From: Streptosporangium sp. NBC_01495
GTDB taxonomy: Bacteria > Actinomycetota > Actinomycetes > Streptosporangiales > Streptosporangiaceae
Direction: 5' to 3'
Length of the DNA stretch: 64,000 bases
Assembly (NCBI RefSeq): GCF_036250735.1
Contig: NZ_CP109430.1
Location: forward strand, 6,386,001 to 6,450,000
Shown here: in pieces, positions 1 through 64,000 of the stretch
How positions within the stretch are numbered: position 1 is the first letter of the stretch
Layout: every line of letters starts with the position of its first letter
Made by a program: the position numbers and the translations under genes
Notes under the pieces: generated by a model
What the model was told of the DNA's origin: nothing
Seen by the model: the letters and a program-made list of their open reading frames with translations, nothing else
Database searches by the model: none

Positions 1-2633
1 GGATCGATCGCGCTCTGAGCCTGTGGCGGGGCGCGGCCTTCGGAGACGTCCCAGCGACGCCGCTCATCGTGGCGGAGGCGACGCGGCTGGAGGAGGCCCG
101 GCTGCAATTGCGGGAGATACGGGCCGATCTCTGGCTCGCCGATGGCGCCTATGAGCAGGTTGTCTCGGAGCACCGGGTGCTGCTGGCTGAGCATCCGCTA
201 CGCGAACGGTTGTGGGAGCAACTCATGGTCGCGCTCTACCGCGGTGGCCGGCAGACGGAGGCTCTGCAGGCGTACTCGGAGATTCGCGAGCGGCTCGACG
301 TCGAGATCGGCGTCGAGCCGGGGAGCGAGTTGCGGCGCTTGCACCGACACATCCTCAGCGGTGCCGCTCCGGAGCCGGACCTCGGCCCGCCGCCGGGTGC
401 CGCCAGCCGGTCCACCGTCATCCTGCCTGGCCAGTTACCGCCCGACCTGGCTTGTTTCGTCGGGCGGCAGCAGCAGCTCGCGGGGGCGCGCGCGAAACTT
501 GGCCAGGACGGGCACCGCGGCGGTATCGCGATCGTCGCGGTCTTCGGCATGGCGGGGGTCGGAAAGACGACCTTCGCGCTGCATCTCGCCCATGACCTGC
601 TCGGCCACTTTCCCGATGGGCAGCTCTACGTGGACCTGCACGCCGTCGGGTCCACTCCGCTTGATCCGGCGGAGGCGCTGCTGCGCTTCCTGCGTTCGGT
701 GGGCATCTCCGGCCAGGACGTGCCCGCAGACCCAGCGGAGCGAGCCGCGATGTACCGCAGCGTGCTGGCCGGCCGCCGCATGCTGGTGGTGCTGGACAAC
801 GCGGCGAGCGAGTCCCAGGTGGAACCGCTGCTGCCCGGCGGCCACTCCTGCGCGGTGCTGGTGACGAGCCGCAGGAAACTCTCGGGGCTGAGGGGCGCGC
901 ACCAGGTCGAACTGGGCCCGTTCACGGACCAAGAGGCGGCCGAGTTACTGACGGCCGTCGTCGATCCGGCCCGTACGGCTGAGTCGGGGCAGGAGGTGCG
1001 CCGGCTCGCCACCCTGTGTGGGCATCACCCCCTGTCGCTGAGCATCTGCGCCACCCGGCTGTTGGCCAAGCCGCACTGGACGGTGGCGATGCTGGTCGAT
1101 CGGCTGGCCGATGAGCGCAGCAGGCTCGCGGAGTTGGAGTATCGCTCCACGAACGTGCGCGCCAGCTTCAACCTGAGCTACCAAGGGCTTCCCCCCGTCA
1201 CACGGCGGCTGTTCTGTCTGCTGGGCTTGCTGCGGGTGCGCGATTTCGCCGCCTGGTCGGCGGCGCCCCTGCTGGACGTCCTGGTACGCGAGGCCGAGGA
1301 ACACCTGGAGCTGTTGGTGGAAAACCAGCTGCTGCAGGTGATGGGACACGACGGGAGGGGCGGTTTCCGCTACCGCTTCCATGATTTGATCCACCTCTAC
1401 GGCAAGGAATTGGCCGACTCGGAAACCTCCTCCGAGGAGCGGCTCTCGGCCATGACGCGGGTGATGGGCGCGTGGCTGGCGCTGGCCGACCGCGCGCACG
1501 ACGCCAGCTACGGAGCGAATTTCCTGCTCAACCACGGCGACTTTCCCCGCTGGCCGCTGGAGCCGGCTTATCGCGACAGGCTGTTGGCCGACCCCTGGGC
1601 CTGGTGGGAGGCTGAACGAGAATCGCTAGTCGCCATCATTGTCCAGGCCGCCGAGGAAGGGCTGCACGAGGCGTGCTGGGATCTGGCGGTCACCGGGACG
1701 ACGCTCTACGGCACGTACGGCCATCTGAACGACTGGCAGGTCACGCACGACGCCGCGCTGGCCGCCACGCGCCGCCACGGAAACCGCCGCGGCGCCGCCA
1801 TCACCCTAAGCCACCTGGCGGCGCTGCGCATCTACCAGCGACGCTACGACGAGGCGCTGGACTGCCTGGCGCACGCCATGGCGGAACTGCGCGAACTCGG
1901 TGATGTGCGGGCGCAGACCCTGTGCCGCATCGGCATCGGTATCGCCGAACGCGGCCGCGGCGATCTGCACCGCACGCTGGAGCACTTCCGCGCGGCCAGC
2001 ACCCTGCTCGGCGGCGATGCGCTGGCGCAGGCCCACGTGCTGCTGCAGATGGGGCAGACCCAGCTCATGCTGGGTGACGTCGTCGAGGCGGTTCGGGCAT
2101 TGCGCCAGGCGCGAGCCATCGCGCGCGAAGCCAGCAGCGGGCCCGTCGAGGGCTACGTGAACTACTGGCTGGGCATGACGTACCTGCGCATGTGTGACCA
2201 CGAGGCGGCGGAACGGTCATTCTCCGCCTCGGCCGACCTCTTGGCGCCCACCGGAGACGTGCGCGCCGAGGCGTCGGCGCTGCAGGGTCTGGCGCGCACC
2301 CACCTGCAGGCCGGCGAGCGGGACAAAGGTTGTTACGTGCTGCGCCGGGCCGCCGCCCGGGCGCGGGAGGCGCCGGACAGCGGCCGGGCCGCCCGGACGC
2401 TGGCCGAGATCGCCGCGCTGATGTCCGAGCACGGCGACCACGGCCATGCCGCCGACGTCATGGACTGGGCGATCGGCCTGTGCCGGGCCGTCGGCGACGG
2501 CGCGCTGGAGGCGCGGCTGCTGACATGCTCCGCCGACGGCCCGGAAACCGGGGTCTACTCGCACAGGTGGGCGTTGTCCGGGTTGACGCCCGCGTCGCGG
2601 GGGGCGGACAGGTCCCAGGGGTTGCCGACCTGA
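1..2633 (+). CDS. AfsR/SARP-type regulator, 5' truncated by window edge
   Basis: The reading frame is open from base 3, and residues before the first GTG (base 69) already match a bacterial transcriptional activation domain (ALSLWRGAAFGDV). The real start and the N-terminal winged helix therefore lie outside the window. After the BTAD comes an NB-ARC ATPase with Walker A GMAGVGKTT (about base 550) and a Walker-B-like VVLDNA (about base 790), then a long helical C-terminal region with TPR-like repeats. The family consists of cytoplasmic ATP-dependent transcription activators of secondary metabolism or development. The last 79 bases overlap the tail of the convergent minus-strand gene, so the final ~25 residues are antisense to it and may be a read-on tail. 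It sits more than 20 kb from the biosynthetic cluster, so I would not assign it to that cluster. Confidence 0.85.
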   Translation, partial: IDRALSLWRGAAFGDVPATPLIVAEATRLEEARLQLREIRADLWLADGAYEQVVSEHRVLLAEHPLRERLWEQLMVALYRGGRQTEALQAYSEIRERLDVEIGVEPGSELRRLHRHILSGAAPEPDLGPPPGAASRSTVILPGQLPPDLACFVGRQQQLAGARAKLGQDGHRGGIAIVAVFGMAGVGKTTFALHLAHDLLGHFPDGQLYVDLHAVGSTPLDPAEALLRFLRSVGISGQDVPADPAERAAMYRSVLAGRRMLVVLDNAASESQVEPLLPGGHSCAVLVTSRRKLSGLRGAHQVELGPFTDQEAAELLTAVVDPARTAESGQEVRRLATLCGHHPLSLSICATRLLAKPHWTVAMLVDRLADERSRLAELEYRSTNVRASFNLSYQGLPPVTRRLFCLLGLLRVRDFAAWSAAPLLDVLVREAEEHLELLVENQLLQVMGHDGRGGFRYRFHDLIHLYGKELADSETSSEERLSAMTRVMGAWLALADRAHDASYGANFLLNHGDFPRWPLEPAYRDRLLADPWAWWEAERESLVAIIVQAAEEGLHEACWDLAVTGTTLYGTYGHLNDWQVTHDAALAATRRHGNRRGAAITLSHLAALRIYQRRYDEALDCLAHAMAELRELGDVRAQTLCRIGIGIAERGRGDLHRTLEHFRAASTLLGGDALAQAHVLLQMGQTQLMLGDVVEAVRALRQARAIAREASSGPVEGYVNYWLGMTYLRMCDHEAAERSFSASADLLAPTGDVRAEASALQGLARTHLQAGERDKGCYVLRRAAARAREAPDSGRAARTLAEIAALMSEHGDHGHAADVMDWAIGLCRAVGDGALEARLLTCSADGPETGVYSHRWALSGLTPASRGADRSQGLPT

Positions 2634-5600
2634 CCGGAGCCCGTGCAAGCGCCGTAGGCGCTGTCCCACAGACCGACGGAACGCGGCAGCCGGCTGAACA
2701 TCTGGAAATTCCCGGAGACGACCGGGGCGGCCGAGCCCGTTCTGCGCCCGGTCAGGTCGATGGCCTGGCCGTTGTGGTACAGGTACTGATCGGGCATGAA
2801 GCTGGAGCGCAGCACGGGGGCGCTGCCGTTCTGTCGGACCACGCCGTCTGCGCAGACTTTGAAGTCGAGCTGCTGCCAGATGGGCGGGGCGTTGTTGAAG
2901 AGCGAACCTCCTGTCTCGGCGGCTCCGCTATCGGCGAAGTAGATGAGGTAAATCTCGGTGGCCACCTGCGCGACCGAGGTTGGTATTCCGCGCCCGCCGG
3001 TCCACAGCTCGGCCCGCCACCGCCTCACTTCGTCGATGACGTCCGACACCCCCAGAATCGGCCGGTACCCGATCATGCCGCCGGAGACTGACTTGGCGGC
3101 TACGCAGGCGCCGTTGTCCACGAGGGCGGCAGGCCTGCGCACCGGCAGGTAGGCGCGGCCGGGCAGGACGCCGTCGGCGTTCGGCCTGACGGTCGTGAAC
3201 CGGCCGTCGTGCTCGTTGAGGTCGGCGATGGTATACGTCAGGTCCGGAGGCTGGATGCCGTAGTCGTCGGAAATAGCCTTGAAGGTGTTCATCACGAACT
3301 GCGGGAGGATGGTGTTTCCCGTGCGGTCGTCGTAGTCGGCCCACTGGCTGCCGTCCACGATGGCGCCGTCGTCGGTCCTGACGAAGGAGACGGCGGCACT
3401 TGCCTTGACCTTGTAGCTGTCGTCACGGTTGTTGAACCAGGATGGTTTGGCCGAGCTGGTCGGCCGGTCGGTGTAAGGGTTGGCGAGGTGGATCCAGTTG
3501 GTGATTGCCTTGCCGGGCGGATGGTCGACGGGGTCGGTGCCCGCCTCCCTGACTTGCTGGTTCCACGCCTGCATGGCGGCTTTGATCCGCGGCATGGCGC
3601 AGCCGGAGTCGGGTCCGGAAGTGCAGGTGGGCAGCGCCGTCACGTCGCCGGAGACCCGCAGTCCCCATTGGTGGAGCTCGGAACGGTTCTTCAGCGGGGT
3701 GGCCATGAACCAGCTGCTGATGGGGTCGGAGTCGATGTTCTGGTTCTCGTCGAACAGGGCGACGGCGTCCACGGTGTGCTCAGTGTAGGTGCCCCTGACC
3801 GGCTGGACGGCGATCGCGTCGAAGGCGATGGACTCCTCCCCTTGCGCGCCGTCGAGCACTGTCGACAACCTCACCTTGGGAACGCCGTCGAACATGAACG
3901 CGCCGAGCGATAGCCACTGGTTGCTCGCCACTCGCTGGGAGACCGTGCGAGTGCGGGTGCCATGGGCGGTCTCGATGTGGTACGTGGCTCGGTGGGTGTA
4001 GCCGTAGTGGTCTGGCAGGTGGACGAGGATCTGCGCGGGCTGGTCGAGCGCTCTGCCGAGTGTCCAGGTCCCTTCGATCCGCATCGAGGAGCGGTCGGGG
4101 GCACGGGTGTGCCCGAAGTAGTAGTGGCCGGCGTAACCGCCGCCGATCTGATGCAGGTCGATCTTGGACGGATAGTTGCCCTGGCTGTCCTGCCCGAAGG
4201 TGAAGGTGAAGCTGCCCTGGCTGGCGCCCGTGGCGCCGCAGCGGGGTGTCGGCGTTCCGCCGGGCAGGTTGTCGATCACCAGAGAGCCGCTGGGCAGCCC
4301 GCTCGTGCCGCACGCGGGTGGGTAGGCGGTGCCGTCGGCCTGGTAGGGGTAACCGGGGTCGAAGCGCAAGACCTCGTTCCCGCAGCTGTAGCTGCAGTCG
4401 CTTTTCCAGGTCGCCGAGGTGTGGAACCAGCACCGCAGGTCGCTTTGGCTGCACGGCCCGGCGGGCTCGTTGAGGTTGTTGGAGAACTTTTCGCCGGGAT
4501 AGCAGTAGTTGGAGCTGTTGCAGAACAGCTCGCGCGGGGGCTTGACGTTGCGCCGGTTCAGCGGGCCGGTGGTGGTATCGCCGTTCCACCACGCGGGACG
4601 GTAGCCAACGACGAAGGTGTCCGGTGATTCCAGTGCTTCGAGGGGATGGCCGGCCCAGCCCAGCACCTTCTCCGGGTACGGCCACCGTTGCGGGTTCTTG
4701 GCGTCGATGTAGCCGGTTTCCAGGAAGGGGGCGCGGTCGGCCGGGTAGCGGGGGTTGATCGGGTTGTTGGCCCAGCCGACCCCCCAGAAGCCGTCGCCCC
4801 TGTCGGGGTAGAAGCCGCTGTTGTAGGCCCACAGCGCGAAGAACCAGTTTTCCAGCTTGGCCGGGTCACCGTTGTTGACCTTCATGCCGGCGTTCGCTGT
4901 CTGGTTCCACTTGTCCTCCAGAATGCGCACGCCGGCGGCGATGTTGACGGTGAAGTCCAGCGCCACGGCCCGCTGCTGCGCGTACGGCAGTGCCCTCTCG
5001 CCCGGCTTCTCCCGGCCGGCCAGCCGCATCCCGTCGGTGACCTGCGTGACGCCGTAACCGCAGTCGGCCTCGTCCCAGCGCACGTCCCAGTCGTCGTCGG
5101 GGGTGGAATTGTAGATTTCCAGCCCGTAGTAGTTGCCGATGAGGGGGTTGCCGGTCTCTCCAGGCACGGCCAAGCGGCTGGCCTGCCACATGTTGGACTC
5201 CTGCGCGGTCACGCCGAGCATCACCTGGGCCGGGATGAAGCCGCCGCCCACCAGCCCGTGCCGGGGGAACATCCCTTGTGGCGAGCCCATGCCGTAGTCG
5301 TTGACCAGTGCTCCCCGCACCGCCTGGTCAACGGCCCATTCGACCTGCCGCGGCTTGGGCTGCCGGGCCTGGTTGCGGGGGTCGTTGCGCGGCACGGAGC
5401 AACTACGCTCGGACTCCACGGGTTCGTGGGGCGACTCGGCTGCCGCCTGCGCCGGCGTATCGGCAGGCTCCAGGGCAGGGCTGCGGGTACCGCCCGAGGC
5501 GTCCTGGCTGCTCGTCACCCGCTGGGTGTCGGCGGTCAGGTCTACCTGCTGGCCGGTGGCGGTTACCCTCAGGGAGACGTTGACCGGACGGGCGGCGGCG

Positions 5601-6703
5601 GGCGAGGCGGCTGGCGTGCGCGGATCGCTGGGGCTGGCCCAGTCCACCGATGTCAGCGTGGCCCGGCCATGCGTGCTGGCCTGCGCGCTCGCGGGTACCG
5701 CGAGCTTGTCGACGGTGGCGGGCAGGGGCGCGGCGGTGGTGAGCTCGCCTGTGAGGAAGACCCGGCCTCCGGCTCCGGCCGAGATGCCGATCGATCCGAG
5801 TTTCCCCCGCGCCAGGTCCGTCACCTCTGCGGCGCGCAGCTCGCGGGCCTGTCGGACATCGGCACGGCGGATGACGGCCTCGTCCTTGTCGTGGTCTAGG
5901 AAGACGACGCCGCCGTCCGCGTCGGCCCGCAGCCGCAGCGGCACGTTGCGGGTGCGGAGCAGCGGCACCCGCTCGCCCCCGTCCCGCACCAGGACCAGCC
6001 GCCGGCCGTCGGCGGCCACCACGCCACCCTCGATCGGGACAGGCGACGTCACCTGGCCCGCCAGTTCGACCTTGGCGCTCACCCGGGCTTTGGCGGAGTC
6101 CACGCGTAGCAGCCGGGTTTTGCCGCGGGTCGCCGCCTGGTCCTCCACGCCTTCCTGGGTGAGCACGGCCGTCTCGCCGGTTCCGCAGCCGGGGTTGAAG
6201 TAGGCGAGGGACGTCTGTACCGCTAGCTTGCGCACGTTGCCGGTCTCGAGGTCGATCACCGCCGTGAAACCGCCTCGGGCCGATAGTTCCGGCTTGTTGG
6301 TGAATGTCCTGGGCGCGTAGACCACGACGAGACGCTTGCCCGAGCCGGTCAGGCAGGCGTTGCCGATCCATTGGTCGGCCTCGAAGCCGGGCTCCGACAG
6401 CGTCGCCACCGTGCGCCAGGCGTAGCCGTCCTTTTCTTCGGCGGCCAGGATGTGGAAGCCGTCGCCGTCTCCGGACGTCGTCCAGGCCAGGTCGTCCGAT
6501 TGGCGCCACTCGCCGCCCAGCAGCGCGTCGCGCCGGCGCTCGTCCACCGCGGCGGGGCGATCGGCCGGGCGGGTGGGCGCGGCCAGGTCCGACTGCGCTC
6601 CCGGATCAGCGGGTGGCACGGCCGCCGCCTGTGGGGCCGCCAGCGACGACATGAGTAATACCGCCAGCGCGGATATGGCCGCGCTACGCCATGAGTTTAA
6701 CAA
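2555..6703 (-). CDS. Very large secreted protein with lysozyme/transglycosylase-like domain and golvesin-like domain
   Basis: About 1382 residues. I place the start at TTG 6703 because GAGGAG precedes it and it directly gives a signal peptide (WRSAAISALAVLLMSSLAA, cleavage after AQAAA-like residues); a GTG at 6736 or ATG at 6775 are alternatives. The mature N-terminal ~350 residues look like beta-propeller repeats. Around residues 480-640 there is a lysozyme-fold/SLT-like segment with AQESNMWQASR (candidate catalytic Glu ~501), CGYGVTQVTDGM and WAYNSGFY, which would cut peptidoglycan or another polysaccharide. Residues ~730-800 are cysteine-rich, and ~870-970 resemble the golvesin/Xly beta-sandwich (LGRALDQPAQILVHLPDHYG). 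The C-terminal 400 residues are unassigned. It is probably a cell-wall-associated or extracellular enzyme. Domain assignments are by motif only. Confidence 0.75.
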   Translation of the reverse strand: MLNSWRSAAISALAVLLMSSLAAPQAAAVPPADPGAQSDLAAPTRPADRPAAVDERRRDALLGGEWRQSDDLAWTTSGDGDGFHILAAEEKDGYAWRTVATLSEPGFEADQWIGNACLTGSGKRLVVVYAPRTFTNKPELSARGGFTAVIDLETGNVRKLAVQTSLAYFNPGCGTGETAVLTQEGVEDQAATRGKTRLLRVDSAKARVSAKVELAGQVTSPVPIEGGVVAADGRRLVLVRDGGERVPLLRTRNVPLRLRADADGGVVFLDHDKDEAVIRRADVRQARELRAAEVTDLARGKLGSIGISAGAGGRVFLTGELTTAAPLPATVDKLAVPASAQASTHGRATLTSVDWASPSDPRTPAASPAAARPVNVSLRVTATGQQVDLTADTQRVTSSQDASGGTRSPALEPADTPAQAAAESPHEPVESERSCSVPRNDPRNQARQPKPRQVEWAVDQAVRGALVNDYGMGSPQGMFPRHGLVGGGFIPAQVMLGVTAQESNMWQASRLAVPGETGNPLIGNYYGLEIYNSTPDDDWDVRWDEADCGYGVTQVTDGMRLAGREKPGERALPYAQQRAVALDFTVNIAAGVRILEDKWNQTANAGMKVNNGDPAKLENWFFALWAYNSGFYPDRGDGFWGVGWANNPINPRYPADRAPFLETGYIDAKNPQRWPYPEKVLGWAGHPLEALESPDTFVVGYRPAWWNGDTTTGPLNRRNVKPPRELFCNSSNYCYPGEKFSNNLNEPAGPCSQSDLRCWFHTSATWKSDCSYSCGNEVLRFDPGYPYQADGTAYPPACGTSGLPSGSLVIDNLPGGTPTPRCGATGASQGSFTFTFGQDSQGNYPSKIDLHQIGGGYAGHYYFGHTRAPDRSSMRIEGTWTLGRALDQPAQILVHLPDHYGYTHRATYHIETAHGTRTRTVSQRVASNQWLSLGAFMFDGVPKVRLSTVLDGAQGEESIAFDAIAVQPVRGTYTEHTVDAVALFDENQNIDSDPISSWFMATPLKNRSELHQWGLRVSGDVTALPTCTSGPDSGCAMPRIKAAMQAWNQQVREAGTDPVDHPPGKAITNWIHLANPYTDRPTSSAKPSWFNNRDDSYKVKASAAVSFVRTDDGAIVDGSQWADYDDRTGNTILPQFVMNTFKAISDDYGIQPPDLTYTIADLNEHDGRFTTVRPNADGVLPGRAYLPVRRPAALVDNGACVAAKSVSGGMIGYRPILGVSDVIDEVRRWRAELWTGGRGIPTSVAQVATEIYLIYFADSGAAETGGSLFNNAPPIWQQLDFKVCADGVVRQNGSAPVLRSSFMPDQYLYHNGQAIDLTGRRTGSAAPVVSGNFQMFSRLPRSVGLWDSAYGACTGSGQVGNPWDLSAPRDAGVNPDNAHLCE

Positions 6704-6968
6704 GTCGCTCCTCAGTAAACGTTGACCGATTTTCACATAATTCGCCAATCTGAATGTTAGGAACGCGCCTTGCATATCGCTTGCAGCGCGCTTGCGCCAC
6801 CCTTGGCATGAATTTCCGGCGGCATCGCCAGGCGCTCTAGCTGCATTGACGAACAAAAGCGAACACAGCGTGATCGACGCACTACCAATTCGGCATTGTC
6901 GGCCGCCCGGAACATCGCTTACGCTCCGCTTGACTCTCCCACATTCCCCTGAAAGGCGAGGTTCTGCA

Positions 6969-7433
6969 ATGTCGGTATTCCGAAAAAAGTGGCTTTCCGC
7001 TGCGGCGGCGGGGAGCGCCATTGTCGCGGCCGCCCTCCTGGTGGCGCCGCCCGCACACGCTCAGGGATGGAATGTCAGCCAGGGCACCACACCCTCCATC
7101 AATTCTTCAGGCTGGTGGGCGCTCACCTACGCCGCAGGCCTTGAGGGTGCCATGATCGGCCTCGGTCCCTGCGGCGGCAGCAGCACGTTCATAGCCGAAT
7201 TCCGCAATCACCAGTTCGACTGCGTCGGGTGGCGGAAAGGAACCCTCGGAATAAATCAAATCGTGCGCAACAACGCCCACTCCCTGGCCTCGATCACGTG
7301 CAGTGGCGCCACAACATGGTATTCCCCGAACGCGGTCGGCAACTACAATTACGTGCGGGGTAAGCAGTGGGGCACGCTGAACTCCGCGCTGGCCAATGAC
7401 AACGCTTCGGCCGGCCGTGGAAACCTCTGCTGA
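6969..7433 (+). CDS. Small secreted protein with four cysteines, function unknown
   Basis: 154 residues from ATG 6969, preceded by an AAAGGCGAGG ribosome-binding site. An N-terminal signal peptide (KKW then a hydrophobic run ending PPAHA, before QGWNVSQ) is clear. The mature part is about 120 residues, rich in Gly, Ser, Asn and Trp, with four cysteines (GPCGG, FDCVG, ITCSG and the C-terminal GNLC), enough for two disulfides. This suggests a small extracellular fold such as an inhibitor, toxin-like or binding module. I do not recognise the family. It is transcribed away from the large secreted protein across a ~265-bp divergent region, and the next gene follows after 28 bases, so the two probably form an operon. 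Confidence 0.75.
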   Translation: MSVFRKKWLSAAAAGSAIVAAALLVAPPAHAQGWNVSQGTTPSINSSGWWALTYAAGLEGAMIGLGPCGGSSTFIAEFRNHQFDCVGWRKGTLGINQIVRNNAHSLASITCSGATTWYSPNAVGNYNYVRGKQWGTLNSALANDNASAGRGNLC

Positions 7434-7461
7434 CAACCGCAGAACGAGAAAGGAAAAAGTG

Positions 7462-8403
7462 ATGAAGCTTTCCACGTACCTCAAATGGCCGACCGCCGGG
7501 CTGACCGTGGCCGCCGTTCTCGCCTGCGGCGGGTCGTGGGCGATGGCGGAAGAGCGGTCGGCGGCCCGACAAGAAGTCCTCGTACCGCTGAGCCTGCCGC
7601 TGGACGCCTATCAAATGAGCCCGGCGCAGCACGCCGAACAGGCCAACCTCGACAACATCGTTGTACGCGTGTGCATGAGGAGCTACGGGATCTCCTACCT
7701 GACCGATGTCCCCGACATCAGACAGCGTTTCGTGGCGTACGTGGCCGCCGCCGACAGCCGACGTTACGGGATCTCCGACCTCAGCTCGGCGCAGGAGCGC
7801 GGCTACCACCTGCCGCCGGTCCTGCTGCCGGAAGACGACAAGACGACGAGCACTGCCACGGAGACGCTCACCCACGAGCAGGAGCGGGTCTTGACCGGGC
7901 AGCCCGCTGCCAAGCAGTCGGCGACGCGAAAGGACGCGGGCGAGTACGCGGGTAAGGCGATCCTGGAAGGCGGCTGCGTCGGCGAGAGCACGCGCATCCT
8001 GAACCAATCCGCCGCCGCCCACCACGAGACCACCCTGTTCGCCGCAGGACTACAGCATCAGATCTACGGGCGGACCCAACAGCATCCCGACACACTTGCG
8101 GTCTTCAAGCGCTGGTCGGACTGCATGGCCGAGTCCGGCTACCGCTACTCCGGCCCCATCGCCGCGGCCACCGATCCCACCTGGGACCTCGCCGGACCGG
8201 CGACGCCCGAAGAGATCAAGACGGCCGTCGCGGACGTCACCTGCAAGCAGCGCACCAACCTCGTCGCTATCGCACACGAGGTCGAGAGCGACCTGCAGCG
8301 GAAGGCCATCGCCACGCATGCCCCCAGGCTCGCCCCGCTCAAGGACGTCGTCCAGGCTCAGCTCGTGGCAATCGAGCGGGCCAAGGTCACGTACGCCTCC
8401 TGA
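7462..8403 (+). CDS. Putative lipoprotein, function unknown
   Basis: 313 residues from ATG 7462, with AGGAAAAA upstream; GTG 7459, one codon earlier, is an equally possible start. The N-terminus MKLSTYLKW is followed by a hydrophobic stretch and a lipobox-like VLAC (about residues 20-23), so it may be lipid-anchored; otherwise it is simply secreted. The rest is soluble, with three further cysteines (VCMRSYG, GGCVG, SDCMAESGY) in a spacing I associate with uncharacterised actinobacterial secreted proteins whose CMxxxGY-like motifs recur. It is downstream of, and probably co-transcribed with, the small cysteine protein. A strong GC hairpin at 8424-8456 closes the unit. No enzymatic motif was found. 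Confidence 0.7.
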   Translation: MKLSTYLKWPTAGLTVAAVLACGGSWAMAEERSAARQEVLVPLSLPLDAYQMSPAQHAEQANLDNIVVRVCMRSYGISYLTDVPDIRQRFVAYVAAADSRRYGISDLSSAQERGYHLPPVLLPEDDKTTSTATETLTHEQERVLTGQPAAKQSATRKDAGEYAGKAILEGGCVGESTRILNQSAAAHHETTLFAAGLQHQIYGRTQQHPDTLAVFKRWSDCMAESGYRYSGPIAAATDPTWDLAGPATPEEIKTAVADVTCKQRTNLVAIAHEVESDLQRKAIATHAPRLAPLKDVVQAQLVAIERAKVTYAS

Positions 8404-8423
8404 CCGGCACCCGACGAAAAGAT

Positions 8424-8456
8424 CCCGCCCATGGTCCGAACCCGGCCGTGGGCGGG
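8424..8456 (+). terminator. Hairpin terminator after lipoprotein gene
   Basis: CCCGCCCA (8424-8431) pairs with TGGGCGGG (8449-8456), leaving a 17-base loop that can shorten further through TGG/CCG pairing. It begins 20 bases after the stop codon. There is no long T tract, as is common for terminators in high-GC actinomycetes. Confidence 0.6.
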
Positions 8457-8671
8457 TGTGGTTGTAACAGTGCTTCCTGGCTCCATCAGCTGCCTCTTCA
8501 CCGTCTTCCCGAGCGGGGTCTTCTCCGACACGTCGCCCGACTTGAGGACGAGCAGGCCCGCGGTGAGGGAGAAGTCGGTCCTGGACACCTTGTCCGCTCC
8601 GGCGTCCACGGGGGCGGAGGCGGACCGGTAGCCGTGCTGGGCGGCGGTGAGGACGCGCTTCTTCGACATGC

Positions 8672-8770
8672 GGAACGTATCTCGTGGTCTACCGCATCTA
8701 CCGCATCGACGAGGACAGGCACACCGTGACGATCCAGACGATCAAGCACCACCGAGACGCCGTGCCCGGC
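8672..8770 (+). pseudogene. Remnant of a RelE/ParE-type toxin C-terminus
   Basis: Reading in frame from 8672 gives GTYLVVYRIYRIDEDRHTVTI followed by a HHRDAV-like end. This matches the last beta strands of RelE/ParE toxins, where GxYRVxYxIDxxxxxVxVxxIxHRRDxY is typical, with a small duplication (YRIYRI). No upstream toxin body and no antitoxin are visible, so this is a decayed fragment. The rest of 8457-8772 holds nothing else I can support. A 103-residue minus-strand frame (8358-8669) crosses it but overlaps the lipoprotein gene and has no recognisable family. Confidence 0.45.
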
Positions 8771-8772
8771 GA

Positions 8773-10074
8773 TCAGAGAGCGCGGAGCGCCCCGGTGAAG
8801 GCGTCAACGGTGGCGGCGATGTCCGTCTCGGTGTGCGCGGTGGACAGGAACCACAGGCCACGCGGCACCATGTTGACTCCGCGATCGAGCAGCTCCGCGT
8901 GCAGCCGAGCCATCATCGCCCGGTCGGTCGCGGCGAACCCGCGATAGTCACGCACGGCCTCGGCGTCTGTGAAGTAGGTCTGGAACACCGGCCCGGGACC
9001 GTCCACGAGCAGCGGCACACCCGCCTTGGCAGCCGCGTCCCTGATGCCCTCCATCAGCGCCGAGCCCCGGGCGAACAGCGTGCCGTAGACCTCGTCCCGC
9101 TGCTCGTCGAGGATGCGCAGCGTCGCCTCGGCCGCCGCGATGCCGACGGGCTGGGAGTTGAACGTGCCCGCGTGGGCGACCTTCCCCGTCGAGATGTGGT
9201 CCATGACGGACGCCTTGCCGACCAGGGCGGAAACCTGCATGCCGCCGGCCATGGCCTTGCCGAACACCGACAGGTCCGGGGTGATCCCGAGATACTCCTG
9301 CGCGCCGCCGGGCGCGAGCCGGAAGCCGGTGATGATCTCGTCGAAGACGAGCAGGCTGCCGTGCCGGTCGCAGAGCTTCCGTACGGCTTCGAGGTAGCCG
9401 AGGTCCGGCAGGATCGCCCCGGTGTTGCAGAGCACCGGCTCGGTGATCACCGCGGCGATCTCGGCACCGTGCCGGTCCATCAGGCGGGTCAGGGCCTCGA
9501 GGTCGTTCCACGGGCAGAGGATGAGGTCCTCGGCATGGCCCTGCTGCTGCCCCGCCGTACCGGGGACCGCGACGGGCGCGTCCGCCGGGCCGGCCAGCTC
9601 CAGGGCGGGGTGCACGCTGTAGAGGACGGGGTCCAGCCAGCCGTGGTAGTGGCCCTCGAACTTGAGGATCTTGGACCGGCCGGTGAAACCGCGCGCGAGC
9701 CGGAGGGCGGCGTGAACCGCCTCGGAGCCGACGGTGTTGAAGCGGACCCGTTCGGCCGAGGGCACCATCGCGCACAGCCGCTCGGCCACCCGCACCTCCG
9801 CGGCGTGCTGGGCCGAGTAGACCATGCCGCGCGCGGCCTGGGCCGAGATGGCCTCGACCACCTCGGGCGGGCAGTGGCCCAGCAGCGCGGGCCCCTGGCC
9901 CAGGACGTAGTCGATGTAGGCGTTGCCGTCCACGTCCCAGAGGTGCGCGCCCTGCGCGTGGTCCACGTAGAGCGGGACGCCGGTGGTGCGGCGAGCGTCG
10001 CTGGATACCCCTCCAGCCAGGTACTGCTGCGCGGTGGAGTAGAGGTCGCGGCTGACGTCCAGATTGCGGGTCAT
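8773..10074 (-). CDS. Class III aminotransferase, glutamate-1-semialdehyde 2,1-aminomutase-like
   Basis: 433 residues with the start at ATG 10074, which matches the usual ~430-residue length; ATG 10083 or 10137 would only add residues unlike the family. PLP-enzyme landmarks are present: an NTVGSEAVHAALRLAR segment binding the phosphate, HYHGW, DEIITGFR (Asp to the pyridine nitrogen) and FGKAMAGG with the Schiff-base lysine. The family moves an amino group within or between small molecules. Tetrapyrrole synthesis is the classic role, but no other heme gene is nearby and many actinobacterial paralogues act in specialised or catabolic pathways. It is divergent from the FAH-family hydrolase with a ~130-base shared promoter region, so the pair may belong to one catabolic unit. 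The substrate is unknown. Confidence 0.85.
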   Translation of the reverse strand: MTRNLDVSRDLYSTAQQYLAGGVSSDARRTTGVPLYVDHAQGAHLWDVDGNAYIDYVLGQGPALLGHCPPEVVEAISAQAARGMVYSAQHAAEVRVAERLCAMVPSAERVRFNTVGSEAVHAALRLARGFTGRSKILKFEGHYHGWLDPVLYSVHPALELAGPADAPVAVPGTAGQQQGHAEDLILCPWNDLEALTRLMDRHGAEIAAVITEPVLCNTGAILPDLGYLEAVRKLCDRHGSLLVFDEIITGFRLAPGGAQEYLGITPDLSVFGKAMAGGMQVSALVGKASVMDHISTGKVAHAGTFNSQPVGIAAAEATLRILDEQRDEVYGTLFARGSALMEGIRDAAAKAGVPLLVDGPGPVFQTYFTDAEAVRDYRGFAATDRAMMARLHAELLDRGVNMVPRGLWFLSTAHTETDIAATVDAFTGALRAL

Positions 10075-10209
10075 GACGACCATCAAAGGCGCACCGCCCA
10101 CCACGTACAAGGAAGAGCGCAAGGGAGGGGTCGTCATCGCAAGGATGGGTTCTTGTGAGGCCCAGGCCGAGCTGGTGAGCTGAGGCACACCCCTCAGGAA
10201 GGAATGGCC

Positions 10210-11070
10210 GTGTATCTCGGGCGTATCCGGCGGACCCCCGCCGACCAAGTCGAAGCAGTGGCCTGGCGCGAGGGCGGCGAGCTTCTCAGCCTGTCCGGCC
10301 TCGACGGGCCAGCCGATCCGGTGGCCCTGCTGAACACGTACGGGCTCGACCGGCTCACCGCGGAGGTGGACCGGCTCTGGACCGTCGCGCCGGCGCTGCT
10401 CGCGGAGTCGTCGGTGTTCTTCGAGCCGCCGGTGGCCACCTGCACCAAGATCTGCTGTCTGGCGCTCAACTACCTGGAGCACGCCGAGGAGAGCGGGCTG
10501 GAGGTGCCGCCCGCGCCGGTGCTGTTCTTCAAGCCGCCGTCGGCGCTGACCGGCCACAACCGCCCCGTCGAGGCACCGGCGCGTACGAAGCACCTGGAGC
10601 ACGAGGTCGAGCTGGCCCTCGTCATCGGATCGGTGACCCGCGACCTGCCGGCCGAGCGCTGGCGGGAGGCCGTGGCCGGCTACACGGTGATCAACGACAT
10701 GACCGCCCGCGACCTGCAGCTGGCGAACATCGACCGCAACGTGCCGTGGGATCAGGCCAAGGGGTTCGACACCTTCGCCCCCACGGGGCCGTATCTCGCC
10801 ACGATGGACGAGGTGCCCGATCCCCAGGCGCTCGAGCTCCGCCTGGAGGTGGACGGCCAGGTGCGGCAGCGGGCGAACACCAGGCAGATGGTGTTCGGGA
10901 TCCCCCAGCTGATCGCCGACCTGTCGGACGGAATGACGCTGGAGCCCGGTGACCTCATCGCGACCGGCACCATCGCCGGGATCGCCCCGCTCCAGGAGGG
11001 CGACGTCATGCGGGCCACGGTGGCCGGCGTCGGAACACTGGTCAACAGGGTTACTTTTAGGACCGCCTAA
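10210..11070 (+). CDS. Fumarylacetoacetate hydrolase (FAH) family protein
   Basis: 286 residues. I prefer GTG 10210 over ATG 10204: AGGAAGG lies 7 bases before the GTG but touches the ATG. The C-terminal FAH fold is clear, with metal-ligand-type acidic residues in HLEHEVELALVIG and INDMTARDLQ, and the family's late motifs (KGFDTFAPTGPYL, MEP-like LEPGDLIATGT). Relatives hydrolyse or isomerise acylpyruvates, 2-oxo-4-ene diacids or ureidoglycolate in catabolism. It lies between a divergent aminotransferase and, 17 bases downstream, an AraC regulator, suggesting a small inducible catabolic module. The substrate is not predictable from sequence alone. Confidence 0.85.
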   Translation: MYLGRIRRTPADQVEAVAWREGGELLSLSGLDGPADPVALLNTYGLDRLTAEVDRLWTVAPALLAESSVFFEPPVATCTKICCLALNYLEHAEESGLEVPPAPVLFFKPPSALTGHNRPVEAPARTKHLEHEVELALVIGSVTRDLPAERWREAVAGYTVINDMTARDLQLANIDRNVPWDQAKGFDTFAPTGPYLATMDEVPDPQALELRLEVDGQVRQRANTRQMVFGIPQLIADLSDGMTLEPGDLIATGTIAGIAPLQEGDVMRATVAGVGTLVNRVTFRTA

Positions 11071-11087
11071 ATAGTATTATTCGGCGC

Positions 11088-12179
11088 ATGGACGCGCCCT
11101 TTGCGGTCGCCGCGCTGGTCGACATCGATGACTTCGTCGCCTCGCGGCGGTCGCGCGGGCAGCCGTGGGCCCGCCGCCAGCTCGACCGGGCCGAGCGAGC
11201 GGTTCTGGCGGTGACGTACGGCCGACCGGCGGCGAGCTGCCGTTCGACGCCTCCCGACGAGTGGCTCGTGCTTCTGACCGGCGACGATCCCCACGCGCTC
11301 ATGACCGACGCGGGCGGGCTGGCAGAGGAGCTGCGCACCCGCATCGTGCGTGAGACCGAGCTCACCGCGACCGTCAGCCTGGGCACCCCGCACGACGGGC
11401 CCGGCGGGGTCGCGGCGGCCGAGCGGGACGCCCGATGGACGAACTCCTACAAGCTCCTGCTCGGCGGGGACCGAGTGATCACCTCGCCCACACCGGACCG
11501 GCCGGGCTCGCCGCCTCCGGTGCGGATCGAGCCGGAGCTGGCCCGCCGGATCCAGGCCGGCGACGCCGGCGGCGCGGCCGGACTGCTCTCCAATTGGGTG
11601 GACCGGTGCCTGCAGGAACGCGACCTGGACCCGAAGACCCTGTACAACTGGCTCATGGGTGAGCTGCTGTTCGTCGTCGACGTGGCCAACGGCTCCCGGC
11701 TCACCGGCGGCTCCACGGACTGGCTGGACGCCTGCGCCCGCCTGCCGATCGAAAAGCTGATCACCGTAACCGAGATCCACGAGCGCTCCTACCTGCACAT
11801 CTGGCTGGAGGAGACCATCAGGCGGCTGGTGCGGAGCGACAGCGCGAAGGACATCCTCACGATGGCCGAGAGCTACCTGACCGCGCACTACAACGATCCC
11901 CGGCTCAGGCTCTCCACGGTCGCCGAGGCGATCTCCGCCAGCCCCTTCTACATCTCGCACCTGTTCGCGGAGGAGCGCGGGACCACGTTCCTGCGCCACC
12001 TCACCGGGCTGCGCCTGCGCCACGCGCGGACCCTGCTCAGCACCTCCGCCCTCCCGGTCGACGTGGTCGCCGCCGAGTCGGGCTACTTGAGCGCGAAGGC
12101 CCTGCGGAGCGTGTTCCGGCGCCACGTCGGCTGCTCACCCACCGAATATCGACGCCAGACATATCGGATGCGACCATAA
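11088..12179 (+). CDS. AraC-family transcription regulator with CdaR-like GGDEF-type domain
   Basis: 363 residues. The C-terminal ~100 residues are a double helix-turn-helix of AraC type (LTMAESYLTAHYNDPRLRLSTVAEAIS through the FRRHVGCSPTEYRR signature). The N-terminal ~130 residues resemble the degenerate GGDEF-like domain of CdaR/PucR regulators (VAALVDIDDF; LAEELRTRI; SLGTPH), probably a ligand or dimerisation module. No ribosome-binding site precedes ATG 11088. A -10-like TAGTAT at 11072-11077 would place the transcript start at about 11084, so the message may be nearly leaderless, starting inside the 17-base gap after the hydrolase gene. It is likely to control the neighbouring hydrolase and aminotransferase (inference from position). 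Confidence 0.8.
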   Translation: MDAPFAVAALVDIDDFVASRRSRGQPWARRQLDRAERAVLAVTYGRPAASCRSTPPDEWLVLLTGDDPHALMTDAGGLAEELRTRIVRETELTATVSLGTPHDGPGGVAAAERDARWTNSYKLLLGGDRVITSPTPDRPGSPPPVRIEPELARRIQAGDAGGAAGLLSNWVDRCLQERDLDPKTLYNWLMGELLFVVDVANGSRLTGGSTDWLDACARLPIEKLITVTEIHERSYLHIWLEETIRRLVRSDSAKDILTMAESYLTAHYNDPRLRLSTVAEAISASPFYISHLFAEERGTTFLRHLTGLRLRHARTLLSTSALPVDVVAAESGYLSAKALRSVFRRHVGCSPTEYRRQTYRMRP

Positions 12180-12369
12180 ATCTGCCCGGTCCCCAACCTC
12201 ACCGACGTCCTGGTCGCCCAACTCCTGGTCGCGGGTCGCCGGCCGGTACGTCACCGCGGGCGTATCGCCGCCCGTATTCAGGTCGGCCGATACCCCAGGC
12301 GGCGACGTCCACAACGACCTGCTCCTGGCCGGGTACGGCTGGCGGGCACGGCTCGGCGACGCGTGACCG

Positions 12370-13704
12370 CTAGCGGAGCGACCGCTCCATCACCAGCCGG
12401 TACGGCTGCCGCGGCCGCCCCGCCTGGGCGGGGCGCACGGTGGGCAGGGGCCAGGCCAGGCCCTCCTCGACCAGGCTCTGCAGCACCCGTCGGGCGCTGC
12501 GCGGGGCGATGGACAGCACGTCCGCCACGATCTCGGCGTCCACGACCATCGCTTCTGGCCCGTCGCCGAGCCCTTTGACCAGCCGCTCCAGGATCTTCAC
12601 CGCCTTGGAGGCCGCCACGGGCTCGCTCACCGGCTCCACCTTGCGGCGCCGGCGCATCGGCAGGGACAGCACCGTGCCGTCCAAGCCGACGAGGAAGGCC
12701 GCGGTGGCGTCGGCGTTGCGCGCCTTCTCCACGGCGAGCATCGCGTTGGAGTCGGCGTCCCTGGCCGTGTTGCCCAGGCCGATGCCGACCTCGACCGCGA
12801 CACCCACGTCGGCGCGGATCCGGTCCATGAAGGGCGCGACCCGGAAGCCGTCGGTCGCCTGCGAGAGCGAGCCGACGGTGGCGGTGACCACGTAGCTGTT
12901 CTCGTCGCGCGGAACCACGGTGGCGCCCATCAGTCTGGCGTCGGTCAGCAGCGCCTGCTGCAGCGAGAGCTTCAGCTCCTGCTGCCAGTAGTTGCCCGGC
13001 CCCGAATAGCTGGGCCGGGCCGAGGCCGCCAGCTCCACCAGGACGATGGCGATCTGTGACTCCTCCAATCGGCTGCCCGTCCCGAGGAGCGCCGCGGTGT
13101 TGAGCGCGAGCCGCAACGTGTGCGGGGTCGGCAGCATCCGCAGCACGGGCACCTGGGCGGCGGCCAGCTTCCCGGCCACGGTCCTGATCGTGGTCAGCGC
13201 CGCGGTCGTGGCCCCCTGCCGGTAGAGCTTCTCGTGGAAGCCGATGAAGCCACGCGCCGACTCCGGCCGGTCGTACTCCGACAGGTGCACGTGGTCGGTG
13301 CTCACGCCGATCTCGCCGTACGCCTCGTGCACATCCGCGGCGGAGATCGAGTCGATGCTCACCCTGGCCGGGTCGATGCCGTGGCTGAGCACGCCCCGCA
13401 GCAGGCTGGAGTAGAGGCCGGAGCCATTGACCGGGACGAACGTCGCGGGCACCGGCAGCTCGCCCGACTGCCGGGCCAGGTCATGCTGGAGAGGTCCGGT
13501 GAAGAGGACGACGTCGACGCTATCGGCGATCTTGCAGAACTTCTCGTACGTCTCGTGCTCCTCCGCGTGCGGCGCGCCGACCAGGCGCCAGTCGGCGGCC
13601 GCGGGCAGATCCGCCCCGATCGACATGATCTGCTCGACCAGATCGTGCGGCCCCACGACGCCGATCGTCACCCTGGATCGTGTCTCGGACCGTAGCCGCT
13701 CCAT
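12370..13704 (-). CDS. Transcriptional regulator with GGDEF-like and C-terminal winged-helix domains
   Basis: 444 residues from ATG 13704, preceded by AAGGAGG. The N-terminal ~200 residues (VTIGVVGPHDLVEQIMSIG onward) look like a receiver or PrpR-type sensing domain. The middle (SYVVTATVGSLSQ; VGIGLGNTARDADSNAMLAVEKAR) resembles a degenerate GGDEF-like domain. The C-terminal ~80 residues contain a winged helix (AEIVADVLSIAPRSARRVLQSL). This composition fits orphan actinobacterial regulators placed beside sugar or amidohydrolase operons. It heads the minus-strand carbohydrate locus in position, being downstream of the amidohydrolases and 52 bases from them, and could be their regulator. The exact family is uncertain. 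The preceding 12180-12369 contains only a possible decayed plus-strand frame ending at 12366. Confidence 0.65.
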   Translation of the reverse strand: MERLRSETRSRVTIGVVGPHDLVEQIMSIGADLPAAADWRLVGAPHAEEHETYEKFCKIADSVDVVLFTGPLQHDLARQSGELPVPATFVPVNGSGLYSSLLRGVLSHGIDPARVSIDSISAADVHEAYGEIGVSTDHVHLSEYDRPESARGFIGFHEKLYRQGATTAALTTIRTVAGKLAAAQVPVLRMLPTPHTLRLALNTAALLGTGSRLEESQIAIVLVELAASARPSYSGPGNYWQQELKLSLQQALLTDARLMGATVVPRDENSYVVTATVGSLSQATDGFRVAPFMDRIRADVGVAVEVGIGLGNTARDADSNAMLAVEKARNADATAAFLVGLDGTVLSLPMRRRRKVEPVSEPVAASKAVKILERLVKGLGDGPEAMVVDAEIVADVLSIAPRSARRVLQSLVEEGLAWPLPTVRPAQAGRPRQPYRLVMERSLR

Positions 13705-13756
13705 GACGGTGATCCCTCCTTATCCAAGTTGCCCCCACCGGGATCATAAATCGTGC

Positions 13757-14593
13757 TCAGGGTGCGACCACCTGGCTGGAACGTGCTTGCCGGGCGCTGT
13801 CTCGCCACTGGAGCAGATCGGTCATCGTGCCACCGAGCACAGCGGTTCTGGCGTCGTCACTGAGATCACTGAAGAGTACCCGTCCGAGCGACATCCGAAG
13901 ATCGATGAACGGGAAGTCCGAACCGAACACCACCTGCCCCAGCCTCACCTCACGCACCATCCGGGCGAGGTCGGCGCCGGTGTTGTACGAACCGCACACC
14001 TCCAGCACCACCCCCGGACGGCGCTGCGCCACCTCGATGGCCGCGTCGAACCCCAGCGGGGTGGCGCCCGCGTGCCCGGCGAGGATCACCGCCCCCGGAT
14101 ACCGGATGGCCGTCTCCTCCACCATGGGCAGGTCGTTGTACGCCGAGCCCTCATAGGTGTGCGTGAGCACCGGGCAGCCGGTGCGCTGCGCGAACTCCCA
14201 CACCGGCGCGTATCTGCGGCCCGTGAGCGGATACAGGTGCAGGTCCGGGTGGAGCTTGACGCCCCCGAAACGGGGGTCGTCACCCCACTTCCCGAGTTCC
14301 CCCACCGGGTCCTGCCACGGGTTGACGGTCAGGTAGCCGGTGAACCGGTCGGGCGCGTGCTCGACGACCGCGGCGGTCGCCGCGTTGCCCGCCGCCGCGT
14401 CGAGCTGAATCGCCAGGTGACTGGACAGGACCGCGTGCGACACCCCGCACCGGTCCATCACCCTGACCATCGCCGCCGGGCCCGCCTCGGGGATGAAGAA
14501 CAGGCTGTACGGCCCGGCGTGGGCGTGCGCGTCGACGATCCGCAGGCTGTGCTGGGGACGGCGTTCCCACAGGGCGGATGTGAGGGGGTTCAT
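13757..14593 (-). CDS. TIM-barrel amidohydrolase (amidohydrolase_2 family)
   Basis: 278 residues with ATG 14593, overlapping the stop of the upstream gene in an ATGA arrangement; longer in-frame starts fall inside that gene. Metal-binding motifs of the family are visible: VDAHAHAG (HxH), FGGVKLHPDLH, THTYEG, LAGHAG and a final VVFGSDFPFIDL with the conserved Asp. Relatives hydrolyse or decarboxylate cyclic acids and lactones. Beside a polysaccharide lyase and a sugar importer it may act as a lactonase or in opening a sugar-acid intermediate (inference). It is translationally coupled to the next gene, a diverged paralogue. Confidence 0.8.
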   Translation of the reverse strand: MNPLTSALWERRPQHSLRIVDAHAHAGPYSLFFIPEAGPAAMVRVMDRCGVSHAVLSSHLAIQLDAAAGNAATAAVVEHAPDRFTGYLTVNPWQDPVGELGKWGDDPRFGGVKLHPDLHLYPLTGRRYAPVWEFAQRTGCPVLTHTYEGSAYNDLPMVEETAIRYPGAVILAGHAGATPLGFDAAIEVAQRRPGVVLEVCGSYNTGADLARMVREVRLGQVVFGSDFPFIDLRMSLGRVLFSDLSDDARTAVLGGTMTDLLQWRDSARQARSSQVVAP

Positions 14594-15351
14594 GCTGCTC
14601 TCGCCTTCTTGTGGAGCAGACTCCGCAGGTTGCCCCCGCCGATCGCCGACACCGCGCCGTCGTCGAGCTCCGACCACAACAGCCGGGTGACCGCCTCGGC
14701 CGGGTCACGAGTGGGCGCACCGGTGCCGAAGACCAGCCGCTGCTCGCCGAACCGCTCGACGAGCCACTCCAGGCCGCAGTGCGAGGACAGGTTGGCCAGC
14801 CCGAGGTGGACGTTGTCCGTACGGGCCAGAACACCGGCCACCTGGCGCAGGACGCGGTAGCCGAGGCCGCCGACCACGACCGTGAGGTGCGGGTGGGCCA
14901 CGGCGACCGCCTCCACCTGCGGCCACGTGGTCTGGGTGGCGTCCAGGAGCAGCGGCAGCCCGGCCCGCGCGATGGCCTCGAGCACCGGGGCCGCGTCCAC
15001 GCCCGCGAGGTCGTAGCCGTGGTCCACGGGGTAGGCGCGCACCGCACGGACCCCACCCGCCAGGGCGGCGGACACGAACTCGGCCGAGGTGCCCGTCTCC
15101 GCGCAGGTGTCGGGGAGCATCACCCAGCAGGGGAGCAGCCGGGGCTGGCCGGCGACCAGCTCCAGCAGCGCCTGGTTACCGGTGCGGGGGTCGTGCAGCC
15201 ACGACAGCGTGTGCCCGACCAGCGCCTCGGAGATGCCAAAACGGTCCATCGAGGCGAGCGCCTCGACGACGCTGCCCGTACCGACGTCGCGGGCGGGATG
15301 GCGTCCCAGCATCGCGTCGGCGTCGATCAGCACCGGTCCGCGCCTAGTCAT
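14590..15351 (-). CDS. Amidohydrolase-family protein, diverged partner of the downstream gene
   Basis: 253 residues from ATG 15351. The fold-level pattern of amidohydrolase_2 proteins is present (VLIDADAMLGRHP; VRAYPVDHGYDL; LLLDATQTTWPQ; LVFGTGAPTRDP), but the first metal motif reads DADAML instead of DxHxH, and the final Asp-containing strand is GTGAP rather than GSDxP. The usual metal ligands therefore appear partly lost. It may be a catalytically altered subunit paired with its neighbour, with which it overlaps by 4 bases. It overlaps the lyase gene upstream by 8 bases, so the whole minus-strand run is one operon. Confidence 0.7.
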   Translation of the reverse strand: MTRRGPVLIDADAMLGRHPARDVGTGSVVEALASMDRFGISEALVGHTLSWLHDPRTGNQALLELVAGQPRLLPCWVMLPDTCAETGTSAEFVSAALAGGVRAVRAYPVDHGYDLAGVDAAPVLEAIARAGLPLLLDATQTTWPQVEAVAVAHPHLTVVVGGLGYRVLRQVAGVLARTDNVHLGLANLSSHCGLEWLVERFGEQRLVFGTGAPTRDPAEAVTRLLWSELDDGAVSAIGGGNLRSLLHKKARAA

Positions 15352-17485
15352 CGGCCGCCGCTTCCAGGTGCCATCGGCCCGACGACGGGAGGGTGACCGT
15401 GAGGCCCGGGCGCAGCCGTACCCCGTTGAGCGCCAGCCTGGTCACACCGGGCGCGTGGACCCTCAGCTCGGTGCATCGGTCGGTGTCCACCACCGCGGTG
15501 AATCCCCCGCGGTAGGTGATGTCGGCCGCGACCAGTCCCCGGGCCTCGACCAGGGCGATCCCATCCTGGACGAGGGAGGGGCCCCAGCAGGCGGCGGCGA
15601 GCAGGACGCCGGCGGTGTCACAGCGCGTCCACTGGTGGCCGGAGAACACGTCGACGACCCCGTCGAGACAGACCTCCCCGCCGCGCAGCCGTACGGCGGG
15701 CGGGTTCTCGGCGAAGGGGAAGAGCCCTACGGTGAACGTCTCGGCTCGCTGACGCAGGCCGAGGGTGTGCACCTCGCCGTACTCCGCGGTCCGGGCCGCG
15801 GGGTCGGGGATCCGGCTGGGCCCGGTGCCGTGCAGGACGCCCGTGACCGCCTCGGGGTCGGCGGGAAGCACGTAAAGCCCGGGACCCCGCACGTTGGCGT
15901 GCCCTCCGGCACGTTCCGTCCAGGGCGAACGGCCGTGCAGCTGCCACACGGCTTCGGGGGCGTCCTCTATCTCGTCGGTCACCAGCCAGTACGACGGGGC
16001 TTCGCGGACGAAGACGATCCGCCGGTCGTGCCTGTTCGGATAGCCGTGGTGATGGCCCGCGAACACGTCCACGTGCGGCAGGGCCGCGAACGTGTCGCAG
16101 GTGGCGTCGCGGTCGGCCGAGAACGCCGCGCCGGGCAGGAGAACCGTGTTGTGGCCGCGCGTCGCCTGGAACCAGTCGTGGTAGCCGGGGTCGTCGTAGG
16201 ACGGTGGACCGCCCGCCTCCCAGGCCAGCGGCACACCCCAGCCGGACAGCACGAAGTCCAGCGCCGCGTGGTGGCTGTGCGGCTCCAGCTCGTGGCCGAC
16301 GAACGGCCCGTAGTTCACCACGGTGTGCAACGCGTCGGGCTCCCAGCCGGTGCGGAAGACCGCGTACTGGCTGGTGTCCAGGGTGCGGGAGAAGGCGTCG
16401 GGCTCGCTCGCCGGAGCGGGCGCGGGCGCGTCGTCCGGGCGGGGCGGCAGCCACGCCAGCTCGCCGCGCAGTTGCTCGGGCGACAGCCAGCGCCGGGCGA
16501 GCGCCTCGTAGCCGGGATCGCCGAGCAGGTAGTGGCCGCGCAGCAGGTGCGCGGCCGGCCAGAACAGGCCGCTGTCCTGCAGGTGGGGAATCCACCCGGC
16601 GGGGGTGACGAGCGCGACGTACCAGTCGTGCATGGCCCGGACGCGCGGGTGGGCGGCCAGGTCCCAGCCGAGGTACTGCTCGCCGATGACGGCGGCCCGC
16701 TGGACGGCTTCGACGCACATGCTGTGATAGCCCGGAGAGCGCTCGTGGTGCCCGCCGTCGGCCCGCACGTCGAGTTCGAGGTGGTCGAGGATCCGCGCCT
16801 TCGCGACCTCCGCCCAGCCGCTCGCCTCTCCGAACTCGGGGAAGACGGCGGCGACGTGCAGGAGCTCGGACGCGCACGCGAACTGCCAGTTGCCCTGCCG
16901 GAACTCGTCGTGCTCCTCGGCCGCCCAGCGGGCGCCGCCGAGGACGGTCTTCACCATCCGCAGCCAGCCCTCGCGGCTGAGCGCGGGCTCCTCGCCGAAG
17001 ACCGCCAGGGCCTGGGTGACCAGGGAGGAGCGCGCCCAGACGCCGAGGGAGTACCAGACGACGTCGAGACCGGGCCAGTCGCCGACCACCCGGTCCCGGC
17101 TGTCGTACCACTGGCCGAACAGCCGGTCCCACTCCTTGGCGTAGGCCGGGTCGCGAGTCAGCGCGTAGGCCGAGACCAGGGGCGACATCCACCTCAGGTA
17201 GTGGAACCCGTAGAGCCTCGACCGTCCGTGCCCCCTGTCCAGGAAGTCGGCCTCGGTGCCGAGGAGCTCGTCGGCGGCGGCGACGGCCTGCGCGGCGGTC
17301 TCCGTCCCGGACATGCCCGCCGCCCAGCGGGCGACGTCGAACACCGGCCGGGGCCCGGTCCTGGTGGACAGGTGGCGGCGCAGTTCCTCCACCGTCGCGG
17401 TCCCGGTCGCCGCGAGCAGGTCCTCATCGGTGATGTGGCGCATCCGCACGGGGTCAACGTGTGGCGGTTTCTCCACGTATTGCAC
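15344..17485 (-). CDS. Heparinase II/III-like polysaccharide lyase
   Basis: 713 residues from GTG 17485, with GGAAGG 7 bases upstream. The N-terminal ~370 residues look like an (alpha/alpha) toroid with a conserved GNWQFACASELL and GGHHERSPGYHSM, containing the expected Asn, Tyr and His. The C-terminal part is the heparinase II/III beta-sandwich (HSHHAALDFVLSGWG and RGHNTVLLPG). Family members cleave uronic-acid-containing polysaccharides (heparin, alginate, related oligomers) by beta-elimination. No signal peptide is evident, so it probably acts on imported oligosaccharides in the cytoplasm, consistent with the ABC importer encoded just upstream. The true substrate cannot be read from the sequence. 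Confidence 0.8.
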   Translation of the reverse strand: MQYVEKPPHVDPVRMRHITDEDLLAATGTATVEELRRHLSTRTGPRPVFDVARWAAGMSGTETAAQAVAAADELLGTEADFLDRGHGRSRLYGFHYLRWMSPLVSAYALTRDPAYAKEWDRLFGQWYDSRDRVVGDWPGLDVVWYSLGVWARSSLVTQALAVFGEEPALSREGWLRMVKTVLGGARWAAEEHDEFRQGNWQFACASELLHVAAVFPEFGEASGWAEVAKARILDHLELDVRADGGHHERSPGYHSMCVEAVQRAAVIGEQYLGWDLAAHPRVRAMHDWYVALVTPAGWIPHLQDSGLFWPAAHLLRGHYLLGDPGYEALARRWLSPEQLRGELAWLPPRPDDAPAPAPASEPDAFSRTLDTSQYAVFRTGWEPDALHTVVNYGPFVGHELEPHSHHAALDFVLSGWGVPLAWEAGGPPSYDDPGYHDWFQATRGHNTVLLPGAAFSADRDATCDTFAALPHVDVFAGHHHGYPNRHDRRIVFVREAPSYWLVTDEIEDAPEAVWQLHGRSPWTERAGGHANVRGPGLYVLPADPEAVTGVLHGTGPSRIPDPAARTAEYGEVHTLGLRQRAETFTVGLFPFAENPPAVRLRGGEVCLDGVVDVFSGHQWTRCDTAGVLLAAACWGPSLVQDGIALVEARGLVAADITYRGGFTAVVDTDRCTELRVHAPGVTRLALNGVRLRPGLTVTLPSSGRWHLEAAADD

Positions 17486-17486
17486 G

Positions 17487-18515
17487 TCAGTCCTTCCCCA
17501 CTATCTTCACCGGCAGGCCCGTCCGCGCGGACTCGTGCGCGGCGGCGAGTACCGCGGTGACGTGGCGGGAGCTCTCAACCGTGATCAACGGCTCGCTTCC
17601 CGTCCGGGCACAGTGCACGAAGTGCTCGATGGCGTCGCGGTAGGCGCCGGCCGGGATGCCGTGGACGACGCGCTGGAGCATGTTCCGCGGGTAGGTGTAG
17701 CCCTTGTCGGTGGCGAGCTGGATGTTCTCCCGCTGCCGGTCGAGTTGGACCACGCCGTCCTCTCCGACCACCGTGACGTAGCTGTCGACCATGGTCGGGA
17801 AGGTGTTGGGATAGATCCAGGCCGACTCGAACGTGGCTGTGGCCCCCCGGCTGAACCGGGCCTGGATCTGCATGGCGTCCGGGGTGTCGATGCCCATCGC
17901 CCGGAGCTTGCCGTAACGGGCGGTCGCGAAGACCTCGACCACCTCGTCGTCGAACAACCAGGTCACCAGGTCGATGTCGTGGCTGGAAAGGAACCAGGCG
18001 CAGGTCGTCCGATCCGCCCAGCTGATCATCTCGGTGGGCACGTGGATCGTGTCGTTCTTCCTCGCGTAGCCCACGACCGCTTCGCCCAGCAGGGGCATCT
18101 GGTCCTTGGCCTGGGCGTAGGCGGGCACCCAACGGTGGTTGAACAGGCACATCGCGACCACGCCCGCCCGCCGGATCGCCGCGAGCGCGCGGTCGGCGTC
18201 GGCCACCGTCGTGGTGAACGGCTTCTCCACCAGGATGTGGACGCCCGCCTCGGCCGCCGCCACCATCACATCGGCGTGCAGGTGGTCGGGCGTGGTGATC
18301 GACACCGCGTCGACCGTGCCCGAGGCCAGCAACTCCTGGTAGTCGGGGTAGACGGCGGCTCCCACCCGCTCGGCCAGTTCCTCCGCGTGCTCCCGGGTAC
18401 GGCTGGCCACGGCGGTGATCTCGGCACGCGGATGGGCCGCCAGCACCTCGGCGTGCCCGCGGCCCATGATTCCGGCGCCCACGATGCCTACTCGCAGGTT
18501 AGACAAGAGCGTCAT
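17487..18515 (-). CDS. Gfo/Idh/MocA-family NAD(P)-dependent oxidoreductase
   Basis: 342 residues. The N-terminal Rossmann fold starts at RVGIVGAGIMGRGHAEVLA (GxGxxG), and the signature EKPF (ILVEKPFTT) follows at about residue 95. The C-terminal alpha/beta dimerisation domain has the SSHDIDLVTWLF pattern with catalytic His. Such enzymes oxidise or reduce sugars and sugar acids. It is 1 base upstream of the lyase gene and overlaps the binding-protein gene by 17 bases, so it belongs to the same operon. Its likely job is to process the monosaccharide released by the lyase (inference). Confidence 0.88.
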   Translation of the reverse strand: MTLLSNLRVGIVGAGIMGRGHAEVLAAHPRAEITAVASRTREHAEELAERVGAAVYPDYQELLASGTVDAVSITTPDHLHADVMVAAAEAGVHILVEKPFTTTVADADRALAAIRRAGVVAMCLFNHRWVPAYAQAKDQMPLLGEAVVGYARKNDTIHVPTEMISWADRTTCAWFLSSHDIDLVTWLFDDEVVEVFATARYGKLRAMGIDTPDAMQIQARFSRGATATFESAWIYPNTFPTMVDSYVTVVGEDGVVQLDRQRENIQLATDKGYTYPRNMLQRVVHGIPAGAYRDAIEHFVHCARTGSEPLITVESSRHVTAVLAAAHESARTGLPVKIVGKD

Positions 18516-19794
18516 TCCAATTCTTCTCCGCTGTTTCGAGCGCTTCCTTCACGCTCTTCTGTCCTTGGAACACGGCCCGGAGCTCCTCCGCCAGGGACTC
18601 GGTGAGCTCGGCGTCCTTCGCGGTGCCCAGCGGCGCGTACTCCAGCCTGGGCAGTCCCTTGACGATCACCTGGCGGGCGACGTCCATCGGCTCGGTGCCG
18701 CCGGTGCCGGTGAAGAAGGAGTCCTTCGTCGAGGAGATCGTCGACGGGTAGATCGGCACGATCTTGCAGAAGGCGAGCTGGTTGGCGCCGTTGGTGAAGA
18801 ATTTGATGAACTCGGCCGCCGCCTTCTTGTGCTTGGAGGCCTTGGGGATCGTGAACGTCTGCTGGGCGCTGAGCAGATAGCCGCCGCCGACCTTCTGGAC
18901 GGGCTCGGTGACGATGAGGTCCTTGTAGATGTCAGGGGCGTTCTTCTGGATGTTGACCAGGGTCGAGCCGTTGGCGCTGGCCGTGAAGGCGACCTGGCCG
19001 TTGTCGAGGCTCTGCGGGAGGGCTCGGACGTCCTTGGAGACGGAGCCCGGCGCGATGCCGTGCTCGTCGTAGCTCTTCTTGAACTTCTCGATGATCGCGG
19101 CGGCCTCGGGGGTGTTGAACGCCGCCTTCTTCTTGTCCTCCGACAGCAGCGTGACCCCGTAGTAGCGCAGCACGGAGACGACGGACAGCCCGGGGATCTC
19201 GTTGATGCCGTAGACCTTGGTGTCGGCGTAGACCTTGGCCGCCAGGGCCAGCGCCTCGTCGTAGGTCTTCGGCGGCGCCTTCTCGTCGAAGCCGACCTTG
19301 GACACGACCGACCTGCGGTACATCGCCACCGGGGCGCCGCCGTTGTACCAGGGAATCCCGTAGAGTTTGCCGTCCTGGCGCAGCGGCTCCACCAGGTTCG
19401 GCTGGAAGTCGGCGAGCTCCTCCGGTTTGAAGTAGTCGTCCATCGGCGCCAGCGACGGGATGAACCTGCCGAGGTCGGGAGAGCCCAGGTTGACCGCGTC
19501 GGGCACGTCGCCGCTGGCCACGGCCGCGAGCAGTTTGGTCGCGCTGTCCTGACCCGGGACGTCCACCCACTTGATGGTGACCTTGGGGTGTTCCTTCTGG
19601 TACTGGGTGATCAGCCCGGTGACGTAGTCGTTGTAGTTCTTCTTCAGGTTGATCGTCCAGAATTCGACCTCGCCCTCGAACGGCTCGTCGGCCGCGGCGG
19701 AGGGGGTGCCCGCGGAGGTGCCCGCCACGCAACCGGTGGTGAGAACCGTCAGTGCCAGCAGCCCTGCCGCCAACACCGTCCTGGGTGGAGTCAT
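18499..19794 (-). CDS. ABC sugar transporter substrate-binding lipoprotein
   Basis: 431 residues with ATG 19794 and a perfect AGGAGG 5 bases upstream; the longer frame lacks support. It has a lipoprotein signal (TVLTTGC, lipobox Cys at about 22) and then an extracellular solute-binding protein type 1 fold (EFWTINLKKNYNDYV; GIPWYNGGAPVAMYRR; TKVYGINE; GGGYLLSAQQTFTIPKAS). It would bind a sugar or oligosaccharide outside the membrane and deliver it to the two permeases encoded divergently. No ABC ATPase is in the locus; a shared MsiK-type ATPase elsewhere would be expected, as in other actinomycetes. Confidence 0.9.
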   Translation of the reverse strand: MTPPRTVLAAGLLALTVLTTGCVAGTSAGTPSAAADEPFEGEVEFWTINLKKNYNDYVTGLITQYQKEHPKVTIKWVDVPGQDSATKLLAAVASGDVPDAVNLGSPDLGRFIPSLAPMDDYFKPEELADFQPNLVEPLRQDGKLYGIPWYNGGAPVAMYRRSVVSKVGFDEKAPPKTYDEALALAAKVYADTKVYGINEIPGLSVVSVLRYYGVTLLSEDKKKAAFNTPEAAAIIEKFKKSYDEHGIAPGSVSKDVRALPQSLDNGQVAFTASANGSTLVNIQKNAPDIYKDLIVTEPVQKVGGGYLLSAQQTFTIPKASKHKKAAAEFIKFFTNGANQLAFCKIVPIYPSTISSTKDSFFTGTGGTEPMDVARQVIVKGLPRLEYAPLGTAKDAELTESLAEELRAVFQGQKSVKEALETAEKNWNDALV

Positions 19795-19962
19795 GCGAAC
19801 CTCCTGAATTGCGGCCGTCCTTAAAGCATCCTTTCGGCACAATGTCAGCCCAACCCGAGCCCGTCAAGGCCCACATCCCCACCATCTCGCGACGCCGCCG
19901 ATCAGCCCATTCAGCCTTGACTCCGGCGAATAGACAAAGATACGCTCCCGAAATTCCGGCCT

Positions 19963-19982
19963 GCCGTTATCTAGACTACGGC
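19963..19982. promoter_or_regulatory. Candidate operator palindrome in divergent importer promoter
   Basis: In the 221-base gap between the binding-protein and permease genes, GCCGT and ACGGC flank a central CTAG with 3-base spacers on each side, giving a 20-bp imperfect palindrome. A possible promoter element TTGACT (19917-19922), 16 bases from GATACG (19939-19944), reads toward the permeases. A LacI-, GntR- or AraC-type dimer could bind here. This is a candidate only. Confidence 0.4.
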
Positions 19983-20015
19983 CCTCACAAATAGCGTTGA
20001 AGGGTGTTGGCGCCG

Positions 20016-20993
20016 ATGGCCCTACACGTACCAGAGCGCCACGCGCCTTCGGCGGCCCCGAGGACGCGTAGCCGCAAGAGCACGTCAGGAGATGATCGGA
20101 AGGGGCCACAGCCCGGCAGGATCCCCGGCCAGCGCTGGTACACCCCCTACTTGTTCCCCATCCCGGCCCTGATCCTGTTCGGAGTCTTCTTCGCGTGGCC
20201 CGCCGTCACCGCGATCCAGCTGTCGTTCTTCAAATGGGACGCGGTGTCCCAGCCGATCTTCGTGGGCCTGGACAACTTCGCCCGGCTCGCGAGCGACGGC
20301 AGGTTCTGGACCGGCCTGGGCAACTCGATGCTGTTCCTGGTGGGGATGTTCCCGCTGCTCGTCGTCATCCCGTTGCTGTTGGCCGTACTCGTCAACCAGA
20401 AACTGCCGGGCATCAAAACGTTCCGGATGCTCTACTACCTGCCCGTCGTGACCTCGATGGTCGCGGTCGGCGTCGCCTGGGAGTACGTCTTCAACCAGCA
20501 GGGCGTGCTCAACTGGATCCTCACCGGCTTCGGCATCCTCGACCAGCCGATCCAGTATCTCCTCGACCCCGTGTGGGCGCTGCCGGCCCTCGTCCTCGTC
20601 GAGGGCTGGAAGAGCATGGGCGTCTTCATGATGATCTATCTCGCCGGACTGCAGACCATCCCCACGAATCTCTACGAGGCCGCCAAGGTCGACGGCGCCT
20701 CGGCCTGGCACCGCCTGCGCCACATCACCGTCCCGCTGATAGTCCCCTATCTCGCGGTCACGCTGACCATGGAGATGCTCGAGGCGATGCAGGTCTTCAC
20801 GTCCGTCTACGTGATGACCCAGGGCGGCCCACAGGACTCCACCCTCACACTCGGCTACTACATCTGGTCGGCGGCCTTCCAGAAGTACGACATGGGTTAC
20901 GCCAGCGCCATGGGCCTCGTCCTGTGGCTCCTTTTGATCCTCATGGCGCTCGCCAACTACCGGATCACCAAGGGAAGGACGGTCATGACATGA
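20016..20993 (+). CDS. ABC sugar transporter permease (MalF-like)
   Basis: 325 residues from ATG 20016; AAGGG sits 11 bases before it, while GTG 20004 would overlap that site. About six membrane segments are visible, and the EAA loop reads EAAKVDGASAWHRLRHITVPLI, which contacts the ATPase. The N-terminal 35 residues are basic and cytoplasmic. It pairs with the following permease through an ATGA overlap, forming the membrane channel for the binding protein encoded on the other strand. The substrate is probably a carbohydrate. Confidence 0.9.
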   Translation: MALHVPERHAPSAAPRTRSRKSTSGDDRKGPQPGRIPGQRWYTPYLFPIPALILFGVFFAWPAVTAIQLSFFKWDAVSQPIFVGLDNFARLASDGRFWTGLGNSMLFLVGMFPLLVVIPLLLAVLVNQKLPGIKTFRMLYYLPVVTSMVAVGVAWEYVFNQQGVLNWILTGFGILDQPIQYLLDPVWALPALVLVEGWKSMGVFMMIYLAGLQTIPTNLYEAAKVDGASAWHRLRHITVPLIVPYLAVTLTMEMLEAMQVFTSVYVMTQGGPQDSTLTLGYYIWSAAFQKYDMGYASAMGLVLWLLLILMALANYRITKGRTVMT

Positions 20994-21823
20994 CGCCGAA
21001 GCTCGCCTTCTGGCTGCGGCGCGCGGGCATGTACGTCCTGCTGACCGCGATCGCCCTCGTCTTCGTCGGCCCGTTCCTGATCCTGCTCTCGGCGGCCTTC
21101 AAGCCCGCCGGCCAGGCCGTCTTCTCCTTCCCGCCCGACATCATCCCCCGGCCCCCGGTCCTCACCTGGGTGAAGGAGGCCTGGACGACCGTCCCCTACC
21201 TGAGCTACCTGCTCAACTCGGTCGTCTACGTCGGCGTGATGGTGCCCGTGTACATCGTCGTCTCCGCGCTGTGCGCCTACCCGCTCGCCCAGATGAACTT
21301 CCGCGGCCGGAACCTCATCTTCTTCGCCATCCTGTCGACGATGTTCCTGCCGGGCGAGGTCATGCTCCTCCCTCGTTTCCTGGTGGTCTCGCAGCTCGGC
21401 ATGGCCGACAGCTACGCGGGCGTGATCCTGCCGGGACTGCTGTCCGCTTTCGGGATCTTCCTGCTCCGCCAGACCTTCGCGGGCGTGCCACGCGAGGTCA
21501 TCGACGCCGCCCGCACCGACGGCTGTCACGAGCTGAGGATCTTCTGGCACGTCATGCTGCCCGCCGCGCGTCCCACCCTGGCGATTCTCGGCATCTTCGG
21601 CTTCATCTCGGTCTGGAACAGCTTCATCTGGCCGATGGTCGTGCTGAAGGACTCCGCGATGTACCCGATCGCGCTGGGGATCTCCTACCTCGCGGGCGTC
21701 ACCGGCACCGACGTCCGCGGTCTCGCCGCCGGAACCGTCATCTCGATCCTGCCCGTCGTCATCTTCTTCATGATCATGCAACGTCACGTACTCGAAGGCA
21801 TGCGCGGCGCGGTCAAGGGCTGA
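20990..21823 (+). CDS. ABC sugar transporter permease (MalG-like)
   Basis: 277 residues from ATG 20990, coupled to the first permease by a 4-base overlap. There are six predicted transmembrane segments. The EAA loop VIDAARTDGCHELRIFWHVMLP deviates slightly from the EAAxxDGA consensus (AARTDGC). This is the second half of the importer channel. The next gene starts 24 bases downstream, so a secreted carbohydrate-active protein is probably co-expressed with uptake. Confidence 0.9.
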   Translation: MTPKLAFWLRRAGMYVLLTAIALVFVGPFLILLSAAFKPAGQAVFSFPPDIIPRPPVLTWVKEAWTTVPYLSYLLNSVVYVGVMVPVYIVVSALCAYPLAQMNFRGRNLIFFAILSTMFLPGEVMLLPRFLVVSQLGMADSYAGVILPGLLSAFGIFLLRQTFAGVPREVIDAARTDGCHELRIFWHVMLPAARPTLAILGIFGFISVWNSFIWPMVVLKDSAMYPIALGISYLAGVTGTDVRGLAAGTVISILPVVIFFMIMQRHVLEGMRGAVKG

Positions 21824-21847
21824 CGTCGCGCGAGAGGTGGTCTGAAA

Positions 21848-23386
21848 ATGCTGTCACGCAGGCAATTCACGCTGGGAACCCTCGCCATGGGAGTTCTCGG
21901 TACCACAGGTACGGCTCGCGCCGCCGCGGGCTACGACTACACGGCCAGGGAGACCTTCGACCTGTTCGACAAGGTCTTCCACGCGAGCGGCAACCTCGGC
22001 CAGCCGACCGACCACAACGAGCAGGGCGGCCTGGGCTGGGGGCAGTCCTACGTGCTCGCCGCCTTCATCCGGATGTACGAGGCCTACGGCGACACCACCT
22101 ACCTGGACCGGCTCATCCACAACGCCGACCTCATGCTCGGCACGCGCGACTCGGAGCGGGGCGTGACCGACTACCGCGGCCTCTCGCTGCCCGCCTGGCG
22201 CAACCGGAGCTACACCGCCGGAGGCGTCACCCTGCTCGACCCGGCCGGGCAGCCGCTACTGGAGGTGCGCAGCGCGCTGACCAATGTCGACGACGCCGTC
22301 GCGACCGTCCGGGCGGGCACGAGCGAGGACCGGTTCACCCTCGAGGTGGCCAACACCCCGAAGGCCAAGGTGTCCACCTTCGCCGACCTCACCATGGACC
22401 CGGCCAGCCCCGACTACGCCGTGCGCCGCGTCCTCGACGCCTACCCGTCGGCGACCATGGTGACCGCCCGTGATCCCAGGGACTCGCCGGCCGCGGGGCC
22501 GATCCCCGCCCTGGGGACGATCAGTCTGGCCGCCGCGCCGGTGCACTTCTCCGTGCACACCGGAATGATCACCTATCCGCTGGCGTCGTTCGTGCGGATC
22601 GTCTACCGCACCCCGGGCCTGCGCCGTGATCGACGCTACAAGGCCAAGGCCGATGAGTACCTCGCGGCCGTCCGGGCCGCCGCGGCCGTCCACGATCGCG
22701 AGTGGGTGCAGAACGACGCCGGGCTCGGCCACTTCATCTGGCCCAAGGGGATGCCCGTCCCCTACGACGGCGCGGAGCAGCCCATCAACCAGAGCCTCGG
22801 GCTGGGCCAGACCTACGCCGAACTGGCCGCGGCGACCGGCGACCCCACCTATCTGGACCGCACCCGCCGCCTGGCCCGCGCGTTCGCCGGGGACCTGAAG
22901 GTCGACGCGGACGACGCCTACGTCTGGCCGTACTGGCCGGCGTTCGGCAAGATGTACAACGGCTACACCAAGGCTGACGACGTCTCCGAGTACACCCCGT
23001 CGTACGGATCGCCGGGCAAGGGCGCCCAGCAGATCGAGGACCTCAGCCACGCCGCGATCGACGTCGAGTTCGCCGCGCTGGCCTTCCGCCGGGGGATCCA
23101 CTACAGGGGCCGCGACATGCAGCGCTTCGCCCGCACCTACACGAAGAACCTCGCGACCTCCGACAACGGTGTGGCGACGACCTTCGTCCGGGTCGACGGC
23201 AGCGGAGCCCTGGCCACCTCAGGGCAGTATCTCCAGGCTCCCCGCTGGATGCCGGTGACCCAGTGGGACGAGACCCTCTTCACCCATGCCCGCGCGGTCT
23301 ACGACGACCACGCAGTCGAATCGCAGTACGGCTCCACGCTGCTCTCCGTCGCCTACCTCAACTGGCATGCCTGCCGGAAGGGCTGA
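21848..23386 (+). CDS. Tat-exported glucuronyl C5-epimerase-like or glycoside-active protein
   Basis: 512 residues. The N-terminus SRRQFTLG is a twin-arginine signal, with cleavage predicted near TARA-AAG. The body is an (alpha/alpha)-barrel-like protein; the C-terminal half (GHFIWPKGMPVPYDGAEQPINQSLGLGQTYAELAAATGD; DDAYVWPYW; EDLSHAAIDVEFAALAFRRG) resembles the D-glucuronyl C5-epimerase C-terminal domain, a fold shared with several lyases and hydrolases. Next to a heparinase-like lyase this suggests that the locus targets uronic-acid polysaccharide. It may trim or remodel polymer outside the cell before import. The family call is moderate; secretion and the operon link are clear. Confidence 0.65.
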   Translation: MLSRRQFTLGTLAMGVLGTTGTARAAAGYDYTARETFDLFDKVFHASGNLGQPTDHNEQGGLGWGQSYVLAAFIRMYEAYGDTTYLDRLIHNADLMLGTRDSERGVTDYRGLSLPAWRNRSYTAGGVTLLDPAGQPLLEVRSALTNVDDAVATVRAGTSEDRFTLEVANTPKAKVSTFADLTMDPASPDYAVRRVLDAYPSATMVTARDPRDSPAAGPIPALGTISLAAAPVHFSVHTGMITYPLASFVRIVYRTPGLRRDRRYKAKADEYLAAVRAAAAVHDREWVQNDAGLGHFIWPKGMPVPYDGAEQPINQSLGLGQTYAELAAATGDPTYLDRTRRLARAFAGDLKVDADDAYVWPYWPAFGKMYNGYTKADDVSEYTPSYGSPGKGAQQIEDLSHAAIDVEFAALAFRRGIHYRGRDMQRFARTYTKNLATSDNGVATTFVRVDGSGALATSGQYLQAPRWMPVTQWDETLFTHARAVYDDHAVESQYGSTLLSVAYLNWHACRKG

Positions 23387-23491
23387 CAGCCGGCCGGTCG
23401 TGCCCCCGATTGTCAAGGGACCATATAGGGGTGACATTCCGCAATCCGGATGGCAGCAGCCCGACCTCAAGCAGCTCGGCTTTCCCGAATA

Positions 23492-23554
23492 GGCCGGAAG
23501 AACAATGGCGCCTGGGCTTCGTATACGAAGTCCAGGCGCCATTCGTTTCCGGCT
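23492..23554. terminator. Long near-perfect palindrome between convergent genes
   Basis: A 40-bp palindrome at 23504-23543 (arms of 20 with one mismatched pair, centre TA) is extended by GCCGGAA/TTCCGGC arms outside it (about 23492-23554). It lies between the end of the exported protein gene and the end of the RidA gene, so it can serve as a bidirectional terminator, although no T tract follows. The rest of 23387-23701 shows no gene I can support. Confidence 0.55.
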
Positions 23555-23701
23555 ACGGCCAGGCATTGATCCCACCCATGAGGTGCCGCCGCTCGCATCC
23601 AGCCGGCACCAGCCCACATCAAGATCATCTTGCAGTCCGCACACTCCGTAACCATTGCGTTCGCGCCAGAGCCAGTGACGTACAGTCCCGGGTGGCTCTT
23701 C

Positions 23702-24124
23702 TCAGGAAAGAGCCGCGGCGGCCTGGACCTCGACTGCGGCGCCGTAGTGGAGCTGGATGGCGCCGGTGACAGCGCGAGCGGGGCGGTGCTGACCAATCCA
23801 GTCGGCATAGATGGCGTCGAACGCCGGCCATTGACCGATGTCGGTGACGTAGACGGTGACCGAGACGAGGCGGGACCGGTCAGTGCCTGCCGCGATCAGG
23901 CACCGGTCGAGGTTGTGGAGGACCTGGCGCGCCTGAACGTCGAACGCCTGATCGCTCAGGGCAGTGCCGTGCTGGTCCACCGGCAGCTGGCCGGACACGT
24001 AGACGAGGTCTCCGTGGATGGCGACATGGGAGTAGTGGCCCGGCGGCTGGATCAGGTCTGGGCTGTTGCGCAGGTGAACGGTGTCGCTGCGCTCGGTGGT
24101 GTTCGGGGTCGCGGGGTTGGGCAT
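23702..24124 (-). CDS. RidA (YjgF/YER057c/UK114) family protein
   Basis: 140 residues from ATG 24124 with GAAGGAA upstream. Family features are HYSHVAIHGDLVYVSGQLPVD, QARQVLHNLDRCL and the late RPARAVTGAIQLHYGAAVEVQAAA. RidA proteins hydrolyse reactive enamine/imine intermediates; some paralogues are deaminases. The usual C-terminal RxxV catalytic arginine region reads RPARAV. It is divergent from the FMN reductase, and the intergenic region contains a duplicated MarR-type operator, so it may share that control. Confidence 0.85.
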   Translation of the reverse strand: MPNPATPNTTERSDTVHLRNSPDLIQPPGHYSHVAIHGDLVYVSGQLPVDQHGTALSDQAFDVQARQVLHNLDRCLIAAGTDRSRLVSVTVYVTDIGQWPAFDAIYADWIGQHRPARAVTGAIQLHYGAAVEVQAAAALS

Positions 24125-24207
24125 CGTGTTCCTTCGTCGTGATGGCCGGCATCCGCCCATGACGGCGACCGGCCGATCGGGGAGGTGCCGTCTCCAAGGA
24201 CCACGGG

Positions 24208-24248
24208 TTTGCGGCATTTACATAGCCGACTATAAGATAGCCGACTAT
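24208..24248 (+). promoter_or_regulatory. Promoter with duplicated ATAGCCGACTAT operator at a leaderless start
   Basis: Two identical 12-mers ATAGCCGACTAT (24222-24233 and 24237-24248) are separated by 3 bases. They overlap a -10 element TATAAG (24231-24236), which has TTTGCG (24208-24213) 17 bases upstream as a -35. Transcription would start at about 24243-24247, on the ATG of the FMN reductase, with no ribosome-binding site. A repressor bound here would block the promoter directly; the MarR gene of the same operon is the obvious candidate. Confidence 0.6.
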
Positions 24249-24816
24249 GGAAATCGTTGACGTACTGGCGATCTGCGGGAGCACCCGAGAGGGATCGCAC
24301 AACCGGTCGCTCCTTCGAAGCGCGCAACAGCTGGCGGAGGCCCCGTTGCGGGTGGAGGTGTGGGACGACCACGCCCGGATCCCCCGCCTGGACGCCACTC
24401 GGGGGCGTCCCTTCCCTCCGGCCGTCGGCGCCCTGCGCGAGCGCGTGGCGGTGGCCGACGCGCTGCTGCTGGTGACGCCGGAGCTGAGCCGCGGCATCCC
24501 CGGGCAGATGAAGGACCTCGTCGACTGGCTGTCGATCCTCGCGCCCCCGCGCCCGCTGGTGGGCAAGCCGGTGGTGCTGATGAGCGCCTCGCCCAACCGG
24601 TTCGGCGGAGTCTTCGCCCAGTTGCAGCTCGGCGACATGCTGCGGCGGGTCGGCGCCGAGGTGCTCTCCGACTTCGATGTGGCGGTCGGCTTCGCCCACC
24701 GTCACATCGACGCCGACGGAGTCCTGACGGGGGAGGAGGCGCGAGACGACATCACCCGGCTCTGGCGGCGCGTCCTCGCCCGCGTCGCGGATGACCGGCC
24801 GGCGGTGCCGGCGTGA
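24247..24816 (+). CDS. NADPH-dependent FMN reductase (flavodoxin-fold)
   Basis: 189 residues. It has the flavodoxin-like FMN reductase fold: the phosphate-binding loop CGSTREGSHNRSLL near the start, then VTPELSRGIPGQMKDLVDWL, which contains the family's TPExxxxxPGxLKxxxDW pattern. It reduces FMN, quinones or related acceptors with NADPH. It appears to be translated from a leaderless mRNA and overlaps the MarR gene by 4 bases (GTGA). A MarR repressor with a redox enzyme is a usual pairing for response to quinones or other electrophiles. Confidence 0.85.
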   Translation: MEIVDVLAICGSTREGSHNRSLLRSAQQLAEAPLRVEVWDDHARIPRLDATRGRPFPPAVGALRERVAVADALLLVTPELSRGIPGQMKDLVDWLSILAPPRPLVGKPVVLMSASPNRFGGVFAQLQLGDMLRRVGAEVLSDFDVAVGFAHRHIDADGVLTGEEARDDITRLWRRVLARVADDRPAVPA

Positions 24817-25253
24817 CCGCGGGCCGGCAGATCGCGGCCGCGCGGGGGCCGATCGGTTACGCCCTCGCCGAGGTCACCAGGGCGCACCGCGCCGAGATGC
24901 AGCGCCGGATGGCCGAGCTCGGCCTGCACCTGGGCCAGGAGCTTCTCGTCGTCGACCTTCACCACAATCCCGGGACCACCCAGGCGGACCTCGTCCAGCG
25001 CATGGGCATCGAACAGCCCACCATCGCCAAGGCGATCACCCGCATGGAGCGGGCCGGGTTCGTCGAACGCGCCCCGGACCCCGGCGATCGCCGGGTGACC
25101 CGGTTGCGGCTGACCGAACGCGGCGAGGCCGTGGTCGACGCGGTCGTGACCGCGTGGGCGCAGGTGGAGAGCGAGGCGAGCGCCGGGCTCTCCACGGCCG
25201 ACGCCGCACATCTCATCCGGCTGCTGCACGCCGTCCGCGACAACCTCACCTGA
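24813..25253 (+). CDS. MarR-family transcription regulator
   Basis: 146 residues from GTG 24813, overlapping the reductase stop. The winged helix is clear: TQADLVQRMGIEQPTIAKAITRMERAGFVERAPDPGDRRVTRLRLTERG, including the wing DxRxxR. It probably represses its own operon through the two 12-bp sites at 24222-24248 and may be relieved by a phenolic or redox ligand, as is common in the family. The SDR gene follows after 21 bases. Confidence 0.9.
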   Translation: MTAGRQIAAARGPIGYALAEVTRAHRAEMQRRMAELGLHLGQELLVVDLHHNPGTTQADLVQRMGIEQPTIAKAITRMERAGFVERAPDPGDRRVTRLRLTERGEAVVDAVVTAWAQVESEASAGLSTADAAHLIRLLHAVRDNLT

Positions 25254-25274
25254 CCACCACCCGCAGGAGAAGAC

Positions 25275-26039
25275 ATGGAACTCGGACTCGCAGGAAAAGT
25301 CGTCCTGGTGACCGGTGCGAGCACGGCCATCGGCAGGGCCACCGCGCTGGCCTTCGCCGAGGAGAAGGCGCACATCGCCGTCGGCTACCACACCAACCTC
25401 CGGGCCGCGGAGGAGACCGTCGCCCTGGCCGAACGGCGCGGAGCCCAGGCGATCGCCTGGCGACTCGACCTCGGCCGCCCCGACTCGCTGCAGGCGGCGG
25501 TCACGCACGCCCGCGACCGGCTCGGGCCGGTCGACGTCCTGGTCAACAACGCCGTCCGCTGGCCGGACTGGCCCGAGCCGGGCGAGCTGTTCGAGACCGC
25601 GCCGACCGAGCGGTTCACCACGTCGGTGACCGCGAACCTGGTCGGCCCCTACCTGCTCGCCCGCGCCGTGCTGGCCGACATGCGGGCGAACGGATGGGGC
25701 CGCATCGTCAACGTCTCCACCGGACTGGTCGAGGACGGCTTCCCCGGCAACGTCTCCTACGTGGCCGCCAAGGCGGGGCTGCACGGCCTGACCCGCGTGA
25801 TGTCCAGGGAGCTCGCCTCCGCGGGCATCCTCACCAACGTCGTCATGCCGGGCTTCACCCCCGCGGACAAACCCATGCCGCAGCACCTCCTCGACAAGGC
25901 GGGCGAGGCCGCCGCGACCAAGCGCGTCAGCCATCCCGACGACGCCGCACGCATGATCGTCTACTTGTGCTCGGCCGCCAACACCAACACCACCGGCGAG
26001 GCCATCAGGACCGACGGCCACTTCCTCACTCCAGGCTGA
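25275..26039 (+). CDS. Short-chain dehydrogenase/reductase
   Basis: 254 residues with AGGAGA before ATG 25275. It is a classical SDR: cofactor motif TGASTAIG (one change from TGxxxGIG), NNAV (usually NNAG), catalytic Ser in NVSTGL and YVAAK. It is NADP(H)-type by its overall look but this is not certain. It is the last gene of the reductase-MarR-SDR operon and lies just left of the cluster promoter at 26.18 kb, so it is probably not part of the biosynthetic cluster. Confidence 0.88.
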   Translation: MELGLAGKVVLVTGASTAIGRATALAFAEEKAHIAVGYHTNLRAAEETVALAERRGAQAIAWRLDLGRPDSLQAAVTHARDRLGPVDVLVNNAVRWPDWPEPGELFETAPTERFTTSVTANLVGPYLLARAVLADMRANGWGRIVNVSTGLVEDGFPGNVSYVAAKAGLHGLTRVMSRELASAGILTNVVMPGFTPADKPMPQHLLDKAGEAAATKRVSHPDDAARMIVYLCSAANTNTTGEAIRTDGHFLTPG

Positions 26040-26142
26040 TCCCCTCGCAGTCTCCTCTCACGTTCGCCGGGGGACGGAAAACGGTCAAGGCGTCCACGAC
26101 CAGGCTCACCGGCGTCGCCGGGTGGCCCTCCTTACTCCGCCG

Positions 26143-26224
26143 CGCTCTCGCCCGTCTCTCGTTCCGGTCCGCGCCGGTACGGAGAGTAGGGCGAGAGGGC
26201 GGCGAGAGACGCCGCTCATAGCGT
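26143..26224 (+). promoter_or_regulatory. SARP operator and promoter of the monooxygenase-decarboxylase operon
   Basis: Three direct heptamers, GAGAGTA (26182-26188), GAGAGGG (26193-26199) and GAGAGAC (26204-26210), are spaced exactly 11 bases apart. They are followed by 8 bases and a -10 element TAGCGT (26219-26224). This is the standard SARP-binding geometry. Two more heptamers on the opposite strand (26143-26149 and 26154-26160), also 11 bases apart, lie upstream. Transcription should start at about 26231, 40 bases before the ATG. Confidence 0.7.
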
Positions 26225-26270
26225 CGGTCGCAAGCTTTGACAGGAGTCCATCGAACGGGGAGGAGACGCG

Positions 26271-29200
26271 ATGCTGGCAGCCCGGGATCTGCGGGTGACG
26301 GTCGTCGGCGCCGGACCGGTCGCTTGTCTGGTGGCGATCGAACTGCGGAAACGATCATTCGAGGTGAGTCTCTACGAGCGCGGCTCGGACGTGCGCCTGG
26401 CGGACGGAGCCCGAGGGCACTCGTTCAACCTGACCCTGACCAGGCGTGGGCTCACCTCGTTGGACGAACACATCGTGGACATGCTCTATCGCAACGGGGT
26501 CGTGCTGCCGCAGCGGGTCATCCACCACGTGGACGGGACGACGTCCTGCCAGCCCTACGGCACCGACCCCGACCTGCATCACCTGCTGTCGATCCCGCGG
26601 GGCCTGCTGCACGAGATGCTGCTCGACGAGGCCGAGAAGGCCGGGGCGAGGCTGAACTTCGGGTTCGAGTGCATCGGTGTCGAGCCCGGGTCGGGGTCGG
26701 CGACGTTCGTGGACGGCGGGGCGGGGATCGTGCGGACGAGCGCGGACCTGCTGATCGGCTGTGACGGCGCGAACAGCATCGTCCGCCACGAGATGTTCCG
26801 GCGCGGAGCGCAGATGCGGATCTCCCAGGACTACGTCGCCGACGGCTTCGTGGAGATCCGCATCCCCGCTCTCCCCGGCGGCGGCCACGCGCTGCTGGAC
26901 GCGGCGCGTGACCCGGACCGGCCGCGGCACACCCGGCACGGACTCCACATATGGCCCCGCGGCGAGTTCATGCTGCTCGCCCAGCCGAACGTGGACGGCT
27001 CGTACACCGCGGGCCTGTGGATGCCGCTGGTCGGCGGGGACGGCGAGGGCGGCGAGCGGCTCGGCTGGGATCGGGTGCGCACACCGCGAGCCGTGCGCGA
27101 GCTGTTCGAGTCGCACTTCCCCGACGTGGTGGACCTGGCCTCGTCGTACGCCGAGGACGTGCTCCAGTGGTCACCCGCCCCGCTGAAGACCGTGCGGTGC
27201 GATCCCTACCACCACGGCCGCACCGTGCTCATCGGCGACTCGGCGCACACCCTGGTGCCGTTCTTCGGCCAGGGCATCAACTGCAGCTTCGAGGACGTGC
27301 GGACCTTCTTCGCCATCTTCGACCGCAACCTCACCGAGACCGAGACCGGGCACGACGCCGCGACCGCTCTCGCCGCCACGCTGCCCGCCTACACCGAGTG
27401 GCGCAGGCCCGCGGGCGAGGCCATCGCCGACCTGTCGCTGGCGATGGCCTCGGAGCTCAAGGACCGCAGCGGGGACGTCGCGTTCCAGGCCCGCAAACGG
27501 CTGGAGAAGGAGCTTCACCTGCGGCACCCCGGGCTGTACGTGCCGCTCTACCACGCCGTGGCGTTCACCGACACCCCGTACCAGGACGCGGTGGCCCGCC
27601 ACGAGCGACACCGGGCGGTGCTCGACGAGCTGTGCTCGCGCCACGATCCCGCCGACGAGGTGGAGCTGATCATCGCGGAGTACGCGGAGGCGATCGGCCG
27701 CGTCACCCCCGGCCCGCGGAACGGGCGGCGGGCGGCGGGGGCCGGCCACCTCGTCCCCGACCCGCGAACCGGGCGGCACGTCGTTCCCGGCCCGCAGATG
27801 GAACGGAGCGTCGCTCCCGCCCCTCGGGTTGAACAGCACATCGTTCCCGGCCCGCAGATGGAACAGAGCGTCGCTCCCGCCCCTTGGGTTGAACAGCGCG
27901 TCGCTGCCGGCCCGCGAGCGGAGCGGTACCTCGCTCCCGGTCCTCGCGCGGAGCAGGGCGTCGTTCCCGCTCCTTCGGCGGAGCGGCGCGCGGCGGTGGC
28001 GCCGGGGACGGACCTGCACCTGGACTCGGCGCAGCAGAAGGAGCTGCTCGACGTCGTGGCGGCCCGTCTCATGGACTTCCACGAGGACCTGAGCAAGGGC
28101 AACCACCCCGCGTGGTACCGGGTCGCCGCCGCGGAGCCGCCGCGGGCCGAGCAGCGGGCCCCGCGTACCGGCACGGCCGTCGCCACCCTGCTGGACGAGA
28201 TCTTCGACTCCGCGCTCCCCGACGGGATGATGCACCCCCACCCCGGGTTCATGGCCCACGTGCCCTCGGGCGGGCTGTTCCAGGGGGCCGTCGGCGAGTT
28301 CGTGGCCCGCAGCCTCAACCGGTTCGCGGGCGCCTGGGCGGCCGCGCCGGGTTTCGCCCGGCTGGAGGCGAACGTCATCGACTGGTTCTGCTCGCTGATG
28401 GGATACGGCGAGGGCTCGTTCGGCTACCTGACCACGGGCGGGTCGATCGCGAACTTCATGGCGCTGCGGTGCGCGCTGGAACGCCTCCCGGAACACCAGC
28501 ACCACCGGGCGGCCGTGTACGTCTCAGAGCAGGGGCACTTCTCGGTGGCCAAGGCCGCGCGGCTGGCGGGCATCGGCGTCGGTGGGCACCGGACCGTGCC
28601 CACCGACGGCGCGTACCGCATGGACCTCGTCGCGCTGCGCGAGATGATCGAGCGGGACGTGCGGTACGGCACCCCGCCCGCCTGCGTGGTGGCCACCGCG
28701 GGCACCACGAACACCGGCGCGGTGGACGACCTGCGCGCCGTCGCCGCGCTGTGCCGCGAGCACGGTGTCTGGTTCCACGTCGACGCCTGCTTCGGCGGTT
28801 TCTTCCGCCTGACCCGGCGCGGGCGGGTGCTGCTCGACGGCATCGAGGAGGCCGACTCGATCGCGGTCGACGCGCACAAGTCGCTGTTCCTGCCGCACGG
28901 CAGCTCCGCGTTGCTGGTGAGGGACAAGACCACGCTCAAGCAGGCGTTCGCCATCCCGGACGCGGCCTACATCCCGGAGCTGTCACAGGACGACGACCGC
29001 CCCGACTTCATGGACTACGGCCCGGAGCTGACCCGCGAGTTCCGCGGCCTGACCGCGTGGCTGCCGATCAAGATGCACGGTATCAACGCCTTCGAGCGGT
29101 GCCTCGACGACAAGCTCGACCTCGCCGAGGACCTGGCCCGGCGGCTCGCCGCGGTGGACGGGATCGACATCGTCTCGCGGGGAGAGCCGCACCTGCCCAC

Positions 29201-29447
29201 GGTGGCGTTGAAGGTGCGCGCGGGCGACCCAGCCGACGCGAACGACGCGGCCGAGGCCGACCGGCTCACGGAGCGGGCCTGCGAGCTGATCTGCTCCCGG
29301 GGCAACGTCTACGTGGCGACCTCGGAGCTGCCGCACGAAGGGCACGTGATCCGCGCGTGCATCATGCACCACCAGACCGACGCCGGGGTCATCGACCGGT
29401 TCGTCGATGACGTCCGCTGGGCCCTGCGCAGGCTCGGAGAGGAGTAG
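26271..29447 (+). CDS. Fusion of kynurenine-3-monooxygenase-like FAD enzyme with PLP group II decarboxylase
   Basis: 1058 residues from ATG 26271, with GGGGAGGAG upstream. Residues 1-475 are a class A flavin monooxygenase: VVGAGPVA (about 11-18), IGCDGANSIVR, and GDSAHTLVPFFGQGINCSFED (about 322), the KMO-type FAD/substrate signature. Residues 493-572 are eight decapeptide repeats. Residues ~573-1058 are an aromatic-L-amino-acid decarboxylase-type enzyme: HPHPGFMAHVPSGG, TTGGSIANF, HVDACFGG and DAHKSLFLPHG with the PLP lysine at 870. KMO hydroxylates kynurenine at C3; the decarboxylase would convert an aromatic amino acid, possibly 3-hydroxykynurenine, to its amine. The substrate is inferred. 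It is the first gene of the operon with P450, trpE/trpG and DAHP synthase. Confidence 0.88.
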   Translation: MLAARDLRVTVVGAGPVACLVAIELRKRSFEVSLYERGSDVRLADGARGHSFNLTLTRRGLTSLDEHIVDMLYRNGVVLPQRVIHHVDGTTSCQPYGTDPDLHHLLSIPRGLLHEMLLDEAEKAGARLNFGFECIGVEPGSGSATFVDGGAGIVRTSADLLIGCDGANSIVRHEMFRRGAQMRISQDYVADGFVEIRIPALPGGGHALLDAARDPDRPRHTRHGLHIWPRGEFMLLAQPNVDGSYTAGLWMPLVGGDGEGGERLGWDRVRTPRAVRELFESHFPDVVDLASSYAEDVLQWSPAPLKTVRCDPYHHGRTVLIGDSAHTLVPFFGQGINCSFEDVRTFFAIFDRNLTETETGHDAATALAATLPAYTEWRRPAGEAIADLSLAMASELKDRSGDVAFQARKRLEKELHLRHPGLYVPLYHAVAFTDTPYQDAVARHERHRAVLDELCSRHDPADEVELIIAEYAEAIGRVTPGPRNGRRAAGAGHLVPDPRTGRHVVPGPQMERSVAPAPRVEQHIVPGPQMEQSVAPAPWVEQRVAAGPRAERYLAPGPRAEQGVVPAPSAERRAAVAPGTDLHLDSAQQKELLDVVAARLMDFHEDLSKGNHPAWYRVAAAEPPRAEQRAPRTGTAVATLLDEIFDSALPDGMMHPHPGFMAHVPSGGLFQGAVGEFVARSLNRFAGAWAAAPGFARLEANVIDWFCSLMGYGEGSFGYLTTGGSIANFMALRCALERLPEHQHHRAAVYVSEQGHFSVAKAARLAGIGVGGHRTVPTDGAYRMDLVALREMIERDVRYGTPPACVVATAGTTNTGAVDDLRAVAALCREHGVWFHVDACFGGFFRLTRRGRVLLDGIEEADSIAVDAHKSLFLPHGSSALLVRDKTTLKQAFAIPDAAYIPELSQDDDRPDFMDYGPELTREFRGLTAWLPIKMHGINAFERCLDDKLDLAEDLARRLAAVDGIDIVSRGEPHLPTVALKVRAGDPADANDAAEADRLTERACELICSRGNVYVATSELPHEGHVIRACIMHHQTDAGVIDRFVDDVRWALRRLGEE
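27747..27986 (+). repeat. Eight 30-bp in-frame repeats encoding a decapeptide linker
   Basis: Eight 30-base units (residues 493-572) encode variants of xVxPxPxxEx, for example HVVPGPQMER, SVAPAPRVEQ, HIVPGPQMEQ and YLAPGPRAEQ. Units 2 and 4, and units 3 and 5, are nearly identical, pointing to recent duplication of a 60-base pair of units. The Pro/Glu-rich array is a flexible or extended spacer joining the two enzyme domains. Confidence 0.9.
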
Positions 29448-29453
29448 AGGACG

Positions 29454-30767
29454 ATGCTGACCACCCCTGTACGACAGCTTCCCCCCGGCCCGGACGAGCC
29501 GGTCGCCGAGCAGCTCGCCGCGTTCGAAGGAGACCCGTTCGGGTGCGTCGAGCGGATGGCCCGGCGTTACGGCGACATGTTCACCCTGCGCCTGGGCGCG
29601 CTGGGCAACGAGGACCTCACCGCGGTCGAGCACGGCGGCGACTGGGTGTTCCTGACCCGGCCGGACCAGCTGAGGGTGATGTACGGCTCGGACGACCGGA
29701 CCAGTGGCGCCCTGGCCAACAAGGTGTTCTTCGGCACCGAGGAGGAGTCCGTCGGCTACATCGACGGCACCATGCACCGCAGGCGCCGCGCCCAGCTGCA
29801 CCCCGCCTTCAGCGGCAGCCGCGACTACGCCGCGATCACCGCGGACGCGGTCGACGCGCATGTGGCGCGGTGGCCGCGCGGGGTGCCGTTCGACCTGTTC
29901 ACCGCGTTGCAGGCGCTGACGAGCGACATCATCGTCGAGGTGGTCTGCGGGGGGATGAGCGCCGAGGACAAGGCCGGCCTCGCGGCGCTGCTGCTGCCCA
30001 TGGAGAACGCCGCGTGCGGGCGCGAGGAGGTCCTGCGGGCCGACCGGGCCGTGCGCGCCTTCGTCGACGAGCGCCTGCCCGGCCACCTGGAGCGCTGCGC
30101 GGAGGCGGGCGTGGACGACGTCTTCGCCGCCCTGCTCCGCCACGCCGCCGAGGGCGACGGGTCCCTGACCGACGAGGTGGTGCGGGACGAGGTGTTCAGC
30201 CTGCTGTACACCGGTTTCTCCACCACGGCCAACACGCTGTCCTGGACGTTCCTGCACGTGCTCGACGACGACCGGGTGCGCGCGGAGCTCGGCCGCGAAC
30301 TCGGTGACCGCTTCCGTTCCCGCCCGGTGCGCGCCCAGGACTTCCGCGGGCTCGACTACCTCGACGCCACGCTCATGGAGGCGTTGCGGCTGCACCCGGT
30401 CTCGGCGCTCAACGGGGTGCGCATGGTCGTCTCGCCGATGCGGCTCGGCGACTACGAGCTGCCGCCGGGGACGTTCCTGGTCCACTGCGCGTACCTGCTG
30501 CAGCGCGACCCGGACCTCTACCCCGACCCGTCGCTGTTCCGGCCGGAGCGGTTCGTGGACGCCTCGGTGGACCCCTACGTGTGGGGCGCGTTCGGCGGGG
30601 GCGCCCGCACCTGCGTGGGGCGCGGGTACGCCCGCGCGGAGATGCGCATGATCCTGGCGATGGTGCTGTCCTCGGTCCGCATGCGCGCGGCCGGGCCGAT
30701 CCCTCCCGCGCGGCAACAGGGGATCTTCATGGCGCCCGAGCGGACCCGATGCGCTGTCGAGGAGTAG
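29454..30767 (+). CDS. Cytochrome P450
   Basis: 437 residues, 6 bases after the fusion gene and preceded by GAGGAG. Heme-binding motif FGGGARTCVG has the ligand Cys at 387; EALR provides ExxR and FRPERF the meander. The I-helix reads TGFSTTANT, so the acidic residue of the usual (A/G)Gx(D/E)TT is Ser, which may alter proton delivery or indicate unusual chemistry. It is soluble, without a membrane anchor. It probably oxidises the aromatic amine product or the polyketide; which one cannot be told. No ferredoxin gene is in the operon. Confidence 0.9.
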   Translation: MLTTPVRQLPPGPDEPVAEQLAAFEGDPFGCVERMARRYGDMFTLRLGALGNEDLTAVEHGGDWVFLTRPDQLRVMYGSDDRTSGALANKVFFGTEEESVGYIDGTMHRRRRAQLHPAFSGSRDYAAITADAVDAHVARWPRGVPFDLFTALQALTSDIIVEVVCGGMSAEDKAGLAALLLPMENAACGREEVLRADRAVRAFVDERLPGHLERCAEAGVDDVFAALLRHAAEGDGSLTDEVVRDEVFSLLYTGFSTTANTLSWTFLHVLDDDRVRAELGRELGDRFRSRPVRAQDFRGLDYLDATLMEALRLHPVSALNGVRMVVSPMRLGDYELPPGTFLVHCAYLLQRDPDLYPDPSLFRPERFVDASVDPYVWGAFGGGARTCVGRGYARAEMRMILAMVLSSVRMRAAGPIPPARQQGIFMAPERTRCAVEE

Positions 30768-30773
30768 GCCCTG

Positions 30774-32246
30774 ATGACCTTTTCACACACGCGTGCCACC
30801 TTCGACCTGGACACCGTGCCCGGTTGTGCCGAGGCCGGGGCCCTGGCGGGCGACTACGCCGTCATCCCGGTGTACCGGGAGTTCCTGGCCGACGCGCTCA
30901 CCCCGATCACCGTGTTCGACCGGCTCTGCGGGCCTGACGACACCGGATTCCTGCTGGAGAGCGTGCCCGTCAGCGGTGACGTCGGCAGATACTCCTACAT
31001 CGGGCACCGCCCCCGGCTGCTGGACCCGCCGGTGGGCGACCCGCTGGCCGAGGCGCGCGGGATCGCCGCGACGCGGGCCGCCCCGGTGCCCGGGGTGCCG
31101 CCGTTCCACGGCGGGGTCGTCGGCTACCTCGGCTACGAGACCGCGAGCCGTTTCGAGCGCCTGCCGGTTCCGGCCGGGCCGGCGCCGGGCGTGCCGGAGT
31201 CGGCGTTCATGGCCGCGGAGGACATGGTGGTGTTCGACCACGCCACCCGCAAGCTGCTGGTGCTGACGCTGTACCGGCCCGACCGCGAGTCCTACGGGGA
31301 CGCCGTGGAGAGGCTGGACCGGATGGGCCTGTGCCTGCGGTCCGCGCCCTCGGCGCCCGACCTCGTCGGCCGGGCCGCGCGGTCGCGGCCCCGCGCCGCG
31401 CCGGACAGCGAGGGCTGGCACTCCAACGTCACCAGGGAGGAGTTCGAGCGGCGGGTCACCCGGGCGCGGGAGTACATCGCCGCGGGCGACGCGTTCCAGA
31501 TCGTGCTCTCGCAGCGGTTCTCCCGGCCGCTGCGCGTCACCCCGCTGGACCTGTACCGGCACCTGCGCGCGGTGAACCCGTCGCCGTACATGTACCACCT
31601 GAGCCTCGGCGGGGGACGTCACGTCGTGGGCGCCTCCCCGGAGCTGCTGGTGCGCACCGACGGCCGCACCGCCCGTACCAGGCCGCTGGCCGGATCCCGG
31701 CCCCGCGGAGCGAACCCGCACGACGACCTGGCGCTGGAGCGGGACCTGCGCGGTGACGCGAAGGAGCGCGCCGAGCACGTCATGCTGGTGGACCTGGGCA
31801 GGCACGACATCGGCCGGGTGTGCGCCCCCGGCACCGTGCGCGTGGAGCGCCTGATGGAGGTGGAGCGCTTCTCGCACGTGATGCACCTGTCCTCGACGGT
31901 GGCGGGAGAGCTGCTGCCGGAGGCGACCTGCCTGGACGCGCTGCGCTGGGCCTTCCCCGCCGGGACGCTGAGCGGGGCGCCGAAGATCCGCGCCATGGAG
32001 ATCATCGCCGAGCTGGAGACGGAGCGCCGCGGCGTGTACGGCGGCGCGATCGGCTTCGTCGGCGTCGGCGACACCGCCGACCTCGCCATCGGCCTGCGGA
32101 CCATGGTGATCGCCGACGACACGGTGTACGTCCAGGCGGGCGCGGGGATCGTGGCCGAGTCGGACCCGACCGCGGAGTATCTGGAGACGTTGCACAAGGC
32201 CAACGCGCTGTTCAGCGCGGTACGCGAGGCGGAGGCCACGACATGA
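30774..32246 (+). CDS. trpE: Anthranilate synthase component I
   Basis: 490 residues. It is chorismate-utilising: RPLAGSRPRG (about 302-311), DLGRHDIGRVC, FPAGTLSGAPK and YGGAIG. The PIAGT motif has Ser for Thr (PLAGS). The N-terminal LLES (about 60) and the NPSPYMYHL segment correspond to the tryptophan feedback site, so feedback control may be retained. With the following glutaminase it makes anthranilate from chorismate and glutamine. Aminodeoxychorismate or aminodeoxyisochorismate synthase is a less likely alternative given the overall TrpE-like motifs. Located between the P450 and trpG in a biosynthetic operon, it is likely a cluster-specific copy boosting anthranilate or tryptophan. Confidence 0.88.
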   Translation: MTFSHTRATFDLDTVPGCAEAGALAGDYAVIPVYREFLADALTPITVFDRLCGPDDTGFLLESVPVSGDVGRYSYIGHRPRLLDPPVGDPLAEARGIAATRAAPVPGVPPFHGGVVGYLGYETASRFERLPVPAGPAPGVPESAFMAAEDMVVFDHATRKLLVLTLYRPDRESYGDAVERLDRMGLCLRSAPSAPDLVGRAARSRPRAAPDSEGWHSNVTREEFERRVTRAREYIAAGDAFQIVLSQRFSRPLRVTPLDLYRHLRAVNPSPYMYHLSLGGGRHVVGASPELLVRTDGRTARTRPLAGSRPRGANPHDDLALERDLRGDAKERAEHVMLVDLGRHDIGRVCAPGTVRVERLMEVERFSHVMHLSSTVAGELLPEATCLDALRWAFPAGTLSGAPKIRAMEIIAELETERRGVYGGAIGFVGVGDTADLAIGLRTMVIADDTVYVQAGAGIVAESDPTAEYLETLHKANALFSAVREAEATT

Positions 32247-32327
32247 CCGCGACCCCCGGCGAGGCGGAGGCCATGACATGACCGCACCCCCCGGCGAGAT
32301 GGAGGCCACGACATGAGCGCGTCCCCC
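32226..32327 (+). repeat. Triplicated 35-bp RBS-start unit with two mini-ORFs between trpE and trpG
   Basis: Three 35-base units (32226-32260, 32261-32295, 32296 to about 32327) each carry GGAGG, a 7-base spacer and ATG. The trpE stop overlaps the first ATG (ATGA at 32243). Mini-ORF 1 (32243-32281, MTATPGEAEAMT) ends in an ATGA overlap with mini-ORF 2 (32278-32316, MTAPPGEMEATT), which in turn overlaps the trpG ATG (32313). Because 35 is not a multiple of 3, each unit is in a different frame. Translation may pass through two extra re-initiation steps. Confidence 0.85.
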
Positions 32328-32885
32328 AAGGTGGCCGTGATCGACAACTACGACTCCTTCACCTACAACCTGGTCCACTACCTGGCCGAACTCGGCGCCG
32401 CGGTGTCGGTGTTCCGCAACGACGAGACGACGATCGGCGGGCTGGCCCGCCACGACATGCTGGTGATCTCCCCCGGCCCCCGCACCCCCGCCGAGGCCGG
32501 CCTGTCGGCACCGGCCGCGCGGGCGCTCACCGGCCGGATGCCGGTGCTGGGCGTCTGCCTGGGCCACCAGGGCATCGCCGCGGCGTACGGCGCCGAGGTG
32601 GTGCGGACGGCCCCGATGCACGGCAGGGCCTCGACGATCAGGCACGACGGCACGGGCGTCCTGTCCGGGCTGCCCAATCCGTTCACCGCCACCCGGTACC
32701 ACTCGCTGGCGGTGGACCACGCGACCCTGCCCGACGAGCTCGTGCCCACCGCGTGGACCGACGACGGCGTGCTGATGGGGCTGCGTCACCGGTCGCACCC
32801 GACCTTCGGCGTCCAGTTCCACCCGGAGTCCGTGCTCACCCCCATGGGAAAGCGGCTCATGGCGAACTTCCTGAGGAGCGGGTGA
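32313..32885 (+). CDS. trpG: Anthranilate synthase component II (glutamine amidotransferase)
   Basis: 190 residues from ATG 32313. It is a class I glutaminase: NYDSFTYNL near the start, nucleophile Cys in GVCLGHQG, and His/Glu in FHPESVLT. It supplies ammonia to the TrpE subunit. The first four codons (MSAS) align with the starts of the two preceding mini-ORFs (MTAT, MTAP), showing that those arose by duplication of this start. It is a separate polypeptide, not fused to component I as in PhzE-type enzymes. Confidence 0.92.
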   Translation: MSASPKVAVIDNYDSFTYNLVHYLAELGAAVSVFRNDETTIGGLARHDMLVISPGPRTPAEAGLSAPAARALTGRMPVLGVCLGHQGIAAAYGAEVVRTAPMHGRASTIRHDGTGVLSGLPNPFTATRYHSLAVDHATLPDELVPTAWTDDGVLMGLRHRSHPTFGVQFHPESVLTPMGKRLMANFLRSG

Positions 32886-32926
32886 CCGGCCCGCCGGGAG
32901 CACCGCGCCCCCGTGTCCCCTTTGAC

Positions 32927-32971
32927 TTCCGTGGCCTTCGTGACCTTCGTGGCTTCCGTGGTCCCCGTGGC
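32927..32971 (+). repeat. Five 9-bp tandem repeats downstream of trpG
   Basis: Five degenerate 9-base units (TTCCGTGGC, CTTCGTGAC, CTTCGTGGC, TTCCGTGGT, CCCCGTGGC) lie in the 182-base gap between trpG and the DAHP synthase gene. They follow the trpG stop and are non-coding. The remainder of the gap holds GC-rich sequence with the palindromic words GCGATCGC and GCGATCGCGC, and no clear promoter. Confidence 0.75.
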
Positions 32972-33067
32972 CGCCCGCGAGGTTCCGGTGGCCGAGAACG
33001 GCGATCGCGACGCGTCACCCGAGAGCGGACGCGATCGCGCAGATCTGGTGAAGGAGTTGTCAGCGGC

Positions 33068-34489
33068 ATGCAGATGATTGATGTTCCGACCCTTGGTGCC
33101 CCTCCCCCGCCGTCGGCCCGTACCGGTGCGCACCTGCCGCCGTCCGGCTGGCGTCCGGACTCCTGGCGCGGGCTGCCCATCTCCCAGCAGCCCGACTGGG
33201 CCGACCCCGGCGGGCTGGGCCGCGTCCTCGGCGAGATCTCCCAGCTTCCGCCGCTGGTGCTGCCCGGCGAGATCGAGGACCTGCGGGCGGGGCTCGCCCG
33301 CGTCGCGGACGGCCGCGCCTTCTTCCTGCAGGCGGGTGACTGCGCGGAGCGATTCGGCTCCTGCATCGAGAACGGGGTGCGCGGCAAGCTCCGGCTGATC
33401 CTGCAGCTGGCGATCCTGCTGTCCTACGGCTCCGGCCTGCCGGTGGTCAAGGTCGGCCGGATCGCCGGGCAGTTCGGCAAGCCGCGCAGCAGCCCGACCG
33501 AGATCATCGACGGCGTCGAGCTGCCCGTCTACCGGGGCGACATCGTCAACGACACGGCACCCACCCGGGCCGCCCGCACCCCGGACGTCGAACGGCTGCG
33601 CAGCGCCTACCACCACGCGTCGGCGACGCTGAACGTGCTGCGCGCCCTCCTGCGGGAGGGCTTCGCCGACCTGGAGCGGGTGCACGCCGGAAACCAGGAG
33701 TTCGTACGGCGCAACCCGGCGGCCCGGCAGCACGAGGGCGTCGCCGCCGACATCGCGTGGGCGCTGCGCTTCATGGCCGCGTGCGGCGCGGAGAGGACGG
33801 ACCGGAGCGCGCCGCAGGACCACCTCTACACCTCGCACGAGGCGCTGCTGCCCGGCTGGGAGGAGGCGCTGACCCGTCCCGACGCCGAGACGGGGGCCTG
33901 GTACGGCACCAGCGCCCACATGCTGTGGGTGGGCCACAGGACCCGCGGGCTCGACGGCGCGCACATCGAGTACCTGTCCGGGATCGCGAACCCGATCGGG
34001 GTGAAGATAGGACCGGACGTCACGCCCACCGAGCTGCGGCTGCTGTGTGAGCGGCTGGACCCCGGCCACGCGCCCGGCAGGCTGGTGCTGATCAGCAGGC
34101 TGGGCGCCGACCGGGTACTCGACCTGCTTCCGCCGCTGGTTCACGAGATCCGCGCCACCGGGCGGCCGGTGGTGTGGGCCTGTGACCCCATGCACGGCAA
34201 CACCTTCCGCTCGCGGAGCGGTTACAAGACGAGGCGGCTGTCGGACATCACCCGCGAGATCGCGGGGTTCTTCGCCGTGCACCGGGCCGCGGGCACCTTC
34301 CCCGGCGGCATCCACCTCGAACTGAGCGGCGACGACGTCACCGAGTGCCTCGGCGGGGCGGAGGAGGTGCTCGACATCCACCTCGGGCACCGGTACGAGA
34401 CCGCGTGCGACCCACGGCTGAACGCCGGCCAGTCCATCGAGCTGGCCTTCGCCGTGGCGCGGCTGCTGCGGCGGCACTGCGCGACCTGA
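33068..34489 (+). CDS. Class II 3-deoxy-D-arabino-heptulosonate 7-phosphate (DAHP) synthase
   Basis: 473 residues. Start ATG 33068, with AAGGAG 11 bases upstream; ATG 33074 is an alternative. Class II (plant/PhzC-type) motifs are FFLQAGDCAERF, KVGRIAGQFGKPRS, YTSHEALLPGWEE, GTSAHMLWVGHRTR, WACDPMHGNT and GGIHLELSGDDVTECLGG. It condenses phosphoenolpyruvate with erythrose-4-phosphate, the first step of the shikimate pathway. As the last gene of the operon it provides extra flux toward chorismate for the anthranilate synthase. A duplicate DAHP synthase inside a cluster is a classic sign of aromatic precursor demand. Confidence 0.93.
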   Translation: MQMIDVPTLGAPPPPSARTGAHLPPSGWRPDSWRGLPISQQPDWADPGGLGRVLGEISQLPPLVLPGEIEDLRAGLARVADGRAFFLQAGDCAERFGSCIENGVRGKLRLILQLAILLSYGSGLPVVKVGRIAGQFGKPRSSPTEIIDGVELPVYRGDIVNDTAPTRAARTPDVERLRSAYHHASATLNVLRALLREGFADLERVHAGNQEFVRRNPAARQHEGVAADIAWALRFMAACGAERTDRSAPQDHLYTSHEALLPGWEEALTRPDAETGAWYGTSAHMLWVGHRTRGLDGAHIEYLSGIANPIGVKIGPDVTPTELRLLCERLDPGHAPGRLVLISRLGADRVLDLLPPLVHEIRATGRPVVWACDPMHGNTFRSRSGYKTRRLSDITREIAGFFAVHRAAGTFPGGIHLELSGDDVTECLGGAEEVLDIHLGHRYETACDPRLNAGQSIELAFAVARLLRRHCAT

Positions 34490-34505
34490 CCCCGTCCGAC
34501 CTTGG

Positions 34506-34575
34506 CATGACCGTGATCCGTCCCGGAACCGGGACGGATCACGGTCATGTCGGGGGGATCACGGTCATGTCGGGG
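34506..34575. terminator. 44-bp perfect palindrome plus 20-bp direct repeat between convergent operons
   Basis: Two perfect 21-base arms (34506-34526 and 34529-34549) with an AA loop begin 17 bases after the DAHP synthase stop. The right arm is then partly duplicated as a 20-base tandem repeat (34536-34555 and 34556-34575), so the left arm can pair with either copy. The leftward operon ends 10 bases further on, at 34585. It is probably a bidirectional terminator separating the two halves of the cluster. Confidence 0.75.
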
Positions 34576-34584
34576 AGATCATGT

Positions 34585-35592
34585 TCAGGCCGCGCGTCCC
34601 CGGGGCGGCACGGCCTCCGAGCCGGGCGGCGGACCCGGCGGGGTGCCGTCCCCGAACGGCCTGCCGCCGAGACCCTCGCGGCCGTGCGAGGTGAGCCAGC
34701 CGGACAGGTCCGGGCCGCCGGGCACGATGTGATGGGGATTGTTCTCGTCCAGAACGATGTGGTAGTGGCGCTTGATGTGGTCGAAGTCGACCGTGTCGCC
34801 GAAGCCGGGGGTCTGGAACAGGTCACGGGCGTACGCCCACAGCGCCGGCATCTCCGTCAGCTTCGATCGATTGCACCGGAAGTGCCCGTGGTAGACCACG
34901 TCGAAGCGCACCAGCGAGGTGAACAGCCTGATGTCGGCCTCGGTGATCGTGTCGCCGACCAGGTAGCGGCGGGTCCGCAGCCGCTCCTCCAGCGCGTCCA
35001 GGCGGGCGAACAGCGCGTCGTAGGCCCGCGAGTACGCCTCCTGGGTGGTGGCCATGCCCGCCTCGTACACCCCGGCGTTGACGTCGTGGAAGACGTGCTC
35101 GTTCAGCTCGTCGATCTCCGCGCGCAGCGGCTCGGGGTACAGGTCCGGGGCGCCGGGGCGGGCGAGGGCCGTCCACTGGGTCGCCAGGTCCAGGGTCATC
35201 CTGTCGAAGTCGTTGGTGACCAGGCGCCGGGTGTCCACGTCGACCAGCGCGGGAACGCTGAACCCGCCGTCGTAGTCCGCGTCGGCGGCCAGATACGCCT
35301 CGCTGAGGTGGCGGTAGCCGAGGACGGGATCCCTGCCGTCCGGGCCTAGGGCGAAACTCCAGCCGCGGTCGTCCTGGATGGGGTCGACGACGGCCAGCGA
35401 GATCGCGTCCTCCAGGCCGAGCAGCCTGCGGCTCACCACGGCCCTGCTTGCGAACGGGCACGCGCGGCTCGCGACCAGCCGGTAGCGATGCGGTTCTGCG
35501 GGCCAGGCAGAGCCCGGATCCGCGGTGATCCGGGCGTCGAAGCGGCTGGGAGACATCACGGATTCGGACTCTGCGCTCAATTCGGGCTCCAT
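34585..35592 (-). CDS. Glutathionyl-hydroquinone reductase-like (xi-class GST) protein
   Basis: 335 residues from ATG 35592; ATG 35556 (323 residues) is a good alternative, and neither has a strong ribosome-binding site. It has a thioredoxin-like N-terminal domain with CPFASR (usually CPWAHR), so the catalytic Cys is kept while the next residues differ, followed by a helical C-terminal domain (YLVGDTITEADIRLFTSLVRFDVVYHGHFRCN). The family reduces S-conjugates of hydroquinones. Actinomycetes normally use mycothiol rather than glutathione, so the thiol partner is uncertain. It is last in the epimerase-MFS-GST operon and fits quinone or quinone-imine handling in the pathway. Confidence 0.85.
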   Translation of the reverse strand: MEPELSAESESVMSPSRFDARITADPGSAWPAEPHRYRLVASRACPFASRAVVSRRLLGLEDAISLAVVDPIQDDRGWSFALGPDGRDPVLGYRHLSEAYLAADADYDGGFSVPALVDVDTRRLVTNDFDRMTLDLATQWTALARPGAPDLYPEPLRAEIDELNEHVFHDVNAGVYEAGMATTQEAYSRAYDALFARLDALEERLRTRRYLVGDTITEADIRLFTSLVRFDVVYHGHFRCNRSKLTEMPALWAYARDLFQTPGFGDTVDFDHIKRHYHIVLDENNPHHIVPGGPDLSGWLTSHGREGLGGRPFGDGTPPGPPPGSEAVPPRGRAA

Positions 35593-35660
35593 GGAATCGT
35601 GGTCGGTCTCTCCGACGGAGAGCTTCCCCGTACGCGCCGGGGCATGACGACTTCGGGAAA

Positions 35661-36887
35661 TCACGACTTCGACGAATCCGCGGGGACCGGGACCGCCGGG
35701 GTGCGGCGCGACCGTACTCCGGCAGAGAGCGCCACGGCGGTCGCGACGTTGACCGCGGCCATCGCCAGGCAGAGCAGCGGAAGCCCGCCCAGGGAGAGCA
35801 GCGGCCCGGCGAGGCCGAGGCTGCCCGCCGCCGCGGCGGCGCCCATGGCGAGCTCGCCGAGCCCTTCCGCGCGGTGGCGCAGCGGCTCGGGCGTCACCTC
35901 CACCAGCCACATGCTGCCGCTGACCAGGTGCAGGTTCCAGGACACCCCGACCAGCGCCAGCAGCGCCAGGTCGGAGCCGATCCCGCCGCCGGGCACGCCG
36001 AAGACCAGCGAGCCGGTCATGCACAGCGCCGCGACCAGCGCCACGGGCCGGGGGCCGAACCGCCTGCACAGCGCCGCGGAGACCGGCGCGAAGGCGAACA
36101 TCGCGCCGATGTGCAGGGCGGCGAACATCCCGACCGCCTGCAGGTCCCACCCGCTGTGCTGCAGGTGGTTCGGCACGGAACCCATGATCGCCACCATCGA
36201 CAGGTTGCCGGTGCCCAGGACCAGCAGCGGCAGCAGCCGTCCCGGCCCGCGTCCGGTGGCCGGGGTACCCGTCGCGGACGCCTCGGGCCCGCCGCCACCG
36301 CGTAGCCTGAGCAGGATCAGTGAGGCCAGTGGGAACACCACCACCGCGAGCAGGTGCAGACCCGTCTGCGGGGGCAGGCCCGCCGCCTCCGCCACCGCGC
36401 CGGTCGGTCCGAGAAGCACGGGGCCGAGGACCGCGCCGACGGTGACGGCCGCGACCGCCAGCCCCATCGCCTGCGGGGCACGGCGCTCGTCGACGAGGTC
36501 GGTGGCCAGATACCGGCCGAGCATCACGCCGGTGGTGCCCGCGCCCAGGAGTACGGTGCCGACCAGCAGGCTCACCAGCCCCCAGTTCACGGAGAACACG
36601 ACAATGGCCGCACCCACGGTCGCGCAGAGGTTGCAGGCGGCCGGGCCCCACACGCGCCCGAGCCGCCGCATGATCGCGCCCGCGGCGGGGCCGGCCAGCG
36701 CCGACCCGGTGACCAGCGCGCCCATCGCCGTCGGGCCGTAGGCCGCGGATCCGGTGACCAGCTCGGCGAGCAGGGGGCCCGCGGTGGCGCCCGCGGCCAG
36801 CCCGAGCGATCCGACGATCTGGCTCAGACAGAGCAGCAGGACCGTCCCGGGCAGGTGGGCCCGCGTCGAGGCGTTCGAGGTGCTCAT
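35661..36887 (-). CDS. Major facilitator superfamily transporter
   Basis: 408 residues with about 12 membrane segments and an MFS motif-A-like loop (GAIMRRLGRVWG) after segment 2. A hydrophilic loop rich in Gly, Pro and Thr (about 200-220) separates the two halves. Start ATG 36887 overlaps the epimerase stop (ATGA), so the two are translationally coupled. It is likely the exporter or self-resistance pump for the cluster product, judged by location; drug export MFS and unassigned MFS are not separable by eye. Confidence 0.85.
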   Translation of the reverse strand: MSTSNASTRAHLPGTVLLLCLSQIVGSLGLAAGATAGPLLAELVTGSAAYGPTAMGALVTGSALAGPAAGAIMRRLGRVWGPAACNLCATVGAAIVVFSVNWGLVSLLVGTVLLGAGTTGVMLGRYLATDLVDERRAPQAMGLAVAAVTVGAVLGPVLLGPTGAVAEAAGLPPQTGLHLLAVVVFPLASLILLRLRGGGGPEASATGTPATGRGPGRLLPLLVLGTGNLSMVAIMGSVPNHLQHSGWDLQAVGMFAALHIGAMFAFAPVSAALCRRFGPRPVALVAALCMTGSLVFGVPGGGIGSDLALLALVGVSWNLHLVSGSMWLVEVTPEPLRHRAEGLGELAMGAAAAAGSLGLAGPLLSLGGLPLLCLAMAAVNVATAVALSAGVRSRRTPAVPVPADSSKS

Positions 36888-38236
36888 CGCGCCGCCCACC
36901 ACCTGACACGGTCGTTCACCATTCGGTCCGTCGCCGTCATGTGCTCGCGGTGGGGTTCGCTCAGGTGCGCGACGCGGCGTACGACGGACCTCGGCGTCTG
37001 CGCCAGACCGGCCTCCAGCAGGGTGCGCGCGAACCGGTCGAACGCGTCGGCCATGTCGTGCTCCCGGGGGCCCAGGCAGAGACCGGCGAGATGGTCGAGC
37101 TGCCGTACGGCCGCCGTGGGCAGCCGGAACCGGCAGGTCACCACGTCGATGTCCGGCGAGACCGACCGCTCGGCTCCGGACGCCTCGAAGGCGTTGAACA
37201 GCGGGCTGACCCCGGTGAGGCCCGCCTGGCCCGTCAGGTCCGGGCAGTGCTGCGGCGGTCTGCCCGTCACGTCGTCGGCGATGCGCATCGCCGTCACCCC
37301 TTCCTCTCTCATCACTCCGACTGCCAGGTCCAGGGAGGTCGCCGGCAGGGCCAGGTCGCGGACGGCGTGCACGGCCGCCGCGCCGGTACGGGCGCCGGTC
37401 GCCGCCACCAGCAGCAGCTGCGCGGCCTCCCGCGCGGACTGCAGGTGGAATCGCCGGGCCGGCGCCGGTAGCCACAGCACCGTCCCCTCACGGCACGAGC
37501 GGCGGAACCGGCGCAGCAGCGGTGAGTCGTCGGCGACGTGGGCGAGCCGCGCGATGACGGCGTTCACCCGCCCCCGCGCCGCGGCGTCGGCGACGATCAG
37601 CTCGATGGCCCGCTTGCCGGCCGACCGGACGTCGTGGGCGTATAGGAGCAGGGACTCCTCGGTGGAGGCGACGACCAGGACGCCGACCCGCACTGCGGCG
37701 CAGGCGTCCACGACGTGGCGCGTGCCCAGCACGTCGGTGCACACCGAGTCGTGGGTGTGGTGGGCGCCGTGTTCCGCCGTTCCCGTGACGGGGCGCGAGG
37801 CCAGGTGGAAGACGACGTCGGGGCGGATGGCGGCGATCAGCCGGGACACCCGCTCCCGGTCGCGGATGTCGAGGACGCGGTGCTCGGCGCCGTCCACGGC
37901 GGCGTCCGGCGAGAGGCCGGCCGTCAGCAGCCTGCCCGGCCCCATGCCCGCCAGCTCGGCGACCAGCGTGCCGCCGATCCGCCCCTCGGACCCGATGACC
38001 AGCACGGTGCGACCGCCGACCAGGTCGCGTACCCGCCGGTGCGGCACGTCGACGTCGCGCCCGGCCGCCGCGAGAACGTGCCGGTACCGCGCGTCACCCG
38101 CCGGGTACGTCGCGGTCAGCTCGGTGGCCAGCTCCCGCAGCCTGCGCAGGGCGGCGTGGTCCGGCTCGCGGCGCCACGCGGGGGCGATGGCGCGGATCTC
38201 GTCGAGGATTCCCTCGACACGCCGTGCGGCACTCAT
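36884..38236 (-). CDS. FlaA1/CapD-like NAD-dependent epimerase/dehydratase
   Basis: 450 residues. I place the start at ATG 38236 because AGGAG lies 8 bases upstream and the family begins there; the frame runs on through repeats to 38488 without homology. Residues ~1-70 are helical, then a Rossmann domain starts at TVLVIGSEGRIGGTLV. The STEE...AGKRAIE region corresponds to the STDKAV...MGxTKR active-site strand of FlaA1-type UDP-sugar 4,6-dehydratases, though the usual proline and Lys spacing differs. FlaA1 relatives modify nucleotide sugars, but no glycosyltransferase is in the window, so another substrate is possible. It leads the operon under the SARP site at 38.42 kb. Confidence 0.7.
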   Translation of the reverse strand: MSAARRVEGILDEIRAIAPAWRREPDHAALRRLRELATELTATYPAGDARYRHVLAAAGRDVDVPHRRVRDLVGGRTVLVIGSEGRIGGTLVAELAGMGPGRLLTAGLSPDAAVDGAEHRVLDIRDRERVSRLIAAIRPDVVFHLASRPVTGTAEHGAHHTHDSVCTDVLGTRHVVDACAAVRVGVLVVASTEESLLLYAHDVRSAGKRAIELIVADAAARGRVNAVIARLAHVADDSPLLRRFRRSCREGTVLWLPAPARRFHLQSAREAAQLLLVAATGARTGAAAVHAVRDLALPATSLDLAVGVMREEGVTAMRIADDVTGRPPQHCPDLTGQAGLTGVSPLFNAFEASGAERSVSPDIDVVTCRFRLPTAAVRQLDHLAGLCLGPREHDMADAFDRFARTLLEAGLAQTPRSVVRRVAHLSEPHREHMTATDRMVNDRVRWWAAR

Positions 38237-38249
38237 CTCGATGACTCCT

Positions 38250-38409
38250 GTACGGCAGGACCGGCTCAGGGCTCTGGTGTACGACAGGACCGGCTCAGAT
38301 GTACGGCAGGCTCGGGGCTCAGATGTACAGCAGGCTCGGGGCTCGGGTGCTCCCGACGGTTCGGGGGCGTCCGACGGTTCGACTGCTTCCGACGGTTCGA
38401 CTGCTCCCG
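38250..38409. repeat. Two tandem repeat arrays in the leader of the epimerase operon
   Basis: About 38250-38349 holds four units of about 22-29 bases beginning TGTACGGCAGG-like. About 38350-38409 holds four units built on TCCGACGGTTCGACTGC-like 18-base words. They fill the 5' leader between the predicted transcript start (about 38403) and the ATG at 38236, and can fold extensively. The rest of the gap up to 38586 holds the SARP site and no gene. Confidence 0.7.
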
Positions 38410-38441
38410 ACGCTAGTCCGATGCGTTCTCGCTCCGCTCTC
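38410..38441 (-). promoter_or_regulatory. SARP operator and promoter of the epimerase-MFS-GST operon
   Basis: Read on the minus strand: GAGAGCG (38441-38435) and GAGAACG (38430-38424) are 11 bases apart, then 8 bases, then the -10 element TAGCGT (38415-38410). Spacing and -10 are identical to the sites at 26.18 and 43.24 kb. Only two heptamers are in register; an inverted CTCTCC lies further upstream. Confidence 0.65.
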
Positions 38442-38586
38442 CGCGACGGAGAGCCAGGGCGGAGGGCCCGCGGGGAGCGTGAGCGCACGGCCCGGACGGG
38501 GGCGCGCGTGGACAGGGAACTCGTACGGGGAGCGCGGGCGGCGAGTCCGGACGGGCCCCGGGGGACGGCCCGTCCGGATCCTCACC

Positions 38587-39717
38587 TCACCCCGTGGCGG
38601 AGGTCCGCTTGATCCCGCTGATCACCCCGTGCGGGGTCCAGGTCTCCCCCGGAAGCCTGCGCACCTCGTCGAACCCCGTCTCGCGCATCCACCGCTCATA
38701 GTGGCTCCAGCTGTAGATCATGCTGCGCGGCGCGGTGAGCGTGGCGAAGTAGGCGTTGTCCAGCGCCGAGTAGAGCGGTCCTTCGCCGGTGTCACTGGAC
38801 ATCACGTTGAACACCATCACCCTGCCGCCCTCGGGCAGTGCCGCGTGCGCCTTGCGCAGCAGGCCGAGATTCTGCTCCGGGGACCAGATGACCAGCTGGT
38901 TGGCGAACAGCACCGCGTCGTGGCCCTGGGGGTACGGGTCGTTGAAGATGTCGCCCACCCACACGTCGATGCGGTCGCTCAGCCCGTTGTCGGCGATCTT
39001 GCGCCGGGCGATGTCCACCGCGCCCGGCAGGTCGAGCACGGTGAACCCGACCCCGGGGTTGGCGCGGGCCAGCTCGATCGCGTTCACCCCGTCGCCGCCG
39101 CCGACGTCGAGCACCCGGCGCACCCCGGTGAGGTCCGCCTTGGCGACCAGGACCGGGTTGGACAGCAGCGACCAGGAGCGCATGCAGCGGTAGAACAACC
39201 GCTCCAGCTCCGGCGTCTCGGGCAGCCGGTGGTACAGGTCGTCGCCCGTCCCCGCGAACCGGGCCAGCCCGGCGTTGGTGTTCTCCCGCAGCGACTCGAC
39301 GAGGTCGGCCAGCGGAAGGTATACGAGCCTGGCCTGGAAGGCGACGATGTCGGCCAGGACCTCCCAGGAGCCGTCCTCGAACATCTCCTGGATCACCGCG
39401 CAGTTGCGGTAGCGCCCGCCGGTCACCTCGGTGAGCCCGAGAGCGGTGACGCCGAGCAGCAGGATCTCCGTCGGCCGCGGGCCCAGCCCGAGCAGGTCGC
39501 CGACGTCCTCGGCGGCGAGCTCGTCCTTGTCGCGCAACAGGGCGAACAGGCCCAGCTCGCAGCCCGCGTTGAGCATCTGGAACGCCGCCGCCCCGAACAG
39601 CGGGCCGACGAGATCCTCACGTGACCGCACCTTCCGGGGGCCGTGAGGGTTCTCAGCGTTCTCAGCGTTCTCGGCGTTCTCAGCGTTCTTGGGGTTCTTG
39701 GGGTTCTCAGGGGACAC
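38587..39717 (-). CDS. SAM-dependent O-methyltransferase (AdoMet_MTase with dimerisation domain)
   Basis: 376 residues with GTG 39717 as start, preceded by GGAGG 8 bases away; upstream codons lie within or beyond the aldo/keto reductase gene. N-terminal residues ~3-24 are a low-complexity ENPKNPKNAEN run from 9-bp repeats. Then comes a dimerisation winged helix (AGCELGLFALLRDK) and the SAM-binding core VLDVGGGDGVNAIELA, with later VLFANQLVIWS and GGRVMVFNVM. It resembles small-molecule O-methyltransferases of natural product pathways; relatives include 3-hydroxykynurenine C-methyltransferases, so C- versus O-methylation is open. It is 35 bases downstream of the aldo/keto reductase in the same operon. 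Confidence 0.85.
   Translation of the reverse strand: MSPENPKNPKNAENAENAENAENPHGPRKVRSREDLVGPLFGAAAFQMLNAGCELGLFALLRDKDELAAEDVGDLLGLGPRPTEILLLGVTALGLTEVTGGRYRNCAVIQEMFEDGSWEVLADIVAFQARLVYLPLADLVESLRENTNAGLARFAGTGDDLYHRLPETPELERLFYRCMRSWSLLSNPVLVAKADLTGVRRVLDVGGGDGVNAIELARANPGVGFTVLDLPGAVDIARRKIADNGLSDRIDVWVGDIFNDPYPQGHDAVLFANQLVIWSPEQNLGLLRKAHAALPEGGRVMVFNVMSSDTGEGPLYSALDNAYFATLTAPRSMIYSWSHYERWMRETGFDEVRRLPGETWTPHGVISGIKRTSATG
39649..39711 (-). repeat. Seven 9-bp in-frame repeats at the methyltransferase N-terminus
   Basis: Seven tandem 9-base units (GTTCTCAGC and variants on the plus strand) encode repeated Asn-Ala-Glu or Asn-Pro-Lys triplets. Unit length is a multiple of three, so copy-number change would keep the frame. 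Confidence 0.85.
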
Positions 39718-39752
39718 CGCGTTCTCCTCCCGTGTTCTCGCGCGTGGGGCCG

Positions 39753-40589
39753 TCACGACACGTCGAACAGCGTGCCGGGGACGGGATGGCATCTCTGCTC
39801 GGTGCCCAGGTCGTCCAGCCGTGCCATCTGGGACTCGTCGAGGGTGAAGTCGAACACCTGGATGTTGGCGCGGATGCGCTCGGGCTTGGCCGACTTCGGG
39901 ATGACGACGATGTCGTGCTGCAGGTGCCACCGCAGCACGACCTGCGCGGGGGTCCGGTCGCACTCCCGGGCGATCTCCACCGCCGTGGGGTGCTGGAGCA
40001 GTCCCTGGTCACGGCCGATGGGGCTCCAGGCCTGCGTCACGATGCCGCGTTCGGCGTGCGCCGCGCGCAGCTCGTGCTGCGGGTACAGGGGGTGCAGCTC
40101 GATCTGGTTGATCGAGGGCACCACGGAGCACTCCTCGGCCAGCCGGTCGAGCTCGGCGACGCCGAAGTTCGACACGCCGATCGACCGGACGCGGCCGTCG
40201 GCCCGCAGCCTCTCGAACGCCCGCCAGCTGTCCACGTACCGGTTCAGCGCGGGGCGCGGGAAGTGGATCAGGTACAGGTCGAGGTGGTCGAGGCCGAGCC
40301 TGGCCATGCTCTCGTCGAAGGCCCGCATGGTCTCGTCGTAGCCGTGGGCGTCGTTCCACAGCTTGGTGGTGACGAAGAACTCCTCGCGCGAAACCTCGCT
40401 GTTGGCGATCGCCTTTCCGACTCCGGCCTCGTTCTGGTAGGCGGCGGCGGTGTCGATGAGGCGGTAGCCCTCTTCGATCGCCGTCGTCAGCGGCTCCACC
40501 ACCTGGTCGGCGGGGATGAGGAACACCCCGTACCCGAGCCGCGGGATGGACACGCCATCGTTGAGGGGCACATGCGGGATCGTGGTCAC
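39753..40589 (-). CDS. Aldo/keto reductase
   Basis: 278 residues from GTG 40589, with AGGAAGGA upstream at a slightly long distance. The (beta/alpha)8 AKR tetrad is complete: Asp46 and Tyr51 (LIDTAAAYQNE), Lys76 (VTTKLW) and His109 (LIHFP). The C-terminal IPKSAKPERIRAN binds the NADPH phosphate. It reduces a carbonyl, for example an aryl ketone or aldehyde of the aromatic unit or polyketide. Gaps of 33 and 35 bases to its neighbours indicate one operon with the flavin monooxygenase and methyltransferase. Confidence 0.92.
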   Translation of the reverse strand: MTTIPHVPLNDGVSIPRLGYGVFLIPADQVVEPLTTAIEEGYRLIDTAAAYQNEAGVGKAIANSEVSREEFFVTTKLWNDAHGYDETMRAFDESMARLGLDHLDLYLIHFPRPALNRYVDSWRAFERLRADGRVRSIGVSNFGVAELDRLAEECSVVPSINQIELHPLYPQHELRAAHAERGIVTQAWSPIGRDQGLLQHPTAVEIARECDRTPAQVVLRWHLQHDIVVIPKSAKPERIRANIQVFDFTLDESQMARLDDLGTEQRCHPVPGTLFDVS

Positions 40590-40622
40590 GGCAGGTTCGT
40601 CCTTCCTGTTCTGGGGCCGTTG

Positions 40623-41846
40623 TCAGGAGTAGCGGCCGGGCTCGGGCACCTCGTCGAGAAGCTGGTACAGGCCGACCTCGCGGCGCTGGTAGGCCACCGG
40701 GTGATGCAGCGTGTGGGTGCGGGCGTTGCGCCAGAACCGGTCGAAGCCGAACCGGTTCGCGGTGGAGCGGGCCCCGGTGACCTCGAAGATCCGTGAGGTG
40801 ACCTCGAGCGCCACCTCGTCGGCCCGCGCCTTCACCGCCGCGGTCCGCACCTTGTACTCGCCGCGGATCCGGGGGGTGACCGAGTCGGGGTCGCGGTGCA
40901 GCGCCATGCCCTCCTCGGCGACCTGGTCGGCCAGCGCCTCGGCGGCCCAGAGCTTGGCGGTCAGGTCGCCGATGGTGTCCTGGACGCGGGGCTCGTCGAC
41001 GGTGCGCTCGTACCCGCCCCAGCCCCGGCCTGTCTGGGTGTACTCGATCGCGGCGCGCAACGCGCCGCCGGCCACGCCCAGCCAGATGTTGCAGAACAGG
41101 AGCTGGCCGGTCGGCACGTTCGTGGTCGCGTAGGTGCGGGGGGTGAACACCTTGTCCCGGTAGCCCAGCGCGTCCTCCCAGGGCACCCTGACGTCGCGGA
41201 TGGTGATCCCGCCGCTCTCGGTCAGGCGCTGGCCCATGTTGTCCCAGTTGTTGTGGTGGACGATGCCCGGCTGGTCGGTGGGCACGACGGCCAGCACGTG
41301 GTCCTTGCCGTTCAGCACCCCTTCCAGCACCGTGTGGTCGGAGACCTTCACCCCGGTGCAGAAGTGCTTGCTGCCGTTGAAGACCAGGTGGTCGCCCTCG
41401 TCCGTGGCGACCACGTCGGCGTCGCGCGGGTTGAGGGCGCACCCGAAGAACCAGTTGCCTCGGGTGGCCTCGATCTCCAGCCGCCGGATCTGCTCCGCGG
41501 TGCCCAGCCACCGGGGCAGCCAGCACCACGTGTAGTGGTCGCCCAGCAGCTGGCCGATCGACCCGTCCGCCGAGGCGACGGCCCGCACGACCCGGTAGGC
41601 CGTCGGCCATTCCTGGCCGGCGCCGCCGTGCTCCACGGGACCGAAGATCGGTACCAGTCCCGACTCCTTGAGAATCCGGATCTCCTCGTGCGGCGTCCGG
41701 TTGGCGCGGTCACGTTCGGCCGCGCCGACGCTCAGCACGTCGGCCACCTCCCGGGCGCGGTCGATCCAGTCCGTCGGCGTGTTCGGCCTGGCCGACCAGT
41801 CCGGCCGGGGTATGGACCCTGCGGGGGCGGGCGTGGTGATGGTCAC
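40623..41846 (-). CDS. Two-component FMNH2-dependent monooxygenase (DszC/SfnC-like, acyl-CoA dehydrogenase fold)
   Basis: 407 residues from GTG 41846 with AAGGAG upstream. It has the acyl-CoA dehydrogenase fold with the features of flavin monooxygenases such as DszC/TdsC and sugar N-oxygenases: GGAGQEWPTAYRVVRAVASADGSIGQLLGDHY, FNGSKHFCTG, and the C-terminal RNARTHTLHHPVAYQRREVG with the His pair near the flavin. Such enzymes use reduced flavin from a partner reductase, encoded here two genes upstream, to oxidise S, N or C atoms. N-oxidation of an aromatic amine or hydroxylation are both plausible. A true acyl-CoA dehydrogenase is less likely because the usual catalytic Glu context is absent. 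Confidence 0.85.
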   Translation of the reverse strand: MTITTPAPAGSIPRPDWSARPNTPTDWIDRAREVADVLSVGAAERDRANRTPHEEIRILKESGLVPIFGPVEHGGAGQEWPTAYRVVRAVASADGSIGQLLGDHYTWCWLPRWLGTAEQIRRLEIEATRGNWFFGCALNPRDADVVATDEGDHLVFNGSKHFCTGVKVSDHTVLEGVLNGKDHVLAVVPTDQPGIVHHNNWDNMGQRLTESGGITIRDVRVPWEDALGYRDKVFTPRTYATTNVPTGQLLFCNIWLGVAGGALRAAIEYTQTGRGWGGYERTVDEPRVQDTIGDLTAKLWAAEALADQVAEEGMALHRDPDSVTPRIRGEYKVRTAAVKARADEVALEVTSRIFEVTGARSTANRFGFDRFWRNARTHTLHHPVAYQRREVGLYQLLDEVPEPGRYS

Positions 41847-41878
41847 GTTCTCTCCTTGAGGTGTCGAGGGGGGACGGG

Positions 41879-42112
41879 GACGCCGGGGCGCCGGGACGGT
41901 CGGACCGCCGGGGCGACGGCGTCGTCCAGCGGGTGTCTCCGGCGGCCGGCTCACGGGTGTGGCCCACGATCGGCTCGCGGGTGTCTCCGGCGGCCGGGCC
42001 GCGGATCTCCGCGGTGGCCGGACGCGGTGGCCAGACCAGGGCGTCTCCGGGGCCGGGCCGCAGGTCTCCGCGGTGGCCGGACGCGATGACCGGACCGGGG
42101 TGTCTCCGGTGG
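41879..42112. repeat. Degenerate direct repeats in the monooxygenase leader
   Basis: The 266-base gap between the SnoaL-like gene and the monooxygenase contains repeated words such as GCGGGTGTCTCCGGCGGCC (about 41929 and 41976), TCTCCGCGGTGGCCGGACGC (about 42007 and 42067) and further GTCTCCGG copies. The pattern resembles an eroding minisatellite with units of about 45-60 bases. No gene or promoter was seen in it. Confidence 0.65.
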
Positions 42113-42523
42113 TCAGACCGCGGGCCGCGTGGTGCCGTGCGGGTTGTCGATGACCGAGCGCCAGAGGCCGTCGGCACCGCGCCGGATGACGTCGGTGCTG
42201 GTGCCCTCCATCCGCATGTGGCCGCCGCCGGGACCGGCGCCCTCCACGACCCAGTCGGCGATGATCAGCGCGATGTCGTCCGCGACGTAGACGTGGCGGT
42301 CGCGGATGTCCATGGGCAGCCCGAGCGCGAGGAAGTCGGCGATGGCCTTGCTCGCCTCGCCGCCGGTGACGGGATCACCGGGTCCGCGGACGAACACCGC
42401 GCCGTCCGCCAGACCAGCCTCGACGGCGGCCACGTCACCGGAGTTGAAGGCGCGGCGGAAGTTCTCGGTGTGCTGGTACGGGTCGGAGACCGGGGCGAAG
42501 GTGCTCCTCGTCGAGCTGGTCAT
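42113..42523 (-). CDS. SnoaL/NTF2-like protein
   Basis: 136 residues with the cone-shaped NTF2-like pattern: helix HTENFRRAFNSGDVAAVEAGLADGAVFV, then strands with MDIRDRHVYVADDIALIIADWVVEGAGPGG and a terminal DGLWRSVIDNPHGT. In natural product clusters SnoaL-like proteins act as cyclases, hydroxylases, epimerases or accessory proteins; others of the DUF4440 type are uncharacterised. It starts 10 bases after the flavin reductase, so it is co-translated with it. The function is open. Confidence 0.8.
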   Translation of the reverse strand: MTSSTRSTFAPVSDPYQHTENFRRAFNSGDVAAVEAGLADGAVFVRGPGDPVTGGEASKAIADFLALGLPMDIRDRHVYVADDIALIIADWVVEGAGPGGGHMRMEGTSTDVIRRGADGLWRSVIDNPHGTTRPAV

Positions 42524-42533
42524 CTGTGCTCCT

Positions 42534-43139
42534 TCATGACATTCGGTGGCTCGCTGTTTCCGCGGTCAACGCGGGCCGGTGGCGGTGCCCCGCGGAGGCG
42601 GGTCCCGCGATGTCCGCGGGGACGGGCTCGTGCGGTTCCGGCCACACCGAGTAGCGGCGCAGCCCGTACAGCAGTGGGCGGCGCGACTCCCGGCGCAGCA
42701 CGCGCTGGACCGCGCCCATCACGACGGTGTGGTCGCCGACCCGGTCGGCGCGCGACACCAGGCAGTCGGCTATGGAGTGGGCGTCCCGCACCAGGTGCGG
42801 GCCGCACGCCCCGCCGTCGACCGTCCACTCGGCGCGCTCGAAGCGGCGCGGATCGCCGGAGGCGAACAGCTCGGCCGTCGGCCGGGCGTTGTGGTCGAGA
42901 AGATTGAGGGTGAACCGCCGGGCGGCGAGCACCGCCGCCAGGGTCGGGCTGGCGTTGCGCACGCACACCAACAGGGTGGGCGGGGCGAGGGTGACACTGC
43001 AGACCGACGAGCAGGTTATGCCTTTGGGACTGCCGTCAGCGGAGACGACCGTCACGACCGCCACCCCGGTGGGGAAGCCCGCCATCAGGGCGCGGAAGTC
43101 ATCCTGGCCGGTCTGGTTCGTACTCGGTGCTTCGCGCAT
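42534..43139 (-). CDS. Flavin reductase (HpaC/ActVB-type)
   Basis: 201 residues with the start at ATG 43139. The FMN-binding split-barrel is evident: FPTGVAVVTVVSADGSPKGITCSSVCSVTLAPPTLLVCVRNAS, FTLNLLDHN and an RADRVGDHTVVMGAVQRV strand, all typical of NAD(P)H:flavin oxidoreductases that serve two-component monooxygenases. The C-terminal ~25 residues are an Arg/His/Ala-rich extension. It is the first gene of the leftward tailoring operon, 84 bases downstream of a SARP-type promoter, and should supply FMNH2 to the DszC-like enzyme. Confidence 0.9.
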   Translation of the reverse strand: MREAPSTNQTGQDDFRALMAGFPTGVAVVTVVSADGSPKGITCSSVCSVTLAPPTLLVCVRNASPTLAAVLAARRFTLNLLDHNARPTAELFASGDPRRFERAEWTVDGGACGPHLVRDAHSIADCLVSRADRVGDHTVVMGAVQRVLRRESRRPLLYGLRRYSVWPEPHEPVPADIAGPASAGHRHRPALTAETASHRMS

Positions 43140-43222
43140 GTGATACCGCCTCTGCTGGCCGGGAGCGCCGGTCCGGACCGTACGCGACGACGTCCGGGAA
43201 CCGCCTGCAATCACGTGAGCTC

Positions 43223-43265
43223 ACGCTATGAGCGTCGGCTCTCGATGCTCTCTTTCCCTTCTCTC
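43223..43265 (-). promoter_or_regulatory. SARP operator and promoter of the flavin reductase operon
   Basis: Read on the minus strand: GAGAGAA (43265-43259), AAGAGAG (43254-43248) and GAGAGCC (43243-43237) lie on an 11-base period, then 8 bases, then -10 TAGCGT (43228-43223). The GCTCATAGCGT end (minus strand) is identical to that at 26214-26224 upstream of the fusion gene. Confidence 0.7.
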
Positions 43266-43298
43266 ACCGGCCCCGGCCTGGGCGGGGCCGTGGGACGA

Positions 43299-43331
43299 CG
43301 AGGCCGCCGGAGCGGTGCTCCGGCGGCCTCG
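43299..43331 (-). terminator. 15-bp perfect-stem hairpin after the WrbA gene
   Basis: Arms 43299-43313 and 43317-43331 are perfectly complementary with a GGT loop, 27 bases past the WrbA stop. The hairpin separates that gene from the SARP-controlled promoter just to the left. A second GGCCCCG/CGGGGCC hairpin lies at about 43270-43290. Confidence 0.75.
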
Positions 43332-43358
43332 GGTGGCGCCTGTGGTGTCGGGCGGACG

Positions 43359-43976
43359 TCACGCGGTCGCGGCTCGCAGCGGCTTGAGCGCCCCGGCGAT
43401 CCGGGCGAAGCGGGCACCGTGGTATTCGGCGGCGGCGTACACGTGCTTGGCCAGGTCCTCGTCGCCGTCGCGGATGCTGATGCCGTACGGGTTGCCGCCC
43501 GCGGCGTGGATGAGGTCGTAGTCGGCGTATCCGGTGGGGACGATGATCGAGCCCCAGTGGTGCATCACGTTGTAGAGGGCGACCAGGGTGGTCTCCTGCC
43601 CCCCGTGGACCTCGTAGCTGCTGGTGAATCCGGTCGCCGCCTTGCCGGTCAGCTCGCCCTCCTGCCAGATCTTGCCGGTCATGTCGAGGAACTGCTTGAG
43701 CTGGGAGCTGACGTTGCCGAAGCGGGTGGGCGTGCCGAAGGCGAAACCGTCGGCCCAGACGAGATCGTCGACGGTGGCCTCCTCGATGTGCGCGGTGGCG
43801 TCACAGTGGTCCCGCCAGGCCGGGTTGGAGTCGATCGCCGAACGGGGCGCCAGCTCGGGAACGCGGCGCAGCCGGACCTCCGCCCCCGCCGAGGCGACGC
43901 CACAGGCCAGGGCCTCGGCGAGCGCGTGCACGTTTCCCGTCGCCGAGTAGTAGATCACTGCGATTCGGATATTCAT
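43359..43976 (-). CDS. WrbA-like NAD(P)H:quinone oxidoreductase
   Basis: 205 residues from ATG 43976 with GAGAGGTGG upstream. Flavodoxin fold: FMN phosphate loop YYSATGNVHALA (usually YSxTGhxxxla), ADGFAFGTPTRFGNVSSQLKQFLDMTG, and the WrbA-typical SSYEVHGGQETTLVALYNVMHHWGSIIVPTGY. It carries out two-electron reduction of quinones, avoiding semiquinone radicals. It is 92 bases downstream of the SARP gene on the same strand and may be co-transcribed. With the hydroquinone-reductase-like protein it suggests a quinone, quinone-imine or aminophenol intermediate in the pathway (inference). Confidence 0.9.
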   Translation of the reverse strand: MNIRIAVIYYSATGNVHALAEALACGVASAGAEVRLRRVPELAPRSAIDSNPAWRDHCDATAHIEEATVDDLVWADGFAFGTPTRFGNVSSQLKQFLDMTGKIWQEGELTGKAATGFTSSYEVHGGQETTLVALYNVMHHWGSIIVPTGYADYDLIHAAGGNPYGISIRDGDEDLAKHVYAAAEYHGARFARIAGALKPLRAATA

Positions 43977-44068
43977 TGGTCCACCTCTCAACTGTTCATT
44001 GCCGGATCCCGCATGGCCGTACGCCGGCTCCGGTTCCGTGTGACGGCTCTCGCTCCGCATGACGGCCG

Positions 44069-46183
44069 TCAGCTCGCGGACGGCACGACCGCGACACCGT
44101 CCTGGTCGTCCGTGTCCGCGCCGACCTTGGCGATGCCGAGTTCCCGGCGGCCCAGCCTGGAACGGGCCGGTGACGGCACTCGGGACAGCCGGCCGCGATG
44201 GCGGGCGGCGAATCGCAGCCCCTCGGTCTCGAGTTCGAGCCAGGCACCCGGGTCGGACGTCACCATCTCGATCATCTGCTCGCACACCGCCGTCGGGCAC
44301 TCGATCAGGCCGGATCCCCCCGCCTCGCCTTTGAGCAGTCGCTCGGCGCCCTGGGCGAGCCCCAGCCAGCAGTCCGCGGCACGATCGAGCATGCCGGCCC
44401 GCTGCGCGACGGGCAGCTCGCTGAGGGAGCGTTCCCTGGCGTACACCCCCATCAGCTGGTGCATCCGGCAGCGCAACACCCCCATGTGGTCGGTGCCCGC
44501 CACGTCCAGCAGTCCCCGGTCGACGAGGTGCTCCAGGATCGGCTCCACCTCGGAGATCGGGGTGTCGACGGCGGCGGCGGCCACCCAGGCGCCGAAGTCG
44601 GGCACCTGCAGCATGCCCGCCGCGTACCAGACCCGCCGCGCGTCCGGGTCGAGGGCCTCGATGCTGGGGGCCAGGTAGGAGCGCATGTCGAACGCGCCGT
44701 GGGAGAGCTCGTCCAGCCGGCGGTCCGGATCGCTCAGCCGCTGCGCGAGGCCACCGATCTTGAGATGGGTACGGGAGGCCAGCCGGGCCGCGGCGGCACG
44801 CACCGAGAGCGCCAGCCTGCCGGTCGCGCCGACCACCTGGTCCACCGCCTCGGGCTCCGCCGCTACGCGGTGGACGCCCACGACCTTGCGCAGCAGCTCG
44901 ACCGACTGGTCGACGGTGAGCATGCCCACCTCGACGGGGAAGTTGCCCGGGACGTCGGACAGGTTCGACCGGCTGGTCATCAGCACCGCCGCCTCGGGCG
45001 TGGCCGGGATCAGCGGCCAGACGTGACCGGCCCCGAGCACGTCGTCGAGCATGATGAGCACGCGCCTGTGGTCGAGCAGGCTGCGGTAGATCGCGGCCCG
45101 CTCGGCGAGCTGCTTCGGGATGGCGGTGTCGGCGACGCCGAAGGAACGCAGGAAGCAGGACAGCACGTCGCCGACGTCGACCGGGTCGGGCCGGGAACCG
45201 CGCAGGTCGGCGTAGAGCTGTCCGTCGGGGAACTCGTCGCGCAGCTGGTGGGCCACGTGCAGGGCCGTGGCCGACTTGCCGGAGCTCCACTTGCCGTAGA
45301 CGCCGCAGATGCGGGCGCCGTGGCTGTCGGCCGTCAGCGCGGCGCGGATACGGCGCTCGTGTTCCGGCCGGCCGACGTAGTCGGGCAGGTCCGCGACGAG
45401 CTGGGCGGGCACGTTGACGGGCGCGTCCTCGGAGACGTGAACCGGTTCGCCCGCCAGGACGCGCTGGTGCATCTCTCGCAGGGTCGGGCCGGGTTCGAGG
45501 CCGAGCTCGTCGACGAGGAGCGCCCGACCCGCGGCGTAGGTCTCCAGCGCCTCCGCCCGCCGGTCGGCGCAGTACAGCGCGTACATCAGCTGCGCGCGCA
45601 GGCCCTCCCGCAGGGGATACCGCTCCACCAGGGCCATCAGCTCGTCGATCAGCTCCCGGCCGCGACCGCACTGGAGCTCCAGGTCGATGCATTCCTCGAT
45701 GACCGACAGCCGCCGCTCCTCCCACTTGGCGGCGACGGCCTGCACGGCGGGGCTGTCGACCTCGGCGAGCACCGGGCCGCGGAACAGCGACAGCGCGCAG
45801 CGGAAACGGGACGCCGCCAGCGTCCGATCGCCCTGCGCGGCCAGCGAACGGGCGTCGGCGACCTGCTCGTTGAACCGGTGCGCGTCGACGGTCTGCGGGG
45901 CGACGCGCAGGGCGTAACCCGGTGACGTCGTCTCGATGAGATCGGCGACGGCCCCGGCGAGCGCGAAAGAACGACGCAACTGCCATATGCACGTCTGCAC
46001 CTGCTCGGCGGCGGTCCGCGGCGGACTGCCCGCCCAGAGGGCCTCCACGATCTCCCCGACCGTCACGATGCGGCCGGCACTGTCCAGGAGCATCGTGAGC
46101 ACGATGCGCTGCCGGTTCTTGCCGACGACGACCGGTGTGTCACCGATCAGCACTTCAAGTGGACCCAGTATACGAAACAGCAT
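44069..46183 (-). CDS. SARP-family cluster activator with NB-ARC domain
   Basis: 704 residues from ATG 46183 (GAGG 5 bases upstream). An N-terminal OmpR-type winged helix (FRILGPLEVLIGD; RTAAEQVQTCIWQLRRSF; ETTSPGYALRV), BTAD (ALSLFRGPVLAEVDSP; LREGLRAQLMYALY; LGLEPGPTLREMHQRVL) and an NB-ARC ATPase whose Walker A reads GKWSSGKS rather than GxxGxGKT complete a short AfsR-like protein without C-terminal TPRs. SARPs activate by binding direct heptamers on an 11-bp period next to the -10; three such sites are in the window. It is the likely pathway-specific activator. Its own promoter region (46184 onward) shows no matching site. Confidence 0.9.
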   Translation of the reverse strand: MLFRILGPLEVLIGDTPVVVGKNRQRIVLTMLLDSAGRIVTVGEIVEALWAGSPPRTAAEQVQTCIWQLRRSFALAGAVADLIETTSPGYALRVAPQTVDAHRFNEQVADARSLAAQGDRTLAASRFRCALSLFRGPVLAEVDSPAVQAVAAKWEERRLSVIEECIDLELQCGRGRELIDELMALVERYPLREGLRAQLMYALYCADRRAEALETYAAGRALLVDELGLEPGPTLREMHQRVLAGEPVHVSEDAPVNVPAQLVADLPDYVGRPEHERRIRAALTADSHGARICGVYGKWSSGKSATALHVAHQLRDEFPDGQLYADLRGSRPDPVDVGDVLSCFLRSFGVADTAIPKQLAERAAIYRSLLDHRRVLIMLDDVLGAGHVWPLIPATPEAAVLMTSRSNLSDVPGNFPVEVGMLTVDQSVELLRKVVGVHRVAAEPEAVDQVVGATGRLALSVRAAAARLASRTHLKIGGLAQRLSDPDRRLDELSHGAFDMRSYLAPSIEALDPDARRVWYAAGMLQVPDFGAWVAAAAVDTPISEVEPILEHLVDRGLLDVAGTDHMGVLRCRMHQLMGVYARERSLSELPVAQRAGMLDRAADCWLGLAQGAERLLKGEAGGSGLIECPTAVCEQMIEMVTSDPGAWLELETEGLRFAARHRGRLSRVPSPARSRLGRRELGIAKVGADTDDQDGVAVVPSAS

Positions 46184-47155
46184 ATGCGCCTCGACATTCC
46201 CGCTAACGGCTGTGTAATCGGATCATCTCGCCTCGCCCCATCATCAATCCCCATTCCTGACCGGATATTCACGGCGCCCGGCCGGCCACGGGCGGGGACC
46301 GTCACGGTCGTTCGTCACCTCGCGTTTTCCTTTCCCGATGGCTCGCCGTTTCGGCGACGGAGCGGTGACGCGGAACGAATGTGACGCACCCATACCGCCA
46401 ATTCCGGACGATCACTATTCAGCATGACCGCACACATGATCTTGACTTAACAATACCCTCCCTCTCTTCACGTATAGCAAATTACCCCGTATATGGCAAG
46501 TCGGCCATGAATGGCGCAGCCAAGGTCAATAAGCAGCCGGGAAGCATAAATATCCCGACGTAATACTGATTTTTACCGCGACATAATGTGTCACACTGCG
46601 TCGCCCTGGGGAAACCCGGGTAAGCACCGGAAAGCCCGGGGGAAGAGGCCCGCGGCCGGGGCCGACAGGGAAGAGATGGCGGTTGACCAGAGCAGATCCG
46701 CCACTTTCCGCCTGGCGGCCGGCCGGTCACGACATCGGGCGCCGACGGCCCGGCGTGACGGGGCGAGGCGACCCCGGATTTCGGTCACCGTCGCCCACTC
46801 CCGCGCGGACCGCCCACAGGACCCGGTCGCAGAATCGCGATCCAAAGGCGGCGAACCGCGCCACAAAACGTTTCAAAAGTTGGGAGGTGAACATCGCCAC
46901 CTCAGGGAAACCACCGTTTCCCGATTATCGGGCGGCCATACAATACGGAAATTCCAGGACCTGCCGAGGATGGCCGAATCAAAAAATGCTCGACCCGGAG
47001 AATGGCATCGGCGAACAACCGCGTACGCGGCCAGGGCCCGGACGCGGCCGGTGACGGCGGCGAGAACACGCCGTCGGTGATCCGAATTCTCGGAGGCCTT
47101 TCCCGCCCAATCGACCACCATCCCATCGCGACATTCCGGTCATTCTTCATATACA
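46184..47155. other. Long intergenic region upstream of the SARP gene, no gene seen
   Basis: Almost 1 kb without a supportable gene; short frames on both strands lack homology, ribosome-binding sites and family motifs. About 46420-46580 is markedly less GC-rich than its surroundings and contains TTGACT and several TA-rich hexamers, so it may hold the SARP promoter or other regulatory sites with a long leader. I cannot define an operator in it. Confidence 0.6.
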
Positions 47156-47189
47156 GTCGCCCGGGTCTCCGATCGGAGACCCGGGCGAC
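47156..47189. terminator. 34-bp perfect palindrome downstream of the Pro-rich protein gene
   Basis: Arms 47156-47170 and 47175-47189 are perfectly complementary around a self-complementary GATC. It lies 122 bases past the stop of the leftward gene ending at 47311. It is probably a terminator; the full palindromy would also allow cruciform formation or protein binding. Confidence 0.6.
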
Positions 47190-47310
47190 GTCCTCTCAGG
47201 TCGCGCGGGGCCGGAACCGGGGCCCGTCACCTCGTGCCGGACGGCCCCGGAGCCACGGCGCGGTCATCCGGGTCAGGGCCGTGTGACGGCCGCGTTCGGT
47301 CCCTGAGCGC

Positions 47311-48180
47311 TCAGGGAGTCGGGGTGGGAGTGGGGGTCGGCGTCGGGGTCTCCGGCACGGTGGGGGTCGGTTCGGGGGTGGGGACGCCCGGGGTCTCCGA
47401 GGGAGGCGCCGGGGTCTCGGTAGGCGGCAGGGGGGGCTCCGAGGGAGGTAGCGGGGGCTCCGAGGGAGGCGGCACCGTGGGGGTCTCGACGGGCGGCGTG
47501 GGACAGATGACGGGCGTGCGCCACCTGCTGCCCGGCCGCCACTGGTTGACCGACCACCAGCCGCCGTTGCGCCAGAACTTCTTGCTGGGCCGCGTCAGGT
47601 CGAAGACGTAGGCGGCCGTCGCCGTATCGCCCGAGGTCGTGGCGGTCACCGAGACCCAGTCGCCCTGCCTGAGCGCGTTGCCCCGCCGCCCGGAGAGGGC
47701 CTTGGTGGTCTCGGCGATCGCGTACACCTTCTCGAAGCCGTCCTGGCTCTTGACGGTGATCGAGTCCTCCGCCAGGACGGTGGCCTCGCCGGTCTGGGCG
47801 AACACCGTGAAGCCGCAGCCGTCCTTCGCCGGTAGGACGAACTCGCCGTGCAGCGTGCCGGGGAACGCCAGCGGCGGTACCCGGGGCGGCGGCGTCGTGG
47901 CGGTGGGTGACGGCGTCGGCGTCTCGGTCAGGGTCGGGCTGGGAGTCGGGGTCAGCGTGGGTGTCTCGCTCACCGTCACCGACACGCTGGGCGTCGGCGT
48001 CGGCGATTCCGTCGGGGCGGGCGGCGGCGATGCCGCTGACGCCGAGGACACCCCGACACCGCCCGACGCCGCCAGCACGACGGCGGTGGCGACGACCATC
48101 GGGCGCGGGACGCGCCGTGGTGGTCCGCCCGATCCGCTCGACGACACCGCGTTGGGCCTGTCGGGATTTTGTAGCGTCAC
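47311..48180 (-). CDS. Secreted Pro/Thr-rich protein with a central OB-like domain
   Basis: 289 residues from GTG 48180, preceded by GGAGG 6 bases away. A ~25-residue cytoplasmic segment leads into a hydrophobic stretch (MVVATAVVLAASGGVGVSSASA), a signal or anchor. Then come a (T/S)P-rich linker, a ~100-residue domain (GTLHGEFVLPAKDGCGFTVF; DSITVKSQDGFEKVYAI; QGDWVSVTATTSGDTATAAYVFDL) resembling DUF5666-type beta domains, and a C-terminal tail of repeated PPSEPPLPP and PTPTP units. It could be a wall-spanning surface protein. Placed between the SARP and the PKS, it has no obvious role in the pathway. Confidence 0.75.
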   Translation of the reverse strand: MTLQNPDRPNAVSSSGSGGPPRRVPRPMVVATAVVLAASGGVGVSSASAASPPPAPTESPTPTPSVSVTVSETPTLTPTPSPTLTETPTPSPTATTPPPRVPPLAFPGTLHGEFVLPAKDGCGFTVFAQTGEATVLAEDSITVKSQDGFEKVYAIAETTKALSGRRGNALRQGDWVSVTATTSGDTATAAYVFDLTRPSKKFWRNGGWWSVNQWRPGSRWRTPVICPTPPVETPTVPPPSEPPLPPSEPPLPPTETPAPPSETPGVPTPEPTPTVPETPTPTPTPTPTP

Positions 48181-48401
48181 CTTGTTCCTCCATCTGGTTT
48201 GATCCGGAACCAGCGGGGGCGTCGATGGGGTGCTCACGCCCGCCGCCGAGACCGAGGACCACCGCCCGGTCGTGGTCCTCCATCGAGGGCGCGGGGAAGA
48301 CTGCCCGCTTCCGGAGAAGCCATGCCGACGAAACCAGCGATGAGCCAGCGAAATCGGACCTTTCGCCAGCTCACCCCCACGTTTCGCGAATTTAAACAAA
48401 T

Positions 48402-48435
48402 CCCCTTCCGGGCCTATGGACGTGTCCGGAAGGGG
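48402..48435 (-). terminator. Terminator hairpin after the PKS operon
   Basis: Complementary 10-base arms (48426-48435 and 48402-48411) lie 10 bases past the PKS stop; on the minus strand they are followed by ATTTGTTTAAATTC, a T-rich run resembling an intrinsic terminator. Confidence 0.7.
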
Positions 48436-48444
48436 GAAATGACA

Positions 48445-51400
48445 CTAGCCACTCGACTCCAGCTCGTTGTCCAGGATCTCGAAGAGCTCGTCGGCGGTCA
48501 CCGAGCGCAGCGCGGTGATGTCCTCCTCCTGGTCGGTCGCGCCCCATTTCGAGGCCAGCCCGCGAAGCCGGGACGCGATCCGCCGCCGCTGCTCCTCGCT
48601 CCACGCCACGTCCGTCAGCGCGGACTCCAGCTTGGCGATCTCGACGTCCAGGGCCGGCTCGGTCACGTCGCCGGACAGCTCGCGGAGCAGGTACCCGGCG
48701 ATGGCGCTCGCCGAGGGGAAGTCGAACACCAGCGTCGCGGGCAACCGCAGGCCGCTGGCGGCACCGAGCCGGTTGCGGAGCTCGACCGCGGACAGGGAGT
48801 CGAAGCCCAGGTCGAGCAGGCCTCGGCCCGGTTCGATCGACTCGCGGTCCTCGTGACCGAGCACGGCGGCGATGTGGGAGCGCACCTCGTCGAGCATCAG
48901 CCTGTCCCGGGCCTGGCCGGTCTCGGCGGCCATCCGCCGGGCGAGGGCCTGCCCGCCGTCGGGTCCGGCCGCCCTCCTGGCCGGGGTACGGACCAGGCCG
49001 CGCAGGATCGGCGGCACCTCCTCGGTGGCGGCCCGCACCCTGATCCGGGCGAGGTCCAGCCGCGCGGGCAGCAGCAGCGGCCGGTCGAGCCCGAGCGCGG
49101 CGCCGAACAGCGCGAGGCCCTCCTCCGCCTCCATCGGCAGGACGCCGGTGCGCGCGATCCGGCGCAGGCCGGTCCCGGACAGCCTGCCCGCCATGCCGCC
49201 GTGGTCGGCCCACGAGCCCCAGGCCAGCGCCGACCCGGCCAGCCCGGCCGCGTGCCGCGCCTGGGCGAGGGCGTCCAGGAAGGTGTTGGCCGCGGCGTAG
49301 TTGGCCTGTCCCGCGCTTCCGAACACCCCGGCGACGGAGGAGAACAGCACGAACGCCGCGAGATCGGCGGACGCGGTGAGCTCGTGCAGGTTCGTCGCCA
49401 CGTCGATCTTCGCCCGGAACACGGTGTCGATCCGTTCCGGGGTCAGCGCCCGCACCGTGCCGTCGTCGAGCACGCCCGCGGTGTGGAAGACGCCGGTGAG
49501 CGGGTGCGCGGCGGGAATCCGGTCCAGCAGCGCCGCCAGCTCGTCCCGGTCCGCCGCGTCGCAGGCGGCGACCTCGACTTCCGCGCCGTACCCCCTGAGC
49601 TCCGCCGCGAGGTCGCCGGACGCGGCCGGGCCCCGGCGGCCGGCGAGGACGAGGTGGCGGACGCCGTGGCCGGTCACCAGCCGCCTGGCGACGAGCCCGC
49701 CGAGCCCGCCGGTGCCGCCGACGATCAGCACCGTGCCGTCGGGGTCGAGCGCGCGGCCCTTCCCCGACGGCCCCTGGACGACTCTGGCCAGGCGTGGCGC
49801 GCGGATCGTCCCCTCGCGGACGGCCACTTCCGGCTCGGCCGAGCCGATCGCCTTCGGCAGCGCCCGGCGCGAGGACTCCTCGCCGTCGAGGTCGACCAGG
49901 GCGAACCTGCCCGGGTTCTCCGCGCGGGCGGAGCGCACCAGCCCCCACACCGGCGTGTACGGGAGGTCCGGCGCGTCGCCGTCCGCCGTGACGACGGCTC
50001 CCCTGGTCAGCACGGTGAGGCGGGCGGCGTCGAACCGCTCGTCGGCGAGCCAGCCCCGCAGCACGCCGAGCACGTCGCCGGTCACCGACCGCGCGGTCGC
50101 GCCGGGCACCCTCGGCACGGGGTAGACCACGACCTCCGGCACCGCGCCGCCGGCGTCGATCGCGCCGGCCAGGGCCTCCAGGTCCGCGTACCGCTCCGCT
50201 CCGTCCAGCCCGAGATCGTCCCCGCCCAGTACGGCGCGGCGGACCGGCGCCGTTCCCTCCGCGGGCACCGGTGTCCAGTCCAGGTGGTACAGCGACTCGT
50301 GCCCGGCCTCCCCCGGCCGCCCGGCCGGGATCGGGCGCGAGACGAGCGAGCCGACGGAGAGCACGGGCGTCCCGTCCTGGTCGGCGGCGTGCAGGGAGAC
50401 GCCGTCCTTTCCCTCGGGGGCGAGCCGCACCCGCAGCGCGGAGGCTCCCCGCGCGTGGATCGCCACCTCGGTCCACGCGAACGGCAGCCGGGGTTCGCCG
50501 CCGGAACCGGCGACGAGACCGGCGTGCAGGGCGGCGTCGGAGAGCGCCGGGTGGAGCTGGAAGCGTCCGGCCTGCGTCCGTACCTCGTCCGCCAGCGTGA
50601 CCTCGGCGAACACCTCCTCGCCCCGCCGCCAGGCCGCGGTGAGCCCCTGGAAAACCGGGCCGTAGCCGAGCCCCCGGGCCGCCAGGCTCTCGTACGCCCC
50701 GTCGAGCCCGATCGGCTCCGCGCCGGGCGGAGGCCACGACGACAGACCCGCCTGCGGGGCTACCACCGGCTCGCCCGCCACCCCGGTCGCGTGACAGGTC
50801 CAGCCGGTCTCCTCACCGGCGGACTCGATCCTGGAGTGGACGCCGACCGGCCGCTCCCCCTTCTCGTCCGCCGGACCGACCACGACCTGTAGCAGGACGG
50901 ACCGGTGCTCGGGCACCAGCAGGGGTGCCTGGAGCGTCAGCTCCCGCAGCGCGGCGCATCCCGCCTCGCCGGCCGCCGTGAGGGCCATCTCGACGAGGCC
51001 CGTGCCGGGCACGAGCACCGAGCCGCGCACCGTGTGGTCGGCGAGCCAGGGGTGGGAGCCGAGCGACACCCTGCCGGTCATCAGCACGCCGCCGGAACCG
51101 GCGAGCCCGACGGCCGAGGCCAGGAACGGGTGCCCGGTGTCCCGCCGGCCGAACGCGCCGGTGCCGCCCGCCGGGTCCGAGGCGTCCAGCCAGTAGCGGC
51201 GGCGCTGGAAGGCGTAGGTCGGCAGCTCGACCCGGCGGGCGCCGGTGCCGGCGAAGAAGGCGGGCCAGTCGACCGGCACACCCCGGGCGTGCAGGCGGCC
51301 GACCGTCTCGACCAGCGTGTCCGCCCCCGGCCGCTCGGCGCGCTGGCAGGCCAGGAAGAGCCGCGCGTCGTCCGGGGACTCCTGGCCCATCGCGGTGAGC

Positions 51401-54400
51401 ACGGCGTCGGGGCCGAGTTCCAGGAACGTCGTCACCCCCTGGGCGGCCAGCGTCTCGAGGCCGTCGTGGAAGCGCACGGTGGCCCGCACGTGGCGGACCC
51501 AGTACGCGGGCGTGCACAGCTCCTCGGGATCGGCCACCTCACCGGTCACGTTGGAGACGATCGGGATCCGCGGCGGGCGCGGCGACAGCCCGCCGACCAC
51601 CAGCGCGAACTCCTCCAGCATCGGCTCCATGAGCGGGGAGTGGAACGCGTGCGAGACGCGCAACCGCTTCGTGCGGACGCCGTCCAGCCTCCCGACCAGC
51701 GCCGACACGGCCTCCTCGGTGCCGGAGACCACCACCGAGGAGGGGCCGTTCACCGCCGCGACGCTCACGTCGCCGGTGAGCAGCGGCACGACCCGGGCCT
51801 CGGGGGCGTTCACCGCCACCATCGCGCCGCCCGCGGGGAGTGCCTGCATCAGGCGGCCCCTGGCGGCCACCAGCACGCACGCGTCGGCCAGCGACAGCAC
51901 GCCCGCCAGGTGCGCGGCCACGACCTCGCCGACGGAGTGGCCCGCGAGCAGGTTCGGGCGCACGCCCCACGACTCCAGGAGCCGGAACATCGCCACCTCG
52001 ACGGCGAACAGGCCCGCCTGGGCGAACACCGTCCGGTCCAGGATCTTCTCTTCCTCCTCGGACTCACCGAACACCACGCTCGCCAGCGAGCGGTCCAGCA
52101 GCGGGTCCAGCTCCGCGCAGACCGCGTCGAACGCCTCGGCGTAGGCGGGGAAGGCCTCGTACAGCTCGCGTCCCATCCCGGAGCGTTGCGCGCCCTGCCC
52201 GGTGCACAGGAACGCGACGGGTCCCGGGGCGGCGGGAGGTCCGGCGGGCAGCGTGCCGTCGCGCAGCCCGGCCAGGCCGCGCAGCAGGGCGGCCCGGTCG
52301 CGGCCGGTCACCACCGCGCGGTGGTCGAGCGCGGCGCGGGAGGTGGCCAGCGACAGCCCGACGTCGGCGGGGGACGACTCCTCGCGGTCCCGCAGGAAGG
52401 AGAGCAGGCGCCCCGCCTGCGCCCTGAGCGCGGCCTCCGTACGGCCGGAGAGCACCCACGGCACGGCGTGGCCGGGGTCCTCGCCGCCGGGGACCTCACC
52501 GCCGGGGGCCGCGCCACCGAGAGTCTTGCTACCGGGGACCTCGCCGTAGGGCGGGCCCGGCTCGGGCTCGGCGGCCCGTTCCCCGGCGGCCTGCTCGATG
52601 ATCGCGTGCGCGTTGGTGCCGCTGATCCCGAAGGACGAGACGGCCGCGCGGCGCGGGCGGCCGCTGTCCGGCCAGGCGGTCTGCGCGGTGAGCAGCTCGA
52701 CGGCGCCCTCCGACCAGTCCACCTCGCCGGACGGCGCGTCCACGTGCAGGGTCCTGGGCACGACCCCGTGCCGCATCGCCTGCACCATCTTGATCACTCC
52801 GGCCACGCCCGCCGCCGCCTGCGTGTGGCCGAGGTTGGACTTGATCGAGCCGAGCAGCAGGGGCCGGTCGGCCGGCCGGTCCTGGCCGTAGGTGGCCAGC
52901 AGGGCCTGCGCCTCGATCGGGTCGCCGAGCCTGGTGCCGGTGCCGTGCGCCTCGACCACGTCGACGTCCGCCGTGGCCAGGCCGGCGCTCGCCAGCGTCT
53001 GGCGGATGAGCCGCTGCTGGGCGGGGCCGTTCGGGGCCGTCAGCCCGTTGCTCGCCCCGTCCTGGTTCACGGCGGAGCCGCGCACCACGGCGAGGACGGG
53101 ATGCCCGTTGCGCCGGGCGTCCGACAGCCGCTCCAGCAGGAGCATCCCGGCTCCTTCCGACAGCCCGGTGCCGTCGGCTGCCTCGGCGAACGCCTTGCAG
53201 CGGCCGTCGGCCGCCAGGCCCCGCTGGGAGCTGAACCCGATCAGCGTCGCCGGGGTCGACATCACCGACGCCCCGCCCGCCAGCGCCAGGTCGCACTCAC
53301 CCCGCCGCAGCGCCTGCGCGGCCAGGTGCAGGGCGACCAGCGACGACGAGCACGCGGTGTCGACGGTCATCGCCGGTCCCTCGAAACCGAAGGTGTAGGA
53401 CAGCCGCCCGGAGGCCACGCTGCCCAGGCTGCCGTTGCCGAGGTAGGGAGCCACCTCGTCGGGGACGGCGGTGAGCCTGCTGCCGTACTCGTAGTACATC
53501 AGCCCGGCGAACACGCCGGTGCGGCTGCCCCGGAGCGACCCCGGGTCGATTCCGGCCGACTCCAGCGCCTCCCAGGAGATCTCCAGCAGCAGCCGCTGCT
53601 GCGGGTCCATGGCCAGCGCCTCGTACGGGCTGATGCCGAAGAACTCCGCGTCGAAGTCGGCGGCGTCGTGGAGGAACCCGCCGGTACGGGTGTGCGTCGT
53701 GCCCGGGGTGGCGGGGTCGGGGTCGTACAGCCCTTCGAGGTCCCAGCCCCGGTCGGTGGGGAACGACGACCGTCCCTCCCCGCCCGAGGCGACCATGGAC
53801 CACAGCTCCTCGGGGCCGTTCACGCCGCCGGGGAAGCGGCAGCTCATCGCGACGATCGCGATCGGGTCGTCGTCGGGCGACGCGGTGGCGGCGGCCGCGG
53901 CCGCCTGGCCGGTGCCGAGCAGCCGCGACAGCAGGTACCCGGCCAGCGCCTTGCCCGAGGGGTGGTCGAACACGAGGGTGGCGGGCAGCCGCAGCCCGGT
54001 GGCCGCGCCCAGCCCGTTGCGCAGCTCGACGGCGGTGAGCGAGTCGAAGCCGAGGTCCTTGAAGGCCCGGCGCAGGTCGACCGTCTCGGGGGTGGCGTGG
54101 CCCAGGGCCGCGGCGACGTGGGAGCGTACGAGCTCCAGCATGGCCTGTTCCCTGTCGGGCTCGGTCAGCCCGGCCAGCCGCTGCGCCCATCCCTCGGCGC
54201 CGCGCTCGGCGGCGACCCTGCGGGCGGGGGCGTGGACCAGGCCGCGCAGCAGCGCGGGCAGCGACGCGGCGCGGGCGCGCAGCGCGGGGAGGTCGAACGC
54301 GATCGGTACGGTGACGGGTTCGTCCAGCGCGAGGGCGCGGTCGAACATGTCCAGGGCCGCCGGGGAGGAGAGCCCGAGCACACCGGACCGCGCCATCCTG

Positions 54401-57400
54401 GCCACGTCCTCGTCGGTGAGGTGGCCGGTCATCCCGCTGCGCTGGGTCCAGAACCCCCAGGCGAGCGACGTCGCGGGAAGGCCCAGCGCCCGGCGGTGCC
54501 TGGCCAGGCCGTCGAGGAAGGCGTTGGCTGCGGCGTAGTTGCCCTGCCCGGGGTCGCCGAGCACCCCGCTGGCGGAGGAGAACAGGACGAGCTCGACCGA
54601 GGGCAGCTCGCGGGTCAGCTCGTGCAGGTGCCAGGCGGCGTCCACCTTGGGCCGCAGCACCGCGTCCATCCGCCGGGGGGTGAGGGAGGCGACCGTCCCG
54701 TCGTCGAGGACGCCCGCCGCGTGCACCACGGCGGTGAGCGGGTGCTCGCCGGGAACGCCGGCGAGCAGGCGCCCGACCGCGGCCCTGTCCGCCACGTCGC
54801 AGGCGGCGACGGTCACCTCGGCGCCCAGCTCGGTGAGCTCGGCGCTCAGCCGGGCCGCGTCCCCGTTCGCCGGGCCGCTGCGGCTGGCCAGCAGCAGGTG
54901 CCTGACCCCGCGTTCGGTGACCAGGTGCCGGGCGAGCACCGCGGCGAGCCCGCCGGTGCCGCCGGTGATCAGCACGGTTCCCGCGGGATCCCACGCCCGC
55001 GGCGGGACCTGGGCGGCGGCCTGGAGGGGGGTCCGCGCCAGCCGGGGCACGAGCACCTCGCCCGCGCGCAGGGCGAGCTGCGGCTCGTCCGAGCCGAGCG
55101 CCCGCAGGACGTCGACCGGCAGGGGCCCGTCGAGATCGACGAGGACCAGGCGCTCGGGGTGCTCGGCCTGGACCGACCGCACCAGCCCCCACACCGCCGC
55201 GCCGGCCAGCGCGCCGGCCTCGCCGGGCGCCAGCGTGCCCGTCTCGCCGGGACCGGGTGTCACGGCGTGAGCGGGCGTCACGGCGGCCGGGCCGGGACCG
55301 ATCGCGGCACCGGGCGCCGGCGCGTCCGCCCCGCCGGGACCGGGCGTCACGGCGACCCGGTCCGGGCCGATCGCGACGCCGGCCTCGGTGAGGACGACGA
55401 GCCGCGAGTCGGCCAGCCGGGGATCGGCCAGCCAGCCCTGCAGGAGCTCGAGCGTCCGGTTCGCGCTCGACCTGACGGCGTCGGGGACCGCCGGGTCGCC
55501 CGGTGCGCGCGGGCACGCGGCGAAGACCATCTTGGGGGCGGGATCCCCCGCGTCCAGCGACCGCGTCAGGGCGGCCAGATCCCGGTGGGACGCGCAGCCG
55601 CTCAGCACGGCCCCCACCCCGAACTCGTCCGCGCCGAGCACGGCGAACGGCCCCGACGGGGCCGGGTCCATGATCGGGAGAGGCGTCCAGGTGAGCCGGT
55701 AGAGGGGGTCGCCCGTCGTGCGGGTCAGGGCCTCGGGGACGGACCGCACGGCCAGCGAGGCGACCGAGCAGACCGGCCTGCCCTCGGGGTCGGCCGCCTG
55801 CACGGTGACGGCGTCGGGGCCTGACGGCGCCAGCCGTACCCGCAGGGACGAGGCGCCGGTCGCGTACAGCTCCACGCCGGTCCAGGAGAACGGGAGCCTG
55901 ATCGGCCCCTCGTGGTCGACCAGGCCGGTGTGCAGCGCCGCGTCCAGCAGGGCGGGGTGCAGGCCGTAGCCCGCGCCGTCCGCGTCCTCGGGGAGGTCGA
56001 CCTCGGCGAAGACCTCCTCACCGCGCCGCCACATCGCGCGCAGCCCCTGGAACACCGGCCCGTACCCGTACCCGAGTTCGGCCAGCCGGGGGTAGAAGCC
56101 GTCCAGTGGGACGGGGGTCGCGCCGGGCGGCGGCCACGCCTCCTGGGCGAAGGGCTCCTCGGGCGTCGCGGTGCCGAGCACGCCGTCGGCGTGCAGCGTC
56201 CACGGCTCCGTCTCCTCCTCGGCGCGCGAGTACACCGACAGGACCCGCCGGTGCGGCGCGTCCGAGGGCTCCACCACGACCTGTACCTGCAGACTCCCCC
56301 GTTCGGGCAGGGTGAGCGGGGTGTACACGGTCAGCTCCTCGATCGCGGGACAGCCGGCCTGGTCACCGGCCCTGATCGCCAGCTCGACGAAGCCGGTGCC
56401 CGGCATCAGGATCGTGCCCGCCACGGCGTGGTCGGCCAGCCAGGGGTGCGACTCGACGGAGAGCCGCCCCGTGAGCACCACCCCGTCCCTGCCCGCCGTC
56501 GAGACGGCCGCGCCGAGGATCGGGTGGGAGAGCGAGGTCAGCCCGGCGGCGGCCACGTCCCCGCGCGGCTCGACCGCGTCCAGCCAGTACCGCTCGTCCT
56601 GGAAGGCGTACGTCGGCAGCCGGACCCGGCGGGCGCCGGTGCCCGCGAAGAAGGACGGCCAGTCCACCGGCAGGCCCCGGACGTACAGCTCGGCGGCCGA
56701 GGCGGCGAAGCGGCGCAGGTCCCCCTCGTCGCGGCGTAGCGTCCCCGCGGCCGAGGCGGCGGAACCGCTCTCGTCGATGGTCGCCTGGACGTTCACGGTC
56801 AGCACGGGATGCGGGCTGACCTCGATCAGGAACCCGTACCCCTCGTCCAGGACCGCGCGGGTGGCCTGCTCGAAGCGGACCGTTCTGCGCAGGTTGGTGT
56901 ACCAGTACTCGGCGTCGAGCAGCTCGCCGTCCAACCGGCCGCCGGTCACCGCGGAGAAGAACGGCACGGTGGAGGGCGTCGGGACGATCGGCCCCAGGTC
57001 GGCCAGCAGCCGGTCCCTGAGCCGCTCCACGTGCACCGAGTGTGACGCGTAGTCCACCGCGATGCGGCGGGCCCGCACCCCGTCCGTCTCGCAGCGGGAC
57101 AGCAGCTCGTCCAGGGCGTCGCCGTCGCCGGAGACCACCACGGCCGAGGGGCCGTTGACCGCAGCGATCGTGAGCCTGCCGTCCCAGGCGGCCAGCAGCT
57201 CCTGGGCGTCGGCCTCCGGCAGCGACACCGACGCCATGCCCCCCTGGCCCGCCAGTTCCTCGGCGATCGCGCGGCTGCGCAGCGCGACCACCCGCGCGGC
57301 GTCCCCGAGCGAGAGCGCGCCCGCGACGTAGGCCGCCGCGATCTCGCCCTGGGAGTGGCCGACCACCGCGGCGGGCTCCACCCCGTGCGCGCGCCACAGC

Positions 57401-59331
57401 GCCGCCAGGGAGACGTTCACCGAGAACAGCGCCGGTTGCACGACGTCCACCCGGTCCAGGGAGGAGTCGCGCAGCACGTCCGGCAGCGACCAGTCCACGT
57501 ACGGGGCGAGGGCCGCCGCGCATGCCGACAGCTCGTCCGCGAAGGCCGGGGACGACTCCAGCAGGTCCAGCGCCATCCCCCGCCACTGCGAACCCTGCCC
57601 GGGGAAGACAAAGACGGCCTTGCCCCCCTCCTCTCCGGTGACCCCCCGCACCAGCCCGGCGGCCGGGACTCCCCCGGCGAGCCCGGCCAGGCCGGTACGC
57701 AGACCGTCGAGGTCGTGACCGACCACGACCGCGCGGTGCTCGAAGGAGGCCCTGGTCGTCACGAGGGACAGGCCCGCGTCGAGCGGGTCGAGCCCGGGAC
57801 GCTCGTCCACGAAGGCCAGCAGGCGGGCGGCCTGCGCGCGCAGCGCGGCCTCGTCCCGCGCGGACAGCACCCACGGCAGTACGGCGGCGGAGCCGGGCCC
57901 GTCGCCGCTGTCCCGAGGCTCCTCCGGCCCCGGCTCGGCTTCGGTCTCGGCCGCTTCCAGGATCACGTGCGCGTTGGTGCCGCTCACCCCGAACGAGGAG
58001 ACCCCCGCGCGGCGCGGCCTCTCGTACTCCGGCCACGGCCTGGCCTCGGTCAGCAGGCTGACGGCTCCCGCCGACCAGTCCACGTGCGGCGAGGGCTCGT
58101 CCACGTGCAGGGTCCTGGGCAGCACCCGGTGCCGCATCGCCATCACCATCTTGATCACCCCGCCGACCCCCGAGGCGGCCTGCGAGTGCCCGATGTTGGA
58201 CTTCAGCGAGCCCAGCCAGAGAGGGCGGTCCGTCGGCCGGTCCCTGCCGTAGACCGCCAGCAGGCTCTGCGCCTCGATCGGGTCGCCCAGCCTGGTGCCG
58301 GTGCCGTGCGCCTCGACCACGTCGACGTCGCGGGAGGTGAGCGCCGCGTTGCCGAGCGCCCGGCGGATCACCCGCTGCTGCGAGGGCCCGTTGGGCGCCG
58401 ACAGCCCGTTGCTGGCGCCGTCCTGATTCACCGCCGTGCCGCGGACCACCGCCAGCACGGGGTGTCCCGCGCGGCGGGCGTCCGAGAGCCGCTCCAGGAC
58501 CAGCATGCCCACGCCCTCCGACCAGCCGACCCCGTCGGCGGCGGACGCGAAGGACTTGCACCGCCCGTCGGGTGCCAGCCCGCGCTGCCTGCTGAACTCG
58601 ACGAACGTTCCCGGAGTGGCCATCACCGTGGCACCGCCGGCCAACGCCAGGCCGCACTCGCGCTGCCGCAGCGCCTGGACCGCCAGGTGCAGTGCCACCA
58701 GCGACGAGGAGCACGCGGTGTCCACGGTGACCGCGGGGCCCTCCAGCCCCAGGGCGTAGGCGATCCGCCCGGAGGCGATGGCGCCCGCGCTGCCGTTGCC
58801 GAGGTAGGCCTCGAACTCCTCCATGCCGCGTTCGCGGACCCGCGCGCCGTAGTCGTGGTACATCAGGCCGGCGAAGACACCGGTCTGGCTCTCCCGCAGC
58901 GAGTCGGGGGCGATCCCCGCGTCCTCCAGCGCCTCCCACGACGCCCGCAGCAGCAGCCGGTGCTGCGGGTCACTGGTCAGCGCCTCACGCGGCGACATCC
59001 CGAAGAACCCGGCGTCGAAGTCGGCCGCGTCGTGCAGGAACCCGCCCTGGTCGGTGTAACTCGTGCCCGGCCGCTCCGGGTCCGGGTCGTACAGGCTCGC
59101 CACGTCCCAGCCCCGGTTGACGGGGAACCCCGAGATCGCGTCCCTGCCCTCGGCCACCAGCGACCACAGGTCCTCGGGTGAGCGTACGCCCCCCGGATAG
59201 TGGCAGCTCATCCCGACGATGGCGATGGGCTCGCTCGCCTGGTCGGTCACCTCGCGCAGGCGCTCGGTGGTCTCGTGCAGCTCGGCGGTGACCCGCTTGA
59301 GATAATCGCGGAGCTTGGCTTCGTTCCCCAT
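48445..59331 (-). CDS. Type I polyketide synthase, two modules (KS-AT-DH-KR-ACP x2)
   Basis: 3628 residues from ATG 59331, TGATG-coupled to the upstream PKS gene; GTG 59334 is one codon earlier. An N-terminal docking coiled coil (~1-35) precedes module 1: KS (TACSSS ~207, EAHGTGT, NIGHSQ), AT (GHSQG ~661; YASH ~762, methylmalonyl-type), DH ([10 protein letters not shown] ~968; [10 protein letters not shown] ~1128), KR (TGGTGGLAA, last Gly replaced; LDD, B-type; NYAAAN ~1600) and ACP (GFDSL ~1768). Module 2: KS (~1995), AT (GHSVG ~2468; HAFH ~2565, malonyl-type), DH (~2763; [10 protein letters not shown]), KR (LDD; NYAAAN ~3350) and ACP (GFDSL ~3513). No ER in either. The protein ends in a docking-type helix region, with no thioesterase, so the chain passes to another subunit not encoded to the left. 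Confidence 0.95.
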
Positions 59332-62300
59332 CACACATCCGTCCGCTCTGCTTGCGACGTGCCCAGCTTGCTGTCGATGAAGGCGAAGATCTCGTCATCG
59401 GAGGCCGCGTCGAGGTCGTCGACGACGGTGTCCTCCCCGTCGGCCCGGTGGAGGTCCTGCCAGGTGGCGACCAGGGTCCTGAGCCTGGCCGTGACGTCCG
59501 CTCGCGCGTCGTGGCCGAGCGCCTCGATCTCGTCCGGGTCCGGCGTCGCCAGGATCGCCTCCAGCCGGTCGAGCTCGCCGAGCAGGGAGAGTGGCGCGGC
59601 CACCCGCTCCGGGCGCAGGCGGTCGTTCAGGTGTCTGGCCAGTGCCGCCGGGTTCGGGTAGTCGAACACGAGGGTGGCCGGCAGCCGGGTGCCGGTGACG
59701 GCGTTCATCCGGTTGCGCAGCTCGATCGCGGTGAGGGAGTCGAAGCCCAGCTCGTCGAACGCCCGGGAGGACCGTACCGCCTCGACGGAGGCGTGGCCGA
59801 GGACCGCGGCGACCTCCGCCCTGACCAGGGCGAGCAGCTCCTCCTCCCGCTCCGCCTCCCCGAGCCCGGAGAGCCGGTCGGCCAGGGACGGCCCGTCGGT
59901 GGCCGCCGAGGCGGAGCGCCGCCGCCGTCCCGGCACCAGGTCGGCCAGCAGGGCGGGAAGCAGTCCCGCGTCGCGCTGCTCGCGCAGCACGGCCGGGTTC
60001 AGCCTGACCGGTACCAGGGCGGGATCCTCCATCGTGACCGCCAGGTCGAACAGGGCCAGCGCGTCCGCGGTGGGCAGCGGCGAGACACCCCCGCGCCCCA
60101 CCCTGGCGACCCCCTCGCCGGCGAGGTGCGCGGTCATCTCGCTCGTCTGCTCCCACAGTCCCCAGGCCAGCGCGATACCCGGCAGTCCCAGGGACCTCCG
60201 GTGCGCGGCCAGCGCGTCGAGGAAGGCGTTCCCTGCCGCGTAGTTGCCCTGGCCCGCCGTGCCGAGCGTGCCGGCGGCGGCGGAGAACAGCACGAACGCC
60301 GACAGGTCCAGCGTCTTCGTGAGCTCGTGCAGGTGCCAGGCCGCGTCCGCCTTCGGCCGCATCACCTCGTCGAGCCGCTCCGGGGTCAGGGTGGAGACCA
60401 GGCCGTCGGCCAGCGATCCGGCCGCGTGCACGACCGCCGTCAACGGGTGCCGGGAGGGGATGTCCGCCAGCAGCCGCGCCAGCGCGTCACGGTCGGTGAC
60501 GTCGCAGGCGGCCAGTACGACCTCCGCGCCCAGATCCGCCAGCTCCGCCCGGAGGCTCTCCGCCCCCGGCGCGTCCGCGCCGCGCCTGCTCGCCAGCAGC
60601 AGCCTGCGGGCGCCGTGCTCGGCGACCAGGTGCCGCGCGAGCAGCCCGCCCAGGCCACCGGTGCCACCGGTGATCAGCACGGTGCCCTCCGTCAGGTCCG
60701 GTCCCGCGGACCGGTCGCCCGGCGTCGCCCGCACCAGGCGGGGCACCGAGACGGCTCCGGCGTGGACGGCGATCTGCGGCTCGGCGCCGGTGATCGCGGC
60801 GGGCAGCAGCCGCCACGACTCCGGGTCCTCGTCCACGTCGGCCAGCACGATCCTGCCGGGATGCTCGGCCTGGGCGGATCGGACGAATCCGGCGACCGAG
60901 GCCGAGGCGAGGTCTGCGGGCGTTCCCGTCCTCCGGGTCAGGATCACCAGGATGGACGCGGCCAGCCGTTCGTCGGCCAGCCAGGATCGCACCGCCGCGA
61001 GGGTCCGCGCGGTCGCCGGCCGCGCGTCGGACGGGGAGGTGGCACCGACGGGGAACAGCACCGCCCGGGGCGGCGGCGCACCGGCGTCGAGCGCCGCTCG
61101 CAGAGCGTCGATGTCGGCGTGCTCCACCGCGTGAACCGGGGCGTGCCCCTCCGTGTGAACCGGGGCGCCGGTGACGGGCGCGTCCACCCAGGCGACCCGG
61201 TACAGCGAGTCCTGGACGACGGGCCCGGTCTCGGGCCCGACCGCCTGGACCGGGCGCAGCACCAGCGACCCGATCGACGCCACGGGGGCTCCCTTGGGGT
61301 CGGCGGTGTGCACGGAGACGGCGCCGTCCTCGGCCGTGGAGATGCGGACCCGCAGGCCGGTGGCTCCGGTGGCGTGCAGGGCGACGTCGTTCCAGGCGAA
61401 CGGGAGCGCGGCGCCCGCGTCGGGGTGACCGGTCAGCCCGACGGCGTGCAACGCGGCGTCCAGCAGGGCCGGATGCACGCCGTACCGTCCCGCCTCGTCC
61501 CTGACCTGATCGGGCAGGGTCACCTCCGCGAAGACGTCCGCGCCGCGCCGCCAGGCCGCCTGGAGTCCGCGGAAGGCCGGGCCGTAGGCCAGGCCGCCCT
61601 CGACGACGTGGTCGTAGATCGCGCCGAGCTCGATCGGCGTCGCGCCCTCCGGCGGCCACACCTCCAGGCTGTCCGGCTCGGCCGGGGTGTCGGGGGTGAG
61701 GGCGCCGACGGCGTGCCGGGTCCAGGCCGCGTCCAGGGGGGCCTCGGCGGCGCGCGAGTGCACGGCGAGCCTGCGCCGCCCGTTCTCGTCGGCGGCGTCC
61801 ACCGCGACCTGGATCGCCACCGCGCCGGTTTCCGGCAGGACGAGCGGGGCCTGCAGGGTCAGCTCCTCCAGGAAGCCGCAGCCGACCTGGTCTCCGACCC
61901 AGACTCCCAGCTCGACCAGGGCGGTGCCGGGGAACACGGCCACCGCGCCGACCCGGTGATCGGCCAGCCAGGGGTGCGTCGCGAGCGACAGTCTCCCGGT
62001 CAGGACCGTCGTCTCCGCGTCGGCCAGCGAGATCGTCGCGCCGAGCAGCGGGTGCTCGGCGGCGGCCAGCCCGACCGAGCCCATGTCACCGGTGTCGGCG
62101 ACGGTGTCGAGCCAGTAGTGCTTCCGCTGGAAGGGGTAGGTGGGCAGGTCGATTCGTTGGGCGCCGGACCCGGTGAACATCGTCGGCCAGTCGACCGTGA
62201 CGCCTCGGGTCCATGCCTGGCCCAGTCCGCGGATCGTGGCTTCGACCTCGTCGTGGTCCTTGCGTGCCAGCGGGGTAAACACGGCGGTCTGGGTCTCCAT

Positions 62301-64000
62301 CGCCGACAGGGCGGGGCTCGGTCCGGCTTCGAGGAGGGTGGTGACGCCTTCGGCCTCCAGGGTGCGCACCGCGTCGCCGAACCGGACCGGTTCACGCACC
62401 TGCCGCACCCAGTAGTCGGCGGACGCGATCTCCTCGGGGTCGGCGAGGTGACCGGTCAAGGTCGACACCAGCGGGATCCGGGGGTGGTTCCACACCACCG
62501 ATTCCAGGACCGTGCGGAACTCCTGCAGCATCGGGTCCATCCGCGCTGAATGGAAGGCGTGCGAGACCCGCAACCGCTTGGCCCGGTATCTCCCGTCCAG
62601 TTGGTTCAGGAGCGCTTCGACCGCGTCCTCATCACCGGAGACCACCACCGAGGCCGGGCCGTTGACCGCCGCCAGACCGACCCGCTCACTCAGATACGGC
62701 GCGATGTCCGACTCCGAGGCGGCTACCGCGGCCATCGCCCCACCAGCGGCCAGGCCCTGCATCAACCGGCCGCGTGCCTCCACCACCCGGCACGCGTCTT
62801 CCAAAGACCACACCCCCGCCACATGAGCAGCGGCGATCTCCCCTACGGAGTGACCTCCAACGAAGTCCGGGACCACTCCCCAGGACTCCAACAACCGGAA
62901 GAGGGCCACCTCGAACGCGAACAACCCCCGCTGGGTGTACACCGTCTGATCGATCAGCTCCGAACCGCCGAACAGCACCTCCTTCACCGAAGAGGCGCAT
63001 GCCGCGTCGAAGGCCTCCGCGAACACCGGGAACGCCGCATACAACCCCGACCCCATCCCGGCGCGCTGCGCCCCCTGCCCGGAGAACAGCACCGCGTGGC
63101 GACCCCCGGCCACACCCTCCACCCCCGGAACGAACCCCGCCAGCTCATCACGACCCGGCCCACAGAACACCGCACGATGCTCCAAAACCGTCCGAGTCGC
63201 CGCCAGCGAATACCCCACATCCAGCGCATCCCCCGCCCACGACACCAACCGCGCGACCTGCGCACCCAACCCCTCAGCGCTCTTGGCCGACACCACCCAC
63301 GGCACCACCGGCAACGCGCGTTCCACCACCCGCACGGCAGACTCCTCCACCACCCCCTCCACAATCACATGCGCATTCGTCCCACTGATCCCAAACGACG
63401 ACACCCCCGCCCGACGGAGTCCCTCACGCTCCGGCCACGGCCGAGACTCGGTCAGGAGCTCGACCGCGCCCGACGACCAGTCCACGTGCGGTGAGGGCTC
63501 GTCCACGTGCAGCGTCTTCGGCATCACGCCGTGCCGCATCGCCATCACCATCTTGATCACACCCGCCACCCCGGCGGCGGCCTGAGCGTGACCCATGTTC
63601 GACTTCACCGATCCCAGCCACAGGGGGGCCGACCGGTCCTGGCCGTAGGTGGCCAGCAGCGCCTGCGCCTCGATCGGGTCGCCGAGTGTCGTCCCCGTGC
63701 CGTGCGCCTCCACCACGTCCACGTCGGACACCTCAAGGTCGGCGTTCGCCAGCGCCTGACGAATCACCCTTTCCTGGGAGGGGCCGTTCGGCGCGGTCAG
63801 GCCGTTCGACGCCCCGTCCTGGTTGACCGCGCTGCCCCGTACCACCGCCAGCACCGGGTGCCCGTTGCGGCGCGCGTCGGACAATCGCTCCAGCAGCAGC
63901 ATCCCCACGCCCTCGGACCAGCCCGCGCCGTCGGCGGTGGACGCGAAGGACTTGCAGCGGCCGTCGGGCGACAGCGCCCGCTGCCGGGAGAAGCGGACGA
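59331..64000 (-). CDS. Type I polyketide synthase, module KS-AT-DH-KR-ACP, 5' part beyond window
   Basis: The frame is open to the right edge (64000), where it reads as the KS segment [19 protein letters not shown], so the protein begins outside the window. Visible: the rest of a KS with [12 protein letters not shown] and MGHAQAAAG histidines; AT ([15 protein letters not shown] near 62555, malonyl-type); DH with [10 protein letters not shown], where the HxxxGxxxxP motif has its Gly shifted by one, and [12 protein letters not shown] with [12 protein letters not shown] in place of LDD, and NYAAGN (NYAAAN elsewhere); and ACP GFDSL (about 59740). The C-terminal ~90 residues form a docking domain ahead of the downstream subunit. 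Order on the operon implies it acts directly before the two-module protein. Confidence 0.95.

Follow-up and report, generated by a model that had tools for sequence, protein, structure and literature searches.

A single gene of Streptosporangium sp. NBC_01495 joins a kynurenine monooxygenase (KMO)-like domain to a group II PLP decarboxylase. Is this fusion genuine and, if so, what does it make? We analysed the gene and its surroundings in a 64,000-nt stretch of contig NZ_CP109430.1 (positions 6,386,001 to 6,450,000; hereafter the window), numbered from its first base. The fusion gene is organized as follows:

26271..29447, + strand: KMO-like/group II PLP decarboxylase fusion, 1058 aa
26271..27683, + strand: KMO-like half, residues 1-471
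27684..28013, + strand: repetitive Pro/Ala/Val-rich linker, residues about 472-581
28014..29444, + strand: decarboxylase half, with H756, D838, K870 (PLP lysine) and Y900 (loop tyrosine)

The frame opens with an ATG at 26271, immediately preceded by the purine-rich sequence GGGGAGGAGACGCG, and runs through 0 internal stops to a stop codon ending at 29447. Residues 7-471 match solved KMOs (top match 6lkd, E 9.2e-63). Over residues ~612-1057 the protein matches group II PLP decarboxylases instead (4obu, E 3.8e-58; PF00282, E 2.5e-55). When the halves were modelled separately, each ranked its own family first: P. fluorescens and rat KMO for the KMO-like half (TM by query length 0.79-0.84), and R. 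gnavus tryptophan decarboxylase for the other (0.78-0.81). Domain and model matches therefore agree with an earlier note on this DNA, which had read a KMO relative and an aromatic-type PLP decarboxylase with its lysine from one 1058-codon frame. The first half aligns over its full length to the KMO fold, comprising the FAD domain and the predicted C-terminal helical domain, and K870 is present in the second. The ortholog in Actinosynnema sp. ALI-1.44 is also fused. Since this independent genome carries the same fusion in one open frame, at 60% identity, an assembly artefact is unlikely. We conclude that the fusion is real.

The search for homologous fusions that the earlier note had proposed yielded this one ortholog. 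Using six exact 8-residue patterns, we examined the best 80 of 348 relatives, among which there was one fusion and 79 proteins with the KMO half only. Searches with strict E-value limits in sets of 100, 396 and 394 genomes added no further fusion. Among the matches listed from the open-licence literature, we found neither such a fusion nor kynurenine decarboxylation in a bacterial cluster. In Streptomyces sp. 3211 the same pair occurs as separate adjoining genes; this also holds, with one caveat, for Embleya sp. NBC_00896. In a midpoint-rooted tree using 19 of 89 comparison KMOs (a length filter removed 0 of the 89), the four decarboxylase-paired proteins and two proteins from PBD-like (pyrrolobenzodiazepine, sibiromycin-type) clusters form a group of their own with support 100/100. 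This tree supersedes a first one that lacked the PBD-like rows, used a very remote outgroup and had placed the fusions beside two Bacteroidota KMOs (84/85).

The four paired decarboxylases likewise form their own group (100/100). Two short rows (L008, L126) were left out of the first decarboxylase tree, and five long-branch rows (L006, L007, L123, L124, L125) were left out of the later one and restored for the residue count. H756, D838 and K870 are conserved in 31/31 rows and Y900 in 30, the remaining row having a gap. From their roles and the human numbering, we take these residues to be the stacking histidine, the aspartate, the PLP lysine and the loop tyrosine, respectively. Y916 was rejected as the loop tyrosine: it is Tyr in only 17 of 29 rows, and both the alignments and the human numbering point to Y900.

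The fusion is followed on the same strand by a P450 gene and tryptophan-supply genes, and beyond these lies a set of genes on the opposite strand, most of them with counterparts in Actinosynnema (percentages are identities):

29454..30767, + strand: cytochrome P450, starting 6 nt after the fusion
30774..32246, + strand: TrpE-like anthranilate synthase component I, best model below its curated cut-off
32313..32885, + strand: TrpG-like glutamine amidotransferase
32753..34489 (ORF), + strand: class II DAHP synthase, true start probably downstream of TrpG
34585..35556, - strand: GST-fold protein, 67-68% in Actinosynnema
38587..39717, - strand: predicted SibL-type 3-hydroxykynurenine C4-methyltransferase
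39753..40589, - strand: aldo/keto reductase, 63% in Actinosynnema
40623..41954, - strand: DszC-like flavin monooxygenase, 62% in Actinosynnema
42113..42523, - strand: SnoaL-like protein, 47% in Actinosynnema
42534..43214, - strand: flavin reductase, nearest models HsaB, RutF, StyB and HpaC, all below cut-off
43359..43976, - strand: WrbA-type NAD(P)H:quinone oxidoreductase, 63% in Actinosynnema
44069..46183, - strand: BTAD/NB-ARC regulator, 51% in Actinosynnema

The GST-fold protein presumably resembles glutathionyl-hydroquinone reductases. The methyltransferase ORF extends to 39963, and we chose as its likely start the GTG at 39717, which stands behind GGGAGGAG. A Pfam-based assignment as an O-methyltransferase was dropped after the product matched SibL with an E-value of 2.2e-123, as compared with 1.6e-27 for the next protein. 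Twelve of 13 SibL active-site residues named in excerpts of PMC4426599 are kept, including Tyr134, Tyr295, Asp132 and His335; the tail contacts Tyr288, Asp292 and His335 are among those retained. The thirteenth, Tyr99, is Phe in the window, in Actinosynnema and in the two PBD-like clusters.

The Actinosynnema cluster shares this methyltransferase (63%) and a P450 61% identical to that of the window, and it has a whole tryptophan operon beside the fusion (TrpE, G, D, C and A, a TrpB-like gene and a DAHP synthase). The Streptomyces sp. 3211 P450 is 46% identical to that of the window; in Embleya the P450 has no counterpart, and an SDR at 32% is the only other cluster gene shared with the window. 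The ~43 kb examined at each split locus contain no SibL-like gene. Methylation and the wider context are therefore not general features of the paired genes. The kynurenine-type substrates suggested in the earlier note gain independent support because a SibL-type 3-hydroxykynurenine methyltransferase neighbours the fusion, and because the tryptophan operon co-clusters with its ortholog; the pocket, altered at Asn369 as described below, speaks against them. TDO is present in both genomes, and genome-wide searches placed every TDO match, and the kynureninase matches, outside both clusters. With a formamidase model, nothing exceeded the cut-off in either genome, nor in any of 14 control genomes, which gives this result little weight.

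Our preferred reading, at a probability of roughly 0.6, is that the fusion turns a kynurenine-type amino acid into an aromatic amine by way of a methylated 3-hydroxykynurenine, the decarboxylase replacing kynureninase. In the order of reactions that we infer, the DAHP and anthranilate synthases of the cluster would raise the supply of tryptophan, which the TDO encoded elsewhere in the genome would convert to kynurenine. The KMO-like half would hydroxylate C3 to give 3-hydroxykynurenine, the free amino acid would be methylated at C4 by the SibL-type enzyme, and the PLP half would then decarboxylate it to 3-hydroxy-4-methylkynurenamine. In the sibiromycin pathway, SibL works with KMO and kynureninase, and the decarboxylase may fill the place of kynureninase in pathways of that type. 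The P450, DszC-like monooxygenase, quinone reductase, GST-fold protein and aldo/keto reductase might then modify the product, which probably passes through a hydroquinone/quinone stage.

This proposal departs from the earlier note. The likely product bears a methyl group that the proposed 3-hydroxykynurenamine lacks. Direct channelling of 3-hydroxykynurenine through the fusion also appears doubtful: methylation probably intervenes between hydroxylation and decarboxylation, and the linker is not conserved. Much of its ~100 residues is encoded by tandem repeats of 30 and 60 bp (27776-27990). Almost all of this stretch is missing from the Actinosynnema ortholog, so that channelling through a fixed interface between the halves is not supported.

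A separate matter is whether the amine has any connection with the modular PKS that begins nearby. Only 2.3 kb (46183 to 48445) separate the sub-cluster from the PKS, with biosynthetic genes on both sides. However, the sub-cluster in common with Actinosynnema stops near 46.2 kb, and around the Actinosynnema cluster, where we examined 160 kb, we detected no modular PKS and only one KS-AT protein, ~36 kb from the fusion. The chance that two independent clusters merely touch here, leaving the kynurenamine-type unit unrelated to the PKS, falls a little short of even; it is judged separately from the preferred reading, with which it is compatible. The first KS of the first PKS protein in the window has no DTACSS motif, and the PKS seems to carry a loading module itself. 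Given this apparent self-loading and the single KS-AT protein in the Actinosynnema region, the suggestion that a kynurenamine unit primes a polyketide is doubtful. We would extend the preferred reading only tentatively to an undescribed bacterial tryptophan branch of hydroxylation, SibL-type methylation and decarboxylation, in which 3-hydroxy-4-methylkynurenamine might give an aminoquinone or quinolinequinone on oxidation and be joined, in this host, to a large aminopentose-bearing polyketide.

The order of reactions was considered in the light of the substrate pocket. According to excerpts of PMC6376250, the carboxylate contacts of KMO are Arg84, Tyr98, Tyr404 and Asn369. The first three are kept in the fusion as R82, Y96 and Y427, as they are in 89/89 comparison KMOs and 6/6 group members. 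However, Asn369, invariant in the 89 KMOs, is replaced by Met in both fusions (M392 in the window) and by His in both split relatives, whereas the two PBD-like relatives retain it. All 89 KMOs have Phe or Tyr at the following position, where the fusions have Ala or Arg; the ring-pocket Leu226 is Gln in all four paired proteins, as well as in one PBD-like relative but not the other. The earlier note had named loss of key KMO residues as evidence against its reading: three contacts stand, but with Asn369 replaced the pocket is not that of a plain KMO. Since the PBD-like relatives keep Asn369, the decarboxylase-paired form may have changed its substrate. Hydroxylation could then come later: the PLP half would take the first or middle step, and the KMO-like half would hydroxylate kynurenamine or add a second hydroxyl (e.g. 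at C5) to 3-hydroxy-4-methylkynurenine or its amine, with the 3-hydroxyl supplied by another enzyme. Consistent with this, the window host has three other KMO paralogs (1e-49 to 1e-58) that could provide 3-hydroxykynurenine. In the Actinosynnema genome, however, no KMO-like match besides the fusion was found (seven other matches to its first half are short and weak, best E 3.0e-6), and 3-hydroxylation by another route would therefore need a different enzyme class there. With three contacts also intact in every group member, we consider this order unlikely.

Alternatively, tryptophan itself might be hydroxylated, by the KMO-like half or the P450, and then decarboxylated to a hydroxytryptamine leading to an indolequinone. 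Both clusters contain tryptophan-supply genes with all TDO matches elsewhere, and among solved structures the PLP half is closest to a tryptophan decarboxylase (4obu/4obv). The first half also matches a model of the violacein enzyme VioC, but only weakly, and a VioC-like identity was rejected. However, this route would leave the conserved SibL-type methyltransferase, with its 3-hydroxykynurenine pocket, without a role, and the KMO-like half falls in one tree group with its counterparts from two PBD-like clusters, one with a kynureninase identified by Pfam (G657) and the other with a 49% identical counterpart (G519). We regard it as improbable. Finally, oxidative deamination by the PLP half, as in aromatic acetaldehyde synthases, is very unlikely: such enzymes share the fold (6eei, a phenylacetaldehyde synthase, is among the matches) and the aldehyde would close to the dihydroxyquinoline proposed in the earlier note, but Phe at the loop-tyrosine place marks aldehyde synthases in plants, and Y900 is kept.

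If the preferred reading is correct, antibiotic biosynthesis has a further use for 3-hydroxykynurenine besides transamination and cleavage by kynureninase, and the aromatic amine is apparently a possible new natural-product building block. The reading names a specific intermediate for assay and offers a search handle: a KMO-like gene adjoining or fused to a decarboxylase gene, followed in three of four cases by a related P450. A KMO relative whose pocket is altered when it is paired with a decarboxylase is, in addition, a testable case of substrate shift.

Several known systems resemble parts of this locus. The first half is like the KMOs of P. fluorescens, rat and human in fold, full-length alignment and three carboxylate contacts, but differs from them at Asn369, the following aromatic residue and Leu226, in its separate tree group and in being joined to a decarboxylase. 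The second half shares its fold and catalytic residues with R. gnavus tryptophan decarboxylase (4obu) and Pseudomonas DOPA decarboxylase (7xin), but is only ~28% identical to them and lies C-terminal to a flavin hydroxylase. A lateral pathway reported in mammalian cells converts 3-hydroxykynurenine to 3-hydroxykynurenamine, which is the core chemistry of our proposal; that pathway is eukaryotic, however, and excerpts of PMC8295276 name no decarboxylase, fusion or C4 methylation. No NRPS domains for a PBD dipeptide core were found in the window genes scanned by Pfam, which were part of the frames. Sibiromycin-type PBD pathways have a SibL-type C-methyltransferase like that of the window, and the KMO-like half groups with those of two PBD-like clusters; in the window's host, by contrast, both kynureninase matches lie elsewhere in the genome, outside the cluster, and a decarboxylase is fused to the KMO-like enzyme.

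The frame at 26271-29447 (+) runs for 1058 aa without a stop. In its product, hereafter the fusion, residues 7-471 give a near full-length alignment to kynurenine 3-monooxygenase (KMO), and the C-terminal part matches group II PLP decarboxylases. In structure comparison, the predicted models of the KMO-like half (mean pLDDT 88.3) and the decarboxylase half (83.2) had a KMO and a decarboxylase, respectively, as first matches. The alignments and models bear out the earlier note, which had described a KMO-type domain and a group II PLP decarboxylase in one uninterrupted 1058-codon frame. The inter-domain linker is repetitive, much of it consisting of 30-bp and 60-bp tandem units inside the coding sequence (27776-27990), and its third-position G+C is 0.81, versus 0.93 and 0.96 in the halves.

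Scanning GTDB species genomes gave 348 confirmed relatives. Among the best 80, which were retained, 79 match the KMO half alone and one matches both halves, so the proposed check for homologous fusions yielded one further case, from Actinosynnema sp. ALI-1.44. The Actinosynnema fusion shares 60% identity with the one in the window and lacks nearly all of the linker and its tandem repeats. Query coverage of at least 80% was reached in 2 of the 404 plasmid records with a match, those of Streptomyces sp. 3211 and Embleya sp. NBC_00896. In Streptomyces sp. 3211 (NZ_CP020040.1; locus L148), the halves are two annotated adjacent genes in different frames; an NRPS gene lies upstream of this pair, and genes for a P450, an acyl-CoA dehydrogenase family protein, a cupin, an alkene reductase, a DUF3500 protein and an epoxide hydrolase lie downstream. 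In Embleya sp. NBC_00896, the halves lie on two frames that share a register, with one TGA and 99 nt between them, and no gene is annotated there; the second frame starts with ATG, preceded by AAGGAACCACC. Two genes are the natural reading of this locus, an interrupted fusion a conceivable one.

Host aside, an unfused KMO-like relative (E 1e-80 or better) occurs in two of 394 class-level genomes, G657 and G519, both from the host's family. At phylum level, 23 of 396 genomes (host aside) match at E 1e-85 or better, always through the decarboxylase half and in some cases with part of the linker. A decarboxylase subfamily (L026-L039) is 37-44% identical to the second half, and its 23 of 396 phylum-level genomes are all 4 Mb or smaller. 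The DNA retrieved around 30 decarboxylase-half loci contained no KMO-like stretch, and that around 89 KMO-half loci no decarboxylase. In our search of the open-licence literature, none of the matches listed dealt with a bacterial fusion of KMO and decarboxylase.

In a tree with 19 other KMOs, all six KMO-like proteins, those of the two fusions, the two split pairs, G657 and G519, group together (support 100/100), as do the four paired decarboxylases, those of the fusions and split pairs, in theirs (100/100). The two fused proteins are each other's nearest neighbours in both trees, which fits pairing first, followed by a single fusion event.

Pocket residues were mapped through alignment to the P. 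fluorescens KMO (pfKMO) chain, whose count is one lower than the usual numbering; His320 is the residue that we take as the anchor for fixing this offset. According to one study, Arg84, Tyr98, Tyr404 and Asn369 of pfKMO contact the substrate carboxylate, with Leu213, Ile224, Leu226, Phe238 and Met373 close to the ring (PMC6376250). Loss of key substrate residues had been named beforehand as evidence against the proposed kynurenine route, and the outcome is divided: the fusion retains the equivalents of Arg84, Tyr98 and Tyr404, but Asn369, which is Asn in 89/89 comparison KMOs, is Met in both fusions. The split proteins both have His there, and the G657 and G519 proteins Asn. At the next position, 89/89 comparison KMOs have Phe or Tyr, the two fusions Ala and Arg, and the remaining four group members Leu; Gln replaces Leu226 in G657 and all four paired proteins. 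These residues mark the KMO-like half as a relative of KMO whose pocket is altered, and homology alone therefore does not establish kynurenine as its substrate.

A gap of 6 nt separates the fusion gene from a downstream P450 gene, another 6 nt lie between that gene and trpE, and genes for TrpG and DAHP synthase come next. All five are shared with the Actinosynnema cluster, as are a GST-fold protein, a methyltransferase, an aldo/keto reductase, a DszC-like monooxygenase, a SnoaL-like protein, WrbA and a BTAD regulator; Actinosynnema additionally has TrpD, TrpC, TrpA and a TrpB-like gene. WrbA scores above its curated NCBIfam cut-offs, and together with the GST-fold protein it hints at quinone chemistry.

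Frames in and around the cluster
2555-7021, minus strand: 1488-aa frame whose sole domain match, to the Golvesin C-terminal domain, is weak
38587-39963, minus strand: SibL-type methyltransferase, likely start GTG at 39717
47311-48237, minus strand: 308-aa frame lying between the BTAD regulator and the PKS; no Pfam match

A modular PKS on the minus strand occupies the window from 48445 onwards and extends about 64 kb beyond its right edge (48445-64000 and L022-L025); by domain count, it has 13 KS-containing modules in addition to a loading unit. Genes for a DegT aminotransferase, a UDP-glucose dehydrogenase, an epimerase-family protein and a methyltransferase lie within this region, and their families suggest an aminopentose-type sugar. 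Left of the cluster, 13757-20993 resembles a sugar-uptake locus, with Heparinase II/III-like, two amidohydrolase, Gfo/Idh/MocA, solute-binding and ABC permease genes.

Every match to kynureninase or tryptophan 2,3-dioxygenase (TDO) in the host and Actinosynnema genomes lay away from the fusion cluster. Elsewhere in the host (L002 and L145, G000:C1:7182698-7185147), a second KMO, which has Asn369, adjoins a kynureninase gene, and two further KMO paralogs (L003 and L004) group together. Outside the Actinosynnema cluster, G489:C46:561046-566488 holds two divergent TDO-like frames, with a weak formamidase-like match nearby. The fusion is the sole KMO-like protein detected in the Actinosynnema genome, and is therefore the likely source of 3-hydroxykynurenine there, if the methyltransferase receives that compound.

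The methyltransferase aligns across 337 residues without gaps to SibL, which methylates C4 of 3-hydroxykynurenine in the sibiromycin pathway (E 2.2e-123; next-best protein, 1.6e-27). The SibL structure study names 13 residues for substrate binding or catalysis, and reports that 3-hydroxyanthranilate is not used by SibL and that the enzyme binds the amino-acid tail (PMC4426599). Twelve of these 13 are retained in both the window and the Actinosynnema enzyme; Tyr99 is Phe in both, and in G657 and G519. Given these properties of SibL, the 38587-39717 product most likely methylates 3-hydroxykynurenine itself, before decarboxylation. Methylation would then fall between hydroxylation and decarboxylation, which disfavours the channelling first proposed for the fusion; because of this probable intermediate step, the fusion is better seen as setting the ratio of the two enzymes. 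One paper describes 3-hydroxykynurenamine as a biogenic amine in mammals (PMC8295276).

The G657 locus (L153/L154) contains a kynureninase, a TDO, a SibL-type gene, an AMP-binding/carrier protein and, adjoining the KMO-like gene, a 1480-aa AMP-ligase-like protein, and for this reason we take it to resemble a sibiromycin-type cluster; it also encodes an ABC protein that weakly matches a UvrA domain. The G519 locus (L155/L156), which also looks sibiromycin-like, has equivalents of the two large proteins, the SibL-type gene and the kynureninase, and no TDO counterpart was found in the 40 kb compared. For the fusion cluster, we favour a kynurenine-type route in which decarboxylation would take the place of kynureninase cleavage.
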